From Pusillimonas noertemannii (lineage in GTDB: Bacteria > Pseudomonadota > Gammaproteobacteria > Burkholderiales > Burkholderiaceae_B), in the NCBI RefSeq assembly GCF_003096595.1, contig NZ_QEKO01000005.1:62001-126000 (forward strand): a stretch of DNA of 64,000 nt, given 5' to 3'. The notes under the pieces were generated by a model. That model saw only the letters and a list, made by a program, of their open reading frames with translations, did no database searches and was not told the DNA's origin. The translations under genes were made by a program, and so were the position numbers. The first letter of the stretch is position 1. Each line of letters opens with the position of its first letter. Of the stretch, positions 1 through 64,000 are shown piece after piece.

Positions 1-1
1 C

Positions 2-532
2 AGTTCGCTGCCGGTATGGTCGCAGGCCCAGCCCGTTATGGAAGCCCTGGTCGAAGAACTGCGCCAGTCCAGTTCGGTGGCCGTGCTCGACGGCGATGAA
101 ATCGTCTACGTGCTGCGAGTGCCTGCCCATCGCATCATGTCCATCAACCTGGGCGTGGGCAGCCGGCTGCCCGCCGATTGCACCGCCATGGGCCGAGTCC
201 TGCTGGCCGGCCTGCCTGACGAAGCCTTGGTTCAGCGCATCGAGGCCATGCAATTGGTCGCTCATACGCCGGCCACCATTGTCGATCCCGATGCGCTCAT
301 CGATGAAATCCGCCAGGTGCGGGTGCAGGGCTGGAGCCTGGTCTCGGAAGAGCTTGAGCCGGGCCTGGTTTCCGTCGCCGCGCCCATCCGCAGCCAGAAC
401 GGCCGCGTGGTCGCCGCGCTGAACGTCAGCGGTCACGCCCGCGCCATCACCCCCGAACATCTGCTGAAGGTCTGCCTGCCCCGCCTGCTTGCCGCGGCGG
501 CAAAGATCAACATGCTTACAAGCGCTCGTTAA
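2..532 (+). CDS. IclR-family transcriptional regulator, C-terminal part (5' end outside window)
   Basis: The reading frame is open from the window edge, so the N-terminal winged-helix DNA-binding domain is missing. What remains is the effector-binding domain of IclR regulators. The stretch LPADCTAMGRVLLAG and the later SEELEPGLVSVAAPI and NVSGHA motifs are typical of the PcaR/PcaU/PobR branch, which senses aromatic acids. The gene ends at TAA 530-532 and faces a convergent SYLF-lipoprotein gene across a large palindrome. A role in controlling aromatic catabolism fits the nearby pca genes, but the target is inferred only from family and neighbourhood. Confidence 0.88.
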   Translation, partial: SSLPVWSQAQPVMEALVEELRQSSSVAVLDGDEIVYVLRVPAHRIMSINLGVGSRLPADCTAMGRVLLAGLPDEALVQRIEAMQLVAHTPATIVDPDALIDEIRQVRVQGWSLVSEELEPGLVSVAAPIRSQNGRVVAALNVSGHARAITPEHLLKVCLPRLLAAAAKINMLTSAR

Positions 533-553
533 GGCCCTAACAACTAGATGCGA

Positions 554-761
554 GGGTGAGAGGCGGTATGCACTTTGCAGTTCGTCCAGCGTGCGCCGAA
601 TTTCTCTGGTTTGGTCGGGGGCTTTCGGCGACAGCCTGTTCGAATCCCGAGCCGCGTAGCGGCGAGGTTGAGTTCTGCCGCCGCCCGACCAAACCAGAGA
701 AATTCGGGAAGCCCGAAGGGCCGCATGGTGCGGACTGCAAAGTGCATACCGCCTCTCACCC
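554..761. repeat. Large imperfect palindrome (cruciform-type repeat element)
   Basis: Two nested perfect inverted-repeat blocks are visible: a 28-bp arm at 554-581 matches the complement of 734-761, and a 23-bp arm at 597-619 matches the complement of 684-706. The centre (about 620-683) is itself imperfectly palindromic around GCCGC-GTA-GCGGC at 651-663. The element sits in the gap between two convergent genes. It has no T-tract of a simple terminator and encodes no convincing protein. It could be a dispersed palindromic repeat or a bidirectional transcription barrier. Confidence 0.85.
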
Positions 762-801
762 GGCTAAAGAGCCCCGATTCCGCCGCCGCCAGCCTCGTCG
801 C

Positions 802-1428
802 TTACTTGGCCTTTTCGATGGGCGTGGCCTTGCCCCTGTCATCGATGCGATTGACCTTGGTCCCTTCCAGCGACACCCCCGCCATCAGCCCCGCATTGGT
901 CATTACGAATCCCACCACGGGGTCACGCAGCGTATTCAGGTCCACCGAACCGTTGGCGCTGAGGTTCGCCACCGCGACCGTGGCGTCCACGCCCGCCGTC
1001 CAGCCATTGCTCGCCAGGAACTTGTCCAGCGCCTCTTGCGTCTTGAACACGAAGATGATCGCCTTCGATTGCGCGCCCGCCTGCAGGCCGATCGAGCCGC
1101 TGGACGTGCTGTAGTAGCCCTTGTTCTGTCCGCCCACCCGCAACACGCCATCGCCATGCTCTGCGCCGACGATGAAGCCGCCGCCTATCACGCGCGGAAA
1201 AATCAGCACCCCCTTCGCCTGTGCAACCAGCTCGCGCGAGTTCGGCGCCACTTCATAAAGCCGCTTCAGGGCGGCATCGGCCCGCTCGTTGATGCTGTCG
1301 CGCCGCTCGACTCCGCTTTGCTCCGAGCGCGGTACCGTGGTGGTGCAGGCTGTAAGCGCGAGCGCGCCCGTGGTCATCGCCGCCGCCACAAAAAGGCTGC
1401 GGGATATAGAGGCAGTTCTTGTTTTCAT
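802..1428 (-). CDS. SYLF-domain lipid-binding lipoprotein (YSC84-like)
   Basis: The 208-residue protein begins with a lipoprotein signal peptide; the lipobox LTAC places the acylated cysteine at about residue 28. The mature part is a single SYLF/Ysc84 domain with the usual features: AKGVLIFPRVIGGGFIVG, then GGQNKGYYSTSSGSIGLQAG and a C-terminal GLMAGVSLEGTKV block. Such domains bind phosphoinositides in eukaryotes; the bacterial role is not settled. ATG 1428 is chosen because GGAGAAG lies just upstream, whereas the open frame further upstream overlaps another lipoprotein gene. A smaller lipoprotein gene precedes it on the same strand, about 95 nt away. Confidence 0.88.
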   Translation of the reverse strand: MKTRTASISRSLFVAAAMTTGALALTACTTTVPRSEQSGVERRDSINERADAALKRLYEVAPNSRELVAQAKGVLIFPRVIGGGFIVGAEHGDGVLRVGGQNKGYYSTSSGSIGLQAGAQSKAIIFVFKTQEALDKFLASNGWTAGVDATVAVANLSANGSVDLNTLRDPVVGFVMTNAGLMAGVSLEGTKVNRIDDRGKATPIEKAK

Positions 1429-1523
1429 CGCTTCTTCTCCGGGTTGAGGGAATACAGCGCGGTAGCAAGCGGCATTCCCGCCGGCGCCGCGCAAGCCGCC
1501 CCGGCGGGCGGCCTTGCACTCTG

Positions 1524-1718
1524 TTATTTCTGCGCCGTCTTGGCCGCGTCCTGGATGTCGTCCCCGACCTTCTGAATCTCCTGTCCCGCCTGGCTGATGG
1601 CCTTGTCGATTTCCTTGCCGGCCTTTTCGGCGGGGCCTTCCTGTTCGCATCCTGCCAGCGCCAGGGCGGTAAATGCCATGGCGGCGAACTTGGTGATCGA
1701 GCGATTATTCCTGAACAT
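1524..1718 (-). CDS. Small helical lipoprotein
   Basis: A 64-residue protein with a clear lipoprotein signal sequence (lipobox LAGC, cysteine at about residue 24) followed by a charged helical tail with repeated AGKEIDKA / AGQEIQKV / DDIQDAAK units. Small cell-envelope lipoproteins of this kind are common in betaproteobacteria and function is unknown. A good ribosome-binding site (GAAAGGGG) precedes ATG 1718. It lies upstream of the SYLF lipoprotein gene in the same direction, so the two may be co-transcribed. Confidence 0.8.
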   Translation of the reverse strand: MFRNNRSITKFAAMAFTALALAGCEQEGPAEKAGKEIDKAISQAGQEIQKVGDDIQDAAKTAQK

Positions 1719-1937
1719 GGTTTCCCCTTTCTTGATGTTGGTTCTGGTCGCCGGGGCCTTGTAATGTTAATTGGCCTTAGGTGACGCAGGCATTTTCTGC
1801 CAGATCGGGCCCATATTCAACGTCCGCAACAATTGGTCGCGCTTGTCGCTTATTTACTCATTTTTATTATGCGGGTCGCGATGCCGGCCAGGGCGCCTCG
1901 CGGCGGCGGGCGTCCAGGCGCCGCCGTAAGGGTTCGC

Positions 1938-3227
1938 TTATCGGGAATTGACGACCTTGTCGGTGGAAGAGCGTTCCACCACCTGTTGCTGCGGGTCGAC
2001 GACGTAGTCCTGCCCGTCGTGGCGGGCGCGCGTGACCAGGCCCATGCGGTTCATCAGGGCGATGAAGGGCGCGGGGTCGAGTTCTTCGACGTTGACCATG
2101 CCGCCCACGTCCCAGGTGCCGTTGGCGATGAGCAGGGCCGCGGCCACGGCGGGCACGCCCGCGGTGTATGAGATGGCCTGGCTGCCCACCTCGGCAAATG
2201 ACTCTTCATGGTCGCACACGTTGTAGATGAGCACTTCGCGCGGTTCGCCGTGCTTGCTGCCCTTGACGAGGTCGCCGATGCAGGTCTTGCCGGTATAGCC
2301 GGGCGCGAGCGAGGCGGGGTCGGGCAACACGGCCTTGACCACCTCGAGCGGCACCACCTCTTGGCCGCGGGCGGTGCGCACGGGCTGCTCGGAAAGCAGG
2401 CCCAGGTTCTTCAGCACCGTGAACACATTGATGTAGTGGTCGCCGAAGCCCATCCAGAAGCGGATGTTGGGCACGCCCAGGTTCTGCGACATGGAGTGCA
2501 ACTCGTCGTGGCCCGTAAGATAGGTGGTGCTTTTGCCGGTGACCGGAAGGTCCCACTCTTTGCGATGCTCGAACATCTGGTTGGCCTTCCAGCTGTTGTT
2601 CTCCCAGGACCATACGGTAGAGACGAACTCGCGGAAGTTGATTTCCGGATCGAAGTTGGTCGCAAAATAGCGCCCGTGGCTGCCGGCATTGACATCGATG
2701 ATGTCGATGGAATCGACGCTGTCGAAATAGCTGTCGATGGCATAACGCGCATAGGCGTTGACTACGCCGGGGTCGAAGCCCACGCCCAGCACGGCGGTGA
2801 CGCGGGCCTCTTTGCAGGCCTGGCGGCGCTTCCACTCGTAGTTGGCATACCAGGGCGGCGCCTCGCACACCTTGGCGGGGTCTTCATGGATGGCGGTGTC
2901 CATGTAGGCGGCGCCGGTTTCGATGCAGGCCTGCAGCACCGACATGTTCAGGAAGGGCGAGCCCACGTTGATGACGATCTGGCTGCGGGTGGCGCGGATC
3001 AGGAACTTGGTGGCCTCGACGTCCATGGCGTCCAACTGGTGGGCCTGCAGCAGGCCGGGCTTGCGCAGGCTGCCTTTCTCGTGCACCGACTCGATGATGG
3101 CCTGGCACTTGGACAGGGTGCGCGATGCGATGTGGATGTCGCCCAGCTGGACATTGTTCTGGGCGCACTTGTGGGCAACGACATGGGCGACCCCGCCGGC
3201 ACCGATGATGAGGACATTGCGTTTCAT
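1938..3227 (-). CDS. Saccharopine-dehydrogenase-family carboxynorspermidine synthase/dehydrogenase
   Basis: This 429-residue protein opens with a Rossmann nucleotide-binding motif (IIGAGGVAHVVAHK) and continues with the saccharopine reductase fold, including GVGFDPGVVNAYARYA and the C-terminal VPAVAAALLIANGTW. In Vibrio and related bacteria this family reductively condenses aspartate semialdehyde with a diamine to form carboxynorspermidine or carboxyspermidine. The next gene upstream encodes the matching decarboxylase, which supports the assignment. ATG 3227 has AGAGAG upstream; an in-frame TTG at 3248 is less likely. Reverse strand, third gene of an apparent operon with XRE regulator and nspC. 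Confidence 0.9.
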   Translation of the reverse strand: MKRNVLIIGAGGVAHVVAHKCAQNNVQLGDIHIASRTLSKCQAIIESVHEKGSLRKPGLLQAHQLDAMDVEATKFLIRATRSQIVINVGSPFLNMSVLQACIETGAAYMDTAIHEDPAKVCEAPPWYANYEWKRRQACKEARVTAVLGVGFDPGVVNAYARYAIDSYFDSVDSIDIIDVNAGSHGRYFATNFDPEINFREFVSTVWSWENNSWKANQMFEHRKEWDLPVTGKSTTYLTGHDELHSMSQNLGVPNIRFWMGFGDHYINVFTVLKNLGLLSEQPVRTARGQEVVPLEVVKAVLPDPASLAPGYTGKTCIGDLVKGSKHGEPREVLIYNVCDHEESFAEVGSQAISYTAGVPAVAAALLIANGTWDVGGMVNVEELDPAPFIALMNRMGLVTRARHDGQDYVVDPQQQVVERSSTDKVVNSR

Positions 3228-3263
3228 GGATGTGCTCTCTTTTTTCAAGTCAGGTTGATGTCG

Positions 3264-4361
3264 TCAGGAAAGGCTGCCGACATAGTCGTCAAAGGAAAAC
3301 GCCCGTACCAGGCGCACGCTGCCATCGGCCTTGCGGATGGCGATTGCCGGCATGTCGATGCCGTTGAACCAGTTCTTCTTGACCATGGTGTAGCCGCCCG
3401 CATCGCCGATGGAGATGCGGTCGCCCACTTGCAGCGGCTGCTCGAACAAGCCTTCGCCGAAGATGTCGCCGGCCAGGCAGGTCTTGCCGCAGATCTCATA
3501 GGCATGCTCGCCGCGGCCCTGGCCTATGGGAGCGGTTTCGCGGTAGATGAGCAGGTCGAGCATGTGGGCTTCGGTCGAGCTGTCGACCACGGCCAGGTTC
3601 TTGCCGCGGAAGCCGACGTCGAGCACGCTGACCTCGAGCGTGGTGGTGTGGCGCACGGCCGCTTCGCCAGGCTCGAGATACACCTGCACGCCATAGTCTT
3701 GCGCAAAGCGCTTCAGGCGGTCGCAAAGCGCGTCGACCGCATAGCCGGGCTCGGTGAAGCTGATGCCGCCCCCCAGGCTGACCCACTTGAGCCGGCGCAG
3801 GATGTCGCCGTAGCGCTGCTCGACCTGGCCCAGCAGGGCGTCGAAGCTTTCGAAGCGGTCGTTCTCGCAGTTGTTGTGGATCATCACGCCGTCGAGGCGG
3901 TCAATAATCGACAGGATGCGCTCGGGGTCGGTTTCGCCCAGGCGGCTGAAGGGGCGGGCGGGGTCGGCCAGATCGAAGCCCGCGCAGCTTACGCCGGGGT
4001 TCAGGCGCAGGCCCTTGGGCTTGCCGCCCGCGCGCGATTCGAAGCGCAGGAACTGGTTGAGCGAATTGAAGATGATCTTGTCGCTGTGGGCCACGACCTC
4101 ATCGATCTCGTGGTCGGAGAAGGCCACGCTGTAGGCGTGGGTTTCTTTACCGAATTTCTGGCGCCCCAGCTTCACTTCATACAGCGACGAAGAAGTGGTG
4201 CCGTCCATGTGGGGGCTCATCAGGTCGAATGCCGACCATGTGGCAAAGCACTTGAGCGCAAGCAGCAGCTTGGCGCCGGAGCGTTCGCGGATGCGGTCCA
4301 TGACCTGCATGTTGCGCATCAGGGCTGATTCATCGATCAGGTAGTAAGGCGTTGGAATCAT
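3264..4361 (-). CDS. nspC: Carboxynorspermidine/carboxyspermidine decarboxylase
   Basis: The 365-residue PLP enzyme belongs to the alanine-racemase-fold decarboxylases. The predicted PLP lysine is K37 in LLALKCFATW; the VSLGGGISFTEPGY glycine loop and the C-terminal GDAGGYTMVKKNWFNG block are family features. It would release CO2 from carboxynorspermidine or carboxyspermidine to give norspermidine or spermidine, completing a route that does not use S-adenosylmethionine decarboxylase. Start ATG 4361 fits the conserved MIPTPYYLID beginning. It lies 14 nt after the XRE gene and 36 nt before the dehydrogenase gene, so one operon is likely. Confidence 0.93.
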   Translation of the reverse strand: MIPTPYYLIDESALMRNMQVMDRIRERSGAKLLLALKCFATWSAFDLMSPHMDGTTSSSLYEVKLGRQKFGKETHAYSVAFSDHEIDEVVAHSDKIIFNSLNQFLRFESRAGGKPKGLRLNPGVSCAGFDLADPARPFSRLGETDPERILSIIDRLDGVMIHNNCENDRFESFDALLGQVEQRYGDILRRLKWVSLGGGISFTEPGYAVDALCDRLKRFAQDYGVQVYLEPGEAAVRHTTTLEVSVLDVGFRGKNLAVVDSSTEAHMLDLLIYRETAPIGQGRGEHAYEICGKTCLAGDIFGEGLFEQPLQVGDRISIGDAGGYTMVKKNWFNGIDMPAIAIRKADGSVRLVRAFSFDDYVGSLS

Positions 4362-4375
4362 TGATTGTTGAAAAG

Positions 4376-4729
4376 TCAGGGTGAGTCGAGGCCGGCCGGC
4401 TTGCGGCCTCGTTTCTTGGGATCCATGTGCATTTCGCCGCGATGGTCGATGACCATGGGCGGCTGGTCGGGAAAGGTGGCTACCAGTGTGAGCTGGCCGC
4501 CGATGCATTCGACGTAGTGGCGCAGGGTGGACAGCAGCATGTCGCTGCGCTTTTCCAGGCGCGAGATGGTGTCCTGGCCCACGCCCAGCGCCGCCGCCAG
4601 CTCTTCCTGCGTCTGGCCGGCGCGCTTGCGCAGTTCTTTCAGCGTGGTGAGCGCCATGGGCTCGGCTAGCGCCAGCCCATTGTCATGGGGCGCCTGGGTT
4701 GCGGCCGCGTCTTTGTGCTTCTTTGCCAT
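4376..4729 (-). CDS. XRE/Cro-type helix-turn-helix regulator
   Basis: A 117-residue protein with a central helix-turn-helix (LKELRKRAGQTQEELAAALG, then VGQDTISRLEKR) followed by a short domain (LRHYVECIGGQLTLVATFPD) like that of HigA-type antitoxins. No toxin-like gene is found directly upstream or downstream, so it is probably a stand-alone regulator. It is the first gene of a tight cluster with nspC and the dehydrogenase, which suggests autoregulation and control of polyamine synthesis, though that is inferred. The C-terminus ends in a basic KKRGRKP tail. Confidence 0.85.
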   Translation of the reverse strand: MAKKHKDAAATQAPHDNGLALAEPMALTTLKELRKRAGQTQEELAAALGVGQDTISRLEKRSDMLLSTLRHYVECIGGQLTLVATFPDQPPMVIDHRGEMHMDPKKRGRKPAGLDSP

Positions 4730-4927
4730 ATAGAGTGGGTCTCGTTTTGGACAAGGGGGAGATTATGTCTTAAAGGCCATATGGTGTCAAATGCATATTT
4801 GTCTTGCGATGCGGAAGGGCAAATCATGCTTTTACAGGAGTCCGGCCCATGCTCTGGTTCGGAAGCAGCAGGCAGGGCGAAGAGGCGAGGAGGGTGGAGG
4901 GAAGTGAAGGAGGCGGCAGCGATGTAA

Positions 4928-4965
4928 AGAGAAACGCCCGCCGCGTCGGGTGGACGCGGCGGGCG
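4928..4965 (-). terminator. Rho-independent terminator after pcaG
   Basis: A 13-bp perfect GC-rich stem (arms 4935-4947 and 4953-4965, 5-nt loop) lies about 60 nt beyond the pcaG stop codon. Read on the reverse strand it is followed by TTTCTCTTT. The rest of 4730-4930 holds the promoter region of the XRE-nspC operon but no recognisable gene. Confidence 0.75.
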
Positions 4966-5024
4966 CGGGGTGAGCGGTTGGGGCCTGTCGGACAGGCCCG
5001 GAGCCGCCCGGCGTCTTCAGCGGA

Positions 5025-5662
5025 TCAGACGTCGAAGAACACGGTTTCGTCCGGGCCCTGGATATGGACGTCGAACTGGTAGACCACCTGGCCGTCTTTC
5101 TCGGTGCGCTCGGCAATGAGGGTCTTGCGGCGCTCGACCCATTCGATGCCGTTCAGGATGGGGTCCTTGGCATTGGCTTCCTGCTCGTCGGAGAAGTACA
5201 CGCGGGTGTGCAGGCCGATGTTGATGCCGCGCGCCACGATCCACACATTGATGTGCGGCGCCATGAGCTTGCCGTGCCGGCCCACCACCGCGCCGGGCTT
5301 GACGGTGTCGAAGCTGTACACGCCGGTCTGGAAGTCGGACGTGCCGCGTCCCCAGCCGCGGAAGCTGGGATCGATGGGCTTGTCTTCCTGCTTGTCGGCG
5401 GGATGGTTGTAGCGGCCCGCCGCGTTGGCCTGCCAGATCTCGAGCAGCACGTCGCGGATCAGCGCGCCGCTGCCGTCGAACACCCGGCCCTCGAGGCGGA
5501 TGCGCTCGCCCTTGGTTTCAGGCGTGACCAGCACGTTGCCGAAGTTGTTTTCGAAGATGTCGAAGCCGGCCTGCTTGGGGGCCAGGCCGATGTGCACGTA
5601 TGGACCCGCGGTTTGCGAAGCGGTTTCCTTCAGGTAGAAGGGCTTGTTGAGTTCCCTGAACA

Positions 5663-5663
<1 letters not shown>
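5025..5663 (-). CDS. pcaG: Protocatechuate 3,4-dioxygenase, alpha subunit
   Basis: The 212-residue protein has the intradiol dioxygenase beta-sandwich fold: LKETASQTAGPYVHIGL near the N-terminus and IWQANAAGRYNHP in the middle. It lacks the full tyrosine/histidine iron ligand set found in the beta subunit, as expected for alpha. With PcaH it forms the enzyme that cleaves protocatechuate to 3-carboxy-cis,cis-muconate. Its ATG overlaps the pcaH stop in a TAATG junction, so the two are translationally coupled and would be made in equal amounts. Confidence 0.95.
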
Positions 5664-6564
<901 letters not shown>

Positions 6565-7530
6565 ATGGCGTCGATCGACACGCAGCAGTTCAACAGCCGC
6601 ATTCGCCTGCGGCACATCCAGTGCTTTGTCGCGGTGGCGCAAGAGCAGCACTTGCGCAAGGCGGCCGAGCGCCTTCACCTGAGCCAGCCGGCCGTGTCCA
6701 AGACACTGGCCGAACTCGAAGAGTTGATGGGCACACGCCTGATGGAGCGAGGCCGCTTCGGCGCCCGGCTTACGCGCGACGGGCAGTCCTTTCTGGCTCA
6801 CGCGCTGTCGGTGCTGGAAGCCCTTGAAGGCGCGCGCCGCGCCATGCTCGACGAAGCCACCGGCACGCTCGAGGTCGTTCGCGTGGGGGCTCTGCCCACC
6901 GTCGCCCCCGACCTGCTGCCGCTGGCGCTGGCCGAATTCCGGCATGTCTGGCCCGAGGCCAAGGTCGACATCCAGATTGCGGCCAATGCGCCCCTGCTCG
7001 ACAAGCTGCGTTCGGGCGAGGTGGATTTCGTGCTGGGCCGCATGGCCGACCCCGAGGCCATGGTGGGCCTGTCGTTCGAGCTGCTGTACGTAGAGCCGCT
7101 GGTGGCGGTGGCGGCCGCCGGCCATCCTCTGTTCCAAGAGGCCGACGCGGGCTTGCACCGCATTCTCGAGTTTCCCCTCATCGTGTCCACGCGGGGCACG
7201 GTGCCCCGCCATAACACCGAGAGCTTCTTGCGCTCCCGCGGCCTGGACCTGCCGTCGAACTGCCTTGAAACGCTCTCTGTATCGGTGGCGCGGCTGGTGG
7301 CCATACGGTCCGACTCTGTGTGGTTCACCCCCATGGGGGCGGTGCGCGAAGACCTGGCCCAGGGCCTGCTGCGCCGCCTGCCGCTGGTTACGGGCGGCAC
7401 CGAAGAGCCCGTCGGCCTGCTGCACCGAAGCGAAGCCCAGCCCGGGCGCTGCGCTGCTTCGTTGATGAAGATCCTGCGCGAAACGGCCGAACTCAGGCGA
7501 GGCTCCGGCGGGGCCTGGACCCTTGTTTGA
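6565..7530 (+). CDS. pcaQ: LysR-type activator of protocatechuate genes
   Basis: A 321-residue LysR protein. Residues 15-75 form the winged helix (RHIQCFVAVAQEQHLRKAAE then LHLSQPAVSKTLAELEELMG), followed by a periplasmic-binding-like effector domain. The N-terminal IRLRHIQCFVAVAQE signature and divergent placement beside pcaHG mark it as PcaQ, which in other proteobacteria responds to 3-carboxymuconate or its lactone and activates pca genes. Two solute-binding protein genes follow on the same strand after an apparent new promoter (TTGACA at 7527-7532). Confidence 0.9.
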   Translation: MASIDTQQFNSRIRLRHIQCFVAVAQEQHLRKAAERLHLSQPAVSKTLAELEELMGTRLMERGRFGARLTRDGQSFLAHALSVLEALEGARRAMLDEATGTLEVVRVGALPTVAPDLLPLALAEFRHVWPEAKVDIQIAANAPLLDKLRSGEVDFVLGRMADPEAMVGLSFELLYVEPLVAVAAAGHPLFQEADAGLHRILEFPLIVSTRGTVPRHNTESFLRSRGLDLPSNCLETLSVSVARLVAIRSDSVWFTPMGAVREDLAQGLLRRLPLVTGGTEEPVGLLHRSEAQPGRCAASLMKILRETAELRRGSGGAWTLV

Positions 7531-7657
7531 CAAACTGCCCCCGGCCTTCTAACCTACCGCGTATGTGTTCTTTACATGAATAAAAGTTCGCATAACGAAC
7601 AATTTAATGGGCCGAAAGGGCGTTGCCCCCAGGCTGTTTTACCGCGGGAGTTTCTCA

Positions 7658-8827
7658 ATGCGTATCCGTAAAACCTTTCTGGCCGTCGCCCTGGCGCTCG
7701 GCGCAACCGGCGCCGCGCAGGCCGCCGATGACCTCAAGATCGGCATGGTGCTGCCCATGTCGGGCCCCTTCGCCGCCTATGGCGAACAAATTCTGGCAGG
7801 CGCGCGCCTGTACCTGCAGCAGCACGATGAAAAGCTGGGCGACCGCAAGGTAGAACTCGTCGTCAAGGACGACACCGGCGTTGCGCCGGCCGTCAGCCGC
7901 CGCGTTGCACAGGAACTGGTCAACCGCGACAAGGTCGATGTGCTGGCGGGCTTCGGCCTTACCCCTTCGGCCTTTGCCGTGGGCCCTCTGGCCACGCAGG
8001 CCAAGGTACCCATGGTCGTCATGAATGCGGCCACTTCGTCGGTGACCGAGAAGTCGCCCTATATCGTGCGCACCTCGATGGCGCTGCCCCAGATCACCGC
8101 GCCCATCGCCACATGGGCGGTTGAAAACGGCATCAAGCGGGTCTACACGGTGGTGGCCGACTACGGCCCCGGCCACGACGCCGAGAAGCAGTTCATCGAA
8201 ACCTTTACCGAGGCGGGCGGCGAGATCGTGGGCCAGGTCCGCACTCCGGTCGCCAACCCCGACTTTGCCCCGTTCTTGCAGCGAGTCAAAGACACCAAGC
8301 CCGACGCGGTCTTCCTTTTCGTGCCTGCAGGCGAGCAGGGCGTGTCCTTCCTCAAGGGCTACCAAGAGCGTGGGCTGGCCGACGAAGGCATCAAGCTCAT
8401 CTCCACCGGCGACCTGACCGATGAAGACGTGCTCGACGCCATGGGCCAGTCGGTAGGCGTGATGACCTCGTTCCATTATTCCGAGGCGCACGATTCCGAG
8501 CTGAACAAGCAATACGTGCAAAGCTACTACAAGGCCTACCCCGGCAAGCGTCCCAACTTCATGTCGGTGGCCGGCTATGACGGCATGCACCTGATAGACG
8601 CCGTGCTCAAGAAGACGGGCGGCGATGCCAGCGGCGACACCTTCATCGAAGCCGCCAAGGGCCTTGCGTGGGAAAGCCCGCGTGGCCAGGTCGCCATCGA
8701 CCCTGAAACCCGCGACATCGTGCAAGACATCTACATCCGCGAAGTGAAGGAAGTGGACGGCAAGCTGCAAAACGTCGAGTTCGACCGCATTCCCGAGTTC
8801 AAGGATCCGGTCAAGGCTAAAAACTAG
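7658..8827 (+). CDS. Periplasmic branched-chain-type ABC solute-binding protein (copy 1)
   Basis: A 389-residue secreted protein. A Sec signal peptide ends around AAQAADD, followed by the type I periplasmic-binding (Leu/Ile/Val) fold beginning LKIGMVLPMSGPFAAYG. Start ATG 7658 has GGGAG upstream and gives a normal signal peptide; the upstream extension does not. Members beside pca genes commonly bind aromatic acids rather than amino acids. No ABC ATPase or permease is encoded nearby, so it must borrow a transporter encoded elsewhere or serve in sensing. It is a close paralogue of the next gene. Confidence 0.9.
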   Translation: MRIRKTFLAVALALGATGAAQAADDLKIGMVLPMSGPFAAYGEQILAGARLYLQQHDEKLGDRKVELVVKDDTGVAPAVSRRVAQELVNRDKVDVLAGFGLTPSAFAVGPLATQAKVPMVVMNAATSSVTEKSPYIVRTSMALPQITAPIATWAVENGIKRVYTVVADYGPGHDAEKQFIETFTEAGGEIVGQVRTPVANPDFAPFLQRVKDTKPDAVFLFVPAGEQGVSFLKGYQERGLADEGIKLISTGDLTDEDVLDAMGQSVGVMTSFHYSEAHDSELNKQYVQSYYKAYPGKRPNFMSVAGYDGMHLIDAVLKKTGGDASGDTFIEAAKGLAWESPRGQVAIDPETRDIVQDIYIREVKEVDGKLQNVEFDRIPEFKDPVKAKN

Positions 8828-8848
8828 GCATTTCCTGTCGTAGGAATG

Positions 8849-8902
8849 GGCCTCGGCGTTTCGGCGCCGAGGCCTTTTTTTTGGCGCCGAGGCCTATTTT
8901 TT
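8849..8902 (+). terminator. Terminator with duplicated 3' arm
   Basis: A hairpin with 10-bp arms (8849-8858 and 8865-8874) followed by eight T residues terminates the first binding-protein gene. Its 3' arm and T-tract are then repeated almost exactly at 8883-8902 (GGCGCCGAGGCCTATTTTTT), as if the end of the terminator had been copied in tandem. Confidence 0.85.
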
Positions 8903-8935
8903 GTTGGCGTAAACCCTAGAGTTTGCCTTTAAGCA

Positions 8936-8964
8936 TTGACAAAAAGTAACCCGCTTTTTAGCCT
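8936..8964 (+). promoter_or_regulatory. Candidate sigma-70 promoter for the second binding protein
   Basis: A perfect TTGACA box at 8936-8941 is followed after 17 nt by TAGCCT (8959-8964), a weak match to TATAAT. It lies just after the upstream terminator and 58 nt before the next start codon, so the two paralogues are probably transcribed separately. Confidence 0.4.
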
Positions 8965-9021
8965 TGCAATGTACATTACCGATCATTCGTAAATATCTCG
9001 ATAATCCCCGGAGGAGTCCCG

Positions 9022-10194
9022 ATGCGTTTCACTAAAGTCCTATTAACCGCTGCCATGTCGCTGGGCATTGCCGCTTCCGCGCATGCGGCCGACGACCTGA
9101 AGATCGGCTTCGTGCTGCCGATGTCGGGACCGCATGCTTCATACGGCTTGCAGATCCTCAACGGCGCAAAGCTGTACATGCAGCAGCATGGCGATACGGT
9201 GGCGGGCCGCAAGGTTCAAATCCTGGTCAAGGACGATACCGGCGTGGCGCCCGAAATCAGCCGCCGCGCGGCTCAAGAACTGGTCAACCGCGAGCACGTC
9301 GACGTGCTGGCTGGCTTCGGCCTTACGCCTTCGGCCTTTGCCGTGGCTCCGCTGTCGGCTTCGGCCAAGATGCCCATGGTCGTCATGAACGCGGCCACTT
9401 CCTCGGTTACCGAAAAGTCGCCCTACCTTGTGCGCACTTCCATGACGCTGCCGCAGAACTCGGCCCCCATGGCCACCTGGGCGCTGGCAAACGGCATCAA
9501 GCGCGTCCACACGCTGGCTGCCGACTACGGCCCGGGCCATGACGCCGAGAAGCAGTTCATCAAGACCTTCACCGCAGGCGGCGGCGAAATCATCGGCGAG
9601 GTGCGCACGCCTGTCCAGAACCCCGACTTCTCTCCCTACCTGCAGCGCATCAAAGACGCCAAGCCCGACGCTATCTTCATGTTCGTGCCTTCGGGCGAGC
9701 AGGGCGTGTCCTTCCTCAAGAGCTACGCTTCGCGTGGCCTGGCCGAAGAAGGCATCAAGCTCATCGCCACGGGCGACCTGACCGACGAAGACGTGCTCGA
9801 CGCCATGGGCGATCCGGCTCTGGGCCTGATCACTTCCTTCCATTATTCCGACGCCCACGATTCGGAGCTCAACAAGCAGTACACCGAAGCCTATGCCAAG
9901 GCCTATCCCGGCGTGCGTCCCAACTTCATGTCCATGGGCGGCTACGACGGCATGCACCTCATCTACGAAGTGCTCAAGAAGACCAACGGCGATGCTTCCG
10001 GCGACGCTTTCATCGCGGCGGCCAAGGGCATGTCCTGGGAAAGCCCGCGCGGCCCGATCACCATCGATCCTGAAACGCGCGACATCATCCAGGACATCTA
10101 CATTCGCAAGGTCGAGCGCCGCAACGGCCGCCTCGAGAACGTGGAGTTCGACGTGATCAAGCAGGTCAAGGATCCAGGCAAGGCTGATAAGTAA
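9022..10194 (+). CDS. Periplasmic branched-chain-type ABC solute-binding protein (copy 2)
   Basis: A 390-residue secreted protein with signal peptide ending at AHAADD and the same fold as the preceding gene, with which it shares long identical blocks (KVPMVVMN/KMPMVVMN, ATSSVTEKSPY, ADYGPGHDAEKQFI, GEQGVSFLK, GDLTDEDVLDAMG). The pair clearly arose by tandem duplication. GGAGGAG precedes ATG 9022. Changes concentrate in the loops around the ligand cleft, suggesting a different substrate preference, but the ligand cannot be read from sequence. A strong terminator follows. Confidence 0.9.
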   Translation: MRFTKVLLTAAMSLGIAASAHAADDLKIGFVLPMSGPHASYGLQILNGAKLYMQQHGDTVAGRKVQILVKDDTGVAPEISRRAAQELVNREHVDVLAGFGLTPSAFAVAPLSASAKMPMVVMNAATSSVTEKSPYLVRTSMTLPQNSAPMATWALANGIKRVHTLAADYGPGHDAEKQFIKTFTAGGGEIIGEVRTPVQNPDFSPYLQRIKDAKPDAIFMFVPSGEQGVSFLKSYASRGLAEEGIKLIATGDLTDEDVLDAMGDPALGLITSFHYSDAHDSELNKQYTEAYAKAYPGVRPNFMSMGGYDGMHLIYEVLKKTNGDASGDAFIAAAKGMSWESPRGPITIDPETRDIIQDIYIRKVERRNGRLENVEFDVIKQVKDPGKADK

Positions 10195-10218
10195 GCCGTG
10201 CAGGCTTGAAGCCCAAAC

Positions 10219-10256
10219 AAAAAAACCGCACGTTTTTTCTGACGTGCGGTTTTTTA
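10219..10256 (+). terminator. Rho-independent terminator after the second binding protein
   Basis: A-rich left flank, CCGCACGT stem, short T-rich loop, ACGTGCGG and a TTTTTT run form a classic hairpin. Because both flanks are A/T tracts it can work in both directions and also face the gene ending at 10375. Confidence 0.88.
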
Positions 10257-10322
10257 TGCGCTCTGTGGCGGCCTGGCGGTATTAAACCCTCGCCGCCGGT
10301 TCATTTTTCAGGAGAACCCGCA

Positions 10323-10390
10323 GTGCGGGAACTGAGTTCGGGGCTGTGACAGCCGTTCGGTGCGGGGACTGAGTTCAAGGCTGTGACAGC
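10323..10390. repeat. Tandem direct repeat, 31-bp units, 37-bp period
   Basis: The unit at 10323-10353 recurs at 10360-10390 with three differences; both end in GGCTGTGACAGC. The second copy overlaps the last codons and stop of the glycosidase-like lipoprotein gene. Origin and role are unknown. Confidence 0.8.
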
Positions 10391-12138
10391 GCCGCTTCGC
10401 GGATCTGCTCGGCGTTTTTATAGATATCCTTCAGAACATCCAGCAGCTCGGTCTTGGGCGTCAGTTTGTCGACTTGTACGTTGGAGCCTTTTTTCCATGC
10501 GGCATCGGCATAGACCTGCTCGGCGGAGCGGTCTCCGAGTGCGATGGAATACAGGCCAAAGCCTTCTTCATCCCAATGCTGCTGAGGGAAATAGTCCACC
10601 CGGGCGCCGCCTTCCTGCTTGATGTCGGAGCCGCCGCCTTGCTTCCACCATTCGTCGCTCCATTCGAAATAGAACATGCCGGCCACGACAGGATGCTTGA
10701 ACGCCTGCGGAATGACTTTGCCGACGACTTCCGCGGTTTTCTTGATGCTGGCTTCGGTGGAACGGATGGGGGGCAGGTCGCCGCCGCCGTCGCGGACGGT
10801 GGTGGGCAGGCCGTACTCGGTTAGAAGAATCGGGCGAGCCGTGTCGGATTGAGCGGATTGCTTCCAGGGGTCGAGCGTGGTGGCCAGCTGTTCTACCTGG
10901 AACGCGTTGATGCCGTAGAAATCGATCGCCTTGGCATATTGCCTGCGGTAGTCGAGGGTTTTGGAGGCGAACTGCGGGTCGTCGAAATACGCCCAGCCCA
11001 CCAGCTTGTCGGGAGCGATGCGCTTGGCCCGTTCGGCATAGTTCTGGACCTGGCCCCAGAAGTGCTGGGCCTTGGCGGCATTGTCGGCGTAGCGGTCGGC
11101 GCCTCCGCCGATTTCGTTGAATATGGTAAATCCCAGCACCGCAGGGTGGTTTTGCATCTGCGTGACCGTAGCGGTGAAGTTGTTGTCCCAGTACTCGATT
11201 TCTTTGGCGTTGGCGGTGTTGTCGAAGTAGTTTTTATCGAATATCACCTCGGGCATGGGGATGCCGACGATGACGTAGATGGGATCGACGCCGTTGTTCC
11301 ACGCTTCGTCGAGAAACTTCTTGTGCTCGCGCACCAGAAGCGAATCGGGGCTATTGATGGCCGCCTGGTCGGGGATCGTGCCGTCGTCGTTGATGAAGTT
11401 GGCGATGAGCGAGTAGGTGCGCACGGCGTTGAACCCGTGCCCGCGTATCACTTCAAGGTCGCGCTTCCAGACGTTTTCGAAATCAAGAAACCCGCCGGGC
11501 GTGTCCCAGAACACGTCGCCGAAACTGGGCCCGTTCTTGTTTGAAAAGCCGATGGGCGCCGGTGAATAGCCCACCCCTTTGGTCAGGAAACTCTGTGCCG
11601 TGCCGCCTTCGACCGCCACGGTGAAACGGGCGTTGCCCTGGGCGTCGATGCCGCTATTCCATTGGGTGGTGGACGGCGCGACGCCGGCCGGTACGGGGCT
11701 GACTGAGCTGACGGCATCGTTCCAGACGATGTCCTCGTCGTCGCTGGCCAGGGCGTAGCCGCCATTGCGCAGGTAATCCACCGTGAGCGAGCTTGCGTTC
11801 AGTGGAACGCCCTGTATGGTGACTTGCGGGGCCGCCTCCACCTCTATGGGTCCGTACAGCAATTGGCCGGCGGAATCCCTGAATTCAACCTGCATGGCGT
11901 TGACGCCGTCGGGAAGGGGGGCGTGATCCTGGACAACGTCCGTTGCGGCCGGAATAGCCGCGGCAGCCTGTTGGCTTGAATGCGCCATGGCACTTGCCGA
12001 ACTCGCGCCATGCGAAATGGTGACGTCCCCCGTTGTAGGGGGATCGTCGGAACCGGAACTGCCGCCGCATCCTGCAATGAAGACGGTCGCCATGGACGCA
12101 GCCCAAAGCTTTTGCCGGGTGGATAAGGTATGGATCAT
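10375..12138 (-). CDS. Glycoside-hydrolase-like lipoprotein (TIM-barrel, clan GH-A type)
   Basis: A 587-residue lipoprotein: lipobox IAGC with cysteine at about residue 24, a low-complexity Ser/Asp-rich linker, a beta-rich region (about 75-185), then a TIM barrel. The candidate catalytic glutamates are E342 in TIFNEIGGG (acid/base) and E441 in LLTEYGLP (nucleophile), the usual clan GH-A pattern; the fold resembles GH2/GH72-type glucan enzymes. It probably acts on a beta-glucan at the cell surface or in the periplasm. AAAGGAGG precedes ATG 12138. It sits inside the pca gene region without an obvious metabolic link. Confidence 0.78.
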   Translation of the reverse strand: MIHTLSTRQKLWAASMATVFIAGCGGSSGSDDPPTTGDVTISHGASSASAMAHSSQQAAAAIPAATDVVQDHAPLPDGVNAMQVEFRDSAGQLLYGPIEVEAAPQVTIQGVPLNASSLTVDYLRNGGYALASDDEDIVWNDAVSSVSPVPAGVAPSTTQWNSGIDAQGNARFTVAVEGGTAQSFLTKGVGYSPAPIGFSNKNGPSFGDVFWDTPGGFLDFENVWKRDLEVIRGHGFNAVRTYSLIANFINDDGTIPDQAAINSPDSLLVREHKKFLDEAWNNGVDPIYVIVGIPMPEVIFDKNYFDNTANAKEIEYWDNNFTATVTQMQNHPAVLGFTIFNEIGGGADRYADNAAKAQHFWGQVQNYAERAKRIAPDKLVGWAYFDDPQFASKTLDYRRQYAKAIDFYGINAFQVEQLATTLDPWKQSAQSDTARPILLTEYGLPTTVRDGGGDLPPIRSTEASIKKTAEVVGKVIPQAFKHPVVAGMFYFEWSDEWWKQGGGSDIKQEGGARVDYFPQQHWDEEGFGLYSIALGDRSAEQVYADAAWKKGSNVQVDKLTPKTELLDVLKDIYKNAEQIREAALSQP

Positions 12139-12325
12139 GATGCGGCCGCCTCCTTTGATGTTCGTCGTGATGGCGATGCAGAGCCGCCATCACTATAAGC
12201 AACCTATTGTAATTATTTGATTCTTATTATAGGTGTGCATCTTCCAGGCGCAAAGCCGCCCCCGCCGCGGCATCCAGGCCCGCGGCGTTGGATCGGTGCA
12301 GTATGGACGGGGGCTTACCGTTCGA

Positions 12326-13594
12326 TCAGGCGGGCAACTGGCTCAGGAACTCTGCAACGGCCTGCTCGAACGCCTTGGGCTGTTCGGCCACGGCCAGGTG
12401 CGAGGCGTTTTCGATGACCACCAGCTTGGCGCCGGGAATCTGTTGGGCCATGGTCTCGGACATCGAGACGGGCGCGCCCTGGTCTTGTGCGCCCGCGATG
12501 ATGAGCGCGGGCGCTTTTACCTGGGGCAGGCGGCCGGTGGTGTCGACCGTGCCCACGGCATTGCAGCAGCCCACATAGCCTTCGGCGTCCGTCGTGACCA
12601 GGCGCTTGCGGAAGGCCGCCACGGCGGCGGGTTTTTCCTGGCGGAAGCCGGCATGGAAATAGCGCTCCATCACCGCATCGGCGATGGCCTCGATGCCCTT
12701 GGCCCGCACGGTTTCGATGCGCTGCTGCCATGCCGCGCGCACTTCTTCCGGATACGCCGAGGTGGAGTTCGCAACGACCAGGGCCGAGACCAGTTCCGGA
12801 TGGCGGATGGCAAGCTCCTGGCCCACCATGCCGCCCATCGAAAGCCCTATCCACACCACGGGGCCGCAGTCCAGTTCGCGCAGCAGGCGGGCGGCGTCTT
12901 CGGCCAGCTCAGCCATGCTGTACAGGCCTTCGGGGGCGTCGGAGCCGCCGTGGCCGCGATGGTCGTAGGCGACGACGTCGCTGTCGGCGGCCAGCACATT
13001 GGCCAGGCCGTCCCACATGTCCAGGTCGCAGCCCAGGGCATGGCTGAGCACGACGGTGCGGCGGGCCGCGCCGTTGCGGGCGCGGCGCAGGGTGTAGTGC
13101 AAGGCGGGCTTGCTGCGCGTGGACGACTCCTGCCCGATGCCTGGATGCGCGGCGGCGGTGATGTCCGCCGGTTCGAGCGTGTAGCCGATTTCGGGCCCGA
13201 TCTCGCGCAGTATGGCCATGGCGTGGGTGAAGCCCGTGTTGGCGGCGGGCACGCCGGCGTAGATGGCGGTTTGAATCAGTACTTCCTTGAGTTCGTCGGG
13301 GGTGAGGCGGGTGTCGTCCTGGCCGCCCAGCAGGGCGGCGCGCACGTGCAGCTCGAATTCTTCCCAGCGGCCCAGGGCCATGGTAATGGCCAGCACCATG
13401 GCGCGGCGGGTTTTCTTGTCCAGGCCGGGACGGCCCCAGATTTCGTTCCAGGCGAAACGCGTGATCAGTTGCTGGAACTCGGCATTGAAGTTGTTGGCGC
13501 GCGAAAGGGAACGGTCCACCCAGGCGTCGCCAAGGATTTCACGGCGGTTCTTAAGCCCTCGTTCCAGGTCGTGATTGATGCGATCAAAACTCAT
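12326..13594 (-). CDS. pcaCD: Fused 4-carboxymuconolactone decarboxylase / 3-oxoadipate enol-lactonase
   Basis: This 422-residue protein joins two consecutive pathway enzymes. Residues 1-130 are a carboxymuconolactone decarboxylase (RWEEFELHVRAAL, then EVLIQTAIYAGVPAANTGF). Residues about 165-422 are an alpha/beta hydrolase of the PcaD type with nucleophile Ser252 in GLSMGG, acid Asp371 and base His399. It would convert 4-carboxymuconolactone to the enol-lactone and then to 3-oxoadipate. The order is C then D, the reverse of actinobacterial PcaL. Start ATG 13594 suits the domain boundary. It lies downstream of pcaB on the same strand with a 170-nt gap holding a tRNA fragment. Confidence 0.93.
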   Translation of the reverse strand: MSFDRINHDLERGLKNRREILGDAWVDRSLSRANNFNAEFQQLITRFAWNEIWGRPGLDKKTRRAMVLAITMALGRWEEFELHVRAALLGGQDDTRLTPDELKEVLIQTAIYAGVPAANTGFTHAMAILREIGPEIGYTLEPADITAAAHPGIGQESSTRSKPALHYTLRRARNGAARRTVVLSHALGCDLDMWDGLANVLAADSDVVAYDHRGHGGSDAPEGLYSMAELAEDAARLLRELDCGPVVWIGLSMGGMVGQELAIRHPELVSALVVANSTSAYPEEVRAAWQQRIETVRAKGIEAIADAVMERYFHAGFRQEKPAAVAAFRKRLVTTDAEGYVGCCNAVGTVDTTGRLPQVKAPALIIAGAQDQGAPVSMSETMAQQIPGAKLVVIENASHLAVAEQPKAFEQAVAEFLSQLPA

Positions 13595-13669
13595 ATTGTT
13601 GGCTCGTAGAAGAAGATAAAAGGAAACTGGCTGATCGATATTGATGAAAGACTGCAAAGCGGGCGGTAA

Positions 13670-13713
13670 GGTTCGAACTCACGACAACCGGAATCACAAT
13701 CCGGGACTCTATC
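13670..13713 (-). pseudogene. Fragment of a histidine tRNA gene (anticodon GTG)
   Basis: On the reverse strand a 44-nt stretch has a complete anticodon arm (CCGGA-TTGTGAT-TCCGG, anticodon GTG), the variable region and the T arm (GTGAG-TTCGAAC-CTTAC, the last half at 13665-13669). The 3' half of the D arm (TAGAG) is present, but its 5' half is missing, and the flanking 3' CGCCCGC finds no acceptor partner upstream. It cannot fold into a full cloverleaf, so it is a remnant, located about 75 nt upstream of pcaCD and on the same strand. Confidence 0.75.
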
Positions 13714-13764
13714 GGCCCGACGCCGCCGTGGCGGCTTCGTTGGAACGGCACAGGCGTGACGCTT

Positions 13765-15156
13765 CTATGGCTGGCTGGTTGGAGAGCCCGGCTCGTTCAG
13801 CGCCTGGCGCAGGCTCGCCATCTGGGCGCGGGCGAGTTCGGCCGCGTTGGCGTTGGCTACGCGCGGGTCGAACAAGGCCTGCAGCGCATCCAGGTCGAGC
13901 CGGCTATCGAGCTGTTCGTCCCGGCGCACGGCCTCGATCACCACTTCGCCCAGCGGGCGCGACTCGGACACGGCCCGGCCGGTGAGCTCTTCCATCAGCG
14001 TGTGCGCCTGCGGTTTGCCGATGGCCCCGGCCAGGTAGATGGACACCGCCTCGGCATAGACCAGGCCCTGCAGGGCGTCGATGTTGCGCTGCATGCGGGC
14101 GGTGTCGATATGCACGCCCTCGATGGCTTCGCGCATGGCTTGCAGCGCGCCGTGGGTGCTGATGAACAGGCCGGGCCATTCGGCCAGTTCGGCCTGCCAG
14201 TTGCCCAGGCCGCGTTCGTGTTCCTGGCCCATGTTGGCCAGCAGGGCGGCGGCGCGCTGGGGCACGCGCCCGGCGGCCGCCAGGGCCGTCATGCAAGAGA
14301 CCGGGTTGCGCTTGTGGGGCATGGCGGTAGAGCCGCCGCGGCCGGCGCCCGCGGGCTCGGCCAGCTCGGCGATCTCGCCCTGGGCCATCAGGCTGAAGTC
14401 GGTGGCCAGCTTGCCCAGGCTGCCCGCCAGCACGGCGACCTGCAGGCCCAGGCGCACCCATTCGTCGCGCTGCGTGTGCCAGGCGGCGTCGGGCACCGCC
14501 AGGCCCAGCTCGGCGGCTGTGCGGCGCACCACCGCCGGGCCTTTGTCGCCCATGACGGCCAGGGTGCCTACGGCCCCGCCCAGCTGCAATTGCAGGGCGC
14601 GGCCGGCGGCCGCCTTGAGATGGCGGCGGGCGCGCACCAGCGGCGCGGCCCAGGCCGTGAACTTGAAGCCCAGGCTGGTGACCTGCGCAGGCTGCATCAG
14701 GGTGCGGGCCAGCACGGGCGTATGCAGGTGCTGGTCGGCCAGGTCGAGCAGGCGTTCGGCCAGAGAGAGCAGGGTGGTGTCGATAAGCCGCAGGGCGTCG
14801 CGCGTGGCCAGCACCATGCCGGTGTCGATGACGTCCTGGCTGGTGCTGCCCCAGTGCACGTGAGTGGCCGCGCTTTTGTCGTCGTCGCCCACGGCCTTGG
14901 TCAGCGCCTTGACCAGCGGGATGGCCATGCTGCCCGCGCGGCGGCTGGCCACGATGATGGCCTGCACGTCGTAGGCGGCAATGTCGCCGTGGCGGGCGAT
15001 GACCTGCGCGGCTTCGGCGGGAATGACGCCTTCCTGGGCCTGGGCATTGGCCAGCGCCACTTCGAAGCGCAGCATGGCTTGCAGGACCGCCTCGTCGTCG
15101 AACACCTGGATGATTTCGGAGGTGGTCAGGAAACTGTCGAAAATGGAAACGCTCAC
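13765..15156 (-). CDS. pcaB: 3-carboxy-cis,cis-muconate cycloisomerase
   Basis: A 463-residue member of the fumarase/adenylosuccinate lyase superfamily, with the signature GGSTAMPHKRNPV in the middle and HWGSTSQDVIDTG earlier, both typical of bacterial PcaB. It lactonises 3-carboxymuconate made by PcaHG into 4-carboxymuconolactone for PcaCD. The start is taken as GTG 15156 because GGAG stands 6 nt upstream and the resulting SVSIFDSFLTT beginning matches the family; a far longer open frame upstream overlaps the chemoreceptor gene and is not credible. Reverse strand, upstream of pcaCD. Confidence 0.94.
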   Translation of the reverse strand: MSVSIFDSFLTTSEIIQVFDDEAVLQAMLRFEVALANAQAQEGVIPAEAAQVIARHGDIAAYDVQAIIVASRRAGSMAIPLVKALTKAVGDDDKSAATHVHWGSTSQDVIDTGMVLATRDALRLIDTTLLSLAERLLDLADQHLHTPVLARTLMQPAQVTSLGFKFTAWAAPLVRARRHLKAAAGRALQLQLGGAVGTLAVMGDKGPAVVRRTAAELGLAVPDAAWHTQRDEWVRLGLQVAVLAGSLGKLATDFSLMAQGEIAELAEPAGAGRGGSTAMPHKRNPVSCMTALAAAGRVPQRAAALLANMGQEHERGLGNWQAELAEWPGLFISTHGALQAMREAIEGVHIDTARMQRNIDALQGLVYAEAVSIYLAGAIGKPQAHTLMEELTGRAVSESRPLGEVVIEAVRRDEQLDSRLDLDALQALFDPRVANANAAELARAQMASLRQALNEPGSPTSQP

Positions 15157-15271
15157 CGTGGGCTCCGGCAGGTGAAAATGGAGAAAAGTAAAGAAGAAGG
15201 CCGGCTTGCAGGCCGGCCCGGGTATTGTAGCGGCTGGGCACCGCGCATGTAAGGCGGCGCGGCCGGGGGCG

Positions 15272-17017
15272 CTAAGAGGAGGCGATCGCGCGGCGCCTGG
15301 CTTGAGCCAGCGGTTCGGGCGCCGTGGGCTCGTTGGCCGCCGGACCGGCGCGCCGGGCTTCGGGGCGGGCTTCGGCGCGGGTTTGGCGCGGCCCGCCGCG
15401 GCGCGCATCCAGCGAGGCGGGGCGGCCTTCTTTGCCCAGGCCGGTATTGAGCACGCCGATGGCCTCGCCCAGGTTCTCGGCCTCGGCCGAGAGGGTGCGC
15501 ACCGTTTGCCCCAGGTCGTGCACCAGTTCCGCATTCTGCTGGGTGACGCCGTCCATCTGGCCGATGGCCTGGTTGATCTGCTCGAGCCCGCCCGACTGCT
15601 CGACCGAGGCGGTGGATATCTCGCCCATGATGTCGGTGACCCGCCGCACCGAGTCCACGATTTCCTGCATGGTGGCGCCTGCGCGGGCGGCCTGCTCGGA
15701 ACCGGCGGTGACGCGCGAGGCGGATTCGTCGATCAGCGTCTTGACCTCTTTGGCGGCCTGCGAGCTCTTGAGGGCCAGATTGCGCACCTCGCCGGCCACC
15801 ACCGCAAAGCTCTTGCCCGCCTCGCCGGCGCGGGCCGATTCCACTGCCGCGTTCAGGGCCAGGATATTGGTCTGGAAGGCAATGCCTTCGATCAGGGTGA
15901 CGATGTCGGAGATCTTGCGCGAACTGTCGCGTATGCCGTCCATCGTCTCCACGACCTCGGCCACCACCTCTCCGCCCTGGCGGGCGATGCGCATGCTGTC
16001 GTCGGCCAGGCGGGCGGCCACGTGGGCGTTGTCGGCGTTCTGCTTGACGGTGGAGGTAAGCTCTTCCATGGCGGCCGCCGTTTCCTGCAGCGAAGAGGCC
16101 TGGTCTTCGGTGCGGGCCGACAAATGGGTATTGTTGGCGAACAGGATCTGCGCGGTATGGCCCGTGGCATGCACGCCGATCTGCACGTCGTCGCTGATGC
16201 TGATCAGGCTCTTGCGCATGATGTCCAGGTAGAAGCTCAGGCGGTCCAGCTCGTCGTGCTGGCTGGCATGGCCGATTTCCGCGCCCAGGTTGCCTGCCGA
16301 GATCTGCCGCGCGGTCTCGGCCAGTCCTTCGAGCGAGCGCAGCACGCGCCTGGAAAGGGTCCAGCCCTGGACCAGCATGCCCGCTGCAAGCAGGCCCAGA
16401 ACGGGCCACACCGTCCATTGCCACTGCGGCGGCACGCCGCCGGTGGCGGCGAAGTAGCCGCCCAGGCCGATGGCCAGCAGGCCGGCCAGCGCCATGCGCA
16501 CGATGCTTGTCCTGACGCTGCTGCGGAAGGGCAGGGCCGCCACGTCGGCCAGGCGGCGCCAGCCCTTTCGCGCCCGCTGCCCTTGCACAATGCCGTAGCC
16601 GCCCGCGCGGCCCGCGTTGACGGCGGCGTAGAAGGCTTCGGCTGCGCGTATCTGTTCATCGCTGGCCTTGACCCGCACCGAGGCGTAGCAGCTGACTTCG
16701 CCGTTCTCGATGACCGGATAGGCATTGGCCAGCACCCAGTAGAAGCCGCCGTCCTTGCGGCGGTTCTTGACCAGGCCCAGCCAGGGCTTGCCCGCCTTGA
16801 GCGTCTTCCACAGGTCGGAGAAGGCCTCGGGGGGCATGTCCGGGTGGCGGATGACATTGTGCGCCTTGCCGATCAGCTCGTCGCGATGGAAGCCGCTGAC
16901 CTCGATGAAGGCCGGGTTGGCGTAGATGATCCGACCTTTCATGTCGGTCTTGGAGATCAGGTACTGATTGTCGCGTACCTTGGTTTCGACATTGTTGACA
17001 GGCAGGTTCTTGCGCAT
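15272..17017 (-). CDS. Aer-like methyl-accepting chemotaxis protein with PAS domain
   Basis: The 581-residue receptor has an N-terminal PAS domain (about 15-115; YANPAFIEVSGF, DMPPEAFSDLW, GGFYWVLANAYPV) like that of Aer, a pair of membrane segments around residues 165-215, a HAMP region, and the conserved signalling tip IAFQTNILALNAAVESARAG. No C-terminal methyltransferase-docking pentapeptide is seen; the tail is Arg/Pro/Ala-rich. It probably senses redox state or a small ligand in the cytoplasm and signals to CheA/CheW. Placement next to pcaB suggests a link to aromatic substrates. The start is uncertain, ATG 17017 being the best fit. Confidence 0.9.
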   Translation of the reverse strand: MRKNLPVNNVETKVRDNQYLISKTDMKGRIIYANPAFIEVSGFHRDELIGKAHNVIRHPDMPPEAFSDLWKTLKAGKPWLGLVKNRRKDGGFYWVLANAYPVIENGEVSCYASVRVKASDEQIRAAEAFYAAVNAGRAGGYGIVQGQRARKGWRRLADVAALPFRSSVRTSIVRMALAGLLAIGLGGYFAATGGVPPQWQWTVWPVLGLLAAGMLVQGWTLSRRVLRSLEGLAETARQISAGNLGAEIGHASQHDELDRLSFYLDIMRKSLISISDDVQIGVHATGHTAQILFANNTHLSARTEDQASSLQETAAAMEELTSTVKQNADNAHVAARLADDSMRIARQGGEVVAEVVETMDGIRDSSRKISDIVTLIEGIAFQTNILALNAAVESARAGEAGKSFAVVAGEVRNLALKSSQAAKEVKTLIDESASRVTAGSEQAARAGATMQEIVDSVRRVTDIMGEISTASVEQSGGLEQINQAIGQMDGVTQQNAELVHDLGQTVRTLSAEAENLGEAIGVLNTGLGKEGRPASLDARRGGPRQTRAEARPEARRAGPAANEPTAPEPLAQARRRAIASS

Positions 17018-17161
17018 GATGGGCCGTATAGAAGTAAGAGTCCACATCCGCCGCGGTTGGAGTTGGCATCCACGGTCGGTCAACGTCTTTACGGCTGCTT
17101 GCTGGCATACTTTAGGATGCCGATAATGGGCGTGCGGTCGTATGGACGGAGGCGGTGCAAG

Positions 17162-19750
17162 GTGACGAAACAATTGCGGGCGGGCACAGAAAGCGCGAAA
17201 GGCCGGTTGAACTTCCTATACCGGGCCGCCGCCGGGCTGGCTTGCCTGCTGCTTGCCAGCGCGGGCATATGCTGGGTGGCCGCCAACTGGGACCAGGCCT
17301 CGAGCGTGCAAAAGCTGGCGGGCGCCCAGCTATTGCTTGCGGTGCTGGTTCTGGCGGCGCTGTGGCGCGCGCGGGGCCGGCACGCCCGGCATGCCGGCGG
17401 GGCTGGGCGGGGCAATCATAATTTCACGGCCACGGCGCATCTGGCAGGCCTGGCCGGCGTGGCGGTGGGCGCCTTGCTGGCCCTCATCGGCCAGATCTAT
17501 CAAACAGGCGCCGATGCCTGGCAGCTTTTCCTGGCCTGGGCGATTCTGCTGATTCCCTGGCTGCTTACCCAGCATACGGTGTTTCTGGGCCTGCTCTTTG
17601 CCGTGGTGCTCAATGCGGCGCTGGGCCTTTACCTGGGCGTGCATGACGGCGGAATCTGGCACAGTTTCGGCGGCTGGGCGGGGCCCGCGCTGCTGGCCGC
17701 CCTGCTGAACGCCTTTCTGCTGGCGGGCTGGGAGCGCTTCATTGCCTATTTCGGCGATGGCTGGCGCATCGGGCCGCGGGTTTTGGCCACCGCGATTGCG
17801 GCCTGGCTGGTGGTGGCGGCATTCACCGGCATAGAGTCGCGTTCGGGCCCCATAGGCCTTTCCGTCATCGGGTGGGCGGCGCTGGTTGTCATGTACCTGG
17901 CCTACACGCGGCTGCGGCATGACCTGGCCATCGTCAGCCTGGCTGCGCTCGCGGCCTTTGTCCTGCTGGTGCTGCCCCTATTGTATTGGGTGGGCTCCGA
18001 GGCCGGGCTGCTGCTGGTGGTGCTGGTCCTGCTGGCCGCCATGGCCGTGGGCCTGCGCAAGCTGGGCCAGCTGCTGCGCGCCAGGGCGGTAAAGTCCGAT
18101 CCCTGGTATGTCAGCGCCTTCCGCCTGGTGGCCATGGGCATCACGGCGGTGCTGCTCATCGTCTTCTTGCTGCTTACCCTGGATTTCGACGTCGAGTTCC
18201 TGTGGGTGCCGGGGCTGGCGCTTTGCTTCATCGGCATCGCCGCCTGGCGCTGGGGCGGCTCGGACGTGCTGCGCGAACTGGGTCTCACCGCGATGACGGC
18301 CGGCCTCTTGCTGAGCGGAGGCAGCTTCTTCGCCTTGCACGAAGACGGCTCCGGCGTGGCCGTGTATGCCTTGCTGGTTCTGGGCGTCGCCCTGTATTCA
18401 TTGGCGGGCAATGCCGCCTTCCGCTTCATCGCGGCCTTCTTCGTATTGGGCATGGTCACGGTCATGACCTGGCCGCATGGTTCCTGGGAAGACGCCTTGT
18501 TCGACGCGGGCCGGGCGCTGGGCGAAGCGCCATTGCCCGCTTATTTGCGCATGTGGTGGTTCAGCCTTGGCGGTGCGCTGGTGCTGCTGCTGGGGCGGGG
18601 CGAGCATACCGGCCGGCGCTGGCGGCCGCTGGGCTGGGCGCTGGTGTTCCTGGCGCAGATCACCGTCTGGCAGACGCCCGCGCCGCAGCCGGCTTCCATC
18701 GCCCAGGCCTGGCAGCTCGATCCTTCGGTGGTGGTGATCTGGCTGGCGTGCGCGGCCCTGCCGGTCGCAGCGCTGGCCGCAGTGGTGTGGCGCAAGCCGG
18801 CGCTGCCGATGGCGATACGCATCGGCGCGCCGCTGGCGCTGGCCATTGCCGCCGCGGGGTGGATGGGCGCGCCGGGCGTCTCGCTGGCCCTGCTGTGGCT
18901 GGTCATAGGCTTTGCCATGAGCCATCGCAGCCTGATGGGCTTCGGCGTGCTGGCCTTGCTGGCCTACCTGGCGCATTTTTACTATTTGCTCGATTCCAGC
19001 TTGCTGCACAAGTCATTCGTGCTGGGGGCCACGGGCGCCTGGCTGCTGGCTTCGGCCTGGGTATTGAGGCGCAGTCAGGGTGCGCGCCGCGATGCGTTGA
19101 CCCGCGCCGATTCGGCGGCGGGCGCGGCTGCCGGGGTTGCCGGAGATGCGGGAGGTGCAGCTGGTGCAGCTGGTGCCGGGGCGCCCGTTCACGGAAAGGC
19201 AAGCATCCTGTGGCGGCGCGGCGGACTGGTCACGGGCCTCCTGCTCGTACTGGTCGTGGCCAACGCGGGCATCTACGAACGCGAGCAGATACTGGACCAC
19301 GGCCGGCGCGTGGTGCTGGAGCTTGCGCCTGTCGACCCGCGTTCCCTCATGCAGGGCGACTACATGCGCCTGAATTTCGACGTTGCCAATCAAGTCCAGG
19401 CGATGCTGGCGCGCACGTCCGATCCGCTGCTGCAGGACATCGAGCGCCGCCGTGGCGGCCTGCTTGTATTGAGGCCGGACGCGCAGGGCGTGCATCAGCT
19501 TGTCGCCATCCGGGCCGCGCAAGGGAACGGCCCCGCACAGGAAAATGGCAATGGCCAAGAGGATGTATTCTTGGAGTTCCGCCTGCGTGGCGGCCAGGTC
19601 CGCGTGGTGACCGATGCCTGGTTCTTTCCGGAAGGACAGGCCGCGCATTTCGAGCAGGCGCGCTATGGCGAGTTTCGCGTGGATGAAGAGGGCGCCGGCC
19701 TGTTGACCGGCCTGCTCGACAAAACGCTGCAGCCCTTGGCGCGGCGCTGA
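17162..19750 (+). CDS. Large polytopic membrane protein (DUF2157 - DUF4401 - GDYXXLXY-like fusion)
   Basis: About 862 residues and some twenty predicted membrane segments. The N-terminal part (to about 160) looks like DUF2157, the middle like DUF4401, and after an Ala/Gly-rich linker (about 640-670) a C-terminal soluble region contains GDYMRLNF, a near match to the GDYXXLXY signature. These families usually occur as separate adjacent genes. GTG 17162 is chosen because GGAGG lies 9 nt upstream; ATGs at 17117 and 17126 are alternatives. The function of these families is unknown. A secreted peroxiredoxin gene follows on the same strand. Confidence 0.8.
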
Positions 19751-19833
19751 GCCAGGCGCTCGGAGCGGCCGGCTTGCTTTGCAGTCCGGGTTTTATGGAC
19801 GGGCCGCCGCAAGCCTTGAATCAGGAGAAAATC

Positions 19834-20376
19834 ATGTTGCACAAGTCCAAGTTTTTTCTGTCCATGCTGGCCGGGGCCTTCATGGCCCTGGCGGCGGTTC
19901 CGGCTTTGGCGCTTCAGGCGGGCGACCCGGCCCCCGACTTTGCCTTGCCGGGGTCCGACGGGCAGACCCACCGCCTTTCCGACTATCGCGGCAAGCAGGC
20001 CGTGGTACTGGCCTGGTTTCCCAAGGCCTACACTTATGGCTGCACCATAGAGTGCAAGTCGCTGGCCGAAAACGGCCACCTCATCCGCGAGTACGACGTG
20101 ACCTACTTCATGGCCAGTGTCGATCCCTTGCTGGACAACAAGGGCTTCGCCCACGAGACCGGCGCCGATTTTCCCCTGCTCAGCGATGAAGACAAGGCGG
20201 TGGCCAGGGCGTATGGCGTACTGCACGACAAAGGCTATGCCAAGCGGCACACGTTCTACATCGGCAAGGACGGCACCATCCTGAAGATAGACACGCGCGT
20301 CAACCCCGAGACCTCGGCCGAGGACATGGCGAAGACGCTGGGCGAATTGGACGTGAAGCGGACGGCGGGCAAGTAG
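19834..20376 (+). CDS. Secreted peroxiredoxin (BCP/AhpC-TSA family)
   Basis: A 180-residue protein with a Sec signal peptide (cleavage near PALA-LQ) and a thioredoxin-fold peroxiredoxin domain. The peroxidatic cysteine is C70 in the PxxxTxxC motif (PKAYTYGC) and C74 four residues later may be the resolving cysteine. It would reduce peroxides in the periplasm using an unidentified thiol donor. ATG 19834 follows a clear AGGAGA site and gives the signal peptide. It lies 83 nt after the large membrane-protein gene and ends 19 nt before a convergent receptor gene. Confidence 0.9.
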
Positions 20377-20395
20377 CGCGAAATTCGCCGCCAGC

Positions 20396-22876
20396 CTACC
20401 ACTGCTTGCGCAGGTTCAACAGCACCGTCCGGCCCTGGCCGTAGAAGCATTGCAAGTCGTTCAGGCAGTAGCTGACGTACTTGCGGTCGGCCAGGTTGCT
20501 GGCGGTCAGCGACAGCTTGAAGCCGCTCAGGTTCGGGTTGGCCTTGCCCAAGTCATAGTGGATGGCGGCGTCCCAGAAGGTGTTGGCCGGCAGTTCCAGG
20601 CTCGCGTTCGTATCGGCGTAGTTGGCGCCGATGTAGCGCACGCCTACGCCGGCCGACAGCCCGGCCAGGCCCAGGTGATCGAACTCGTGGTTGACCCACA
20701 GCGAGGCCATGTGACGGGGCACGCGCGGCAGGGGCAGCCCTTCCAGCGAGTTGCCCGAGGCGTCCGGGTTGGCCTTGGTGATCTTGGAGCGCGTATAGGC
20801 GTAGGCGCCGATCACGTCGGTGTTGCCCCATAGCCGCGTGCGGGCTTCCAGGCTGATGCCGCGCGATCTTACCTCGCCGGTCTGGATGCTGAAGAACTCT
20901 CGTCCCGGCTGGGTGTCGGGGGTCAGCATGTTCTTTTGCGTCAGTTGGAAGGCCGAGAGGGTGACAAGCGTATCGGAACCCCCGGGCTGGTACTTGATGC
21001 CCAGCTCGGCCTGCTCCCCCGTCATGGGTTCGTAGGGCTTGCCGTCGAAATCGGTGCCGGCCAGGGGTTCGAACGAGGTCGAGTAGCTGGCGTAGGGCGC
21101 CAGGCCGTTTTCGAATACATAGTTGATGCCCAGCCGCCCGGTAAAGGCTTCGTCGCGGCGCGGCGTGCTGCTGCCGGCCGTCCGGTTCTCGGTGTCTGCA
21201 TCGGCGCGATCGTAGCGGCCGCCGGCCGTGATCACCCAGCCGCCCGCGCGCATCTGGTCCTGCACATACAGGCCGCTTTGCCGCATGGTCTGCAGGGTGC
21301 TGATGCGCGGAATGAGTTCGGGAATGTCGATGCCGTACACCGGGTTGTACAGGTCGATGGGCGCGGCCATGTTGGAGGCGAAGCGGTAGTCGTCCTTCTG
21401 CCTGACGTAGTCGAAACCCATCAGCAGGGTGTGGTCCAGCGCGCCGGTGGAGAAGCTGGCCTGGGCCTGGGTGTCGATGCCCAGGATGCTGCCCGTGCCC
21501 AGGCCCTGCGTGGCCACGCGGTAATAGTTGCGTTCGTCGGCGTCCAGCATATAGCCCGGCGTGCCGCGCGCATCGATGTCCACGTGCGTGTAGCGCATGT
21601 TCTGGCGCACGGTCCAGGTGTCGTTGAAGCGATGCTCGAAGGCATAGCCCAGCGCGTACTGTTCGCGGCCCATTCTTTCGTGCGAGGGCTCGCCGGAAAA
21701 GCGCGAGCGGGGCAGCGTGCCGTTGATGTTGTCGCGCAGCGTGCCCTTGGCGGGCAGGCCCTGGTACTGGGGAATGGTCCGGTCGCGCTGGTAATGGATC
21801 AGCAGCGTCAGCGAAGTGTCGGCCGAAGGGCGCCAGGTAAAGCTTGGGGCGATCAGGGCGCGCTTTTCTTCCGAAAAGTCCGTCATGCCGTCGGCCTTCC
21901 TGGCCAGGCCGGTGATGCGGTAGAGCAGCTTCTGCTCGGCGTCCAGCGGGCCGGTCGAGTCGAAGGCCAGCTTGCCGCCGGCCGGGTGGCTGCCCTGCAG
22001 CCACAGCTCGTGCTGCGGGTCGGCCTGGGGCCGGCGGCTGACCATGTTCAGGATGCCTCCCGGCGTGGTCTGGCCGAACAGGCCCGAAGAGGGCCCTTGC
22101 AGCACTTCGATGCGCTCGAGCATATAGGGGTCGAACTGGGGCACCGAAACACTGTAGGCGCTGAACGGCAGCACGATGCCGTCGAGGTACTGGCGCACGA
22201 ACAGGCCGCCGCGCGCCTTGACCACGTCATAGCGGCTGTCGGTGCCGCCGAAGGCCGCGATCACGCCGGGCGTGTAGCCCACCGCGTCGTTCACCGTCTG
22301 GGCGCCCTGCATCTCGATCTGGTCGCGCGTGACCACATTGATGGTCTGGGGTGCTTCGAGGATGGACGTGTTGGTCTTGGTGGCCGTGGCCGTGCGCTGG
22401 GCCGTCAGGCCGGCCACGGGGCCGTAGGGGTTCTCCAGCTGCGCCGTGACGACGACGGGCGACAGCGTAGATACGTCGGTGCCCGAAGGAGGCGGCGCGG
22501 CCCGCAGCGAATAGGCGCCGTTGGCGCCCTGGATGACCTGAAGGCTTTGCCCTTGCAGGATGCGGGCGAAGCCTTCATGCACATTGAAGCTTCCTTGCAG
22601 GCCGGGACTGTGCTTGCTTTGCGTCAGCGACGAGGCAGCCGAGAGCTCCACGCCGGCCGCCTGGGCGAACCGATTCAGCACCGTGCCCAGCGGCCCAGCC
22701 GGGATATCGTAGCTGCGCTGCGCCTGCTCTTGCGCCTGGGCTCGCGCCGGCCCCGCCAGGGCCAGCGGCCCCAGCGCCAGGCCCGCGCATAGCGCGGCAC
22801 GCAGCACAGAGGGAAGAAAGCGGGAAACTGCTTGGGTATGCCGGTGCGTATTCGTGTCGGTGGAAGGCAGGGCCAT
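20396..22876 (-). CDS. TonB-dependent ferric-siderophore receptor with signalling domain
   Basis: The 826-residue outer-membrane receptor has a signal peptide, a secretin/TonB N-terminal (STN) signalling domain (about 50-110), a plug domain with LEAPQTINVVTRDQI, and a beta-barrel ending in ...LNLRKQW with the terminal aromatic residue. STN domains contact FecR-type proteins, and fecR plus fecI genes lie just upstream on the same strand, so this is a cell-surface signalling receptor in the FecA/FpvA style. The ligand cannot be told from sequence. Start ATG 22876 is preceded by AGGA and yields the signal peptide. Confidence 0.93.
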   Translation of the reverse strand: MALPSTDTNTHRHTQAVSRFLPSVLRAALCAGLALGPLALAGPARAQAQEQAQRSYDIPAGPLGTVLNRFAQAAGVELSAASSLTQSKHSPGLQGSFNVHEGFARILQGQSLQVIQGANGAYSLRAAPPPSGTDVSTLSPVVVTAQLENPYGPVAGLTAQRTATATKTNTSILEAPQTINVVTRDQIEMQGAQTVNDAVGYTPGVIAAFGGTDSRYDVVKARGGLFVRQYLDGIVLPFSAYSVSVPQFDPYMLERIEVLQGPSSGLFGQTTPGGILNMVSRRPQADPQHELWLQGSHPAGGKLAFDSTGPLDAEQKLLYRITGLARKADGMTDFSEEKRALIAPSFTWRPSADTSLTLLIHYQRDRTIPQYQGLPAKGTLRDNINGTLPRSRFSGEPSHERMGREQYALGYAFEHRFNDTWTVRQNMRYTHVDIDARGTPGYMLDADERNYYRVATQGLGTGSILGIDTQAQASFSTGALDHTLLMGFDYVRQKDDYRFASNMAAPIDLYNPVYGIDIPELIPRISTLQTMRQSGLYVQDQMRAGGWVITAGGRYDRADADTENRTAGSSTPRRDEAFTGRLGINYVFENGLAPYASYSTSFEPLAGTDFDGKPYEPMTGEQAELGIKYQPGGSDTLVTLSAFQLTQKNMLTPDTQPGREFFSIQTGEVRSRGISLEARTRLWGNTDVIGAYAYTRSKITKANPDASGNSLEGLPLPRVPRHMASLWVNHEFDHLGLAGLSAGVGVRYIGANYADTNASLELPANTFWDAAIHYDLGKANPNLSGFKLSLTASNLADRKYVSYCLNDLQCFYGQGRTVLLNLRKQW

Positions 22877-23102
22877 GAAAATAATCCTTATTGTCCGGAA
22901 ACCCCCCGGGACCGTGCCGGGCGGGAAGCGCTTGCCATACACGGCGCGGCGCGGCCTTGCCATGTATTGCGGTATTCATCATCTATTCCGAACAAGAACG
23001 GCAAGTCCTCAATGCCGCGGCGGATTATTTTGTAACAATGCTATGGAAGGGGCTGGTTTCGCGGCTGCGATCGCTGGCCGGCACGAGCCCCGCCGTGGTC
23101 CT

Positions 23103-24104
23103 TCAGCGCGGGTTCACAGTGACCCAGTAGCGGCTGCGGTACGAAGCCTGGACGGGTAGGGCAAGCTCGAGATTGGCCAGCGCCCGATCGGTGTCTGCCA
23201 GGGGGAAGACCCCGGTAACCGACAGCTTGGCGACTTCCGGCGAGCAGCGCAGCAGCCCGGGCCGATAGCGGCCCAGTTCGCGCAGGAAGTCTTCGATGCG
23301 CATGTTCTCGGCCACCAGCAGGCCTTGCGTCCAGGCCGCTTCGCTTTCGAAGGCGCGGCTTGCGGGCTGCGCGTGGCGGCTGGAAAACGCGCTGCGCTGG
23401 CCCGCGTCGAGCTGCAGCGCGGATGCATGGCCGGGTTGTATGCGCACCGCTCCTTCGTAGACCGCCACGCGCGAGGCATCGCCGTCGAGCCGCACCGTAA
23501 AGCGCGTGCCCAGGGCGCGTATGGTGCCGTGGGGACTGCGCACCACGAAGGGCCGGGGCGGCGTGGCGGGGTCGGGGCTGGTCGTGACCAGGATCTCGCC
23601 CGAGCGCAGCACGACCTCGCGCAGGTTTTCGTCGAAGCGCAGGTCGATGGCGCTGGCGGTGTTCAGCAGCAGCCGGGTGCCGTCGGCCAGCGCGATCTCG
23701 CGTATTTCGCCCACGCCGGTGCTGTAGTCGCTGGAGATGCCGAGCCAGGCCTGGCTGTCGCGCAGAACGGGCAGGGCGCCGGCCGTGAGCGCCGCCACGG
23801 CCAGAACCTGCAGCGCCCGGCGCCGCGACGGTCCGCCCTTGGCGGCGGGTTCCATCAGTACGGGGGCGGCGTGCTGCGGCAGGTTCTGCAGCTTGTCGTC
23901 GAAGACCTGCAGGCGCCGCCAGGCGCGCTCGTTGTCGGGATGGGCCGCGCGCCACCTGCGACAGGCGGCGTGATCAGCCTCGCAGGCGTCGTCGGCCCAA
24001 AGCCGCGCCATCCATTGCGCGGCCTTTTGAACCACGGCCGGGTCCAGGGCCTGCCGCCGGTCAGGCTCGGGCGCAACGGGCAGGGAGGCGGGATGTTCAG
24101 CCAT
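23103..24104 (-). CDS. FecR-family anti-sigma factor / signal transducer
   Basis: A 333-residue protein with the cytoplasmic FecR N-terminal domain (AAQWMARLWADD, then HPDNERAWRRLQ), one membrane segment near residue 95-115, and a periplasmic FecR domain (ADGTRLLLNTASAIDLRF, then SPHGTIRALGTRFTV). It relays siderophore binding from the receptor to the sigma factor. Its ATG overlaps the end of the sigma gene by 8 nt, showing translational coupling. The receptor gene follows about 225 nt downstream. Confidence 0.93.
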   Translation of the reverse strand: MAEHPASLPVAPEPDRRQALDPAVVQKAAQWMARLWADDACEADHAACRRWRAAHPDNERAWRRLQVFDDKLQNLPQHAAPVLMEPAAKGGPSRRRALQVLAVAALTAGALPVLRDSQAWLGISSDYSTGVGEIREIALADGTRLLLNTASAIDLRFDENLREVVLRSGEILVTTSPDPATPPRPFVVRSPHGTIRALGTRFTVRLDGDASRVAVYEGAVRIQPGHASALQLDAGQRSAFSSRHAQPASRAFESEAAWTQGLLVAENMRIEDFLRELGRYRPGLLRCSPEVAKLSVTGVFPLADTDRALANLELALPVQASYRSRYWVTVNPR

Positions 24105-24609
24105 GGTTGCCAAGCGCCAGGCAGCAGGCCTGGAGCCCGCGCGCGATGTATTTTTCAACCGACGACACCGAGACGTTCAATTGCGCGGCGATCTGGCCGT
24201 AGCTCAAGCCTTCGAGCTTGCGCAGCAGCAGGGCGCGCCGGGCCTTTTCGGGCAGGCCGTGCAGCGCGGCGTCGATCTCGACCAGGGCTTCGACGGCCAG
24301 GGCGCGGGCCTCTTCGGACGGCGCTTCGGGTTCGGGCAGCAGGCTGATGGTATGCAGATAGGCCGCCTCGATGCGGCGCCGACGATACAGGTCTATGACC
24401 AGGCCGTTGGCCACCCGGGCCAGATAGCGGCGCGAGTGGCGGGGCTCGGGCAGGCTGCCGCCGCTCAGGATGCGCACATAGGTGTCGTGGGCCAGGTCGG
24501 CCGCGTCGAAGGCGTTGCCCAGCTTTCGGTGCAGCAGGCCGCGCAGCCAGCCGTGATGGTCGCTGTAGAAGGATTCGATTTCCTGCGGCGGAGACTGGAC
24601 CGTGGCCAT
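24097..24609 (-). CDS. FecI-type ECF sigma factor
   Basis: A 170-residue extracytoplasmic-function sigma factor. Region 2 includes DAADLAHDTYVRIL and the DNA-melting segment; region 4 carries the helix-turn-helix LSYGQIAAQLNVSVSSVEKY. Sigma factors of this subgroup direct RNA polymerase to the cognate receptor gene when the siderophore is bound. A Fur-like box lies about 50 nt upstream of the start, consistent with iron repression. It heads the order fecI-fecR-receptor. Confidence 0.95.
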   Translation of the reverse strand: MATVQSPPQEIESFYSDHHGWLRGLLHRKLGNAFDAADLAHDTYVRILSGGSLPEPRHSRRYLARVANGLVIDLYRRRRIEAAYLHTISLLPEPEAPSEEARALAVEALVEIDAALHGLPEKARRALLLRKLEGLSYGQIAAQLNVSVSSVEKYIARGLQACCLALGNHG

Positions 24610-24659
24610 AAAAGGGAAGAGCGGGCAGGATGCCCTGGCTGTAGGCGGAATTTAACTTC

Positions 24660-24678
24660 GATAATAAGAATTAGTCGC
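24660..24678. promoter_or_regulatory. Candidate Fur box upstream of fecI (first locus)
   Basis: GATAATAAGAATTAGTCGC matches the 19-bp Fur consensus at 13 positions, with the left hexamer perfect. It sits in the 356-bp gap between fecI and the divergent PepSY gene, in an AT-rich patch, and could serve both. The rest of the gap shows no gene. Confidence 0.55.
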
Positions 24679-24965
24679 ATTATAGTTATAATGGCGAAAA
24701 TTGCCTATATGGCCTTGCGCAGCCAAGGGTCCGCGGGCCCCTCTCTGCGCAAGGCCCGCATGTGGCAGGGCCATGTGGCATCGGCGGCAAACGGCCGGCC
24801 GACAGGCTCCTGAATCAGGTTGTTACAAAAAAGGGAAGTCCGGAATTACGGGTTTCGCGGCTTCAAACGTCTTAGATAGTAAGAGGCGAATTTCATCGCC
24901 GGATGAATCGTGCGCGCGGATGGCGCCCGCACGGCCCATGCAACGGAAGTCAAAGGTACACAGGC

Positions 24966-26165
24966 GTGACTCAAGCAAAAAAAGTCTCTAAATCGAAGCT
25001 CTGGTTTCTGGTGCACAGCTGGCTGGCGCTGCCCCTGTGGGTGTTCGTCTTTTTCGTGTGCGTCACCGGCACCATTGCCACGGTAAGCCAGGAAATCGTC
25101 TGGCTGGCCAACCCCGCGGTGCGGGCCAACGCGCCCTCCGACGATGCGCAGATGCTGGGCTACGACGCCATCCTCGAGGTCATCGAGCGCGAGCATCCCG
25201 GTGCGGTGGTCGAGTTCATTTCCCGGCCGGTCAAATCGCAGTTTGCACTCACGGCTCGTGTCGCCTATCCGGACGCCACCGAGGCCTCGCTGTACGTCAA
25301 CCCCTACACGGGCCAGATCCAGGGCAGCACCTCGGGCTTCAGCTTCCAGCAGTTCATGCGTGCGCTGCATGGATGGCTGCTGGTGCCTTTCACTGAAGGC
25401 TTCAGCCTGGGCTGGTATATCGTGGCCTTCCTGGGCATACCGATGCTGGCTTCCCTGGTTACCGGCCTTGTCGTATACAAGCGTTTCTGGCGCGGCTTCC
25501 TGAAGCCCAAGCTGCGCCTGCGGCAGGGCGGGCGGGTGTTTTGGGGCGACTTCCACCGGCTGGCGGGCATCTGGTCGATTCCCTTCATCGCCATCATTGG
25601 GGTCACCAGCATCTGGTTCCTGATCCAGGCGGTGCTGTTCGACAACCAGATCTCCTTTTCCACATTCGGCGTGCCGCCCATCGTCGCCCGTGAAGACATT
25701 CCCGTCGTCGCGGCGGGCCAGCCACCACCGGGCATCACGCTCGATCGCGCGGCGCAGATCGCGCAGCAAACCTTTCCCGACCTCGAGGCTTCTTTCGTCA
25801 GCCTGCCTTCCAACGCCTACGACCATATCCGGGTGGGCGGCCGCGGAGCCTACCCCCTGCTGTTCGAAACCATGAGCATCAACCCCTATACCGGGGTGGT
25901 GGAGCACACGCGGCGCGTCTCCGACCGATCGACGCTCGAGCTGGTTACAGGCTCGATGCGTCCCTTGCATACGGGCGACTTCGCCGGAACCTGGCTCAAG
26001 CTCGTGTATGCCTTTTTTGGCCTGCTGCTTAGCATGATGGTCTTCAGCGGCATGCTGATCTGGACCAAGCGCACGGCCAAGGAAACCGTGGCCGAGGTCA
26101 AGCGGCGCAAATCGGCCCGCGCCGCGCGCGCGGTGGTGGCCACTGAAGGCGGGAGTTCGGCATGA
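24966..26165 (+). CDS. PepSY-associated transmembrane protein (siderophore-iron reductase type)
   Basis: About 399 residues with four membrane segments: LWFLVHSWLALPLWVFVFFV near the N-terminus, GWYIVAFLGIPMLASLVTGL, a segment near residue 215, and a C-terminal FFGLLLSMMVFSGMLIW. Large PepSY-type periplasmic loops lie between, and paired histidines (LVHSW, ALHGW, DFHRL) could bind haem. Proteins of this family (PiuB, FpvG) reduce or help release iron from siderophores at the inner membrane. Start GTG 24966 is preferred; ATG 24903 is possible. The next gene overlaps by 4 nt. Confidence 0.85.
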   Translation: MTQAKKVSKSKLWFLVHSWLALPLWVFVFFVCVTGTIATVSQEIVWLANPAVRANAPSDDAQMLGYDAILEVIEREHPGAVVEFISRPVKSQFALTARVAYPDATEASLYVNPYTGQIQGSTSGFSFQQFMRALHGWLLVPFTEGFSLGWYIVAFLGIPMLASLVTGLVVYKRFWRGFLKPKLRLRQGGRVFWGDFHRLAGIWSIPFIAIIGVTSIWFLIQAVLFDNQISFSTFGVPPIVAREDIPVVAAGQPPPGITLDRAAQIAQQTFPDLEASFVSLPSNAYDHIRVGGRGAYPLLFETMSINPYTGVVEHTRRVSDRSTLELVTGSMRPLHTGDFAGTWLKLVYAFFGLLLSMMVFSGMLIWTKRTAKETVAEVKRRKSARAARAVVATEGGSSA

Positions 26166-26713
26166 GCAAGGCTGCTGCGGCACAAACCCAAGCGCCGACG
26201 TCGTGGTTCGCCCTGAAATGGAAGCGCTGGCGCTTCTATCTCAGCGCCTTCGTGCTGATCGCGCCGCTGGCCTACCTGCCCACGTATTTTGAAGACCTGG
26301 CCCTCGAGCGCGGCGACGTCGGCCTGGGCCAGCGCGACATCGGTGAAATCACCGCCGGTCCCTGGAGCGTGCGCCTGGCCGAATGGCAAATCGGCGCGCC
26401 CGAGCGCGAGGGGCTGGCGGGCTACGCAAAAGTCTTTACCCTGGCCCAGTGCCGGGAATGCATCGGGCAGATCAAGGCCATCTACATGCGGGTGGGCGAG
26501 CCGCGCAGCCTGCGCACGGCGGGCTCTTTGTTCGCCGGCAGCCCGTACCGGCAGATGGCCGAAGTCCTCATTCCGGAGCAGGCCTCGCCCGAGGCGCAAT
26601 TGTGGCTCACGCTTGAAGGCTGGGACGGCGCCGTACACCAGGTGCGCGTGCCTTTGTCGGACGCTTCGCCTTCCACCGTTCAATGGTTGAAACAACGCAA
26701 CAGGAGGCCCTGA
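26162..26713 (+). CDS. Membrane-anchored protein of unknown function in the siderophore locus
   Basis: A 183-residue protein with one membrane segment (about 27-45, YLSAFVLIAPLAYLPTYF) and a periplasmic remainder containing a CRECIGQ motif (Cys-x2-Cys). I do not recognise the family. It overlaps the PepSY gene (ATGA) and the next gene (TGATG), so the three are translationally coupled. The layout resembles the fpvGHJK cluster of Pseudomonas, where small membrane and periplasmic proteins assist iron release from pyoverdine. A helper role, perhaps through the cysteine pair, is inferred. Confidence 0.75.
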   Translation: MSKAAAAQTQAPTSWFALKWKRWRFYLSAFVLIAPLAYLPTYFEDLALERGDVGLGQRDIGEITAGPWSVRLAEWQIGAPEREGLAGYAKVFTLAQCRECIGQIKAIYMRVGEPRSLRTAGSLFAGSPYRQMAEVLIPEQASPEAQLWLTLEGWDGAVHQVRVPLSDASPSTVQWLKQRNRRP

Positions 26714-27129
26714 TGGCCGGATTCGATTTTTTTGCCGCCAAGCCATCGCAAGGCCGGAAACTCCACTCCGCCAGCGGGCAGGCCGTCTTGGTCCAGCGCG
26801 GCGCTGGGGCGCTTTCCGCCGCCTTGCGGCTGGCTGCGGGCGTGGGCCTTTGCGTGGCGTCCGCCGCAGCATGGGCGCATTTCCCCGTGGGCCAATGCAA
26901 AGCGCTCGACGAACACACCATACAATGCAAGGGCGGGTTCTCCGACGGCAGCAATGCGCCCGGGCTTACGCTCGAGGTGATCTCGTACGACGAGAAAACC
27001 CTGGTGTCCGACAAGCTGGACAAGAATTCCAGCATCACCTTCAAGCGACCGGCCGTTCCGTTCTACATTCTGTTCGACGCCGGCGCCGGCCACACCGTCG
27101 AAGTCGACCATACGCAGGTCGGCTCTTAA
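26713..27129 (+). CDS. Small exported protein of the siderophore locus
   Basis: A 138-residue protein with a late hydrophobic signal segment (about 35-55) and a cleavage site near AAAWA-HF. The mature part is about 80 residues, with two cysteines (GQCKALDEHTIQC) and a beta-rich C-terminus (PFYILFDAGAGHTVEVDH). GGAGG precedes ATG 26713, which overlaps the previous stop by one base. It is the last gene of the PepSY operon. No enzyme motif is visible; it may bind a metal or siderophore, but that is speculative. Confidence 0.75.
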   Translation: MAGFDFFAAKPSQGRKLHSASGQAVLVQRGAGALSAALRLAAGVGLCVASAAAWAHFPVGQCKALDEHTIQCKGGFSDGSNAPGLTLEVISYDEKTLVSDKLDKNSSITFKRPAVPFYILFDAGAGHTVEVDHTQVGS

Positions 27130-27257
27130 CTCTTAAGGCTTTGCCTCCTGGTCCTTGAGCCGGGCGCTTGCCGCCCGGCGCCGCGCATTGCAGCGGCTTG
27201 GCAAGCTGCTTGCTGGCGTCTGATTCCGAACTCTCGTTTCCACGGGGCAGGCTTAGG

Positions 27258-29696
27258 ATGACGCGCGCGTTACGGCCTTGGTTGGCCGCTCTTTGCTTGT
27301 GCTGCCTGGCGTTGTCGCTGGGCCTGGGTGTTGCTGCGTCCCAAGCGCTTGCCCAGGCTGCTGCGGCGCCCGCGATCGAGGACGTGAGTACGGTCCTGGA
27401 CAAGACCCAGGCGGCGGTCACCCGAATCCAGGAGCGCCTGAAGCAAAAGCCGCAGGGCATAGAAGATACAGAGCTGGTCGCGATGCGCGACACCCTGCAG
27501 GAAGCTCAGTCGCGAGCCGACGACATCGCTGCTCAGCTCGAGCCGGAACTGGCCGGCGTTCAGGCGCGCCTGAAAGAGCTCGGAACGCCCGCCCCCGACG
27601 CTCCAGAGCCTCCCGACATCGCCCAGCAGCGGGCACAATTGACGAAGCGGCAGTCCCTGCTCGATTCCCAGATCAAGCTGGCCCGGCTGATGGGGGTGGA
27701 CGCAAGGCAGGGCCAGGACCAGATTTCCGTCTTGCGCCGGGCCCGCTTCCAGGCCGAGCTGGGCGAGCGCACGCAATCGTTGCTGACGCCCAGCTTCTGG
27801 CGCAATGTCATGCGGGACGCGCCTCGGGACATGCGGCGGCTTGACGGCTTGCTGGACGAACTGGGCGACAGCTTGAGGGCCGTGCCCACCCACGTGTGGT
27901 CCACGGCGCTGGCCCTGGCAATGTTGCTGCTGCTCGGCGGAGAAGTGGGCCGGCGCGGCCTGGCCACCTCTACCGTCAGGCACACCCAACCCGCCCGCCT
28001 GCGCCGGTCGATTTTCGCGGTATTGACGGTGGTGCCTTATACCGTGGTGCCCGGCCTGCTCGCCACCATCCTTCTTTTCGTCCTGCGGTGGGGGGGCGAG
28101 CTGGGGGCCGATCTAAGCGCGTTCCTGCAGCAAAGCGTGATAGTCGTCTACCTGGCGGGAGCCATGGCGGGCCTGGGCACCGTGCTGCTTTCTCCCGCGC
28201 GCCCCAGTTGGCGATTGCCGGCCCTGACCGACGGGCTGGCCAACACGCTGGCCTGGGTTCCCGCGGTCTTTGCCGTGACCTTCGCGCTGGCGTGGACGGC
28301 CCAGCGGCTGCTGGAGCTGATCAACGCCTCGCTAAGCACCATTCTGCTCGTGAACGGCGCCATGACGGTCGCGCTCAACATCTTGATCGGCTTTACAGCC
28401 CTGAGCCTGCGGTCCAGCCTGCGCGGGCAGGCGCAACAGGCGTCGGCGCAGGCGCCCGCCGCGGCCTCGCCGGTGCTTTCCTGGGCCAGGGCCGTGCCCT
28501 CGGTACTGGTTTTTGTCATTTCGGTGAGTCTGGTGGCCTTCTTGCTGGGTTTCATCGCGCTAAGCAGCCTGGTAGCCCAGGAAATAATCTGGTTGGCCGT
28601 CATTGGCAGCATCACCTATCTTCTGGTGGTGCTGATTACCGATGTGTTCGACAGCCTGGTTGCCAAAGTGGGCAGGGAGCAGGCGGCCGGCCTGTTGAGC
28701 GCGCAGCAGGCGCGAACCCGCTGCCAGCTGCTGGTGCTGATATCGGGCATGCTGCGGCTGATGCTGGTTTTAAGCGCCATTGCCCTCGTTCTCTTGCCCT
28801 TCGGAGAAAACCCCGGCGAATGGCTGCAGCGCCGGCTGGGCTTCCTGACGAGCGGTTTCAAGGTGGGCGAGGCGCAGATCAGGCCGGCTTCCATCGCCTC
28901 GACCATGATCGTGCTATTGGCCGGCGTCTATGCCGTCCGGGTCCTGAGGACGTGGATATCCGACCAGTTCCTGCCCGTGACGCGGCTGGACGAGAGCATG
29001 CGCACCTCGGCCGCCAATCTGGTCGGCTACCTGGGTTATTTTGCCGTCGTCATGATGGCGATTTCGTCCCTGGGCATCGGCCTGGAGCGCATGGCGTGGA
29101 TCGTCAGCGCCCTGTCGGTCGGGATAGGGTTTGGCCTGCAGGCGGTGGTGCAGAACTTCGTGTCAGGCGTGATTCTTGTGGCAGAGCGGCCCATCTAGGT
29201 GGGCGACTGGGTCAGCCTGGACGGCGGCGTCGAGGGCAATGTGCGCAAGATCAGCGCCCGCGCAACGGAAATCGAAATGTTCGATTGCTCGACGATGATC
29301 GTCCCGAATTCCGAGTTCATCACCAAGAAGGTGCGCAACGTGACCATGGCCAACCCCCTGGGTGTGGTCACGCTTAAATTCAACATGCCGCTCAATGTCA
29401 ACGCCGACGTCGTGCGCGACATCATGAAGACGGCCATGGACACGCAGCAAGAGGTCCTCGACAAACCGGCGCCGGCCGTCACGCTGGAGACCTTCAGCGA
29501 GGTGGTGCTGACTTTCTCGGCGACCTGCTACGTGTCTTCGCCACGTCATGTCGGCAGGGTGCGCAGCGAACTGATGTTCGACATACTGGGCGCGCTGCGC
29601 AAGCGCGACATCAAGACGCACGCCATGCCGCCGGCGGGCGATGCCCCCGTGCCTGCGGGCAGCGCCGCACCGCCGCCAGATGCTCCGCCGCTTTAG
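27258..29696 (+). pseudogene. MscS-type mechanosensitive channel (DUF3772) interrupted by TAG
   Basis: The gene would encode about 812 residues: signal peptide, DUF3772 periplasmic region, many membrane helices, and an MscS domain. An in-frame TAG at 29196-29198 falls inside the conserved motif ERPI-x-VGDWV, replacing one residue just after the pore-lining helix. The frame continues without other damage through the beta-domain (IVPNSEFITKKVRNVT) to a stop at 29696. A truncated 646-residue product would lack the cytoplasmic cage. GTG directly follows the TAG, so restart is conceivable. A single recent substitution is the simplest explanation. Confidence 0.88.
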
Positions 29697-29758
29697 GCGG
29701 CACGCATGGCGGGCGTCCATGACGGGACGAATCGCCCCAGACCATGCGGCCCACATCT

Positions 29759-29779
29759 AAATGAGAATTATTGTTAGTA
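29759..29779. promoter_or_regulatory. Candidate Fur box upstream of the second fecI
   Basis: AAATGAGAATTATTGTTAG (29759-29777) closely resembles typical proteobacterial Fur boxes of the AATGAGAATNATT type. It lies 36 bp upstream of the sigma-factor start codon, where it would overlap the promoter. Confidence 0.6.
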
Positions 29780-29814
29780 TTGCGTCTTCTCAAGATTAAT
29801 CGTCTGCCTTCGCC

Positions 29815-30321
29815 ATGTCCCGCCCACCTGCGTCAAAAAAAGGCTGGCTCGCTCATTACAGCGAGCTGGTCGGCACGTGGGCGCGGCGGGCGGACAGTCC
29901 TCAGGACGCCGAAGACGCCACGCACGACGCCATTCTTCGGGTGCTGGAGAACGACGCCGCCGCCCTGGCCAACCCACGCGCCTATCTGCATCGCAGCGTG
30001 CGCAATCGCCTGATCGACAAGCATCGCCAGTCCCGGCTGCTCGACGTGGTTCCCTTGCACGAACTGGAGGAATACGAGCACCCCCTGTTGACGGACCCCG
30101 ATGCCCAGGCGCGTACGGCGCAATTGCTGGCGTCGCTCAAAGAGGCGCTCGCCGAACTGCCGTTCAAGTGCCGCCAGGTATTCTTGTTGCACAGGCTCGA
30201 GGGCCATACCCAGGAGGAAATTGCGCAGAAACTGGGTATTTCGGTCAATATGGTTGAAAAGCACATGACCCGGACGGTCAGGCATCTTCGAGAAAGGTTA
30301 CATAATCATGCGCCCAATTGA
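29815..30321 (+). CDS. FecI-type ECF sigma factor (second locus)
   Basis: A 168-residue ECF sigma factor: region 2 with SPQDAEDATHDAILRVLEN and region 4 with HTQEEIAQKLGISVNMVEKH. It forms a pair with the fecR gene 85 nt downstream and carries its own Fur-like box. Such sigma factors normally drive a receptor gene directly downstream of fecR; here only a short receptor remnant is left, so its target must be elsewhere or lost. Confidence 0.95.
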   Translation: MSRPPASKKGWLAHYSELVGTWARRADSPQDAEDATHDAILRVLENDAAALANPRAYLHRSVRNRLIDKHRQSRLLDVVPLHELEEYEHPLLTDPDAQARTAQLLASLKEALAELPFKCRQVFLLHRLEGHTQEEIAQKLGISVNMVEKHMTRTVRHLRERLHNHAPN

Positions 30322-30406
30322 TTCGGGTTTTTTGCCTTTTCACTCGTCTTATTCAATGAAAGGGTAGAACAACCGCCGGCGCCCGTGCGCTGGATAGCCA
30401 CTTGCC

Positions 30407-31399
30407 ATGAACACAGAACACCCGAACCTTCCCACCGACCCTCGCGACGCAGCCGCCTACTGGTTTGCCCGCGTGCATTCGGGCACATTTACCGTGGCCG
30501 AGCGGGAATGGTTCGCACAATGGCGCCAGGCCGACAGCCGGCACGAGCGCGAGTACCGGGCGCTGGACGAAATCTGGCAGGCCACCGGCATGCTGCCCGA
30601 AGATGAGCTGCGCGAACTGCTCGAGGCGCCCGAGCCTCTTGCCGAGCGGCGCCGGCAGTCCCGCAGGCGCTGGCTGGCGGGGGCGGGCGCGGCCTGTACC
30701 GCGGCTGTCGTAGGCGGCGTGCTGTTCCACAGCTATGGAACGGAAACCCCTGATCACGTCCAGCGCCTTGCTACGGCCCTGGGCGAGCGGCGCAAGGCGT
30801 CACTGTCCGATGGTTCGATCATCGATATGAATGTTTCCACCGAACTCATCGTCAGCTACTACGCTACGCGCCGCACCGTCGAATTGCTGGGCGGCGAAGC
30901 GACGTTCAGCGTTGCGGCCAATTCGGGCAGGCCGTTCTTCGTGAACGCGGGCGATGTGGACGTCCGCGTCACCGGCACTGTCTTCAATGTCCGCCGGGAG
31001 CCGGATCATGTTTCCGTGGCGGTGCGGGAGGGGTCTGTGGAAGTAGCTTCGGGCCGCTGGTGGAATCGCGCAAGGGCCGTGCTGACGGCCGACATGGCGG
31101 CCAGCGCGCGGCCGGGCCATCCGCTGCTTGCCGAGCGGGCCGATGTCGCCGCGCTGACAGCCTGGCGGCAGGGCAAGGTGGTGTTCAAGGACCAGCCGCT
31201 TGAAGAGGTGCTGCAAGAAATGAATCGCTACCTCTCCCACCCCATTCACCTGGCCGACAGCCGGCTCAAGCGTCTGCGCATGGCGGGCGTCTTCAGCATA
31301 GATGACGCCGAAGGCTTCCTGCTGGCCTTGCAGGGGCAATTGCCTATCGCTGTCGTGCGGCGGCCGGATGGCGGGGTCGATCTCTCGCTGCTGCGCTGA
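30407..31399 (+). CDS. FecR-family anti-sigma factor / signal transducer (second locus)
   Basis: A 330-residue protein: N-terminal cytoplasmic domain (AAAYWFARVHSGTFTVAERE, WRQADSRHEREYRALDEIW), membrane segment about 88-108, and periplasmic FecR domain (LSDGSIIDMNVSTELIVSYY, then NAGDVDVRVTGTVFNV). The C-terminal STN-like part (LEEVLQEMNRYLSHPIHLAD) is intact and would contact a receptor. The cognate receptor gene immediately downstream has been reduced to a C-terminal fragment. Confidence 0.93.
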   Translation: MNTEHPNLPTDPRDAAAYWFARVHSGTFTVAEREWFAQWRQADSRHEREYRALDEIWQATGMLPEDELRELLEAPEPLAERRRQSRRRWLAGAGAACTAAVVGGVLFHSYGTETPDHVQRLATALGERRKASLSDGSIIDMNVSTELIVSYYATRRTVELLGGEATFSVAANSGRPFFVNAGDVDVRVTGTVFNVRREPDHVSVAVREGSVEVASGRWWNRARAVLTADMAASARPGHPLLAERADVAALTAWRQGKVVFKDQPLEEVLQEMNRYLSHPIHLADSRLKRLRMAGVFSIDDAEGFLLALQGQLPIAVVRRPDGGVDLSLLR

Positions 31400-31407
31400 C
31401 CGCCGGA

Positions 31408-31548
31408 ATGCGGAGCGGCCGCCTCAGGGGCTGGTCCGTGGGCGCGGGCGTGCAGGCGCAAAGCAATCTTCATTCCAGCGATGTGTATCAGGGCGGGTAC
31501 TACGTTGCGCCGCGCAACGCGCTGCTGACGGTCAAATATCGTTATTGA
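31408..31548 (+). pseudogene. C-terminal remnant of a TonB-dependent receptor
   Basis: Nine bases after the fecR stop, a 46-codon frame reads ...GWSVGAGVQAQSNLHSSDVY then QGGYYVAPRNALLTVKYRY and stop. This matches the last two beta-strands of siderophore receptors, including the PRNALLTVKYRF-like terminus with a final aromatic residue. All of the signal peptide, STN, plug and most of the barrel are gone. The position right after fecR is where a receptor belongs, so an internal deletion of roughly 2 kb is inferred. Its end overlaps the convergent pirin gene by 7 nt. Confidence 0.8.
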
Positions 31549-32414
31549 GCCCTGATCCGGCCGAAGCGCCCGCTGTTGAAATCCTCGAACGCCTCGAGGA
31601 TTTCAGCATCGCTGTTCATGACGAAGGGGCCGTGGCCGACGACGGGCTCGTCGATAGGCTCGCCCGCCAGCACCAGCAGCGTCGCGTCATTGTTGGCCTC
31701 GATCTCCAGGCCTTCGCCCTCATGGCCGAACTGCACCCATTGGCCCTGGCGCGCCACTTGGGTGCCATTGACCAGCACCGTGCCGTGCAACACGACAAGC
31801 GCCAGCGTATGGCCAGGCTTTGTGTCGAAGCGCGTGGCGCCGCCCCGATTCAGCCGCACATCCCATACGTCCATGGGCGTGAAGGTGCGCGCCGGGCCGC
31901 GATGGCCGCCGAACTCGCCGGCGATGACGCGGACACGGCCCGCGCCTTCGGGCAACTCTACTGACGGAATGTCGCGATTCAGTATCGTCTGGTAGCCGGG
32001 GTCGGACATCTTGTCCTTGGCGGGAAGGTTGACCCAAAGCTGTGCCATCTCAAGCTGCCCGCCCTGGCGGGCAAAGGCGTCGGAGTGGAACTCTTCGTGC
32101 AGGATGCCGGACGCCGCCGTCATCCACTGTACGTCGCCGGGGCCGATGATGCCGCCCGCGCCCGTGGAATCCCGATGGGCCACTTCGCCTTCGTAGACGA
32201 TGGTCACGGTTTCGAACCCGCGGTGAGGGTGCGTGCCGACGCCGCGCCGCTCGGCGGTGGGCGAGAAGGCTTGGGGGCCGGCATGGTCCAGCAGCAGGAA
32301 GGGGCTCAGGGTCTCGCCGTGATCGTTGTAGTTGAACAGCGAACGCACCGGAAAGCCATTGCCCACCCAATGAGGGCGGGGCGCTTCATGAATACCCAGA
32401 ATGTGCCTGAACAT
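31542..32414 (-). CDS. Pirin-family protein
   Basis: A 290-residue bicupin. The N-terminal cupin has the iron-binding set GTHPHRGFETVTIVYEG and a later HEEFHS motif, as in bacterial pirins with quercetinase activity such as YhhW. The C-terminal pirin domain (TPMDVWDVRLNRGG) is complete. Likely a cytoplasmic iron-dependent enzyme or redox sensor; the substrate is unknown. Reverse strand, single gene, tail-to-tail with the receptor remnant. Confidence 0.92.
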   Translation of the reverse strand: MFRHILGIHEAPRPHWVGNGFPVRSLFNYNDHGETLSPFLLLDHAGPQAFSPTAERRGVGTHPHRGFETVTIVYEGEVAHRDSTGAGGIIGPGDVQWMTAASGILHEEFHSDAFARQGGQLEMAQLWVNLPAKDKMSDPGYQTILNRDIPSVELPEGAGRVRVIAGEFGGHRGPARTFTPMDVWDVRLNRGGATRFDTKPGHTLALVVLHGTVLVNGTQVARQGQWVQFGHEGEGLEIEANNDATLLVLAGEPIDEPVVGHGPFVMNSDAEILEAFEDFNSGRFGRIRAQ

Positions 32415-32582
32415 GGCTGATCTCCCTGGAACAGGATCAACGGCCCGTGAAGCCGGGGCGCGATCCGTTGACCATGACTATGAGTATGAGCCCGGCGCGT
32501 TCGATTGAATAGATCGCCTGTTCAGTCTCTGTATTCTGTTATTGGAACAATGGCGCGCCCGTGCGGGCCCCGGGGTTCCAAG

Positions 32583-32613
32583 AGAAAGGGCCGGAGCTTG
32601 CGCGCCGGCCCTT
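32583..32613 (-). terminator. Rho-independent terminator after the MHS transporter
   Basis: A 9-bp stem AAGGGCCGG / CCGGCCCTT (32586-32594 and 32605-32613), read on the reverse strand, is followed by TTTCTCT and lies about 50 nt past the transporter stop. The remaining 32415-32580 contains the pirin promoter side and no gene. Confidence 0.6.
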
Positions 32614-32665
32614 CTGGATTGCCCCGCCCATGTATCAAGCGCGGTGCATGGCCAGGGCCCCGTTG

Positions 32666-34033
32666 TCAGACCCCCATCGGAAACACGCGGTGTCCCGGGC
32701 TGTCTTTGCGGCGGCGCATTTCTTCGGGGTGGTCAAGCCAGTTGACGCCGCGGTTTCTAAGCAGGAACAGGTAGACCAGCAGCGAGCCGACGATAAGAAT
32801 GGTGACGTAGGCGATGAACCAGGGCTCTTGGTTGGCTTTGACGGCGGCCGAATAAATCACCGGCGCGGTGCCGCCAAAGATCGAGTTGGCGATGGCGTAG
32901 CCAAACCCCACGCCCAGGGCGCGCACGTGGGTGGGAAAGAGTTCGGCCTTGACCACCGCATTGATCGACGTGTAGCCCGTCAGGAAAATGAAGCTGATGG
33001 TAAGGATGGCAAACGAAAGCCACGGATTGGTGGATTGCGGCAGAACCGTGAAGATGACCCACGTAAAGAGCGTGCCGCCCACGCCGAAGAACACCAGCAG
33101 CGTGCGCCGCCCGATGCGGTCTGAAATATAGCCGCCGACGGGCTGCAGCAGCATCAGGATGGTCAGCGCAACCAGCGAAACGACCGAGCCCATGACAGGA
33201 CTGCTTTGGGCGAAAGTCGACTTGATGATGTTGGGGCCATTGATGGAGTAGGCGTAGAAGGCAACGGTTCCGCCCATGGTAACCAGGAAGCAGGCCGTCA
33301 GTTCCTTCCAGTAGTTGCTGACCAGTTCGACCATGGAGCCCGAGCCCTTGTCTTTCTTGGCCGACTTGATGGCCTCCTGGCTCATGGACTCGTCCATGGT
33401 GCGGCGCAGCCACAGCACCACGATGGCGCCCACGCCGCCGATGGCGAACGCAAGGCGCCAGCCCCACTCGCCGATGTCGGCCTTTGAGGTGGACAGCATG
33501 AGCGCCAGGAACAGGGCCTGGGCCAGCACGTGGCCGCCCACCAGCGTGACATAGTGGAATGACGCAAGAAAGCCGCGATGCTTGGGCACGGCGGCTTCGC
33601 TAAGATAGGTGGCCGAGGTGCCGTACTCGCCGCCGGTGGCAAAGCCCTGGAGCAGCCGGCACATGATCAGGATTATTGCGGCCCATTCGCCGATGGCCAG
33701 GCGCGTGGGGGTGACGGCGATCGCGAACGAGCACAGCGACATGATGGTGACCGACAGGGTCAGCGCGGCGCGGCGCCCCTTGCGGTCGGCATAGCGGCCA
33801 AAATACCACGAGCCGAAAGGCCGCATCAGGAAGGTAAGGGCAAAAATGGCCCAGATGTAGATGTCGGCGTTCTTGTCGTCGGGACTGAAGAAATGGTGCT
33901 CGAACGAGGCGGCGAAAACAGAGTAGACATAGACGTCATACCATTCGACCAGGTTTCCGGCGGAACCCTTGAGAGTGTTGGAAACTGAACGGCGCAAATT
34001 GGACGGTAGGTTGGGGGCGTCGATGTCTGCCAT
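32666..34033 (-). CDS. MHS-family (metabolite:H+ symporter) MFS transporter
   Basis: The 455-residue protein has twelve predicted membrane helices. It carries MHS subfamily signatures: GNLVEWYDVYVYS at the start, GRYADRKGRR in the loop between helices 2 and 3, RLLQGFATGGEYGTSATYL, and SDRIGRRTLL in the second half. Relatives carry organic acids such as 2-oxoglutarate, citrate, shikimate or aromatic acids with protons. The next gene upstream (34101) encodes a MetE-like enzyme on the same strand, 67 nt away, so the two may form an operon for one compound. Confidence 0.92.
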   Translation of the reverse strand: MADIDAPNLPSNLRRSVSNTLKGSAGNLVEWYDVYVYSVFAASFEHHFFSPDDKNADIYIWAIFALTFLMRPFGSWYFGRYADRKGRRAALTLSVTIMSLCSFAIAVTPTRLAIGEWAAIILIMCRLLQGFATGGEYGTSATYLSEAAVPKHRGFLASFHYVTLVGGHVLAQALFLALMLSTSKADIGEWGWRLAFAIGGVGAIVVLWLRRTMDESMSQEAIKSAKKDKGSGSMVELVSNYWKELTACFLVTMGGTVAFYAYSINGPNIIKSTFAQSSPVMGSVVSLVALTILMLLQPVGGYISDRIGRRTLLVFFGVGGTLFTWVIFTVLPQSTNPWLSFAILTISFIFLTGYTSINAVVKAELFPTHVRALGVGFGYAIANSIFGGTAPVIYSAAVKANQEPWFIAYVTILIVGSLLVYLFLLRNRGVNWLDHPEEMRRRKDSPGHRVFPMGV

Positions 34034-34100
34034 ATCGTCTTCCTAAGAGGGTGTGAATGCTGAGTGAAGCATGCCGTAGTTGACGTTTTCCTGAACGAAA

Positions 34101-35237
34101 TTACCGAACCGGCGGGTGCGCAAGGCGTTCCGCGCCTTCGCGGAGCGCCGCGAGCTTCATCCACGTTACGGCCGGATCGATCTTGCCATAGTTGGCGAAC
34201 GTTCCAAAACCGCAGTCGGTGCTTGCCAGCACGCGGTCTGCTCCCATGAACCCCACATAACGCTCAAGGCGCTGGCGGATCAGTTCGGGATGCTCGACAT
34301 AGTTCGAGCAGCTGTCTATCAAGCCGGGGGCCAGGATCTTGTCGTCGGCCAGCTTGGCGTCTTGCCAGATCTCCCACTCGTGTTCATGGCGGGGGTTGGC
34401 GGCCTCGAACAGAATGGTCGACGGCCTGGCGGCCAGGATGGGGCCAATGACCTTCTCGAGCGCGATGTCGCAGTGGTGCGGGCCCTCGTAGTTTCCCCAG
34501 CAGATGTGCATGCGCATCTTCTCGGAAGGGATGTTGCGGGTGGCCGCGTTCAGCGCTTCGACGTTCTGCCATGCCCGCGCGGCGAACTCGGTTTCGCTCA
34601 GGTTCTGGAAGCCCGTATGCGCCGCCATCGCCAGGTCGGGGCAGTCGAGCTGAAGATCGAAGCCGGCCGCCACGATGGCCTCGTATTCGGGACGCATCGC
34701 CTCGACCAGGTCGGCCAGATAGGCCTCGTGCGTGGGGTAATGCTTGTTCGGCTGGAAGGCGGTGACCAGGCCGGGCGATGCCGCGTTCATGAAGCCGCGA
34801 CCGCCGCCCCCATGCTGCTCGATGGCCGACTTGAAGCGGCGGATGTCGGCCAGGCACGGCTCGAGCGTGCGCAGCTTCACCGGGCCGATGCAGGCCGCCC
34901 GCACGAATTCCTGGCTTCCCATGATGGCGCTGAGCTTTTTCCGCAGCTCGGGGAAATCGGCCAGGTCTTTCGCGGGCGTACGGTCGACATGGCCGCCAAA
35001 GCCCTCGAGCCGTTCCGTAATGTATGTGGCATAGCCCACCTTGCCCAGTTCGCCGTCGCTCATGACGCCCACGCCGGCTTCGACCTGCTTCTGCACGGCA
35101 TGATCGATCGCCGCCTGGACGACCCGCTCGAAGTGCTCGTTGTCGACCTCTTGGCCGTGATCGCGCGCCAGCAGCAGTTGCGCCAGTTCGTCGCCGCGGG
35201 GAAGACTGCCGACATGGGTGGTTGGAATAGGCATCAC
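34101..35237 (-). CDS. MetE-like (cobalamin-independent methionine synthase family) methyl/alkyl transferase
   Basis: A 378-residue, single-domain member of the UROD/MetE superfamily. It begins THVGSLPRGDEL, and has CWGNYEGPH, FEAANPRHEHEW and STDCGFG, which hold the zinc ligand set (His/Cys, Glu, Cys). It corresponds to the C-terminal catalytic half of MetE; such short proteins include epoxyalkane:coenzyme M transferases and unassigned methyltransferases. The role is therefore thiol alkylation with an unknown donor. ATG 35237 or 35234 are equally possible starts. Confidence 0.82.
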   Translation of the reverse strand: MMPIPTTHVGSLPRGDELAQLLLARDHGQEVDNEHFERVVQAAIDHAVQKQVEAGVGVMSDGELGKVGYATYITERLEGFGGHVDRTPAKDLADFPELRKKLSAIMGSQEFVRAACIGPVKLRTLEPCLADIRRFKSAIEQHGGGGRGFMNAASPGLVTAFQPNKHYPTHEAYLADLVEAMRPEYEAIVAAGFDLQLDCPDLAMAAHTGFQNLSETEFAARAWQNVEALNAATRNIPSEKMRMHICWGNYEGPHHCDIALEKVIGPILAARPSTILFEAANPRHEHEWEIWQDAKLADDKILAPGLIDSCSNYVEHPELIRQRLERYVGFMGADRVLASTDCGFGTFANYGKIDPAVTWMKLAALREGAERLAHPPVR

Positions 35238-35293
35238 GTTCCTTGTTTGTGTTCTTATGAGAAACCGCTAGTTTATCCAACTTGCCGGGGTCG

Positions 35294-35358
35294 AGGCGGG
35301 GTTGCGCTTGCGCTGAGGGCCATTGCCGGTTCAAGGCAGGCTTGCGCATGCGCTGAGG
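35294..35358. repeat. Tandem direct repeat, 25-bp units, 40-bp period
   Basis: The unit at 35294-35318 recurs at 35334-35358 with three mismatches; both end in TGCGCTGAGG. It abuts the stop codon of the metallohydrolase gene ending at 35360. Confidence 0.7.
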
Positions 35359-35359
35359 T

Positions 35360-36382
35360 TCAGTCTGACCGGACTCTGAACCCGTATTGCCCCTTGTCGC
35401 CATTGACGATGACGGCGTCTTTCTCAATTGTGAAGCGCATGAGGTCTTCGCCCACCACGACGGGCCCGTCGTAGGTCTTGCCTACCTGCTCGAGAATAAT
35501 GCTGGCTGCCGGCAAGTCCAGCTGCTCGCCGGCCAGGCGGACGACCAGGTGAGTAAATGCGGCAAGCTTGGGTTTTGCCTGGCTGAAGATCCTGCCCGCT
35601 TCTTCGGGGCTGGTATGGTGCGCCGCCACGGCCTTGTAGATGGGTTTTTTCTCCATCAGTTCGGGGGTGATGTAGGCGACTTCGTGCAATAGCAGGTCGG
35701 CCCCCATGCCCGCCTTGGCCACTCTTTCATCGTAGGTGGTGTCGCCGCTGATCACAGCCTTCTTGCCGTCGTACTCGATGATGTAGCCGAAATTGGGCTG
35801 GATGAGTTCGCCGTGGTTCGTATCGAAGGCGGTGATCTTGACGCCGTCGTGTTCGTAGCTGAATCCGCCCTCGATATCATGAGCGTCGATTTCAATGCCC
35901 GAAAGCGGCTCTTTTTCGTCCGCGTGGCGGATGCGCGTGTTTTCCGAGAACGCCAGTTCGAGATGCTTGGCCATGTTTTCGGTGCCCTTAGGGCCGTACA
36001 GCACCATGGGTGTAGTGCGGCCGCCATAACCCGTGCCTATCCATCCCGTCATCCAGAAATCGGCCAGTCCGTTCAGATGGTCGGAATGGGAGTGGGTGAT
36101 GAAGCTGGCCGCGATCTTGCCCATGGGGATCCCGAGCTGAGCCAGGCGGATGGTAACGCCGCGGCCCAGGTCGATCAGGTATTTGCTGGAGCCTGCCTCG
36201 ACCAGAATCGACTGGCTGAACCGTGTGGCATTGGGCGCTGGGCTGCCGGTGCCCAGCAAGGTGATGACAAGCGGCTTGGCGTGCGCCATGAGCGGCGCGG
36301 CGGCGAGCGCCAGCACCGTCAAGGCGGTAAATGCCGTCTTGCGCGCGGCGGCGAGAAATAGGCTTGGACGAAGTGTCGGCAT
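35360..36382 (-). CDS. Secreted metallo-beta-lactamase-fold hydrolase
   Basis: A 340-residue protein with a Sec signal peptide (cleavage after LMAHA) and an RNase Z/arylsulfatase-like metallo-beta-lactamase domain. The zinc-binding motif is THSHSDHLNG, with SGDTTYDE and the late AAHHTSPEEAG supplying further ligands. Proteins like this are often annotated as periplasmic arylsulfatase- or phosphodiesterase-like; the substrate is unknown. ATG 36382 has an excellent GGAGGGG site. Reverse strand, single gene. Confidence 0.88.
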   Translation of the reverse strand: MPTLRPSLFLAAARKTAFTALTVLALAAAPLMAHAKPLVITLLGTGSPAPNATRFSQSILVEAGSSKYLIDLGRGVTIRLAQLGIPMGKIAASFITHSHSDHLNGLADFWMTGWIGTGYGGRTTPMVLYGPKGTENMAKHLELAFSENTRIRHADEKEPLSGIEIDAHDIEGGFSYEHDGVKITAFDTNHGELIQPNFGYIIEYDGKKAVISGDTTYDERVAKAGMGADLLLHEVAYITPELMEKKPIYKAVAAHHTSPEEAGRIFSQAKPKLAAFTHLVVRLAGEQLDLPAASIILEQVGKTYDGPVVVGEDLMRFTIEKDAVIVNGDKGQYGFRVRSD

Positions 36383-36683
36383 TGCTGTCCCCTCCAGGTG
36401 GAATTCGACTTGATTTTTTTCCGCGATGGGCGCCGCGGCTGTCGCTACATGACACGACGCTGGCCGCGCGGCCTGTTCGTTTCCAGGCTCGGGCGCTTCC
36501 TGCGAGCATAGCAAGAAAGAATTTCCAGTTGAACGGTTCGCATGTGTCGTATCGTTACCGTGGGCCCGGGGCAGCTTCTTCATCCGCGCTGGTAGGCGCG
36601 ACGTGACAAATAGTAAGGCGCTGCTACTATGCCTACGTTGGGAGATGCCAATCGGCCACGCCCCCGCAACCGGAGAAGCCCCG

Positions 36684-38606
36684 ATGCAAGCACCGTCCGC
36701 CCCCATCCCTACTTGGCCCGTGTCTTCCAGCCGGCGGCAATTCCTGGGTTATGGCGCTGCCGGCATGCTGGCGGCGGTCCTGCCTGGCTGCGACGCCGAC
36801 GGCGGCCCTCCGCACGCCGCCTACTCGCAGACAATAGAGTGGGGCAGCCAAGAAATCGCGCGCGCCCTGGCCGGCGATCCCGACAACGTGGCCGCAGTCT
36901 CGATTGCCCTGCTCAAGAACGACACCGTGGTCTGGCAGCAGGCCTTCGGACACGCCTCGGTACAGGACAACCTCGCTGCCACCATCCAGACACGCTTCAA
37001 CATCGGCTCGGTCAGCAAGGTGCTGGCGGCGTTGGCCGCCATGATCCTGCGGGACCGCGGACTGCTGGACCTGGATGCGCCGGTAGCGCACTACCTGCCC
37101 GGCTTCACCATGCTGTCGCCCGAGTATGCGCAGATCACGACCCGGCATCTGCTTTCGCATTCATCGGGCCTGCCCGGTACCAGCATGCGCAACGCCTTCA
37201 CCTTCGAACCCATACCGGGCTACGCGGTCAACGCCGAAGCGGCATTGGCCGACCAGCACCTGAAGCACTTGCCCGGGATGCTGGCTGTCTATTGCAATGA
37301 CGGCTTCACGATGATCGAACGGGTGGTGGCGGCACTGGCCAAGCAGGACTACGCCTCTTTCATCCAGGCCAACGTGCTGGATCCCCTGGGCATGACCGAT
37401 TCCGGCTTTCTGACAAAAAGGCCGGCAGGCGGCTCGTTTGCCCTGCCTTATTCCGGCGGCCGGCAATACCCCCAGGAGTTCGTCAGTCCCTTGGCCACCG
37501 GAGGCCTGACCTCTACGCCGGGCGACATGATGAAACTGGCGCGTTTGTTCCTCGATCGGGGCACCTATCAGTCGCGAAGCATCGTGTCGGCCGACGGCAT
37601 CGCGCAGATGGGCGCCGACCAGACCACGGGCCTGATCATCAATCCTTCGCCGCAATGGGTATGGGGGCTTGGCTGGGACAGCGTGCGGCATCCCGGGCTG
37701 GCAGCGGCCGGCGTTCAGGCCTGGCAGAAGAATGGCGGCACAGCATTTTTTTCGAGCGACTTCTACGTACTGCCGGACCAGCGGCTGGCCCTGATGGTGA
37801 CGGGCAACACGGGCGATGCGCAACGCGCCGACACCTACCGCGCCGGCGCGCTGGCCGAAGGCGTGCTGCTGCGCGCCTTGCTCGAAGAAGGCTCGATACA
37901 TACCCTGCCGCCGCTGGTGGCCCATACTGCGCCGCCCAGGGCGACACCCCCCGACCTGGCTGACGCCGTGGGTGTCTACGCCAACTATAACCAGCCCATG
38001 CGCGTCACCGCCAACCAGGACGGCAGCTTCTCGCTCTCATCCTGGAACGGCAGCGCATGGCAGCCCATGAACGCCAGCTACAGCTACCGCAGCGACGACT
38101 GGTGGTGGAGCAACGAGGCCCCCATCAGCTACCGCTTCGAGGTCGTGTCTGGCACCGACGCGAACGGACAACCCTATCGCAACCGCTACCTGATGCTGCG
38201 TGGTCCCCTGTTCGGTGCTGGCTACAACGAGACAACACTGCCCATGGGGCAGCAACTGCTTCCGCTGGCCCCGTTGAGTGCCGCCTGGCAGGCACGGATG
38301 GGCAAGACCTGGACCGTCACCAACGAATCCCCGGCGACTGTTCCGTCCACCCTGAACGGCACACCCTACGCCACGCTGAGCAGCCTGCCCGAACTGCCGG
38401 GCTACATCCTGGTGCGCAACAGCAGCTACGACGATGGCTTGCCTGAGTACCAGTTGCTCGCCCCGCTAGCCGACGACCGCGCGGGCATGACCGTCAAGAT
38501 TCCCGCCAACGCCGGACGCGACCTGTATGAACTGCATTTCACAACGGTCGGTGGCAACGAGACGCTGACTATAGGCAGCTGGGTCTACGAGGCGTCGGTG
38601 GGTTAA
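36684..38606 (+). CDS. Serine beta-lactamase-like hydrolase, Tat/lipoprotein
   Basis: A 640-residue exported protein. The N-terminus carries a twin-arginine motif SRRQFLG and a lipobox LPGC at about residue 36, so it is probably Tat-exported and lipid-anchored. The serine-hydrolase domain has SxxK (S109-V-S-K112), then YCN as the second motif, typical of class C beta-lactamase/esterase relatives. The last ~220 residues form an extra beta-rich domain. It more likely acts on peptides or esters than on antibiotics. ATG 36684 follows GGAGAAG. Confidence 0.85.
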   Translation: MQAPSAPIPTWPVSSSRRQFLGYGAAGMLAAVLPGCDADGGPPHAAYSQTIEWGSQEIARALAGDPDNVAAVSIALLKNDTVVWQQAFGHASVQDNLAATIQTRFNIGSVSKVLAALAAMILRDRGLLDLDAPVAHYLPGFTMLSPEYAQITTRHLLSHSSGLPGTSMRNAFTFEPIPGYAVNAEAALADQHLKHLPGMLAVYCNDGFTMIERVVAALAKQDYASFIQANVLDPLGMTDSGFLTKRPAGGSFALPYSGGRQYPQEFVSPLATGGLTSTPGDMMKLARLFLDRGTYQSRSIVSADGIAQMGADQTTGLIINPSPQWVWGLGWDSVRHPGLAAAGVQAWQKNGGTAFFSSDFYVLPDQRLALMVTGNTGDAQRADTYRAGALAEGVLLRALLEEGSIHTLPPLVAHTAPPRATPPDLADAVGVYANYNQPMRVTANQDGSFSLSSWNGSAWQPMNASYSYRSDDWWWSNEAPISYRFEVVSGTDANGQPYRNRYLMLRGPLFGAGYNETTLPMGQQLLPLAPLSAAWQARMGKTWTVTNESPATVPSTLNGTPYATLSSLPELPGYILVRNSSYDDGLPEYQLLAPLADDRAGMTVKIPANAGRDLYELHFTTVGGNETLTIGSWVYEASVG

Positions 38607-38631
38607 GGGCGGACAACTAGCTCGGCGCGCA

Positions 38632-39006
38632 GGGCAAGGAAAGATTGCTTCTGCCGCACGAGCCGATTACGCAGATGCGGCGGTGGCGGTACTGACGACT
38701 GCCGGTCACGAGGGTAAGACCTACGAGTTGGCGGGCGATAATGCATACACTTTGACCGAGCTTGCTGCAGAGATATCCCGCCAGACAGGCAAGGACATTC
38801 CTTATAAAGACCTGCCTTCAGCCGACTACACGGCGGCACTTACGCAGGCAGGGCTTCCCGCCCCCTGGCCCGAGGCACTGCCTTCATTTGACGTCGAAGC
38901 GGCCAAGGGCGCCCTGTTCGACGATTCGCGCCAACTATCGAAGCTTATCGGGCGGCCTACCACGCCACTAAGCGACTCCGTCGCCGTTGCGCTACAGCAA
39001 GCCTAA
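38632..39006 (+). pseudogene. 5'-truncated NAD(P)H:quinone oxidoreductase (QorB/NmrA-like)
   Basis: From about 38632 the frame reads GQGKIASAARADYADAAVAV, then GHEGKTYELAGDNAYTLTEL and later IGRPTTPLSDSVAVAL, a good match to the C-terminal third of QorB-type NmrA-family reductases. The Rossmann NAD(P)-binding half (about 165 residues) is absent; the frame upstream runs into unrelated sequence after the beta-lactamase-like gene. It is a deletion remnant and cannot bind cofactor. Confidence 0.82.
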
Positions 39007-39123
39007 GAGCGCAGGCTGCTGCGCTGACCGCTCTGGGCGCGTTCCCTGTGCCCTGGCTACCGCTCCTCCCACGATCGCAGATGTGCCGCCGGACCCGGCT
39101 GGCATGTGCTCGCCTGAACGTTC

Positions 39124-39142
39124 GGGAACGATAATCATTTCT
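39124..39142. promoter_or_regulatory. Candidate Fur box upstream of a siderophore receptor
   Basis: GGGAACGATAATCATTTCT contains a perfect ATAATCATT core and 13 of 19 consensus positions. It lies 163 bp upstream of the receptor start. The rest of the 298-bp gap 39007-39304 shows no gene. Confidence 0.6.
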
Positions 39143-39304
39143 GTTACAAATTAGTTTGGGATTTCATTCAGGGTTTTTCTGGATTCGTCCGTCGTACTCA
39201 ATGAAGGGGATATTTTCGCAACGCAGTTGCTCCCCGTCAGGAACCTTTGGCCAAAGGGATGCAGCGACGCGCGCGCTTGACCGTATTTACCAGGAAAACT
39301 TTTC

Positions 39305-41749
39305 GTGATTGATAGGATCTCTCCCGCTGCCCTTAGGGTGAACAGCAAGAAGTGTCACACTCCCGCAGTTATTTCGGCGACCTTGTCCAGCTTGGCGATT
39401 GCCATTTCCCTGGCGTTAATGGTCGCGCCGCAGCCGGTTCGTGCGCAGGAAACCGCCACACAGATCCATATCCAGCAACAGTCGCTTAGCGACGCGCTGC
39501 TGCAGCTTGGACAGCAGACGCCATTGCAGTTTGTTTACATAACTGAATTGGTACGAGGCATCCCGGCACCGCCAGTCAGCGGTCGAATGACGCCGGAGGA
39601 AGCGTTGCGGCGATTGCTGGCCGGTACGGGGATCGAGTATTCGCGTACGGGGAATACGATCAATCTTTGGAAAAGCGGAGGCGCGACGCAGTTGGCGCCC
39701 GTGGTAGTGACAGGCTCCTACAGTGCGCAGACTGAGGGTTCACAGTCCTACGCCGCCAGCGCGGCGACCATTGGCAAGACCGAACAGGCGCTCAAGGACA
39801 TTCCGCAATCGGTTACGGTGGTAACGCGCCAGCGTATCGACGACCAGAATCTGTCCACCATCAGCGAGGTGCTGGAGAACACCACGGGCGTGACGATCAG
39901 CGAGGTGGCCGACGGCGGGCGCAATTTCTATTCGCGCGGGTTCAAGATCACGAATATCCAGTACGACGGCGTGCCGCTGTCGCGCAGTTTCTATGCGGTG
40001 GGCAATAGCTTTACCGGCAGCACGGCGCATCTGGATCGGGTGGAGGTGTTCCGCGGCGCGCAGGGCCTGTTCGAAGGCGCCGGCCAGCCTGGCGGCTCGA
40101 TCAACTTGGTGCGCAAGCGCCCGACCGCCGAGACGCAGGTGTTGATGGAGGCGCGCGCGGGCTCGTGGGACCATGTGGGTGGCATGCTGGATGCGGGCGG
40201 GGCCTTGAACGCGGATGGCAGCCTGCGGGCGCGGGCGGTGCTGGATCTGGATTCCAAGGGTTCGTTCATCGACGTGGTGAAGGAGCGCAACAACAATCTG
40301 TACTTCGCGCTGGATTACGACCTGTCGCCCAGCACGACAGTGGGCGCGGGTGTGCTGGTGTCGCGCCTGCGGTCCACGCCGTTCTTCGGTGGCCTGCCGC
40401 GGTATAGCGACGGCAGTTCGCTGGGGCTGAAGCGGTCGACCTTTCTGGGCGCGGACTGGAACCAGTGGGACCGGGACGAGACGCAGGTGTTTGCCGACTT
40501 GACCCATCGCTTCAATAGCGACTGGCGCTTGAACGTCGCCGCAACGTATGCGAAGGAGACAAGCCTGACCTATATGCTGGACGCGACGGGCGCGGTGGAT
40601 CCGGCAACTTTGACGGGTACGATGCGCAACGCATGGAATTACGACAAGTCGGCGGAGCACATCGGTTTTGATGCGAATGTGAACGGGCGCTTCACGGTGC
40701 TGGGCATGGCGCAGGACCTGACAGTGGGCGTGAGCATGTCGCGGCTGACGTCGACGGACCGCATCGCATACGCCTCCAACTATCTGCCGCTGGACGTGTT
40801 CCATCCCAATCCGCATGTGCCCAAGCCAGACAGCTTTCCGGATTCTCAGCGCACGTCGCGCTATGATCCGCATGTGCAGAAAGGCATCTATGCGCAGCTG
40901 CGCAGCAGTCTGACGGAAGACCTGACGCTGGTGTTGGGCGGGCGTTTCAGCTGGTTTGAAAGCCGCTATACCACGCAGGCCGCCACGTGGGACGATGTCA
41001 GTACCGCCAAGGCCAGCGCGGAGTTTACGCCCATGGTGGGGCTGGTCTACGCGCTGACGCCGCAGTGGTCGGCCTACGCCAGCTATGCGGATATCTTCGA
41101 GCCACAAACGGCCACCACGCTGGACGGCAGCATCTTGAAGCCCATCGTCGGCGCGAACTACGAAGTGGGCGTGAAGGGCGAGCTGATGGACGGCAAGCTG
41201 AATACGTCGTTCGCCCTGTATCGCATCGACCAGAAGAACCGCGCGGTGCAGGACTACGAGGCCGGGCCGGTGTGCAACGGCGGGTATTGTTCGCGCGCGG
41301 CGGGCAAGGTGCGCAGCCAGGGCTTCGAGGCCGAGATTAGCGGCGAGATCTTGCCGGGTCTACAGGTGGCGGCGGGCTATACCTTCAACAGCAATAAGTT
41401 CCTGAGCGATCCGGACCGCGAAGGCCAGACTTTCAGCGAGGAAACGCCGCGGCACCTGTTGCGTCTATGGAGCCAATACCGCTTGCCCGGTCAGTGGAAC
41501 CGCCTGAGCGTGGGCGCGGGCGTGAATTGGCAGAGCGCGCTGACCAACAGCATCTCGAAGGTGCGCCGACCGTCGTACAGCGTGTGGAACGCGCGGGTCG
41601 CGTATGACGTGACGTCGAATTGGACGGCGGCGTTGAACGTGAACAATCTGTTCGACAAGGTGTATTACGAGTACCCGGGTTATGTTGAGAACCGCAATAA
41701 CTACGGCGCACCGCGTAGCGTAATGTTGACTCTGCGTGGACGATTCTGA
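39305..41749 (+). CDS. TonB-dependent siderophore receptor with STN domain
   Basis: The 814-residue outer-membrane protein has a signal peptide ending near PVRAQE, an STN domain (about 50-100; LSDALLQLGQQTPLQFVYI), plug (LKDIPQSVTVVTRQRIDDQN) and a barrel ending in MLTLRGRF. It belongs to the ferric-siderophore receptor group (FpvA/FoxA-like). Despite the signalling domain no fecI/fecR genes are adjacent; the orphan FecIR pair 8 kb upstream could serve it. The start is read as GTG 39305, preceded by AGGAAAA; no ATG gives a proper signal peptide. Confidence 0.92.
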   Translation: MIDRISPAALRVNSKKCHTPAVISATLSSLAIAISLALMVAPQPVRAQETATQIHIQQQSLSDALLQLGQQTPLQFVYITELVRGIPAPPVSGRMTPEEALRRLLAGTGIEYSRTGNTINLWKSGGATQLAPVVVTGSYSAQTEGSQSYAASAATIGKTEQALKDIPQSVTVVTRQRIDDQNLSTISEVLENTTGVTISEVADGGRNFYSRGFKITNIQYDGVPLSRSFYAVGNSFTGSTAHLDRVEVFRGAQGLFEGAGQPGGSINLVRKRPTAETQVLMEARAGSWDHVGGMLDAGGALNADGSLRARAVLDLDSKGSFIDVVKERNNNLYFALDYDLSPSTTVGAGVLVSRLRSTPFFGGLPRYSDGSSLGLKRSTFLGADWNQWDRDETQVFADLTHRFNSDWRLNVAATYAKETSLTYMLDATGAVDPATLTGTMRNAWNYDKSAEHIGFDANVNGRFTVLGMAQDLTVGVSMSRLTSTDRIAYASNYLPLDVFHPNPHVPKPDSFPDSQRTSRYDPHVQKGIYAQLRSSLTEDLTLVLGGRFSWFESRYTTQAATWDDVSTAKASAEFTPMVGLVYALTPQWSAYASYADIFEPQTATTLDGSILKPIVGANYEVGVKGELMDGKLNTSFALYRIDQKNRAVQDYEAGPVCNGGYCSRAAGKVRSQGFEAEISGEILPGLQVAAGYTFNSNKFLSDPDREGQTFSEETPRHLLRLWSQYRLPGQWNRLSVGAGVNWQSALTNSISKVRRPSYSVWNARVAYDVTSNWTAALNVNNLFDKVYYEYPGYVENRNNYGAPRSVMLTLRGRF

Positions 41750-42147
41750 CACCCGCGTGAGCGGGGAGACGGTCAAGGCGCCACATAGCGACAAACATCC
41801 AGCCTGGCGCCAGGATGTTTCCGACAGCCTGGTGCGTATCGACTTGCCTTAGAGTGGTCACGGCGCAGTTGCCTGCAGTGCCTTGATACCGGCAACGAGC
41901 ATCGGCTCGACAAGATACAGTCCGCGCGTGGTATCGCGGCGCTATGCCGCTCGCATGGCTTCAGGTTGCACGATTACACGCTGTCGATCCAGGTCCGGCG
42001 CGCGACCAGCGCGCCAGCCGGTCGCGGCGCTGTCAGGCGGATACCCCGATTATGGAGTGGAGCCGAAATTTCGGACACAGTTCGGACACGAAGGGGCCAG
42101 AAATAGAAAAGGGCTTAGCGGGTCATCGCTAAGCCCTTGATATTCCG
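41750..42147. other. Non-coding stretch ending in a hairpin
   Basis: No convincing gene is present in these 398 bp. At 42109-42138 a perfect 12-bp stem (AAGGGCTTAGCG / CGCTAAGCCCTT, 6-nt loop) has TTTT on its reverse-strand 3' side, so it may terminate reverse-strand transcription. It immediately precedes the left 17-bp att-like repeat. The region may be the edge of a former element. Confidence 0.5.
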
Positions 42148-42164
42148 GGTGGCGCATCCCTGAT
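42148..42164. repeat. att-like repeat, left copy
   Basis: GGTGGCGCATCCCTGAT, identical to positions 43079-43095 at the 3' end of tRNA-Met; identity stops on both sides, giving a 17-bp core. Confidence 0.75.
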
Positions 42165-42369
42165 GCTGTTAATTTGTACAGTTATACGTCAATTCATATT
42201 GATTATCAATGGCTTGCAAGCTGCTTGGGGCAAGTGTAGCAGCGGTGTGGAACAGGTACCAAGGGAAATCGATTACGAAATTGTGGTCATAATTACCCAG
42301 GCGTGCCATGTGCATATAATGTATTGAGCTTGATGCGCATCTTTGCGCCACATGATTTGGGAGAAAGCC

Positions 42370-42618
42370 ATGCTGACAACAAGCCGCCCACGCGCCGCGA
42401 GCAAGCGTGCGACGAATGTTTCACTACCTGAAGATCTGCTGGCCGAAGCCAAGGCGCTGCAAATCAACATCTCACAGGCCGCCGAAGCCGGCGTGACTCA
42501 AGCTATCACTCGCGCACGCAGCGAACTCTGGCTTGCTGAAAATCAGGAAGCCATCGAGAGTTCCAATGCATATGTTGAAAAACACGGCCTTCCATTGGCG
42601 AAGTACCGGATGTTCTGA
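42370..42618 (+). CDS. ccdA: CcdA-type antitoxin
   Basis: An 82-residue protein with an N-terminal ribbon-helix-helix (ATNVSLPEDLLAEAKALQIN) and an acidic/helical tail (LWLAENQEAIESSNAYVEKH) that matches the toxin-wrapping segment of CcdA, including the ending LPLAKYRMF. It would repress its own promoter and neutralise CcdB. GGGAGAAAG precedes ATG 42370, and its TGA overlaps the ccdB start by one base (TGATG). The short AT-rich leader 42165-42369 should hold the operator. Confidence 0.93.
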   Translation: MLTTSRPRAASKRATNVSLPEDLLAEAKALQINISQAAEAGVTQAITRARSELWLAENQEAIESSNAYVEKHGLPLAKYRMF

Positions 42619-42917
42619 TGAGCCGCTACGACGTCTACCCGAATCCGTCAGGACCAGGCTATCTTCTTGATGTCCAGGCGGACATCCTGCAGCAGATGAG
42701 CACGCGGGCGGTTGTACCGCTACTTCCCCTGAGCGAAGTGCTCAAACCCGCGAAAACGCTTAATCCAGTGTTTGACATCGCCGGTGAGCCGCACGTGATG
42801 ATGACTCAGTACCTCGCAGCGGTTCCGGAGCGGGAGCTACAGACCCCGACGTGTAGTCTCCAGCATCAGCATGACGACATCGTCGCCGCCGTCGACTTTT
42901 TGTTCCACGGATTCTAG
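42618..42917 (+). CDS. ccdB: CcdB-type gyrase-poisoning toxin
   Basis: A 99-residue protein with the CcdB fold signatures: YDVYPNPSGPGYLLDVQ at the start, STRAVVPLLPL in the middle, and the C-terminal DDIVAAVDFLFHGF. In the F-plasmid protein the C-terminal Trp-Gly-Ile residues contact gyrase; here the tail ends in His-Gly-Phe, so gyrase contact may differ. Translationally coupled to ccdA. Chromosomal location inside a tRNA-flanked insert suggests it stabilises, or once stabilised, a mobile element. Confidence 0.92.
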   Translation: MSRYDVYPNPSGPGYLLDVQADILQQMSTRAVVPLLPLSEVLKPAKTLNPVFDIAGEPHVMMTQYLAAVPERELQTPTCSLQHQHDDIVAAVDFLFHGF

Positions 42918-43031
42918 GGGCTTCGTGCTGGTTGGGTGTGTTTCCTGTGGCTATACGTTGAATGTCGCCAGTACGCGGACCGCCTGTAGCTCACCCCTTA
43001 TCTGTACCCGTGATGTGGCGCCCAAATGGAA

Positions 43032-43071
43032 AAAGGCCGGAAACCCGCGTATTTGCTGGCTTCCGGCCTTT
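43032..43071 (-). terminator. Terminator downstream of tRNA-Met
   Basis: An 11-bp stem AAAGGCCGGAA / TTCCGGCCTTT (43032-43042 and 43061-43071) on the reverse strand ends in TTTTTCC and starts 7 nt after the tRNA 3' end. The interval 42918-43031 has no gene. Confidence 0.8.
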
Positions 43072-43077
43072 CGTATC

Positions 43078-43154
43078 TGGTGGCGCATCCCTGATTCGAA
43101 CAGGGGACCTGCGGATTATGATTCCGTCGCTCTAACCGGCTGAGCTAATGCGCC
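43078..43154 (-). tRNA. tRNA-Met (CAT)
   Basis: A full 77-nt cloverleaf on the reverse strand: acceptor GGCGCAT/ATGCGCC, D arm TAGCTCAGCCGGTTAGAGC, anticodon loop ATCATAA (CAT), T arm CCCTG-TTCGAAT-CAGGG, discriminator A and encoded CCA. CAT could also belong to an Ile tRNA modified with lysidine; the overall sequence is closer to elongator Met. Its 3' end is the insertion site of the ccdAB element. Confidence 0.93.
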
Positions 43155-43219
43155 AAAGACCGAGACTATACCATAATTTTTTGGCTTGTTTTTACCCTTT
43201 GCGCCCCCAGATGAGTACG

Positions 43220-44212
43220 ATGAACACGATACCTTTTTCCATACTCGACCTGTCTCCCATTGCCGAGGGCAGCAGCGCCGCGGAGTCGTTCCGCCATACT
43301 TTGGACATCGCCCAGCATGGCGAGCGCTGGGGCTACAAGCGCTACTGGATGGCCGAGCACCATGGCATGCCGGGCATTGCCAGCGCCGCCACGTCCATCC
43401 TGATCAGCCACGTGGCGGCCGGCACCTCTTCCATCCGGGTGGGGGCGGGCGGCATCATGCTGCCCAACCATTCCCCGCTGGTCATCGCCGAGCAATTCGG
43501 AACGCTCGAATCGCTGTACCCGGGGCGCATCGACCTGGGCCTGGGGCGTGCGCCGGGCTCCGACCAGACCACGGCGCGGGCGCTGCGCCGCAATCTTGCC
43601 GCCAGCGCCGACGAGTTTCCCCAAGACGTGCTGGAACTGCTGGATTATTTTTCAGACGAACCGCGCCAGCCCGTGCGTGCGGTGCCGGGCACGGGCCTGA
43701 ACGTTCCGGTGTGGATACTGGGCTCCAGCCTGTTCGGCGCCCAATTGGCGGCGGCGCTGGGCCTGCCTTATGCATTTGCCTCGCATTTTGCGCCCCAGCA
43801 ACTGATGCAGGCCATACAGGTGTATCGCAGCACCTTCCAGCCTTCGCAATATTTGCAGAAGCCCTATGTCATGCTGGGGTTCAATGTATTTGCGGCCGAC
43901 GACGAAGACGAGGCGCATTACCTGGCGTCTTCATGGCAGCAATCATTCGTCAGTCTGCGCAGCGGCCGGCCCATTCGGCTGCCACCGCCGGTAAAAGGTT
44001 ATCTGGACAACATCGGGCCGCAGGCGCAGCACCTGATCGATCATGTGTTGTCATGCGCGGCGGTGGGCGCGCCCGACACGGTGGCGCGGCAGCTGAAGGC
44101 CTTTATCGACAAGACGGGCGCCGACGAACTGATGATCACCTCGAACATGTACGAACACAAGGCGCGCCTGCGTTCGTACGAGATTGCCGCCCAGGTTCGC
44201 GAAAGGCTGTAG
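43220..44212 (+). CDS. Luciferase-like (LLM class) flavin-dependent monooxygenase
   Basis: About 330 residues with a bacterial-luciferase-like TIM barrel. The start [16 protein letters not shown], the motif [20 protein letters not shown], and [20 protein letters not shown] are typical of the LuxA/B-related subgroup that uses reduced FMN. The substrate is unknown. ATG 43220 has GAG at -9; ATG 43211 is an alternative. Single gene on the forward strand. Confidence 0.9.
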
Positions 44213-44371
44213 GCAAACTCGGGCCGTGCCCATCGTTCGATTTGGCGCGGCCCGTCTGCCCGGTTCCAAGGGCGGGCACTGCCTCGCGCGGCTATTCATC
44301 ATGCGTGGCGTTATGAGCCGTGCTGCCTGGGTGTCAATGCCGCCGCCCGACGCGAGGCGGCAGGCTTGCGT

Positions 44372-44800
44372 TCATGAGGCAGGCAATGCCGAGGCGGGAA
44401 GGCCGAAGATGCGGTCGAAGGCCAGGTTGAACACGAAGGTGTAGGCCAGGAAGAAGGCGATCAGGCCCAGGTCGAGCACGAAGGCCTGCCAGAGCGACAC
44501 CTGCAGCCACCAGGCAAACAGCGGCACCAGCATGATGACCAGACCCAGTTCGAAACCGAAGGCGTGGGCGACGCGTCGCAGCAGGCCGCGGCCGCGCACT
44601 GTCTGGCGCGCTTCCCAGTATTCGAAGAGGGTGTTGTACACGAGGTTCCACAGCACCGCGATGGCGGAAGAGGCCACGGCGGCGACGCTTGCGTGGCCCA
44701 GTTCCTGGCCCGCGAGCTTGGCCAGCCCGAAGCTGGTAATACCTATTGCGATCAGTTCGTACAACGAAACATAGACGACTTTGCGCTTGATGCCTTGCAC
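44372..44800 (-). CDS. PACE-family small multidrug efflux protein
   Basis: A 142-residue membrane protein with four predicted helices arranged as two bacterial transmembrane pair (BTP) repeats: YELIAIGITSFGLAKLAG and NLVYNTLFEYWE in the first, and AFGFELGLVIMLVPLFAWWL in the second. PACE proteins such as AceI export biocides like chlorhexidine and natural polyamines by proton antiport. The start is GTG 44800 with AGGA upstream. The 44801-45103 interval upstream holds no gene. Confidence 0.9.
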   Translation of the reverse strand: MQGIKRKVVYVSLYELIAIGITSFGLAKLAGQELGHASVAAVASSAIAVLWNLVYNTLFEYWEARQTVRGRGLLRRVAHAFGFELGLVIMLVPLFAWWLQVSLWQAFVLDLGLIAFFLAYTFVFNLAFDRIFGLPASALPAS

Positions 44801-45103
44801 TGCGTTCGATTCCTGAAAAAATTGCGGGCGGGACGTGCCCGCGAATTGGGGTTTACCCCGAACCCGTAATCTTAGACAAGTTTCAGGGCTTCTGCTGGCG
44901 CCATGGGCCATGCCCGCCTGGTGTGAGGCAAATACCGCGATCCGCATCAAAGAAGGAAGGGCAACGACTGACCGGCTGCCAAATATCGGCAGGCGCAAAA
45001 TGGGGAGCGGGCAAAGGGCTGGCCCAGGGGCGGCGCAAGCTTGTGTTACAAGCGGCGTGGCCGGAGGGAAGGCGCAAGTCGGGAAGTTCTTGCCCGGAAA
45101 CTG

Positions 45104-45222
45104 AAAGGCCCCGCCTTCTGGCGGGGCCTTACTGCCTAGTTGGGCAGAGACACTTACGTTCACGTAGTGTAGATGGACTGCCTTGGAGGCAGCGGTCTGC
45201 CTGATAAGCAGTGACTTCAGAA
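45104..45222 (-). ncRNA. Candidate structured small RNA ending in an intrinsic terminator
   Basis: Read on the reverse strand, four consecutive stem-loops occur with almost no spacing: CTGCC-tccaa-GGCAG (45178-45192), ACACTACGT-ga-ACGTAAGTGT (45150-45170, one bulge), CTGCC-caacta-GGCAG (45132-45147), and a strong terminator hairpin with 11-bp arms (45105-45115/45120-45130) followed by a short U-rich tail. The interval has no gene and lies 68-186 nt after the glutamate-synthase-like gene. I do not recognise the family; it could be an sRNA or a processed 3'-UTR RNA. Confidence 0.5.
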
Positions 45223-45289
45223 TAGTCGATCAGACCGGCCTTTAGAACTAGGGAAAATACCCATTCGGGCCCGCCAAGGGCCGCATGGC

Positions 45290-47023
45290 TCAGGCCGGGG
45301 CGGCAGAGTTCGTGCCGGCTTCGGGAGAGGCGTTTGCGCGCGGCGAAGAAGCGGGTACGACGGTTGGGCCGGAGTCTTCATGCGGCGGGCCGCCCAGGCC
45401 CGAAAGCGCCGCACTGAGGCTGTACAGGGGGGCGAAGGATTCGGCCTGGGCCATGGGCCACGTGACGCGGAAGATGGTCTGGCTGTACTTGCCCTCGAGC
45501 AGCTCGCCCTTGGCCAAGTCGGGAAACAGGGCCGACAGCACGCTGACGCGGCTGGCTGAAATGCGGCGCACGATGTGGTGGGGGCGCAGGTCGCCGGGGT
45601 GCTCGACGCCGGCCGCCGCAAGCAGCTCGGCCAACGCCTTGAGCGTATTGCCGTGGTAGTTGGCGACGCGCTGCGCCTTGTCGCCCACCACCAGGCCTTT
45701 TTGCCGGCCGGGGTCTTGCGTGGTGACGCCGGTGGGGCATTTGTCGGTGTGGCAGGCCTGGGCCTGGATACAGCCCACGGCGAACATGAAGCCGCGCGCG
45801 CTGTTGCACCAGTCGGCCCCCAAAGCCATGGTGCGCGCCATGTCGAAGGCGCTGATGATCTTGCCCGAGGCGCCCAGCTTGATCTGTTCACGCAGGCCGA
45901 TGCCCACGAGAGTGCTGTGCACAAGGCGCAGGCCCTCGCGCAATGGAGTGCCCACATGGTTGACGAACTCGATGGGCGCCGCGCCGGTGCCGCCCTCGGC
46001 GCCGTCGACCACGATGAAGTCGGGCGTGATGCCTGTCTTGAGCATGGCCTTGGCGATGGCGAACCACTCCCAGGGGTGGCCGATGCACAGCTTGAAGCCC
46101 ACCGGCTTGCCGCCGGAAAGCTCGCGCAGCTTCTGCACGAATTCCAGCAGCTCGATGGGGGTGTCGAAGGCGCCGTGCCGAGAGGGGGAGTCGCATTCGC
46201 GCCACACCGGAATGCCGCGCGCCTCGGCAATTTCGGGCGTGACCTTGCTGGCCGGCAGAATGCCCCCGTGGCCGGGCTTGGCGCCCTGCGACAGCTTGAT
46301 CTCTATCATCTTGACGTTGGGATGGGTGGCGCGCCGGGCGAACAGCTCTTCAGAGAAGCGGCCTTTTTCGTCCCGGCAGCCGAAGTACCCCGAGCCGATG
46401 TTCCAGATGAGGTCGCCGCCGTGCATTTCGTGATAGCGGCTGATGCCGCCTTCGCCGGTGTCGTGGGCGAAGTTACCCAGCGCGGCTCCCTTGTTCATGG
46501 CCATGACGGCATTGGCCGACAGCGCGCCAAAGCTCATGGCCGAGATATTGAATACCGAGAGGGAATAGGGCTGGGTGCAGGCCGGGCCGCCGACGGTAAT
46601 GCGAAAGTCGCTGTCTTTGGGCTTGGTCGGGCTCATGGAATGGTTGATCCATTCATAGCCGTCGCCGTAGACGTTTTCTTGCGTGCCGAAGGGGCGCTTG
46701 TCTATGGTGCGCTTGGCGCGCTGGTAGACCAGCGAGCGGTCGGAGCGCGAGAAGGGCAGTTCGGCCGAGTCTTCTTCCAGGAAGTATTGGCGGATCTCGG
46801 GGCGGATGAATTCGAACAGGTAGCGCAGATTGCCTATTACCGGGTAATTGCGCCGTATGGTGTGGCGGGTCTGGGTAAGGTCGCGCACGCCCAGCGCCGT
46901 CAGGGCGCCGAACACCAGGGCGGGCGCCAGCCACCATATGCTGAAGGCAAAAGTGAAAACCAGGCTGGCCAGGGCTGCGAGGATGACAAGATAGAAAGCA
47001 GTATGGCGCGACACAAAGGACAC
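45290..47023 (-). CDS. Membrane-anchored FMN-binding glutamate-synthase-like protein
   Basis: The 577-residue protein has two N-terminal membrane helices (about 8-45), then a glutamate-synthase-type FMN/Fe-S TIM barrel: SFGALSANAVMAMNKGA, GEGGISRYH, GAKPGHGGILPASKV, DGAEGGTGAAP and a cysteine motif VGCIQAQACHTDKCPTGV for an iron-sulphur cluster. It lacks the glutaminase domain of GltB. Stand-alone proteins of this type are widespread but their reaction is unproven. The start is GTG 47023 with AAGGA upstream. Confidence 0.9.
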   Translation of the reverse strand: MSFVSRHTAFYLVILAALASLVFTFAFSIWWLAPALVFGALTALGVRDLTQTRHTIRRNYPVIGNLRYLFEFIRPEIRQYFLEEDSAELPFSRSDRSLVYQRAKRTIDKRPFGTQENVYGDGYEWINHSMSPTKPKDSDFRITVGGPACTQPYSLSVFNISAMSFGALSANAVMAMNKGAALGNFAHDTGEGGISRYHEMHGGDLIWNIGSGYFGCRDEKGRFSEELFARRATHPNVKMIEIKLSQGAKPGHGGILPASKVTPEIAEARGIPVWRECDSPSRHGAFDTPIELLEFVQKLRELSGGKPVGFKLCIGHPWEWFAIAKAMLKTGITPDFIVVDGAEGGTGAAPIEFVNHVGTPLREGLRLVHSTLVGIGLREQIKLGASGKIISAFDMARTMALGADWCNSARGFMFAVGCIQAQACHTDKCPTGVTTQDPGRQKGLVVGDKAQRVANYHGNTLKALAELLAAAGVEHPGDLRPHHIVRRISASRVSVLSALFPDLAKGELLEGKYSQTIFRVTWPMAQAESFAPLYSLSAALSGLGGPPHEDSGPTVVPASSPRANASPEAGTNSAAPA

Positions 47024-47145
47024 CGGCGATTCCTTCTTTGATTATTCTTGGTCTACAACCATACCAGAACATGGTTTCCGGATGTAGGGGAATCGCCATG
47101 GGGTGGCCGGCCTTTACCCCATATTCGGGGATAAGGGCCCGGCGT

Positions 47146-47334
47146 TCAGTGCTTGGACTTGTGCTCGGGCTTGCCCTTGCGCTTGGTCGAGGCCATGTCG
47201 TCCAGCTCTTTTTCACTCATCGACTTGTACATGGATTTCGAGGCGCCTTTCAGTTCGCCCACTTTCATGTCTCCGCGCTTGGCGGCCAGGGCGGCGCCGG
47301 CTGCTTTCTGCTGGGATTGGGATTTTGCTGGCAT
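47146..47334 (-). CDS. Small basic DUF3008-like protein
   Basis: A 62-residue Lys/Ser-rich protein: PAKSQSQQKAAGAALAAKRG, then SMYKSMSEKELDDMASTKRK. It resembles the DUF3008 family of small proteins seen in many Proteobacteria; function unknown, possibly nucleic-acid binding or stress related. AAGGAG precedes ATG 47334. Confidence 0.85.
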   Translation of the reverse strand: MPAKSQSQQKAAGAALAAKRGDMKVGELKGASKSMYKSMSEKELDDMASTKRKGKPEHKSKH

Positions 47335-47400
47335 GTCAATTCTCCTTGCGGGTTGTCTGCAATGCCCGGCAGCAAATCCCATGCCCTGGCGGCTCGGTGT

Positions 47401-48294
47401 TCATGTTCCCGCAGGGTTTTCACGCGGCGACCCCAGGTCGAGTGGAATCTTCAGGTAGCGCCGGCCGTTGTCTTCGGGCTCGGGCCAGCGTCCGGCCCGG
47501 ATGTTGACCTGGATGGACGGCAGCAGCAGGGTGGGGGCGGTCAGTGTTTTGTCGCGCTCTGTGCGCATCTGTACGAACTCTTCTTCGGACACCCCGTCGT
47601 GCACGTGCACATTGCCGCGCCGCTGGGCCTCGATGGTGGTTTCCCAGGCGAAGTGATCGCGTCCCTTGGCCTTGTAGTCGTGGCACACGAACACGCGGGT
47701 GGAGGGCGGAAGCTCCAGCAGGCGGCGTATGGACCTGTACAGGGTTTGTGCGCTGCCCCCCGGGAAATCGGCCCGCGCCGTGCCGTAGTCCGGCATGAAG
47801 AGCGTGTCGCCGACAAACACCGCGTCGCCGATCACATACGCTATGCAGGCCGGCGTATGGCCGGGCGTGTGCAGCACGCGAGCCTGCAGGGCGCCCACCG
47901 AAAATGTGTCGCCGTCGCGAAACAGCTCGTCGAACTCGCTGCCGGTGCCCGACACATCGGGCAGGTTGAAGACAGGCTTGAATATCGTCTGCACGGTGCT
48001 GATGTGCTCGCCGATGCAGACCGGCGCGCCGGTGCGCTCTTTGAGAAAGGGCGCGGCGCTGAGGTGGTCGGCGTGCGCATGGGTTTCCAGGATGCGCACC
48101 ACCTTCATGCCGGAATCGCGGGCGGCGGCCAGCATGCGCTCGGCCGATTCGGTAGAGACCCTGCCGCTGGGGTGGTCATAGTCCAGCACGGGGTCGATGA
48201 ATACCGCTTGGCGGGATTGCGTGTCGGCCACCATATAGCTGACCGTGTTGGTGGCCTGGTCGAAGAAGGCCTGGACGCTGGCGTGATCAGTCAT
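47401..48294 (-). CDS. ETHE1/Blh-like metallohydrolase (persulfide dioxygenase type)
   Basis: A 297-residue metallo-beta-lactamase-fold protein with ETHAHADHLSAAPFLKERTG, LHTPGHTPACIAYVIGD, GDTLFMPDYGTARADFPGG and CHDYKAKGRDHFAWET. These match the group of bacterial persulfide dioxygenases related to ETHE1 and Blh, which oxidise glutathione persulfide to sulfite with a mononuclear iron. It would detoxify sulfide. ATG 48294 has GGGAG upstream. Reverse strand, 66 nt upstream of the small DUF3008-like gene. Confidence 0.88.
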   Translation of the reverse strand: MTDHASVQAFFDQATNTVSYMVADTQSRQAVFIDPVLDYDHPSGRVSTESAERMLAAARDSGMKVVRILETHAHADHLSAAPFLKERTGAPVCIGEHISTVQTIFKPVFNLPDVSGTGSEFDELFRDGDTFSVGALQARVLHTPGHTPACIAYVIGDAVFVGDTLFMPDYGTARADFPGGSAQTLYRSIRRLLELPPSTRVFVCHDYKAKGRDHFAWETTIEAQRRGNVHVHDGVSEEEFVQMRTERDKTLTAPTLLLPSIQVNIRAGRWPEPEDNGRRYLKIPLDLGSPRENPAGT

Positions 48295-48495
48295 GACGTC
48301 TCCCGTCTGTTCGGCTGGTTGGTACATGTTAGCGTAGTGTTGCGCGCTATCTGTTCCTGATGGCGCGCGACACTACACTGGTAGTTAGCGGGCAAGGCGT
48401 ATGCCATTCTTCTCCTTCGGCACCGGGCTTTGGTGCTATCGTCGCAGGGGAAAACCGGGCCCGCATGGGCCCGAAGAATCGAGGATGGGGCGGCA

Positions 48496-48918
48496 ATGCG
48501 GAAACTGGAGGTATTGGTCGGCGACTGGGCGCAGCTGGGAAAGCGGGCGGCCGCCTTGCGCCATGAGGTCTTCGTGGAAGAGCAGGGCGTGCCCATCGAA
48601 CTGGAGCTGGACGAATACGACGCCATCGCCGTTCATGCGCTGGCGCTCGAAGGCGGCACGCCTGTTGGAACCGGGCGGCTGTTGCCCGACGCCCACATCG
48701 GCCGCATGGCTGTGCGCCACAGCCATCGCGGGCAAGGGGTGGGCGGCTTGTTGCTGGGAGCCCTGGTAGACGCAGCGCGGCGTCGCGGCGACGCTTCTGT
48801 GGTGCTGGCGGCGCAGTGCCATGCCCGGGGTTTTTACGGCTTGCACGGTTTCAGGGCCGAGGGCCCGGTGTTCATGGACGCCGGCATCGAGCATGTCTTG
48901 ATGCGCAAGATCTTGTAA
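48496..48918 (+). CDS. GNAT-family N-acetyltransferase
   Basis: A 140-residue single-domain GNAT protein of the ElaA/YjcF-like group: LRHEVFVEEQGVPIELELDE near the N-terminus and the acetyl-CoA loop RHSHRGQGVGGLLLGALV. It acetylates an unknown amine. ATG 48496 follows a GGGG-rich site. Forward strand, divergent from the metallohydrolase. Confidence 0.88.
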   Translation: MRKLEVLVGDWAQLGKRAAALRHEVFVEEQGVPIELELDEYDAIAVHALALEGGTPVGTGRLLPDAHIGRMAVRHSHRGQGVGGLLLGALVDAARRRGDASVVLAAQCHARGFYGLHGFRAEGPVFMDAGIEHVLMRKIL

Positions 48919-49000
48919 GCGCCGAAAACGGCGTGCCGCCGATGGCATTGCGGCGTATCCGTGCACTTGTCCAGCGCCAGCGAAATTCAGAACAAAAAGA

Positions 49001-49037
49001 AAAAACCCCGTAAATCATGGATTTACGGGGTTTTTTT
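49001..49037. terminator. Bidirectional terminator between acetyltransferase and tRNA-Leu
   Basis: Near-perfect 16-bp arms (49001-49016 and 49020-49035) with an A-run on one side and T-run on the other can stop the acetyltransferase transcript and, on the reverse strand, the tRNA-Leu transcript. Confidence 0.88.
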
Positions 49038-49047
49038 GGAATAGGGG

Positions 49048-49132
49048 TGGTGCCCAGAAGAGGACTCGAACCTCCACACCTTGCGGCACATGGACCTGAA
49101 CCATGCGCGTCTACCAATTCCGCCATCTGGGC
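49048..49132 (-). tRNA. tRNA-Leu (CAG)
   Basis: An 85-nt class II tRNA on the reverse strand: acceptor GCCCAGA/TCTGGGC, D arm GCGGAATTGGTAGACGC, anticodon loop with CAG, long variable arm (TGCCGCAAGGTGT), T arm AGG-TTCGAGT-CCT and encoded CCA. Confidence 0.95.
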
Positions 49133-49249
49133 TTAATAAGAGTATGCTACTGTTTTGAACTTATGCATGCACAGGTGATGCATGCAGTTAAAACGCTCAA
49201 TACCAGCTCTTCTCTTATTTTACTGCTTTAATCTTCGGTGCCGCCGCAT

Positions 49250-49290
49250 CTGCTTCTGCTATCCTGCTTCTGCTATCTGCTTCTACTATC
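49250..49290 (+). repeat. Three tandem 13-14-bp repeats in the rnr leader
   Basis: CTGCTTCTGCTATC, CTGCTTCTGCTAT and CTGCTTCTACTATC follow one another without gaps. The tract lies 66 bp upstream of the proposed rnr start, in unusually AT- and pyrimidine-rich DNA (49135-49355). Confidence 0.85.
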
Positions 49291-49355
49291 TACATCTGCC
49301 TGCGTCAGCGAAGATTCGTAGTATAACCTATTTTTTCATCAAACGGAAAGTTTCT

Positions 49356-51827
49356 TTGGCAAAGCGAACAAAAAACGAAAAAGACAGTCAGACTTCCAAC
49401 AACGCGCATTCACTGCCCCCCGATTTCGACCCCAACGTTCCCAGTCGCGAAGATGTGTTGGAACTGCTGCGCGCCACAGGCCAGGCATACGACGTGCAGG
49501 GCTTGGCCCAGGCATTGGGCGCGGGCTACCCTTTGTCCGTGGGGTTCGATCGGCGTCTCAAGGCAATGGAGCGCGACGGACAGATTTTCTACAACGCACA
49601 GGGACAGATTTTGGCGGCACCCAAGGTTGATTTCGTAGCCGGTCGGGTACAGGGCCATCGCGATGGCTTTGGTTTTCTCTTGCGCGACGACGGCGGGCCC
49701 GACCTGTTCCTGGCCCCGCGCGAAATGCTCAAGGTGCTGCACGGCGACCGCGTGCTGGCCAAGCCCGACGGCGAGTATCGCGGCAAGCCCGAAGCGACCA
49801 TCGTCGAAGTGGTCGAGCGCCGCACGGACAAGCTGGTGGGGCGCTTCCTGCGCGAGCCGGGCATCAGCATCGTGGTGCCCGAAGACCAGCGCATCAAGCA
49901 CGACATCCTCATTCCGTCGGGCGACACGGCCGGCGCCGAGCATGGCCAGGTGGTCACCGTGCAGATCATGCAGCAACCCACGCGTCATACCCAGCCCCTG
50001 GGCCGGGTCACCGAAGTGCTGGGTGAAATCGACGATCCGGGCATGGAGATCGAAATCGCCGTGCGCAAGTTCGACGTCCCGGTCGATTTTTCCAAAGCGG
50101 CATTGGCCCAGGCGGCCAAGCTGCCGTCGGCCGTGAAGCCCGCCGAACTCAACGGCAGGGTCGACTTGCGCGACATGCCTTTCATCACCATCGACGGCGA
50201 AGACGCACGCGATTTCGACGACGCGGTATTTTGCATGCCCATCGACATCGGCACCGAGAAGCGCCGGCGGCCCGCATGGCGGCTGTTGGTGGCCATCGCC
50301 GACGTCAGCCACTACGTCACGGCGGGTTCGGCGCTGGACGACGACGCCTTCCAGCGCGGAACCAGCGTTTATTTCCCGCGCCGGGTCATTCCCATGCTGC
50401 CCGAGTCGCTGTCCAACGGCCTGTGCTCGCTCAATCCCAGCGTCGATCGGCTGGTGCTGGTCTGCGACATGGTCATTCCCGCCAGCGGCACCAAGGCGGG
50501 CGTTGTTTCAGCCTATCAGTTCTACAACGCGGTCATCCACTCGCATGCCCGCACCACCTATACCGACGTGTGGGCCGCACTGCAGCAGCCCGGCGGGCCG
50601 GCGGCCCAGAACATGCAGCACGTCATGCCGCACGTGCTCGACCTTTACGAGCTCTACCGGCTGCTGTCCGAATCCCGGGCGCGGCGGGGCGCCATGGAGT
50701 TCGAAACGGTCGAGACCAAGATCATCTGCAATCCCTTGGGCCGCATCGAACGCATCGTGCCCTACGAGCGCAATGACGCCCACCGGGTCATCGAAGAATG
50801 CATGCTGGCCGCCAATACCTGCGCGGCCGACTTCACCAAGCGCAACAAGCGCATAAGCCTTTATCGCGTGCACGAGGGCCCCACTCCCGAAAAGCTCAAG
50901 GCGCTGCGCGACTACCTGCGCAACGTCGGCCTGGTGCTCGAGGGGGGCGACGAACCGACCACGCACGACTATGCGCGCCTGCTGCAGGCGGCCCGCGGCC
51001 GGCCCGACTACGAAGTGCTGCAGACCATGTGCCTGCGCTCGCTGCAGCAGGCCATCTACAGCCCCGAAGAATCGGGTCACTTTGGCCTGGCCTACCAGCA
51101 CTATGCGCATTTCACTTCGCCCATCCGGCGCTACCCCGACCTGCTGACGCACCGGGTGATCAAGTCCATATTGCAGAACAAGCGCTACGTGCCCGACATC
51201 GACGACGTCAATGCGGCGGCCGAGCTCACCCCGGGCGAGCGCCAGCACGCCATCTGGGAAAAGCTGGGCTTGCTGCTGTCGGCGCGCGAGCGGCGGGCCG
51301 ACGACGCCTCGCGCGACGTCGAGGCCTGGCTCAAGTGCTGGTTCGTCAAAGAGCACGTGGGCGAGGTCTTCAGCGGCCGGGTCACGGGCGTGGCGCCTTT
51401 CGGCCTGTTCATCACGCTGGACACCCTGTTCGTCGAAGGCCTGGTGCATGTGTCCGAGCTGGGCTCCGATTATTTCCAGTACAACGAAAGCCTGCACGAA
51501 CTGCGCGGCGAGCGTACCGGCATACGCTATCGCCTTACCGATCCGGTGCAGGTGCAGGTGGCCCGGGTCGACCTCGAAGCGCGCCGCATCGAGTTCAGGC
51601 TAGTCAAGGGCACCACCTTCAAGGCCTTGCAGAAGGCGGCGACCGAGCCCGGCAACCCGCCCGCACGGCGCAGCAAGAAGGCGGCGTCCACCAAGCCCGA
51701 AGCGCTGAAAGGCACCACGGCGCGCGAGCGCAGGGCGGCCGAGAAGCGTGCCGCGAAGGCGCCCCGCAAGGCCGCCGGCAAGGCGCCTTCCAAAGCCAGC
51801 AAGGCGGCGCCGCGCAAGCGGCGCTGA
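49356..51827 (+). CDS. rnr: Ribonuclease R
   Basis: The 823-residue exoribonuclease has an N-terminal winged-helix region, cold-shock domains (FVAGRVQGHRDGFGFLLRDD), the RNB catalytic domain with the aspartate cluster ITIDGEDARDFDDAV, an S1 domain (EVFSGRVTGVAPFGLFITLD) and a Lys/Ala/Arg-rich tail from about residue 745. It degrades structured RNA 3' to 5' and helps rRNA quality control. TTG 49356 is the best start (MAKRTKNEK-like beginning, GGAAAG upstream); the longer frame upstream runs through the repeat tract and lacks the family's features. Confidence 0.93.
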   Translation: MAKRTKNEKDSQTSNNAHSLPPDFDPNVPSREDVLELLRATGQAYDVQGLAQALGAGYPLSVGFDRRLKAMERDGQIFYNAQGQILAAPKVDFVAGRVQGHRDGFGFLLRDDGGPDLFLAPREMLKVLHGDRVLAKPDGEYRGKPEATIVEVVERRTDKLVGRFLREPGISIVVPEDQRIKHDILIPSGDTAGAEHGQVVTVQIMQQPTRHTQPLGRVTEVLGEIDDPGMEIEIAVRKFDVPVDFSKAALAQAAKLPSAVKPAELNGRVDLRDMPFITIDGEDARDFDDAVFCMPIDIGTEKRRRPAWRLLVAIADVSHYVTAGSALDDDAFQRGTSVYFPRRVIPMLPESLSNGLCSLNPSVDRLVLVCDMVIPASGTKAGVVSAYQFYNAVIHSHARTTYTDVWAALQQPGGPAAQNMQHVMPHVLDLYELYRLLSESRARRGAMEFETVETKIICNPLGRIERIVPYERNDAHRVIEECMLAANTCAADFTKRNKRISLYRVHEGPTPEKLKALRDYLRNVGLVLEGGDEPTTHDYARLLQAARGRPDYEVLQTMCLRSLQQAIYSPEESGHFGLAYQHYAHFTSPIRRYPDLLTHRVIKSILQNKRYVPDIDDVNAAAELTPGERQHAIWEKLGLLLSARERRADDASRDVEAWLKCWFVKEHVGEVFSGRVTGVAPFGLFITLDTLFVEGLVHVSELGSDYFQYNESLHELRGERTGIRYRLTDPVQVQVARVDLEARRIEFRLVKGTTFKALQKAATEPGNPPARRSKKAASTKPEALKGTTARERRAAEKRAAKAPRKAAGKAPSKASKAAPRKRR

Positions 51828-52097
51828 CGGCCCCGGGGCTGGCCGGCAAGCCTGGCTGGCCCCCGGCGCGGCCAGGCATTTCGCCTGGCGCTGGCGTTCG
51901 CCGGCATCCGGCGGCACCCGATGGCATGCGTCGGCCTCCCCTCGGCATCCCAGGGGCGCGAGGCGTGGCTGGATCATCGTTGCGCGTGGCGCATGATGCA
52001 TCTGTTCCGGGCGCATTCCGTGCCGTTCGCAACAGATGCTTTCAGGCGAGGAGTAAAATTGCCTTGAGCCCCTCATTGTTTTTCCAGAAGGAACCCC

Positions 52098-52853
52098 ATG
52101 TCCTCCCAACAGGTCCTGGCCGGCTTTCACGCCGTCACAGCGCGGCTGCGCCATGCGCCGGCCACCATCCGGCAGTTGTATGTCGAGGCCTCGCGGCGCG
52201 ACAAGCGCATGCAATCGCTGATCGAGCAGGCCCAGGCGGCGCAGGTGCGCGTGCATCCGGTGCCGGCCGACAGGCTGGACGGCCTGGCGCGCGGCACGCG
52301 GCATCAGGGGGTGGTCGCCCTGGCCGATGCCAATGCGCTGGCCACCGATGTGGACGAACTGCTCGACGGCTTGGAAGAGCGGGGCGAAACGCCCCTGCTG
52401 TTGCTGCTTGACGGCGTGACCGACCCGCACAACCTGGGCGCCTGCCTGCGCACCGCCGATGCCGCCGGCGTGCATGCCGTGCTGGCTCCGCGCGATCGGG
52501 CAGTGGGGCTGGGCGCCACCGTGCAGCGCGTGGCCTGCGGCGCGGCCGACACCGTGCCCTACATCATGGTGACCAACCTGGCGCGCACCATGCGCCAGCT
52601 CAAAGAGCGCGACATCTGGCTGGTGGGCACCGACGACCAGGCCGAGGGCGGCATGCACGGCATCGACGGGCGCCGTCCCATGGCCTGGGTGATGGGCGCC
52701 GAAGGCGAGGGCATGAGGCGGCTTACGCGCGAAACCTGCGACGAGCTGGTGCGCATTCCCATGCAAGGCGCGGTGGAAAGCCTGAACGTCAGCGTGGCCA
52801 GCGCCGTATGCCTTTACGAAACAGTGCGCCAGCGCACGACAAGCAATCAATGA
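52098..52853 (+). CDS. rlmB: 23S rRNA (guanosine-2'-O-)-methyltransferase
   Basis: A 251-residue SPOUT (SpoU-type) methyltransferase with a short N-terminal substrate domain and the three knot motifs: [33 protein letters not shown] and [16 protein letters not shown]. RlmB methylates G2251 in the peptidyl-transferase loop of 23S rRNA (E. coli numbering). The rnr-rlmB order is conserved in many proteobacteria. Start ATG 52098 has GGAACC-type spacing; the stop overlaps the following start as ATGA. Confidence 0.95.
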
Positions 52854-54109
52854 CCAAACGACAACGCAACGCCATGGCTAACAACGGCTTTACCACCACA
52901 CTCTTGCATTCCGACCGCCGGTCGACCATCGAGCACGGCGCCATCCACAAGCCCCTGCATCCTTCCTCCGAGTACGCCTATGCCGACTCGCGCGAGCTTG
53001 CGGCGGTGTTCCAGGGCAAGGCCGGTTTTACCTACGCGCGGCAGGGCACGCCCACCACGGGCGCCCTCGAGGCCAAGATTACGCAGATGGAAGAGGGCGT
53101 CAGCACCGTCAGTTTCGCAACCGGCATGGCGGCGCTCAATGCCACCTTCTTCACCTTGCTGCGCCAGGGTGATCATCTGATTTCCAGCCAGTACATCTTC
53201 GGCAACACCAACAGTCTGCTCAGCACCCTGGCCGAGCTGGGCGTGGAGGTAACCCTGGTCGACGCCACCGACGCCGCAAACGTCGAGGCGGCCCTGCGCC
53301 CCGAGACCCGCATGGTGTTCGTCGAGTCCATCGCCAACCCCGGAACGCAGGTGGCCGACCTGAAGGCCATCGGAGACTGGTGCGGCCGGCAAGGCCTGCT
53401 TTACGTCGTCGACAATACCTTGAGCACGCCCTGGCTGTGCCGCGGCAAGGACGTGGGCGCGGGCCTGGTCGTCAATTCTCTTTCCAAGTACATCGGCGGC
53501 CATGGTCATGCCCTGGGCGGAGCGGTGACCGATACCGGGCTGTACGACTGGTCGGCCTATCCCAATATTGCCGATGTCTATCGCAAGGGTTCCCCCGGCG
53601 GTTGGGGGCTGACGCAGATCAAGAAAAAGGGCCTGCGCGACATGGGGGCCACCTTGTCCGCCGATTCCGCCCATCGCATCTCGGTGGGGTCCGAAACGCT
53701 GGCCCTGCGCATGGAGCGAAGCTGCAGCAATGCGCTGGCGCTGGCCCGGGCCCTCGAGGCGCATGCCAAGGTTGCGCGGGTCAGTTATCCGGGCCTGGCC
53801 TCTCATCCCCAGCACGAGCGGGCCGGCCAGCTGTTCGGCGGACGCTATGGCGCCTTGCTTGGCGTCGAACTGATCGACGGCATCGACGTGTTCGATTTTC
53901 TGAACCGCCTGCGTGTCTTCGTGCTGGCGACGCACCTGGGCGACACGCGCACGCTCGTGCTGCCCGTGGCGCACACCATCTACTACGAGATGGGGCCCGA
54001 GCGCCGTGCGCTGATGGGCATTGCCGACAGCATGTTGCGCATTTCGGTGGGCATCGAAGACGAAGACGACATCATCGGCGATTTCTGCCAAGCGCTCGAA
54101 TCAATGTAA
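52850..54109 (+). CDS. PLP-dependent cystathionine gamma-synthase-family enzyme
   Basis: A 419-residue fold-type I PLP protein of the Cys/Met metabolism family: [49 protein letters not shown] and the PLP lysine in [11 protein letters not shown]. Members include cystathionine gamma-synthase, O-succinyl/acetylhomoserine sulfhydrylase (MetZ) and methionine gamma-lyase; the sequence alone does not decide between them. ATG 52850 overlaps the rlmB stop (ATGA); ATG 52874 is an alternative start. Confidence 0.88.
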
Positions 54110-54317
54110 ACGCTTGGAATGCGACGACGCATCGACCAGGCGCCTAGTGTCGCTTTCGGGCTCTCCCTGGCCCGAAAGCGCTCATGCGGGCGCAGCGGCT
54201 TTCGCGCAAAAGGCATGAAGATTTTTTGTCCTGCGGCGTGGCCTGGAAATTTACATTTCTTAAACCGATTGTTTGAAAAAAAGTGAGCAATCGTGCGGGT
54301 TCTGGGCGTTTTTCCCC

Positions 54318-54346
54318 TTGACACCGCTTTATTTCAAAGGCTTAAT
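54318..54346 (+). promoter_or_regulatory. Candidate sigma-70 promoter for hupB
   Basis: TTGACA (54318-54323), 17-nt spacer, CTTAAT (54341-54346). It leaves a 150-nt leader before the HU gene. The rest of the 388-bp gap 54110-54497 shows no gene. Confidence 0.6.
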
Positions 54347-54497
54347 ACGCGTTAGCCGGTAGGCAGCGTCTTTACTGACATTCCCGCCAGTCAACAGTGG
54401 TACCTGCACGCAAACGTGCTGTATTTTTTTGGTCAAAAATGCCGGCCCAGGGCGGCTTGCCCAGGCCGGTCATAATAATTTTCAGGGGTATACCTTA

Positions 54498-54770
54498 ATG
54501 AACAAAACCGAGCTCATCGAACATATCTCCACCAAGGCCGACCTCTCCAAGGCCGACGCCGGCCGCGCCCTCGAAGCCTTCATCGGCGCCGTCAAGACCA
54601 CCCTGAAAAAGAAGGGTTCGGTCACCTTGGTCGGTTTTGGCACTTTTGCCGTTTCCGAGCGCGCCGCCCGCACCGGCCGCAACCCGCGCACCGGCGAAGC
54701 CATCAAGATCAAGAAGGCTCGCGTGCCCAAGTTCCGTCCTGGCAAGGCCCTGAAAGACGCCGTCAACTAA
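54498..54770 (+). CDS. hupB: HU-family nucleoid protein (HU-beta)
   Basis: A 90-residue HU/IHF fold protein: [20 protein letters not shown] at the start, [20 protein letters not shown] for the DNA-wrapping arm, and [18 protein letters not shown] at the end. It bends and compacts DNA as a homodimer. AGGGGTA precedes ATG 54498. A tRNA-Val gene follows 145 nt downstream. Confidence 0.95.
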
Positions 54771-54915
54771 GCGTTTGCGTGCCTTGGGCCAGCGGGCTAT
54801 AATCCTTAGGCTTTTTTGGCACGAAGTGGCCCCAAAAAGGCGAACCTGAAAGAGGTTCGCACGGCAATATCGCCGGGCAAACACGTTGTGTGTTTGCCCG
54901 ATGCAGATGGCCCCG

Positions 54916-54991
54916 GGGTGCTTAGCTCAGTTGGTAGAGCGGCGCCCTTACAAGGCGTAGGTCACAGGTTCGACCCCTGTAGCACCCACCA
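54916..54991 (+). tRNA. tRNA-Val (TAC)
   Basis: A 76-nt tRNA: acceptor GGGTGCT/AGCACCC, D arm TAGCTCAGTTGGTAGAGC, anticodon arm GCCCT-TACAAGGC with TAC, T arm ACAGG-TTCGACC-CCTGT, discriminator A and encoded CCA. Confidence 0.95.
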
Positions 54992-55006
54992 CAAGCTTCA
55001 AGAATC

Positions 55007-55041
55007 AAGGGTTTATGAGTTCATCTCATAAGCCCTTTTTT
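55007..55041 (+). terminator. Rho-independent terminator after tRNA-Val
   Basis: A 13-bp stem (55007-55019 / 55025-55037, AAGGGTTTATGAG type) followed by a T-run lies 15 nt after the tRNA. Confidence 0.9.
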
Positions 55042-55121
55042 CTTGCGCGCTTGACCATGCGCGGCGCGCCTTGCGGCGGTTTCCCGCCAGCCGCGAATGG
55101 GCTTTAACCCGCCAATGGGCA

Positions 55122-55640
55122 TTAACCCGAGACGCCCAGACGGGCCGTGCCCGAACAAAGCGTCATGCCCAGCGCAAGCCGGCCCTCGTCTCGAACCAGA
55201 AGATGGACGCAGTCGGCCTCGACTTCTGCGGTGAGGCGGCTGCGCGTTTCCTGGCCTTCGCGAGCCGGCGCCTGCGCCACGATGTGCTCGCGCCAGGTCA
55301 CCTTGACCGTGGCCGCGTCGGTGCCGTGGGTAACGACGTCGCGCAGGTTCATGTCCAGCGAATAGTCGGCGATGCCTTCCTTGCCGGCGGCGCCGAACAT
55401 GCCTCCCAATTGCAGTATGTCTTCCTTCTGAAGCGTCATGGCGATGCTGCCCGTATGGACGCCGTCTTTCTGGACGCGGACGTCGACCTGAAAGCTGGCG
55501 CCGTCGGCCACGTTGGTGTCGGTCCATTCGGCAATCATGCGCGGATCATAGTCGTGCATCAGTCCTTCGGCCTCTTCACAGATGCGCTGCAGATACTTTC
55601 TCACGTCCTCGGTGGACAAGCCCTGTCTTTCCTGGTTCAT
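55122..55640 (-). CDS. Conserved hypothetical protein
   Basis: A 172-residue soluble protein without signal peptide or membrane segment. It has a helical N-terminus (STEDVRKYLQRICEEAEGLM) and an alternating beta-rich remainder (SFQVDVRVQKDGVHTGSIAM, YSLDMNLRDVVTHGTDAAT). I do not recognise the family. AAGGAG stands before ATG 55640. A second hypothetical gene lies 86 nt upstream on the same strand and may be in the same operon. Confidence 0.8.
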   Translation of the reverse strand: MNQERQGLSTEDVRKYLQRICEEAEGLMHDYDPRMIAEWTDTNVADGASFQVDVRVQKDGVHTGSIAMTLQKEDILQLGGMFGAAGKEGIADYSLDMNLRDVVTHGTDAATVKVTWREHIVAQAPAREGQETRSRLTAEVEADCVHLLVRDEGRLALGMTLCSGTARLGVSG

Positions 55641-55726
55641 GATGTGCTCCTTGAAGCGTGGTCATGCATGGGCCGTGTAGCGCTGCGGCCCACGGCGGCC
55701 GTTGCGGCGCTGCGGCCTGCATGGAT

Positions 55727-56299
55727 CTATCCGCCTTGCGCGTCGCGTTCGCCTTGCTCTACCGCTTCTTCCAGCTCTTTATCGGAGAGCAGGCGCGTGT
55801 CGGGGTCGGCGGTGTGGCCGCCCGGCGGAGAAAAGCGCAGCTTCTCCATGTAGGGCGTGGGCTTCTTGCGGCGATAGTCGGCGAACTCCTTGGCATAGTA
55901 CTGGCGGGCCTGCTCGGTCGTCCTGGCGCCGGTGGCGATGTCGTGCATCAGGTTCAGGGCCAGGAAGTTGGCCTGTTCGTCGTGGCAGCGCGCCGACACC
56001 TCGCCTTCGGTGCGGTTGATGACGACACTGCCGTCGAAGGCGCAAACGTCTCGCGCCTTGTCGATCGGAAAGCGGTAATCGATGACCGATTCCACCGAGT
56101 CCAGGTGCGGCGCGGGAAAATTATGCTCATGGACCTGTCGCGAGGCGACGATGCGTTTCCAGGGGCCGGGCTTGTGCCACGTCACCTGGCTGTCGTTGAC
56201 CTCATCGGGTTCGCCGTACTGGTCGACCACCAGTTGTGCGGCCTCGCGCGCGTCCTTGGGCCAGTCGGCAATGGCTGGGGATAGGGGTTTGCCTTCCAT
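55727..56299 (-). CDS. Conserved hypothetical protein
   Basis: A 190-residue soluble protein beginning MEGKPLSPAIADWPKDARE, with HKPGPWKRIVASRQVHEHNF and a C-terminal AKEFADYRRKKPTPYMEKL. No known catalytic motif, signal peptide or membrane helix is seen. The stretch QLVVDQYGEPDEV near residue 25 recalls helical substrate-recognition repeats but gives no function. ATG 56299 is chosen for its GGAGG site; the longer frame upstream is unsupported. Reverse strand, upstream of the 172-residue hypothetical gene. Confidence 0.8.
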   Translation of the reverse strand: MEGKPLSPAIADWPKDAREAAQLVVDQYGEPDEVNDSQVTWHKPGPWKRIVASRQVHEHNFPAPHLDSVESVIDYRFPIDKARDVCAFDGSVVINRTEGEVSARCHDEQANFLALNLMHDIATGARTTEQARQYYAKEFADYRRKKPTPYMEKLRFSPPGGHTADPDTRLLSDKELEEAVEQGERDAQGG

Positions 56300-56464
56300 G
56301 ACGTCCTCCGGTGTAGAAATAGAGAGAGCAGGCAGACGAGCCAGCAATCGGCATTCCACGCATCAGTGGAAGCCTACATGGGCAGGGTTCCACGGCCGCA
56401 TCAGGGCGGCCAGGCCTCGCAAGAGGGAGAGGGGGGAGGGGAGCGGTGAAGCGGCGGGATAAAA

Positions 56465-56501
56465 GCGGCGCGGCCCGCGAAGCGTTTGCTTCGCGGGCCG
56501 C
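56465..56501 (-). terminator. Rho-independent terminator after the solute-binding protein
   Basis: Perfect 14-bp stem GCGGCCCGCGAAGC (56470-56483) with its complement at 56488-56501 and loop GTTT; on the reverse strand it runs into TTTTAT. Confidence 0.88.
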
Positions 56502-56536
56502 GGCTTCAAGCGACGTGAGGCTGCTTGCAGAGAGGC

Positions 56537-57685
56537 TTAGTCGGCCGCTGCGAAGGCGCCGTCCTTGATGGTAAGCATCATCTGGGCCTGCTTGTCGAAG
56601 CCGAAGTGATCGTCCTTGGTGTAGGTGATGACGCCCTGGGTGATGGGAATGCTGCCTTGCGTCTCGAGCGCGTCTTTCAGGGCGGTGCGGAACTCTTGCG
56701 TGCCCGGCTTGCCTTTTTGAAGCGCCACCGGCACCACCTTGTCGAGGATCAGGTAGGCGTCGTAGGCATGTGCCGCAAACTGGTTGCGCGAGCCCTCGCC
56801 GTTTTTCTTTTCGTAGGCGTTGACGAAGTCTACCGCGATCTTCTTGGAGGGATGGGAATCGGGCAGGCCCTCGGGCAGCACGGCCAGGCCCGAGACGACG
56901 AAGGAGCCCTCGACGGCCTTGCCGCCCAGGCGGATGAGGTCGCGCGAGGCGGCGCTGTGGGTCTGGTAGATTTTGCCCTTGTAGCCGCGGTCGACCACGG
57001 TGGTGTGCGGCATGGCGGCGCCGCTGCCCGAGGCCACGATCAGGATGGCATCGGGATTGGTGGCGATGGCCTTGAGCGCCTGCGCGGTAACGCTGGTGTC
57101 GGCGCGGGCGTAGCGTTCGGCGGTGGTGACCTTGATGCCCGCCTCGTTGGCCAGCTTGGTCAGGTCTCGCAGCCAGCTTTCGCCGTAGGCGTCGTTGTAG
57201 CCGATGAAGGCGAAACTCTTGACGCCGTGTTTTTTCATGTGGTCGATGACGCCCCCGGCCATGACGGCGGTGGATTGCGGCAGGCGGAAGGTCCAGGTGC
57301 CCTTACCCTCGGGGAACTCGGCCGGCGCGGCTGCGAGCTGCACGGTCTGGCCCTCGGCGGCGGCTTCGCCCATGGCGATGGCGGGCGTGGTGGTGCTGGA
57401 GCCGATGATGACGTCGACCTTGTCTTCGGAAATGAGGCGCTGCACGTTTTTCTGCGCCTTGGCCGGGTCGCTGCCGTCATCGAGGGTGATGAACTTGACC
57501 TTTTCGCCGCCCACTGTTTCGGGCCACAGCGCAAAGCCCGTGTTCACGGGAATGCCCAGCCCGGATGCCGGGCCTGTAAGCGACAGCACGACGCCGACGG
57601 TAAGTTCGGCCTGGGCGGCGGGCAGGGCGCCCAGGCTGAGCGAAGCGGCCAAGAGCGTTGCGCGCCAGATTTTCTTGCTTGTCAT
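56537..57685 (-). CDS. Periplasmic branched-chain-type ABC solute-binding protein (ferulate locus)
   Basis: A 382-residue secreted protein with signal peptide ending near PAAQAELT, then the type I binding fold (VGVVLSLTGPASGLGIPVNT, VDVIIGSSTTTPAIAM, AFIGYNDAYGESWLRDL). It is more distant from the two pca-linked paralogues than they are from each other. It follows the feruloyl-CoA synthase gene by 47 nt on the same strand, so the ligand is probably a hydroxycinnamate such as ferulate or coumarate. AGGAGA precedes ATG 57685. No permease genes are nearby. Confidence 0.9.
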   Translation of the reverse strand: MTSKKIWRATLLAASLSLGALPAAQAELTVGVVLSLTGPASGLGIPVNTGFALWPETVGGEKVKFITLDDGSDPAKAQKNVQRLISEDKVDVIIGSSTTTPAIAMGEAAAEGQTVQLAAAPAEFPEGKGTWTFRLPQSTAVMAGGVIDHMKKHGVKSFAFIGYNDAYGESWLRDLTKLANEAGIKVTTAERYARADTSVTAQALKAIATNPDAILIVASGSGAAMPHTTVVDRGYKGKIYQTHSAASRDLIRLGGKAVEGSFVVSGLAVLPEGLPDSHPSKKIAVDFVNAYEKKNGEGSRNQFAAHAYDAYLILDKVVPVALQKGKPGTQEFRTALKDALETQGSIPITQGVITYTKDDHFGFDKQAQMMLTIKDGAFAAAD

Positions 57686-57732
57686 TCGATGTCTCCTAGA
57701 GGTTGCCGTGGACGTGTTTGCCGCTGGCGTTG

Positions 57733-59589
57733 TTATGAATGCTGGACCGGCCTGAGAACGCCGGGGTCGGTTTCGTTGTAAAGGGCGTCGACCAGCGGCG
57801 CGCGGTGGCTCAGCACGGCGCGCTGGTTGATCGAGCCCTTGTCGGTGATTTCGCCGCGGTCGAGCGAAGGGGGCTCGACCAGCACCAGGCCGCGTGCGAT
57901 TCGGGTGGAGCTGCCCGTGCCAAGGCCGTGCAGGCGCGTGACGAGCTGCTGGAAAAAGCCGCGCACCGGCTGGCTGGACAGCACGGCTTCGGCCCCGGCG
58001 TTTTCGGGCAGGCCCGACAGCACCCGGCACTGCGCCAGGTTGGGAATGATCAGCACGCCGAGTTCGCGCCGGTTGTGGCCCGTGATGACGGAATCTTGCA
58101 GATAGGGCGCGCCCTCGCGCGCGACCTGGGCCCGCAGGGGGCCCACGTTGACCCAGGTGCCGGTGTCGAGCTTGAAGTCTTCGGCCACGCGTCCGTCGAA
58201 CACGAAGCCTTGCCCCGGGTCGTCGGGATCGAGCCACTTGACGGCGTCGCCCGAGCAGAAGAAGCCCTCGTCGTCGAAAGCCTCGGCGGTTTTTTCGGGT
58301 TCACGCCAGTAGCCGGGCGTGACATTGGGGCCTTTGTAGCGGACTTCGACCTTGTCGCCATTGGGCACCAGCTTGAACTCCATGCCGGGCAGGGGGTGGC
58401 CTATCTGCCCGGCCAGGGCGCGCTCGTCGAGCACGAACATGGCCGAGGGAGAGGTTTCGGTCATGCCCAGGCCGGTCGTCATGACGATGCGCTCGCCGCA
58501 GGCTTTTTCGGCCGTGGCATGGAGCTTGTCCCACACGGGCTGGGCCAGCGCTGCGCCCGAGTAGAACTGCATTCTGACGCGGCTGTAATACATAGTGCGC
58601 AGGGCTTCGTCGGCCTCGAGCGCGTTGGCGATTTTTTCCCAGCCGATGGGCACGTTGAAATACACGGTGGGCGCGATTTCGCGCAGGTTGCGCAGCGTGG
58701 TTTCCATGCCCTGGTCGGTGGGCTTTCCTTCGTCGATGTACAGCGTGCCGCCGTTGTAAAGCACCATGCCCAGGTTGTGGTTGCCGCCAAAGGTGTGGTT
58801 CCAGGGCAGCCAGTCGACCAGCACGGGAGGCTCTTGGCTAAGAAAAGGCCAGGCCAGCACCATCATCTTGAGGTTGCTGCACATCATGCGCTGGGTGTTG
58901 ATGACGGCCTTGGGCAGGCTGGTGGAGCCCGAGGTAAAGAGGAACTTGACGATGGTGTCGGGGCCCGTGGCGCGCTGCGCGGCATCGACGGCCGGGGTGG
59001 CGGGCGTGGCCATCAACTGGCTGAAGGGCGTGCAGGGCCGATCGATCTGTTCGGGCCGGGTAGAGGTGATTTCGATGTCGGTGCCGATGGTGGCGCGTAT
59101 GGCGTCGCCATAGGTCTGGGCGTCGGAAACGAAAACCAGGCCGGGCGTGACCACCTCGAGCACGTGGCGCAGTTTCTCGTAGTCTTTGGAAACCAGGGAA
59201 TAGGCGGGCGAGATGGGAGAATAGGGCACGCCCGCGAACTGGCAGCCCAGGGCGAGCAGGGCCTGCTCGATGTCGTTGCCCGAAAGCATGAGCACCGGCC
59301 GGTCGGCATCGAGCCCGCGGTCGAGCAGGGCCTGGCCGATCTGGCGCGCCGCCTGCAGGGCCTGGGCGTAGCTGATGCGGCGCCAGGGGCCGTGGCCCGG
59401 TTCACGCTGGGCTATATAGGTACGCTCGGGCGCCTGCCCGGCCCAGTGGATGAGCTTGTCGGTAAGGCGGTCGGGAAAGCCGCCCAGCGGCTCTGGCGAG
59501 CGTACATAGGTGTATCCGTTGTCGCGCGTCAGGACTTCAATGTTTTTGGGGCCCAGGGCCACACTGCGGTAACGCGGTGCTGTCTCCAT
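57733..59589 (-). CDS. fcs: Feruloyl-CoA synthase
   Basis: A 618-residue acyl-adenylate-forming enzyme: phosphate-binding loop FLFTSGSTSLPKAVINTQ, GLGMTETSPSAMFV and the hinge FVFDGRVAEDFKLDTGTWVN, which is characteristic of feruloyl-CoA synthases rather than fatty-acyl ligases. It activates ferulate (and probably p-coumarate or caffeate) with ATP and CoA; chain shortening then gives vanillin or protocatechuate precursors. The hydratase/lyase gene (ech) is not in this window. It is divergent from a MarR regulator across a palindromic operator. Confidence 0.93.
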   Translation of the reverse strand: METAPRYRSVALGPKNIEVLTRDNGYTYVRSPEPLGGFPDRLTDKLIHWAGQAPERTYIAQREPGHGPWRRISYAQALQAARQIGQALLDRGLDADRPVLMLSGNDIEQALLALGCQFAGVPYSPISPAYSLVSKDYEKLRHVLEVVTPGLVFVSDAQTYGDAIRATIGTDIEITSTRPEQIDRPCTPFSQLMATPATPAVDAAQRATGPDTIVKFLFTSGSTSLPKAVINTQRMMCSNLKMMVLAWPFLSQEPPVLVDWLPWNHTFGGNHNLGMVLYNGGTLYIDEGKPTDQGMETTLRNLREIAPTVYFNVPIGWEKIANALEADEALRTMYYSRVRMQFYSGAALAQPVWDKLHATAEKACGERIVMTTGLGMTETSPSAMFVLDERALAGQIGHPLPGMEFKLVPNGDKVEVRYKGPNVTPGYWREPEKTAEAFDDEGFFCSGDAVKWLDPDDPGQGFVFDGRVAEDFKLDTGTWVNVGPLRAQVAREGAPYLQDSVITGHNRRELGVLIIPNLAQCRVLSGLPENAGAEAVLSSQPVRGFFQQLVTRLHGLGTGSSTRIARGLVLVEPPSLDRGEITDKGSINQRAVLSHRAPLVDALYNETDPGVLRPVQHS

Positions 59590-59625
59590 GATACTTTGAT
59601 GTTTTCCAATAATTCTTTGAAGATT

Positions 59626-59646
59626 AATATCAAGTAACCTGATATT
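59626..59646. promoter_or_regulatory. Palindromic operator candidate between fcs and the MarR gene
   Basis: AATATCA-agtaacc-TGATATT is a perfect 7-bp inverted repeat with a 7-nt centre, in the 100-bp divergent promoter region. Size and symmetry suit a MarR-family dimer, and binding would block both genes. Confidence 0.65.
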
Positions 59647-59689
59647 GAGCTTATACTACACGTCGAGATACCTGCTGACAAGCCCGTCC

Positions 59690-60157
59690 ATGATCCAGAA
59701 AAACCCTCAATTCGCACAGACCTGGCCCCAGCGGCCCAATGGCATCGCCTACCTCATAGGCCGCCTGGACCACGTGTTGAACCGCCGCATCCGCGACGTG
59801 CTGGCTCCGTGGGACGTGACCGCCGCCCAATACACGGCGCTCTCGGTATTGAACAGCCATGGGCAGCTGTCGAATGCGCAGTTGGCCGAGCGCTCCATGG
59901 TGTCGCCGCAGTCGGCCAATGAAATGGTCAAGCTCATGGAAACGCGGGGCTGGATCACCCGCGAGTCGGCGGCTTCGCACGGGCGCATCATCAATATCCG
60001 CCTTACCCGCAAGGGCGAGACCCTGCTTCGGCAGTGCGACACCGCCGTGGTGCAGGTAGAGCGGGCCTTGCTGGCCGAGCTGGACGAGGCGCAGTTCGGC
60101 GCTTTGCATGCGCAGCTTCGCCTGATGATGCGCGGCCTCAGCGGCCTGACGCTTTAG
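59690..60157 (+). CDS. MarR-family regulator of hydroxycinnamate catabolism
   Basis: A 155-residue winged-helix protein: AAQYTALSVLNSHGQLSNAQ, LAERSMVSPQSANEMVKLME and the wing ESAASHGRIINIRLTRKGE. Divergence from fcs matches FerC/HcaR-type repressors, which release DNA when they bind hydroxycinnamoyl-CoA thioesters. The effector here is inferred from that layout. ATG 59690 is preferred though its ribosome-binding site is weak; a TTG at 59645 is possible. Confidence 0.88.
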   Translation: MIQKNPQFAQTWPQRPNGIAYLIGRLDHVLNRRIRDVLAPWDVTAAQYTALSVLNSHGQLSNAQLAERSMVSPQSANEMVKLMETRGWITRESAASHGRIINIRLTRKGETLLRQCDTAVVQVERALLAELDEAQFGALHAQLRLMMRGLSGLTL

Positions 60158-60204
60158 GGTTTTCGCGACCCCCGCAATCCGACGCAAAAAAGCCCGCGCA
60201 TATA

Positions 60205-60233
60205 TTGCGAATAGTTCGCATTCCTGCTATTCT
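60205..60233 (+). promoter_or_regulatory. Candidate tonB promoter
   Basis: TTGCGA (60205-60210), 17-nt spacer, extended -10 TGC-TATTCT (box 60228-60233). An imperfect Fur-like stretch GCGAATAGTTCGCATTC overlaps it (9 of 19 positions), which would allow iron control. Confidence 0.5.
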
Positions 60234-60244
60234 CCTCGCTTACC

Positions 60245-60260
60245 CGGATGATTTCATCCG
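60245..60260. promoter_or_regulatory. Perfect 16-bp palindrome in the tonB leader
   Basis: CGGATGA-TT-TCATCCG lies 12 bp after the proposed -10 box and 30 bp before the start codon. It may be an operator or an mRNA hairpin; no regulator is known to me for this motif. Confidence 0.55.
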
Positions 60261-60289
60261 CGGGCGTCCTTTACCTTGTCGTTGGATTC

Positions 60290-61102
60290 ATGTCCCGTTT
60301 TCGTGTTGAGCCTGCCCCTCGCCCCGCGCTGACCAAAGCAGCAGCGGTCACATGCGTTGCCGGGTTGCATTTTGCCGTGCTGGGTGTCATTTTGGCGGCT
60401 CCCCAGAAAACCGAACTCACGCTGCCCGAGTCGATGGAGATCCAGTTCGTCGAGATCGGTCCCGAAATCGTCGATACGGCCCCCGAAGAAGAACCTGTCG
60501 AAGAGGTCGTGCCGCCCGAGCCCGAGCCTGAAGTCATCCCAGAGCCCGAACCCGAGCCCGAGATCGAACCAGAGCCCGAGGTCGAGCCGGAACCGGAACC
60601 CGAGCCCGAGCCCGAGCCCGAGATTGAACCCGAGCCCGAACCCGAGGCCATCACGCCGCCCGAGCCGCCTCCGCCGCCTCCCAAGCCCAAACCCAAGCCC
60701 AAGCCGAAACCCAAGCCTGCGCCCAAGCCCGTCGAGGCCCCGCCCAAGCCGGTGACGCCGCCCAGCGGCGCGGCAAGCACCGTGGCCACGCCCAAGGCGC
60801 CCACGCCCGCGCCCGACAACAAGCCTCGCCACATCAGCCGCGTCGACTACCTCGGTAGCCGTCCCAACCCGGAATATCCCCGCGCTTCGCTGCGCCGGGG
60901 CGAGAAGGGCAGGGTCGTGGTACGCGTGCTGATCTCGCCGCAAGGTTCGGTCGTGAACGCGACGGTGCAGTCTTCGTCGGGCTACGAACGCCTGGACCAG
61001 TCGGCGGTGCGTGCAGCCAAAACCGCGCGGTTCAAGCCGTATACCGAAAATGGCGTTGCGTATCCCGCACTGGCCGATATCCCATTTGACTTCGTAATCT
61101 AG
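60290..61102 (+). CDS. tonB: TonB energy-transducing protein
   Basis: A 270-residue protein: one N-terminal membrane segment (about 18-37), a long Glu-Pro stretch (about 75-125), a Lys-Pro stretch (about 130-150) that spans the periplasm, and the TonB C-terminal domain (RPNPEYPRASLRRGEKGRVV, then SSGYERLDQSAVRAAKTARF). It carries proton-motive energy from ExbB/ExbD to outer-membrane receptors such as the ones encoded upstream. First gene of tonB-exbB-exbD, 8 nt before exbB. Confidence 0.96.
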   Translation: MSRFRVEPAPRPALTKAAAVTCVAGLHFAVLGVILAAPQKTELTLPESMEIQFVEIGPEIVDTAPEEEPVEEVVPPEPEPEVIPEPEPEPEIEPEPEVEPEPEPEPEPEPEIEPEPEPEAITPPEPPPPPPKPKPKPKPKPKPAPKPVEAPPKPVTPPSGAASTVATPKAPTPAPDNKPRHISRVDYLGSRPNPEYPRASLRRGEKGRVVVRVLISPQGSVVNATVQSSSGYERLDQSAVRAAKTARFKPYTENGVAYPALADIPFDFVI

Positions 61103-61110
61103 GAACCAGC

Positions 61111-62145
61111 ATGTTCAACATAGTTCAAGGCGCATTGCATGTACTGGCGCAGGTCGCAGGTTCGGCCCAGGAGCCCGCGGCGGCTTCGCAGGCCGCCGGT
61201 GCCGCCTCTACCGCGGCCCCCCTGACCGACGCGGCCAACTCCGCGGCCAGCGCGGCTTCGTCCGCCGCCGATGCCGCGGGCTCGGCCGCTTCTTCCGCCA
61301 TCGACGCGGCCACGGCCGCGGCTCCGGCACTGACCGACGCCGCCCACTCCGCGACCACCGCGGCCACCAGCGCGCCGCCCTTGCTGGACGCCACGGTGCA
61401 GCAGCTGGCCGACGGCGGCATCCTGCATTTCGTGGCGCAAAGCGACATGATAGGCAAGTCCCTGTTCGTGATCCTGATCCTGATGTCGCTGGTCAGCTGG
61501 TACCTGATCTTCGTGAAATCGTTCACCAACTGGCGCGTCAATCGCCATTCGGCGCGCTTCCTGCGTCACTTCTGGGCTTCCAGCTCGCTGGAGGAAGTCG
61601 AGAACGAAATCAGCACGCATGGCGCCTCCGAGCCTTTTGCGCACGTGGCCAGCCATGCCATCCATGCGCGCAATCATCACGCCAAGTACGGCGCCATGAA
61701 GCTCGAGGAAAAAGGCTCCACCGGCGCCTTCGTCACGCGCACCATCCGCAAGGTCATCGATGAAGAAACGGCCAAGCTCGAAAATGGCCTGACGGTACTG
61801 GCTTCCATCGGTTCCACGGCCCCGTTCGTGGGCCTGTTCGGCACGGTGTGGGGTGTGTACCACGCGCTCATCGGCATCGGCCTTTCCGACGGCGTTACCA
61901 TCAACCGCATTGCCGGCCCGGTCGGCGAAGCACTGATCATGACAGGCCTGGGCCTGGCCGTGGCCATACCCGCCGTGCTGGCGTACAACACCTTCGTGCG
62001 CAGCAACCGCGTCTACCTGGCCCGCCTCGACGCGTTCGCCCACGACCTGTTTACATTCCTGTCGACCGGCCAGCAAGTGGCCGAGAACCGGGGCAAGATC
62101 CGCGGCCTTCCCGCCGCCGCGGCGGCTGCCCGCAAAGGTGAATAG
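61111..62145 (+). CDS. exbB: ExbB proton-channel subunit with Ala-rich N-terminal extension
   Basis: The 344-residue protein contains the MotA/TolQ/ExbB domain: membrane helices near 110-130, 230-255 and 270-295, with ASIGSTAPFVGLFGTVWGVY and GPVGEALIMTGLGLAVAIPA. Residues about 20-95 form a periplasmic extension made almost wholly of Ala, Ser, Asp and Thr, absent from E. coli ExbB but typical of longer ExbB variants. With ExbD it forms the proton channel that powers TonB. Confidence 0.96.
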   Translation: MFNIVQGALHVLAQVAGSAQEPAAASQAAGAASTAAPLTDAANSAASAASSAADAAGSAASSAIDAATAAAPALTDAAHSATTAATSAPPLLDATVQQLADGGILHFVAQSDMIGKSLFVILILMSLVSWYLIFVKSFTNWRVNRHSARFLRHFWASSSLEEVENEISTHGASEPFAHVASHAIHARNHHAKYGAMKLEEKGSTGAFVTRTIRKVIDEETAKLENGLTVLASIGSTAPFVGLFGTVWGVYHALIGIGLSDGVTINRIAGPVGEALIMTGLGLAVAIPAVLAYNTFVRSNRVYLARLDAFAHDLFTFLSTGQQVAENRGKIRGLPAAAAAARKGE

Positions 62146-62147
62146 CC

Positions 62148-62648
62148 ATGGCCTTCGGCAGCTTCGACAACAAGAGCAACTCGCACGCCATGTCCGAGAT
62201 CAACATGGTGCCGCTCATCGACGTGATGCTGGTGCTGCTGGTGATCTTCATCATCACGGCCCCGCTCATCAGCCACTCCATCAAGATCAATGTGCCGCAG
62301 GTTTCGGCCGAGCCGGTCGAGCAAGAGCCCAAGGTCATCGACCTGGCGGTCAATGAGCAGGGCCAGATGTTCTGGAACGAGCAGCCCGTGCTGCTCGAAG
62401 AACTGACCCCCCGGCTCAAGCAAGAGGCGGCCACCGATCCGCAGCCCCAGCTGCGCATCCGGGCCGATCTCAACACCCGCTACGAGATCCTGGCTGAAAT
62501 CATGGGCAGCGCCCGCTTGTCGGGCCTGAAGCGCGTCGGCTTCGTCACCCGGCCCTCTGAAAACAGCGCTGCGCCGGCCGGCGAAGCTGGCGAGTCCGCC
62601 CCAGGCGCCACGGCGCCTTCGGCCGCCCCGGCCGCGCCAGACAGCTGA
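62148..62648 (+). CDS. exbD: ExbD proton-channel subunit
   Basis: A 166-residue protein with a short cytoplasmic start (ending MSEINMVPLID), one membrane helix (VMLVLLVIFIITAPLI) carrying the conserved aspartate in PLIDVMLV, and a periplasmic ExbD domain (LRIRADLNTRYEILAEIMGS). A Pro/Ala/Ser-rich tail follows. It starts 2 nt after exbB, in the same operon. The 62649-62724 gap contains a GCCGCCC/GGGCGGC hairpin without a T-run. Confidence 0.95.
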   Translation: MAFGSFDNKSNSHAMSEINMVPLIDVMLVLLVIFIITAPLISHSIKINVPQVSAEPVEQEPKVIDLAVNEQGQMFWNEQPVLLEELTPRLKQEAATDPQPQLRIRADLNTRYEILAEIMGSARLSGLKRVGFVTRPSENSAAPAGEAGESAPGATAPSAAPAAPDS

Positions 62649-62724
62649 TCGTCAGAATTGTAAAGGGCCCGGAAAAAAGCCGCCCTCCGCCAACGGGCGG
62701 CGCTGTTCGATATAGAATCACGGC

Positions 62725-63399
62725 ATGCGAGTTCTAGTTATCGAAGACGACGCCACCCTGGGTTCCGCCTTGCAAGAATTCCTTGCCGGCCAGGGCTATG
62801 CCGTCGATTGGCTCAAAGACGGCGAGCACGTCCCGGGCGCCGTGTCGGCGCAGTCCTACGATCTGCTGCTGCTCGATCTCAACCTTCCGGGCATCAGCGG
62901 GCTCGACGTCCTTCGCCAGCTCCGGCGCGAGGGCGAACAAGTCCCGGTGCTTGTCCTTACCGCCCGCGATGCGGTCGAAGACCGCGTGGCCGGCCTCGAC
63001 GCCGGCGCCGACGACTACGTCACAAAACCCTTCGAGCTGGCCGAACTGGCGGCGCGTGTGCGCGCCTTCGCGCGGCGGCGCACGGGCCAGGCCCAGCCCC
63101 AACTCGAGGCCGGCCCCCTGGTTTTCGATACAGTCAACCGTGAAGTGCGCGCCTCGGGGCGCCGGCTGGCGCTCTCGGTGCGCGAGCTGTCCGTGCTTGA
63201 AATGCTGATGGGGCGCGCCGGCCGGGTCGTAACCAAGCGCCAGATCGTGAATTCGCTTTCGGCCTGGGACGCCGACTTCAGTGAAAACGCGGTCGAAGTC
63301 TACGTATATCGTCTGCGCAAGCGCCTTGAAGGCACGGGCGCCTCCATACAGACGGTACGCGGTTTCGGCTATCTGCTCGATGTCGAAAACGCCTCCTAG
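62725..63399 (+). CDS. OmpR-family response regulator (TctD/QseB type)
   Basis: A 224-residue regulator: receiver domain with acidic pocket (IEDD), phospho-acceptor aspartate in LLLLDLNLPGISG, the conserved LTARDA and KPFEL motifs; then an OmpR winged helix (ELSVLEMLMGRAGRVVTKRQ, VEVYVYRLRKRLE). Its closest relatives are TctD- and QseB-like regulators controlling carboxylate uptake or envelope functions. The kinase gene overlaps its end by 20 nt. Confidence 0.94.
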   Translation: MRVLVIEDDATLGSALQEFLAGQGYAVDWLKDGEHVPGAVSAQSYDLLLLDLNLPGISGLDVLRQLRREGEQVPVLVLTARDAVEDRVAGLDAGADDYVTKPFELAELAARVRAFARRRTGQAQPQLEAGPLVFDTVNREVRASGRRLALSVRELSVLEMLMGRAGRVVTKRQIVNSLSAWDADFSENAVEVYVYRLRKRLEGTGASIQTVRGFGYLLDVENAS

Positions 63400-64000
63400 C
63401 AACGCCGCCCCAACGCATCAAAGCTTGGCAAAGCGTCTGCTTCTATCCATGCCGCGCGGCTCGCTGGCGCGCCATCTCATCCTGCGGCTTCTGCCGCCGG
63501 TGCTGATTCTGGTCGCACTCGACCTGACCATCACCTGGCTCGTCACCACCCAGATCCACCTCGAGGTCTGGCTGCTGCGCGACATCTTCTGGGCCATGCT
63601 GCTCAGCCAGTTCCTTCTGGTGTTTCTGTTTGCCTGGGTACTGATCTCGGGCGTGCGCTCCAGCCTGCGCTCCATCAACCGGCTCGCCGACGACATCAAG
63701 GAACGCTCGCTCGACGACCTGCAGCCGCTGGATCCCCAGGGCCTGTCCACCGAGATCGTGCCGATCGTGGCGCGGATTAACGATCTGCTGAGCCGCCTGG
63801 ACGATTCCGTGCAGGCCCAGAAGCGTTTCATCGGGCATGCCGCCCATCAGCTGCGCACGCCGCTCAGCGGCCTGAAGCTGGAATGCGAGCTGATGCTGGC
63901 TAATGAGCTGCCGGATGACGTGCGCCGCCGGGCCGAACGCATCAAGGCCGTGACCGACCGCATGATCCGCCTGGGCGAACAGCTGCTGGTGCTGGCGCGG
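63380..64000 (+). CDS. Sensor histidine kinase, N-terminal part (3' end outside window)
   Basis: An open frame runs from ATG 63380 to the window edge without a stop. It encodes two membrane helices (about 38-58 and 70-95) with a very short periplasmic loop, a HAMP-like linker, and the phospho-acceptor box FIGHAAHQLRTPLSGLK. The ATP-binding domain lies beyond the window. The tiny periplasmic part suggests sensing through the membrane or of a binding protein, as in the TctE group. An internal ATG at 63449 is an alternative start. Confidence 0.88.
   Translation, partial: MSKTPPSNAAPTHQSLAKRLLLSMPRGSLARHLILRLLPPVLILVALDLTITWLVTTQIHLEVWLLRDIFWAMLLSQFLLVFLFAWVLISGVRSSLRSINRLADDIKERSLDDLQPLDPQGLSTEIVPIVARINDLLSRLDDSVQAQKRFIGHAAHQLRTPLSGLKLECELMLANELPDDVRRRAERIKAVTDRMIRLGEQLLVLAR

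Follow-up and report, generated by a model that had tools for sequence, protein, structure and literature searches.

The window, i.e., the whole 64,000-nucleotide stretch of DNA that we analyzed, contains a locus of six genes (Table 1). All six genes that a sequence-only reading had claimed are present in their places, with the receptor, FecR and FecI genes on the reverse strand diverging from three genes on the forward strand. The latter (the trio; G, H and J below) are tightly coupled, as had been claimed: G overlaps H by 4 bp and H overlaps J by 1 bp. The make-up of the trio is also as proposed, namely a PepSY membrane protein, a CxxC protein with an N-terminal helix, and a small exported protein with two mature cysteines. 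The start codon of G is GTG at 24966, and an alternative ATG at 24903 is possible. The genes adjoining J are H and a mechanosensitive-channel-like gene.

Table 1. Genes and upstream elements of the locus in the window
Feature	Position	Strand	Evidence
TonB-dependent receptor for ferric siderophores (FoxA/FhuA type; STN-like domain at the N-terminus)	20396..22876 (ORF 20396-22963)	-	Pfam, TIGR01783, solved relatives
FecR-type anti-sigma regulator	23103..24104	-	Pfam FecR 4.4e-24, DUF4880 1.5e-11
FecI-type ECF sigma factor	24097..24609	-	Pfam Sigma70_r4_2 4e-18
Conserved AT-rich block before fecI, with Fur-box-like site at 24660	24657..24692		13/19
Conserved block ahead of the trio (candidate promoter)	24845..24879	+	Conserved in the window, L018 and L021
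G: FpvG-like PepSY_TM protein, 399 aa, predicted heme-dependent ferric-siderophore reductase	24966..26165	+	Pfam PepSY_TM 3.6e-59
H: FpvH-like protein P0002 (183 aa; helix at the N-terminus and a domain of periplasmic type; CxxC 97-100)	26162..26713	+	Homologues adjoin PepSY genes; AF2
J: FpvJ-like exported protein P0003 (138 aa; mature form predicted to begin at His56; Cys62 and Cys72)	26713..27129	+	Homologues in fpv operons; NikL-model match; AF2

The ATG at 22876 is a more likely start of the receptor than the start of the open reading frame, because the similarity to the near relative L021 begins just before this methionine. The receptor has a TBDT barrel (Pfam, 4.1e-68). It scores 391 bits on TIGR01783, above the cut-off of 223.5, and 622 bits on the FhuA model, which requires 803. 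Its best matches among solved structures are FoxA (559 bits) and FhuA (468 bits), versus 78 bits for the ferripyoverdine receptor; hence it is not of the pyoverdine type (FpvA). Since it is FoxA/FhuA-like, its ligand is likely a hydroxamate siderophore. Within the surface-signaling set the identities of FecI and FecR are clear, and the STN domain of the receptor reaches only 22.2 bits against a Pfam cut-off of 28.4. The FecI protein scores 172 bits on the NCBIfam FecI models, under both cut-offs (185 and 260), and exceeds the cut-off of TIGR02937 (sigma70-ECF).

The AT-rich block before fecI is nearly identical in L018 and L021. A score of at least 13/19, that of its Fur-box-like site, is reached by the shuffled intergenic region in 8 of 500 cases and occurs at eight further sites of the window. 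Two of these eight overlap at 22874-22895, directly before the likely receptor start. The trio may be iron-regulated.

The layout of the trio had been compared to FpvGHJK of Pseudomonas. This parallel was right and can be strengthened: the three proteins are homologous to FpvG, FpvH and FpvJ in this order, with FpvK itself absent at the locus. In loci of Azospirillum, Achromobacter and Pseudomonas the homologues follow the order PepSY protein, P0002-like protein, P0003-like protein, DUF6162, SBP, ATPase, permease, SBP, which is the published order fpvGHJKCDEF. Because the homologues stand in operons of this order, the identification of the trio as FpvG, FpvH and FpvJ goes beyond a parallel layout, and we regard it as well supported by homology. 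In one such operon, FpvC has a 508-bit match to the solved chains 6ru4/6r3z, which we take to be FpvC of P. aeruginosa. The tie to the P. aeruginosa FpvG, FpvH and FpvJ runs through gene order, domain types and FpvC.

The search for the trio elsewhere that the sequence-only reading had called for found the G-H-J order in 95 of the 119 loci scanned (redundant entries included; nearly all loci were taken up for matching H or J). This recurrence shows that the arrangement is not due to chance. H is carried by 177 of 398 genomes in the Pseudomonadaceae search. No pyoverdine biosynthesis family was found at E 1e-20 among ten flanking proteins of four Pseudomonas loci (L022, L024, L067, L076), and for this reason pvd linkage was left out as proof.

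The window and FpvGHJKCDEF of P. aeruginosa share a homologous PepSY protein, H and an exported J in the same order. They differ in that the window has neither FpvK nor FpvCDEF, carries a FoxA/FhuA-type rather than an FpvA-type receptor, and has a divergent FecI/FecR pair. Instead of the suggested new version of an iron-release machine, the locus holds the known Fpv family without FpvK and FpvCDEF, beside a FoxA/FhuA-type receptor. H and J had been called unknown small proteins; indeed neither has a Pfam family, but their homologues FpvH and FpvJ exist in the fpv operon. FpvG is a reductase, FpvH and FpvJ interact with it, and the functions of FpvH, FpvJ and FpvK have been described as unknown, that of FpvJ in 2020 (PMC6954188).

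G has four hydrophobic segments, and its heme-type histidines His17, His135, His197 and His335 are kept in 88 of 88 aligned rows (redundant sequences included; the fragmented L061 and G-like proteins below 100 bits or 330 aa excluded). The reductase FoxB has a solved structure. A phmmer search of G against PDB chains gave no match at E 0.01, and so none to FoxB; four histidines flanking transmembrane segments are described for FoxB as in G, while at this threshold phmmer does not support closeness in sequence. FoxA/FoxB of P. aeruginosa, FhuA/FhuB of Burkholderia cenocepacia and HiuABC of Caulobacter resemble the locus in having a hydroxamate-type receptor and a PepSY protein with no linked ABC transporter. 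Unlike the window, they have no FpvH/FpvJ partners mentioned in the portions of their descriptions considered here; HiuC of Caulobacter is another small membrane partner.

Ferrichrome is taken intact across the inner membrane of E. coli by a permease. By this precedent, an intact ferric siderophore could cross via an unlinked permease, with the trio being only an accessory. We consider this improbable: a heme-type reductase is retained in the operon, and the PepSY protein FhuB of B. cenocepacia is obligatory for every tested bis- and tris-hydroxamate but alcaligin (PMC10866019).

H is 44-81% identical to 19 and 34% identical to two of the 21 other rows of alignment A4. A simple hydropathy scan finds no segment above the threshold in it. 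The AF2 model of H (pLDDT 90.4) has a helix at residues 15-37 and a beta-sandwich; this helix and the published membrane location of FpvH point to membrane anchoring. The sequence-only reading gave weight to the CxxC motif (C97-R-E-C100). The comparison does not support this emphasis, as the motif is missing from H homologues of Shinella and Azospirillum and of a Vibrio plasmid. When sought anywhere after residue 60, and not at the aligned column, CxxC is present in 87 of 93 H frames and missing in L006 and L007 (Shinella) and in L009, L010, L026 and L073 (Azospirillum). In alignment A2 it is found in only 6 of 11 rows. We rejected it as a required redox center given its absence from 6/93 frames and 5/11 A2 rows; although common, it is probably not essential, since several lineages do without it.

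A sequence search of H against solved structures gave only weak StcE matches, and a comparison of the H and J profiles revealed no similarity. In the fold search H came closest to CrdA, a copper-resistance protein of H. pylori (Z 8.4, rmsd 2.9, 96 aligned residues), but this match is only a hint because it is barely above the typical best of the tool. Copper or another metal might be handled in place of iron from siderophores, as in the CrtA-CrpH system of Bordetella pertussis, whose PepSY_TM protein CrpH probably reduces copper (PMC13038864); the match of J to a nickel-transporter subunit would also fit. This seems very unlikely for a locus with a receptor of the ferrioxamine/ferrichrome type beside FecI/FecR and a trio that is part of the iron-release Fpv set.

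J is 47-74% identical to the other 23 rows of alignment A3. In addition to the two cysteines of the mature part it has one in the leader. The motif HxPx(2-4)C occurs in 95 of 95 J frames and GxGHxxE in 90 of them, so the GxGH histidine is not universal. The AF2 model is a seven-strand sandwich (pLDDT 80.6). A sequence search against solved structures gave only a weak collagen-adhesion match. By fold, J is similar to a domain of E. coli alpha-2-macroglobulin, MG1 (Z 13.5, rmsd 1.2, 76 aligned residues), a match of shape from which we draw no function.

J also matches the NikL model NF058648 of NCBIfam (1.3e-8, 35 bits, under the curated cut-off of 100), as do 12/12 J members at E 0.1 or better. 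In a control, 71 of 398 genomes match this model at E 0.001 and only 14 pass the cut-off. Many weak matches are unrelated long frames with 20-27.5 bits, and J proteins in the same list have about 27-49 bits. The J matches start at profile positions 2-6, the histidine site, and most long-frame matches at position 17 or later. The resemblance is thus weak yet consistent. The N-terminal part of NikL, which stands with NikK/DUF4198 in NikKMLQO nickel transporters, has an exported N-terminal histidine and a GH motif near the sandwich end, as J has; several NikL members also have GFS(D/N)G in common with J. J differs in being a free protein that ends with the sandwich and has no C-terminal membrane helix, in its conserved cysteine pair, in its score below the cut-off, and in having no Nik operon. 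A 2009 report had already described orphan orthologues of NikL from genomes lacking NikMQO and, in the passages considered here, judged them perhaps nickel-independent (PMC2667541).

As J resembles a part of a nickel transporter, its sequence suggests that it carries freed iron. We tentatively propose that FpvJ is an N-terminal-His metal carrier of NikL ancestry that passes Fe(II) from the reductase to any importer the cell happens to have. The fpv operon would then be modular, with GH as a reductase block, KCDEF as a transport block and J as an interface able to move with either. If so, GHJ-only loci like that of the window would show J working without FpvC and FpvF. A somewhat less likely possibility is that FpvJ binds no metal and is only an adaptor docking substrate-binding proteins on FpvG-FpvH, as suggested for P. 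aeruginosa. There, two-hybrid and pull-down contacts link FpvJ with FpvC, FpvF and FpvG, and a two-hybrid contact links it with FpvH (PMC6954188); J also accompanies KCDEF in JKCDEFGH and JKCDEF loci. However, five distinct GHJ loci retain J with no C or F nearby, and no FpvC orthologue was found in their genomes (a binding protein encoded elsewhere might still take the part), and an adaptor leaves the conserved N-terminal histidine and the NikL match unexplained.

No match to FpvK (DUF6162) was found in the 22 kb around the operon of the window, and no FpvCDEF metal ABC transporter is present at the locus. A search of the genome of the window found no FpvC or FpvE orthologues either: FpvC matches are just 28-31% identical and the single FpvE match 29%, compared with 77-84% in full-operon genomes (the query's own excepted; G318 gives two pieces, 84 and 70%). 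In L021 a full fpv set adjoins the same receptor (78% identity), and in the tree of H the window and L018 are nested with the full-operon loci L021 and L133 (support 99/96). For these two reasons KCDEF was probably lost from the ancestral operon.

Such a loss could also have left the trio a functionless, decaying remnant. Relatives do decay: J is cut to 69 aa in Shinella HZN7, and fpvC lies in two frames in L021. We find this highly improbable for the window, where the three frames are open, the motifs are kept, the upstream region is conserved, and H and J are 81% and 74% identical to those of Pusillimonas caeni, a species with the same locus.

With fpvKCDEF lost, an unlinked importer would be needed. 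FeoB was rejected as the importer of freed iron, as there is no match to its core, FeoB_C, in the genome; nine FeoB_N matches (22-51 bits) are probably other GTPases. FTR1 is represented by a single 646-aa frame, which lies outside the window at a distance of about 20 kb and, judged from its sequence, includes a cytochrome c part; nothing connects it with the Fpv system. According to Hussein et al., the importer for Fe(II) freed by FoxB and FhuB is still to be identified (PMC10866019). A GHJ-only genome with no detected FpvC, FpvE or FeoB core sharpens this question.

As a whole, surface-signaled siderophore uptake with reductive iron release in the periplasm, receipt of Fe(II) by J and loss of KCDEF is, in our opinion, the probable explanation of the locus. 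The gene content, the homology, the nesting among full operons, the four invariant histidines and the weak but consistent match of J to NikL are what the analysis shows. The function of the trio, that of J above all, we infer, while its identity is well supported. The receptor would bring a ferric siderophore, probably a hydroxamate, into the periplasm and signal via FecR to FecI. FpvG would pass electrons through histidine-ligated hemes and reduce the iron there, with FpvH as its membrane partner. The trio would thereby release the iron, and the free beta-sandwich of FpvJ, with its N-terminal histidine, might take the Fe(II) and hand it onward; the ancestral operon presumably included fpvKCDEF, and iron would now enter by the unlinked importer. 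Loci with GHJ but no transporter set the helpers of the reductase apart from the binding proteins FpvC and FpvF, and a relationship of FpvJ to NikL would provide J with a role that can be tested.

All six genes of the siderophore signalling locus described in the sequence-only reading were found where it had placed them, and their families are as expected (see the table). The genes of the plus-strand trio overlap by 4 and 1 bases, so the trio is very probably a single operon. As judged from homology and gene content, the locus is the known Fpv family in a new, reduced arrangement.

Features of the locus and other loci discussed (window coordinates unless stated)
Feature	Coordinates	Strand	Remark
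Exported AhpC/TSA-type peroxiredoxin	19834-20376	+	convergent with receptor
TonB receptor	20396-22876	-	expected family matched
FecR	23103-24104	-	expected family matched
FecI	24097-24609	-	expected family matched
PepSY_TM protein (G)	24966-26165	+	expected family matched
Small protein P0002 (H)	26162-26713	+	no Pfam match
Small protein P0003 (J)	26713-27129	+	no Pfam match
Mechanosensitive-channel-like gene	27168-29696	+	3' of trio; broken by in-frame stop
Second FecI-like gene	29815-30321	+	after channel-like gene
Second FecR-like gene	30407-31399	+	paired with the preceding
Other receptor-like match	39305-41749		only other one in window
Channel-like gene of P. caeni	L018 10539-12977		single 812-aa frame
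NikKLMQO-like cluster, own genome	L200 (G000:C6) 5138-11452		named by sequence look
Free NikL-like exported protein, then ZnuA-type binding protein	L192 584-1944	-	binding protein by sequence look

Neither small protein has a match in Pfam. A tblastn search of plasmids revealed homologues of H and J side by side in Azospirillum, Cereibacter, Shinella and Vibrio. Two Azospirillum plasmids have the annotated order PepSY–H–J–DUF6162–zinc-type SBP–ATPase–permease–SBP, and the annotated Cereibacter and Vibrio records contain gene sets resembling it; Pfam confirms DUF6162, ZnuA and ABC-3 in chosen members. Order and component list are the same as in fpvGHJKCDEF of Pseudomonas, which, according to PMC6954188, comprises inner-membrane FpvG and FpvH, periplasmic FpvJ, FpvK, the SBP FpvC, the ABC transporter FpvDE and the SBP FpvF. 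When genomes were scanned with an alignment of J, at least 556 relatives came up, and 70 of the best 80 are titled Pseudomonas. FpvC of a Pollutimonas operon matches, at 508 bits, solved chains named “Probable adhesion protein”, which we take to be P. aeruginosa FpvC (PA2407). The assignment of the trio as FpvG-FpvH-FpvJ, which draws on gene order, components and FpvC, is well supported. H is present in 177 of 398 Pseudomonadaceae genomes and, with the own genome counted, in 27 of 250 genomes (11 of 43 genera) of the window's family and 5 of 300 genomes sampled from the order.

A profile-HMM scan covered 119 loci: 92 (L006-L097), 26 (L132-L157) and the window, with six places present twice. 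Of these, 79 show GHJKCDEF in plain order. Another 21 contain these genes too, but one gene is split or fused, the contig ends, or the apparent order differs, in some cases only through overlong overlapping frames. GHJ alone was found in six loci (the window, L018 and L132 from P. caeni, L149, L016 and L017) representing five distinct places, and GH alone in nine: L007, whose J frame is truncated, and L150-L157, where the scan detected no J. Three loci (L012, L013, L059) have JKCDEF but neither G nor H within the stretch examined, and one (L008) scored HJKCDEF, its divergent PepSY protein falling below the G cut-off. The order JKCDEFGH is seen in L044/L142 and L144-L148. From this distribution, G-H behaves as one block and K-C-D-E-F as another, and J travels with either.

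The H tree (51 rows, Pseudomonas reduced to every sixth, midpoint root; the tool flagged long branches and one doubtful join) pairs the window with P. caeni (support 100/99) inside a group with the full-operon loci L021 and L133 (99/96). On this tree, C and E are lacking in 14 rows (GH plus GHJ), which takes at least four changes. L021 has the same receptor as the window (78% identity) and similar FecR and FecI proteins; its operon is complete, with fpvC split over two reading frames. An FpvC search of ten genomes gave 77-84% identity in full-operon genomes, the query's own genome excluded (in G318 the match is in two pieces, 84 and 70%). Among GHJ-only genomes, the best match was at most 31% in the window's G000, its congener G357 and G498, and there was none in G025 and G072. 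The simplest reading is that the window lineage lost KCDEF.

The nearest solved relatives of the receptor are FoxA (559 bits) and FhuA (468), against 78 bits for the ferripyoverdine receptor; thus the ligand is likely a hydroxamate. G has four hydrophobic segments, and its His17, 135, 197 and 335 are kept in 88 of 88 aligned rows (duplicates included; proteins of at least 100 bits and 330 aa, with the exception of L061). Phmmer found no relatives of G among solved chains at E 0.01. Compared by description, the haem ligands of FoxB (PMC13038864) correspond to these histidines in number and placement. According to PMC10866019, B. cenocepacia cannot do without the PepSY protein FhuB for any bis- or tris-hydroxamate tested but alcaligin; its authors note that the importer of iron released by FoxB and FhuB has yet to be identified. 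The same applies to the window genome (4.2 Mb, 15 contigs): no FeoB core and no FpvC or FpvE orthologue were found, and its one FTR1 protein is unlinked to the locus. Ten PepSY_TM places above the Pfam cut-off suggest that this genome may hold many siderophore or metal reductases.

In its AF2 model (pLDDT 90.4), H forms a beta-sandwich with a helix at the N-terminus (15-37); no segment rose above threshold in a hydropathy scan. Of 93 H frames, 87 carry CxxC, but in the broader alignment A2 just 6 rows of 11 do, and the invariant core (GPW, KPRSLR-AG, LWLT-EGWDG region) lies away from it. All five frames checked (L008, L016, L150, L151, L152) contain DUF3325 together with the H domain and adjoin a PepSY_TM protein, and on the Vibrio plasmid L011 it forms the end of the PepSY protein. 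From these fusions, H looks like a partner to several kinds of PepSY protein. The PepSY_TM proteins beside the H/DUF3325 frames are longer, and DUF3649 also adjoins in L008 and L151. In Caulobacter, the small membrane protein HiuC, a predicted binder of the PepSY protein HiuB, is required for ferrioxamines and dispensable for ferrichrome (PMC12424826).

For J, one functional lead is its relation to NikL. The NCBIfam NikL model matches 12 of 12 members of the J alignment A1 (best 3.5e-11), P0003 itself at 35 bits, below the cut-off of 100; proteins above the cut-off occur in 14 of 398 genomes. In most of these over-cut-off proteins the signal peptide stops before a His, and a GH pair lies close to the sandwich end. 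GFSNG or a close variant is present in L170-L174, L177 and L181 and absent from L180, L182 and L183. In J frames above 60 bits (duplicates included; L012 is below that cut), HxPx(2-4)C occurs in 95 of 95 and GxGHxxE in 90 of 95. According to PMC12537917, an N-terminal His bared by signal cleavage is a metal chelator, and DUF4198, which occurs near NikR and TonB receptors, binds Ni at such a site (Kd 18 nM); the main text of that paper does not mention FpvJ. In the AF2 strand order, His56 precedes the first strand and His127 the last, so that both should lie at the same pole. Because of the NikL match, the N-terminal His and this predicted shared pole, we propose that J may receive Fe(II); the trio's activity and the role of J are putative. 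Orphan NikL orthologues were recorded in 2009 without function (PMC2667541). We found no FpvJ-NikL link in the open-access papers searched; “FpvJ” and “nickel” occur together in PMC9569983 and in PMC6954188, where nickel beads are meant. G000 also encodes a NikL-like protein, which reaches 44.9 bits, below the cut-off, and belongs to the NikKLMQO-like cluster; by sequence look, this cluster is accompanied by a TonB-dependent receptor and by a regulator resembling NikR. L192 is a further case of a NikL-like domain adjoining a metal transporter.

Between fecI and the trio, an AT-rich block with a Fur-like site (13/19) is shared with P. caeni and L021, and another conserved block precedes G; both are no more than suggestive of regulation. 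Among ten loci compared, the mechanosensitive-channel-like gene after J is shared with L018 (Pusillimonas caeni KCTC 42353) only.
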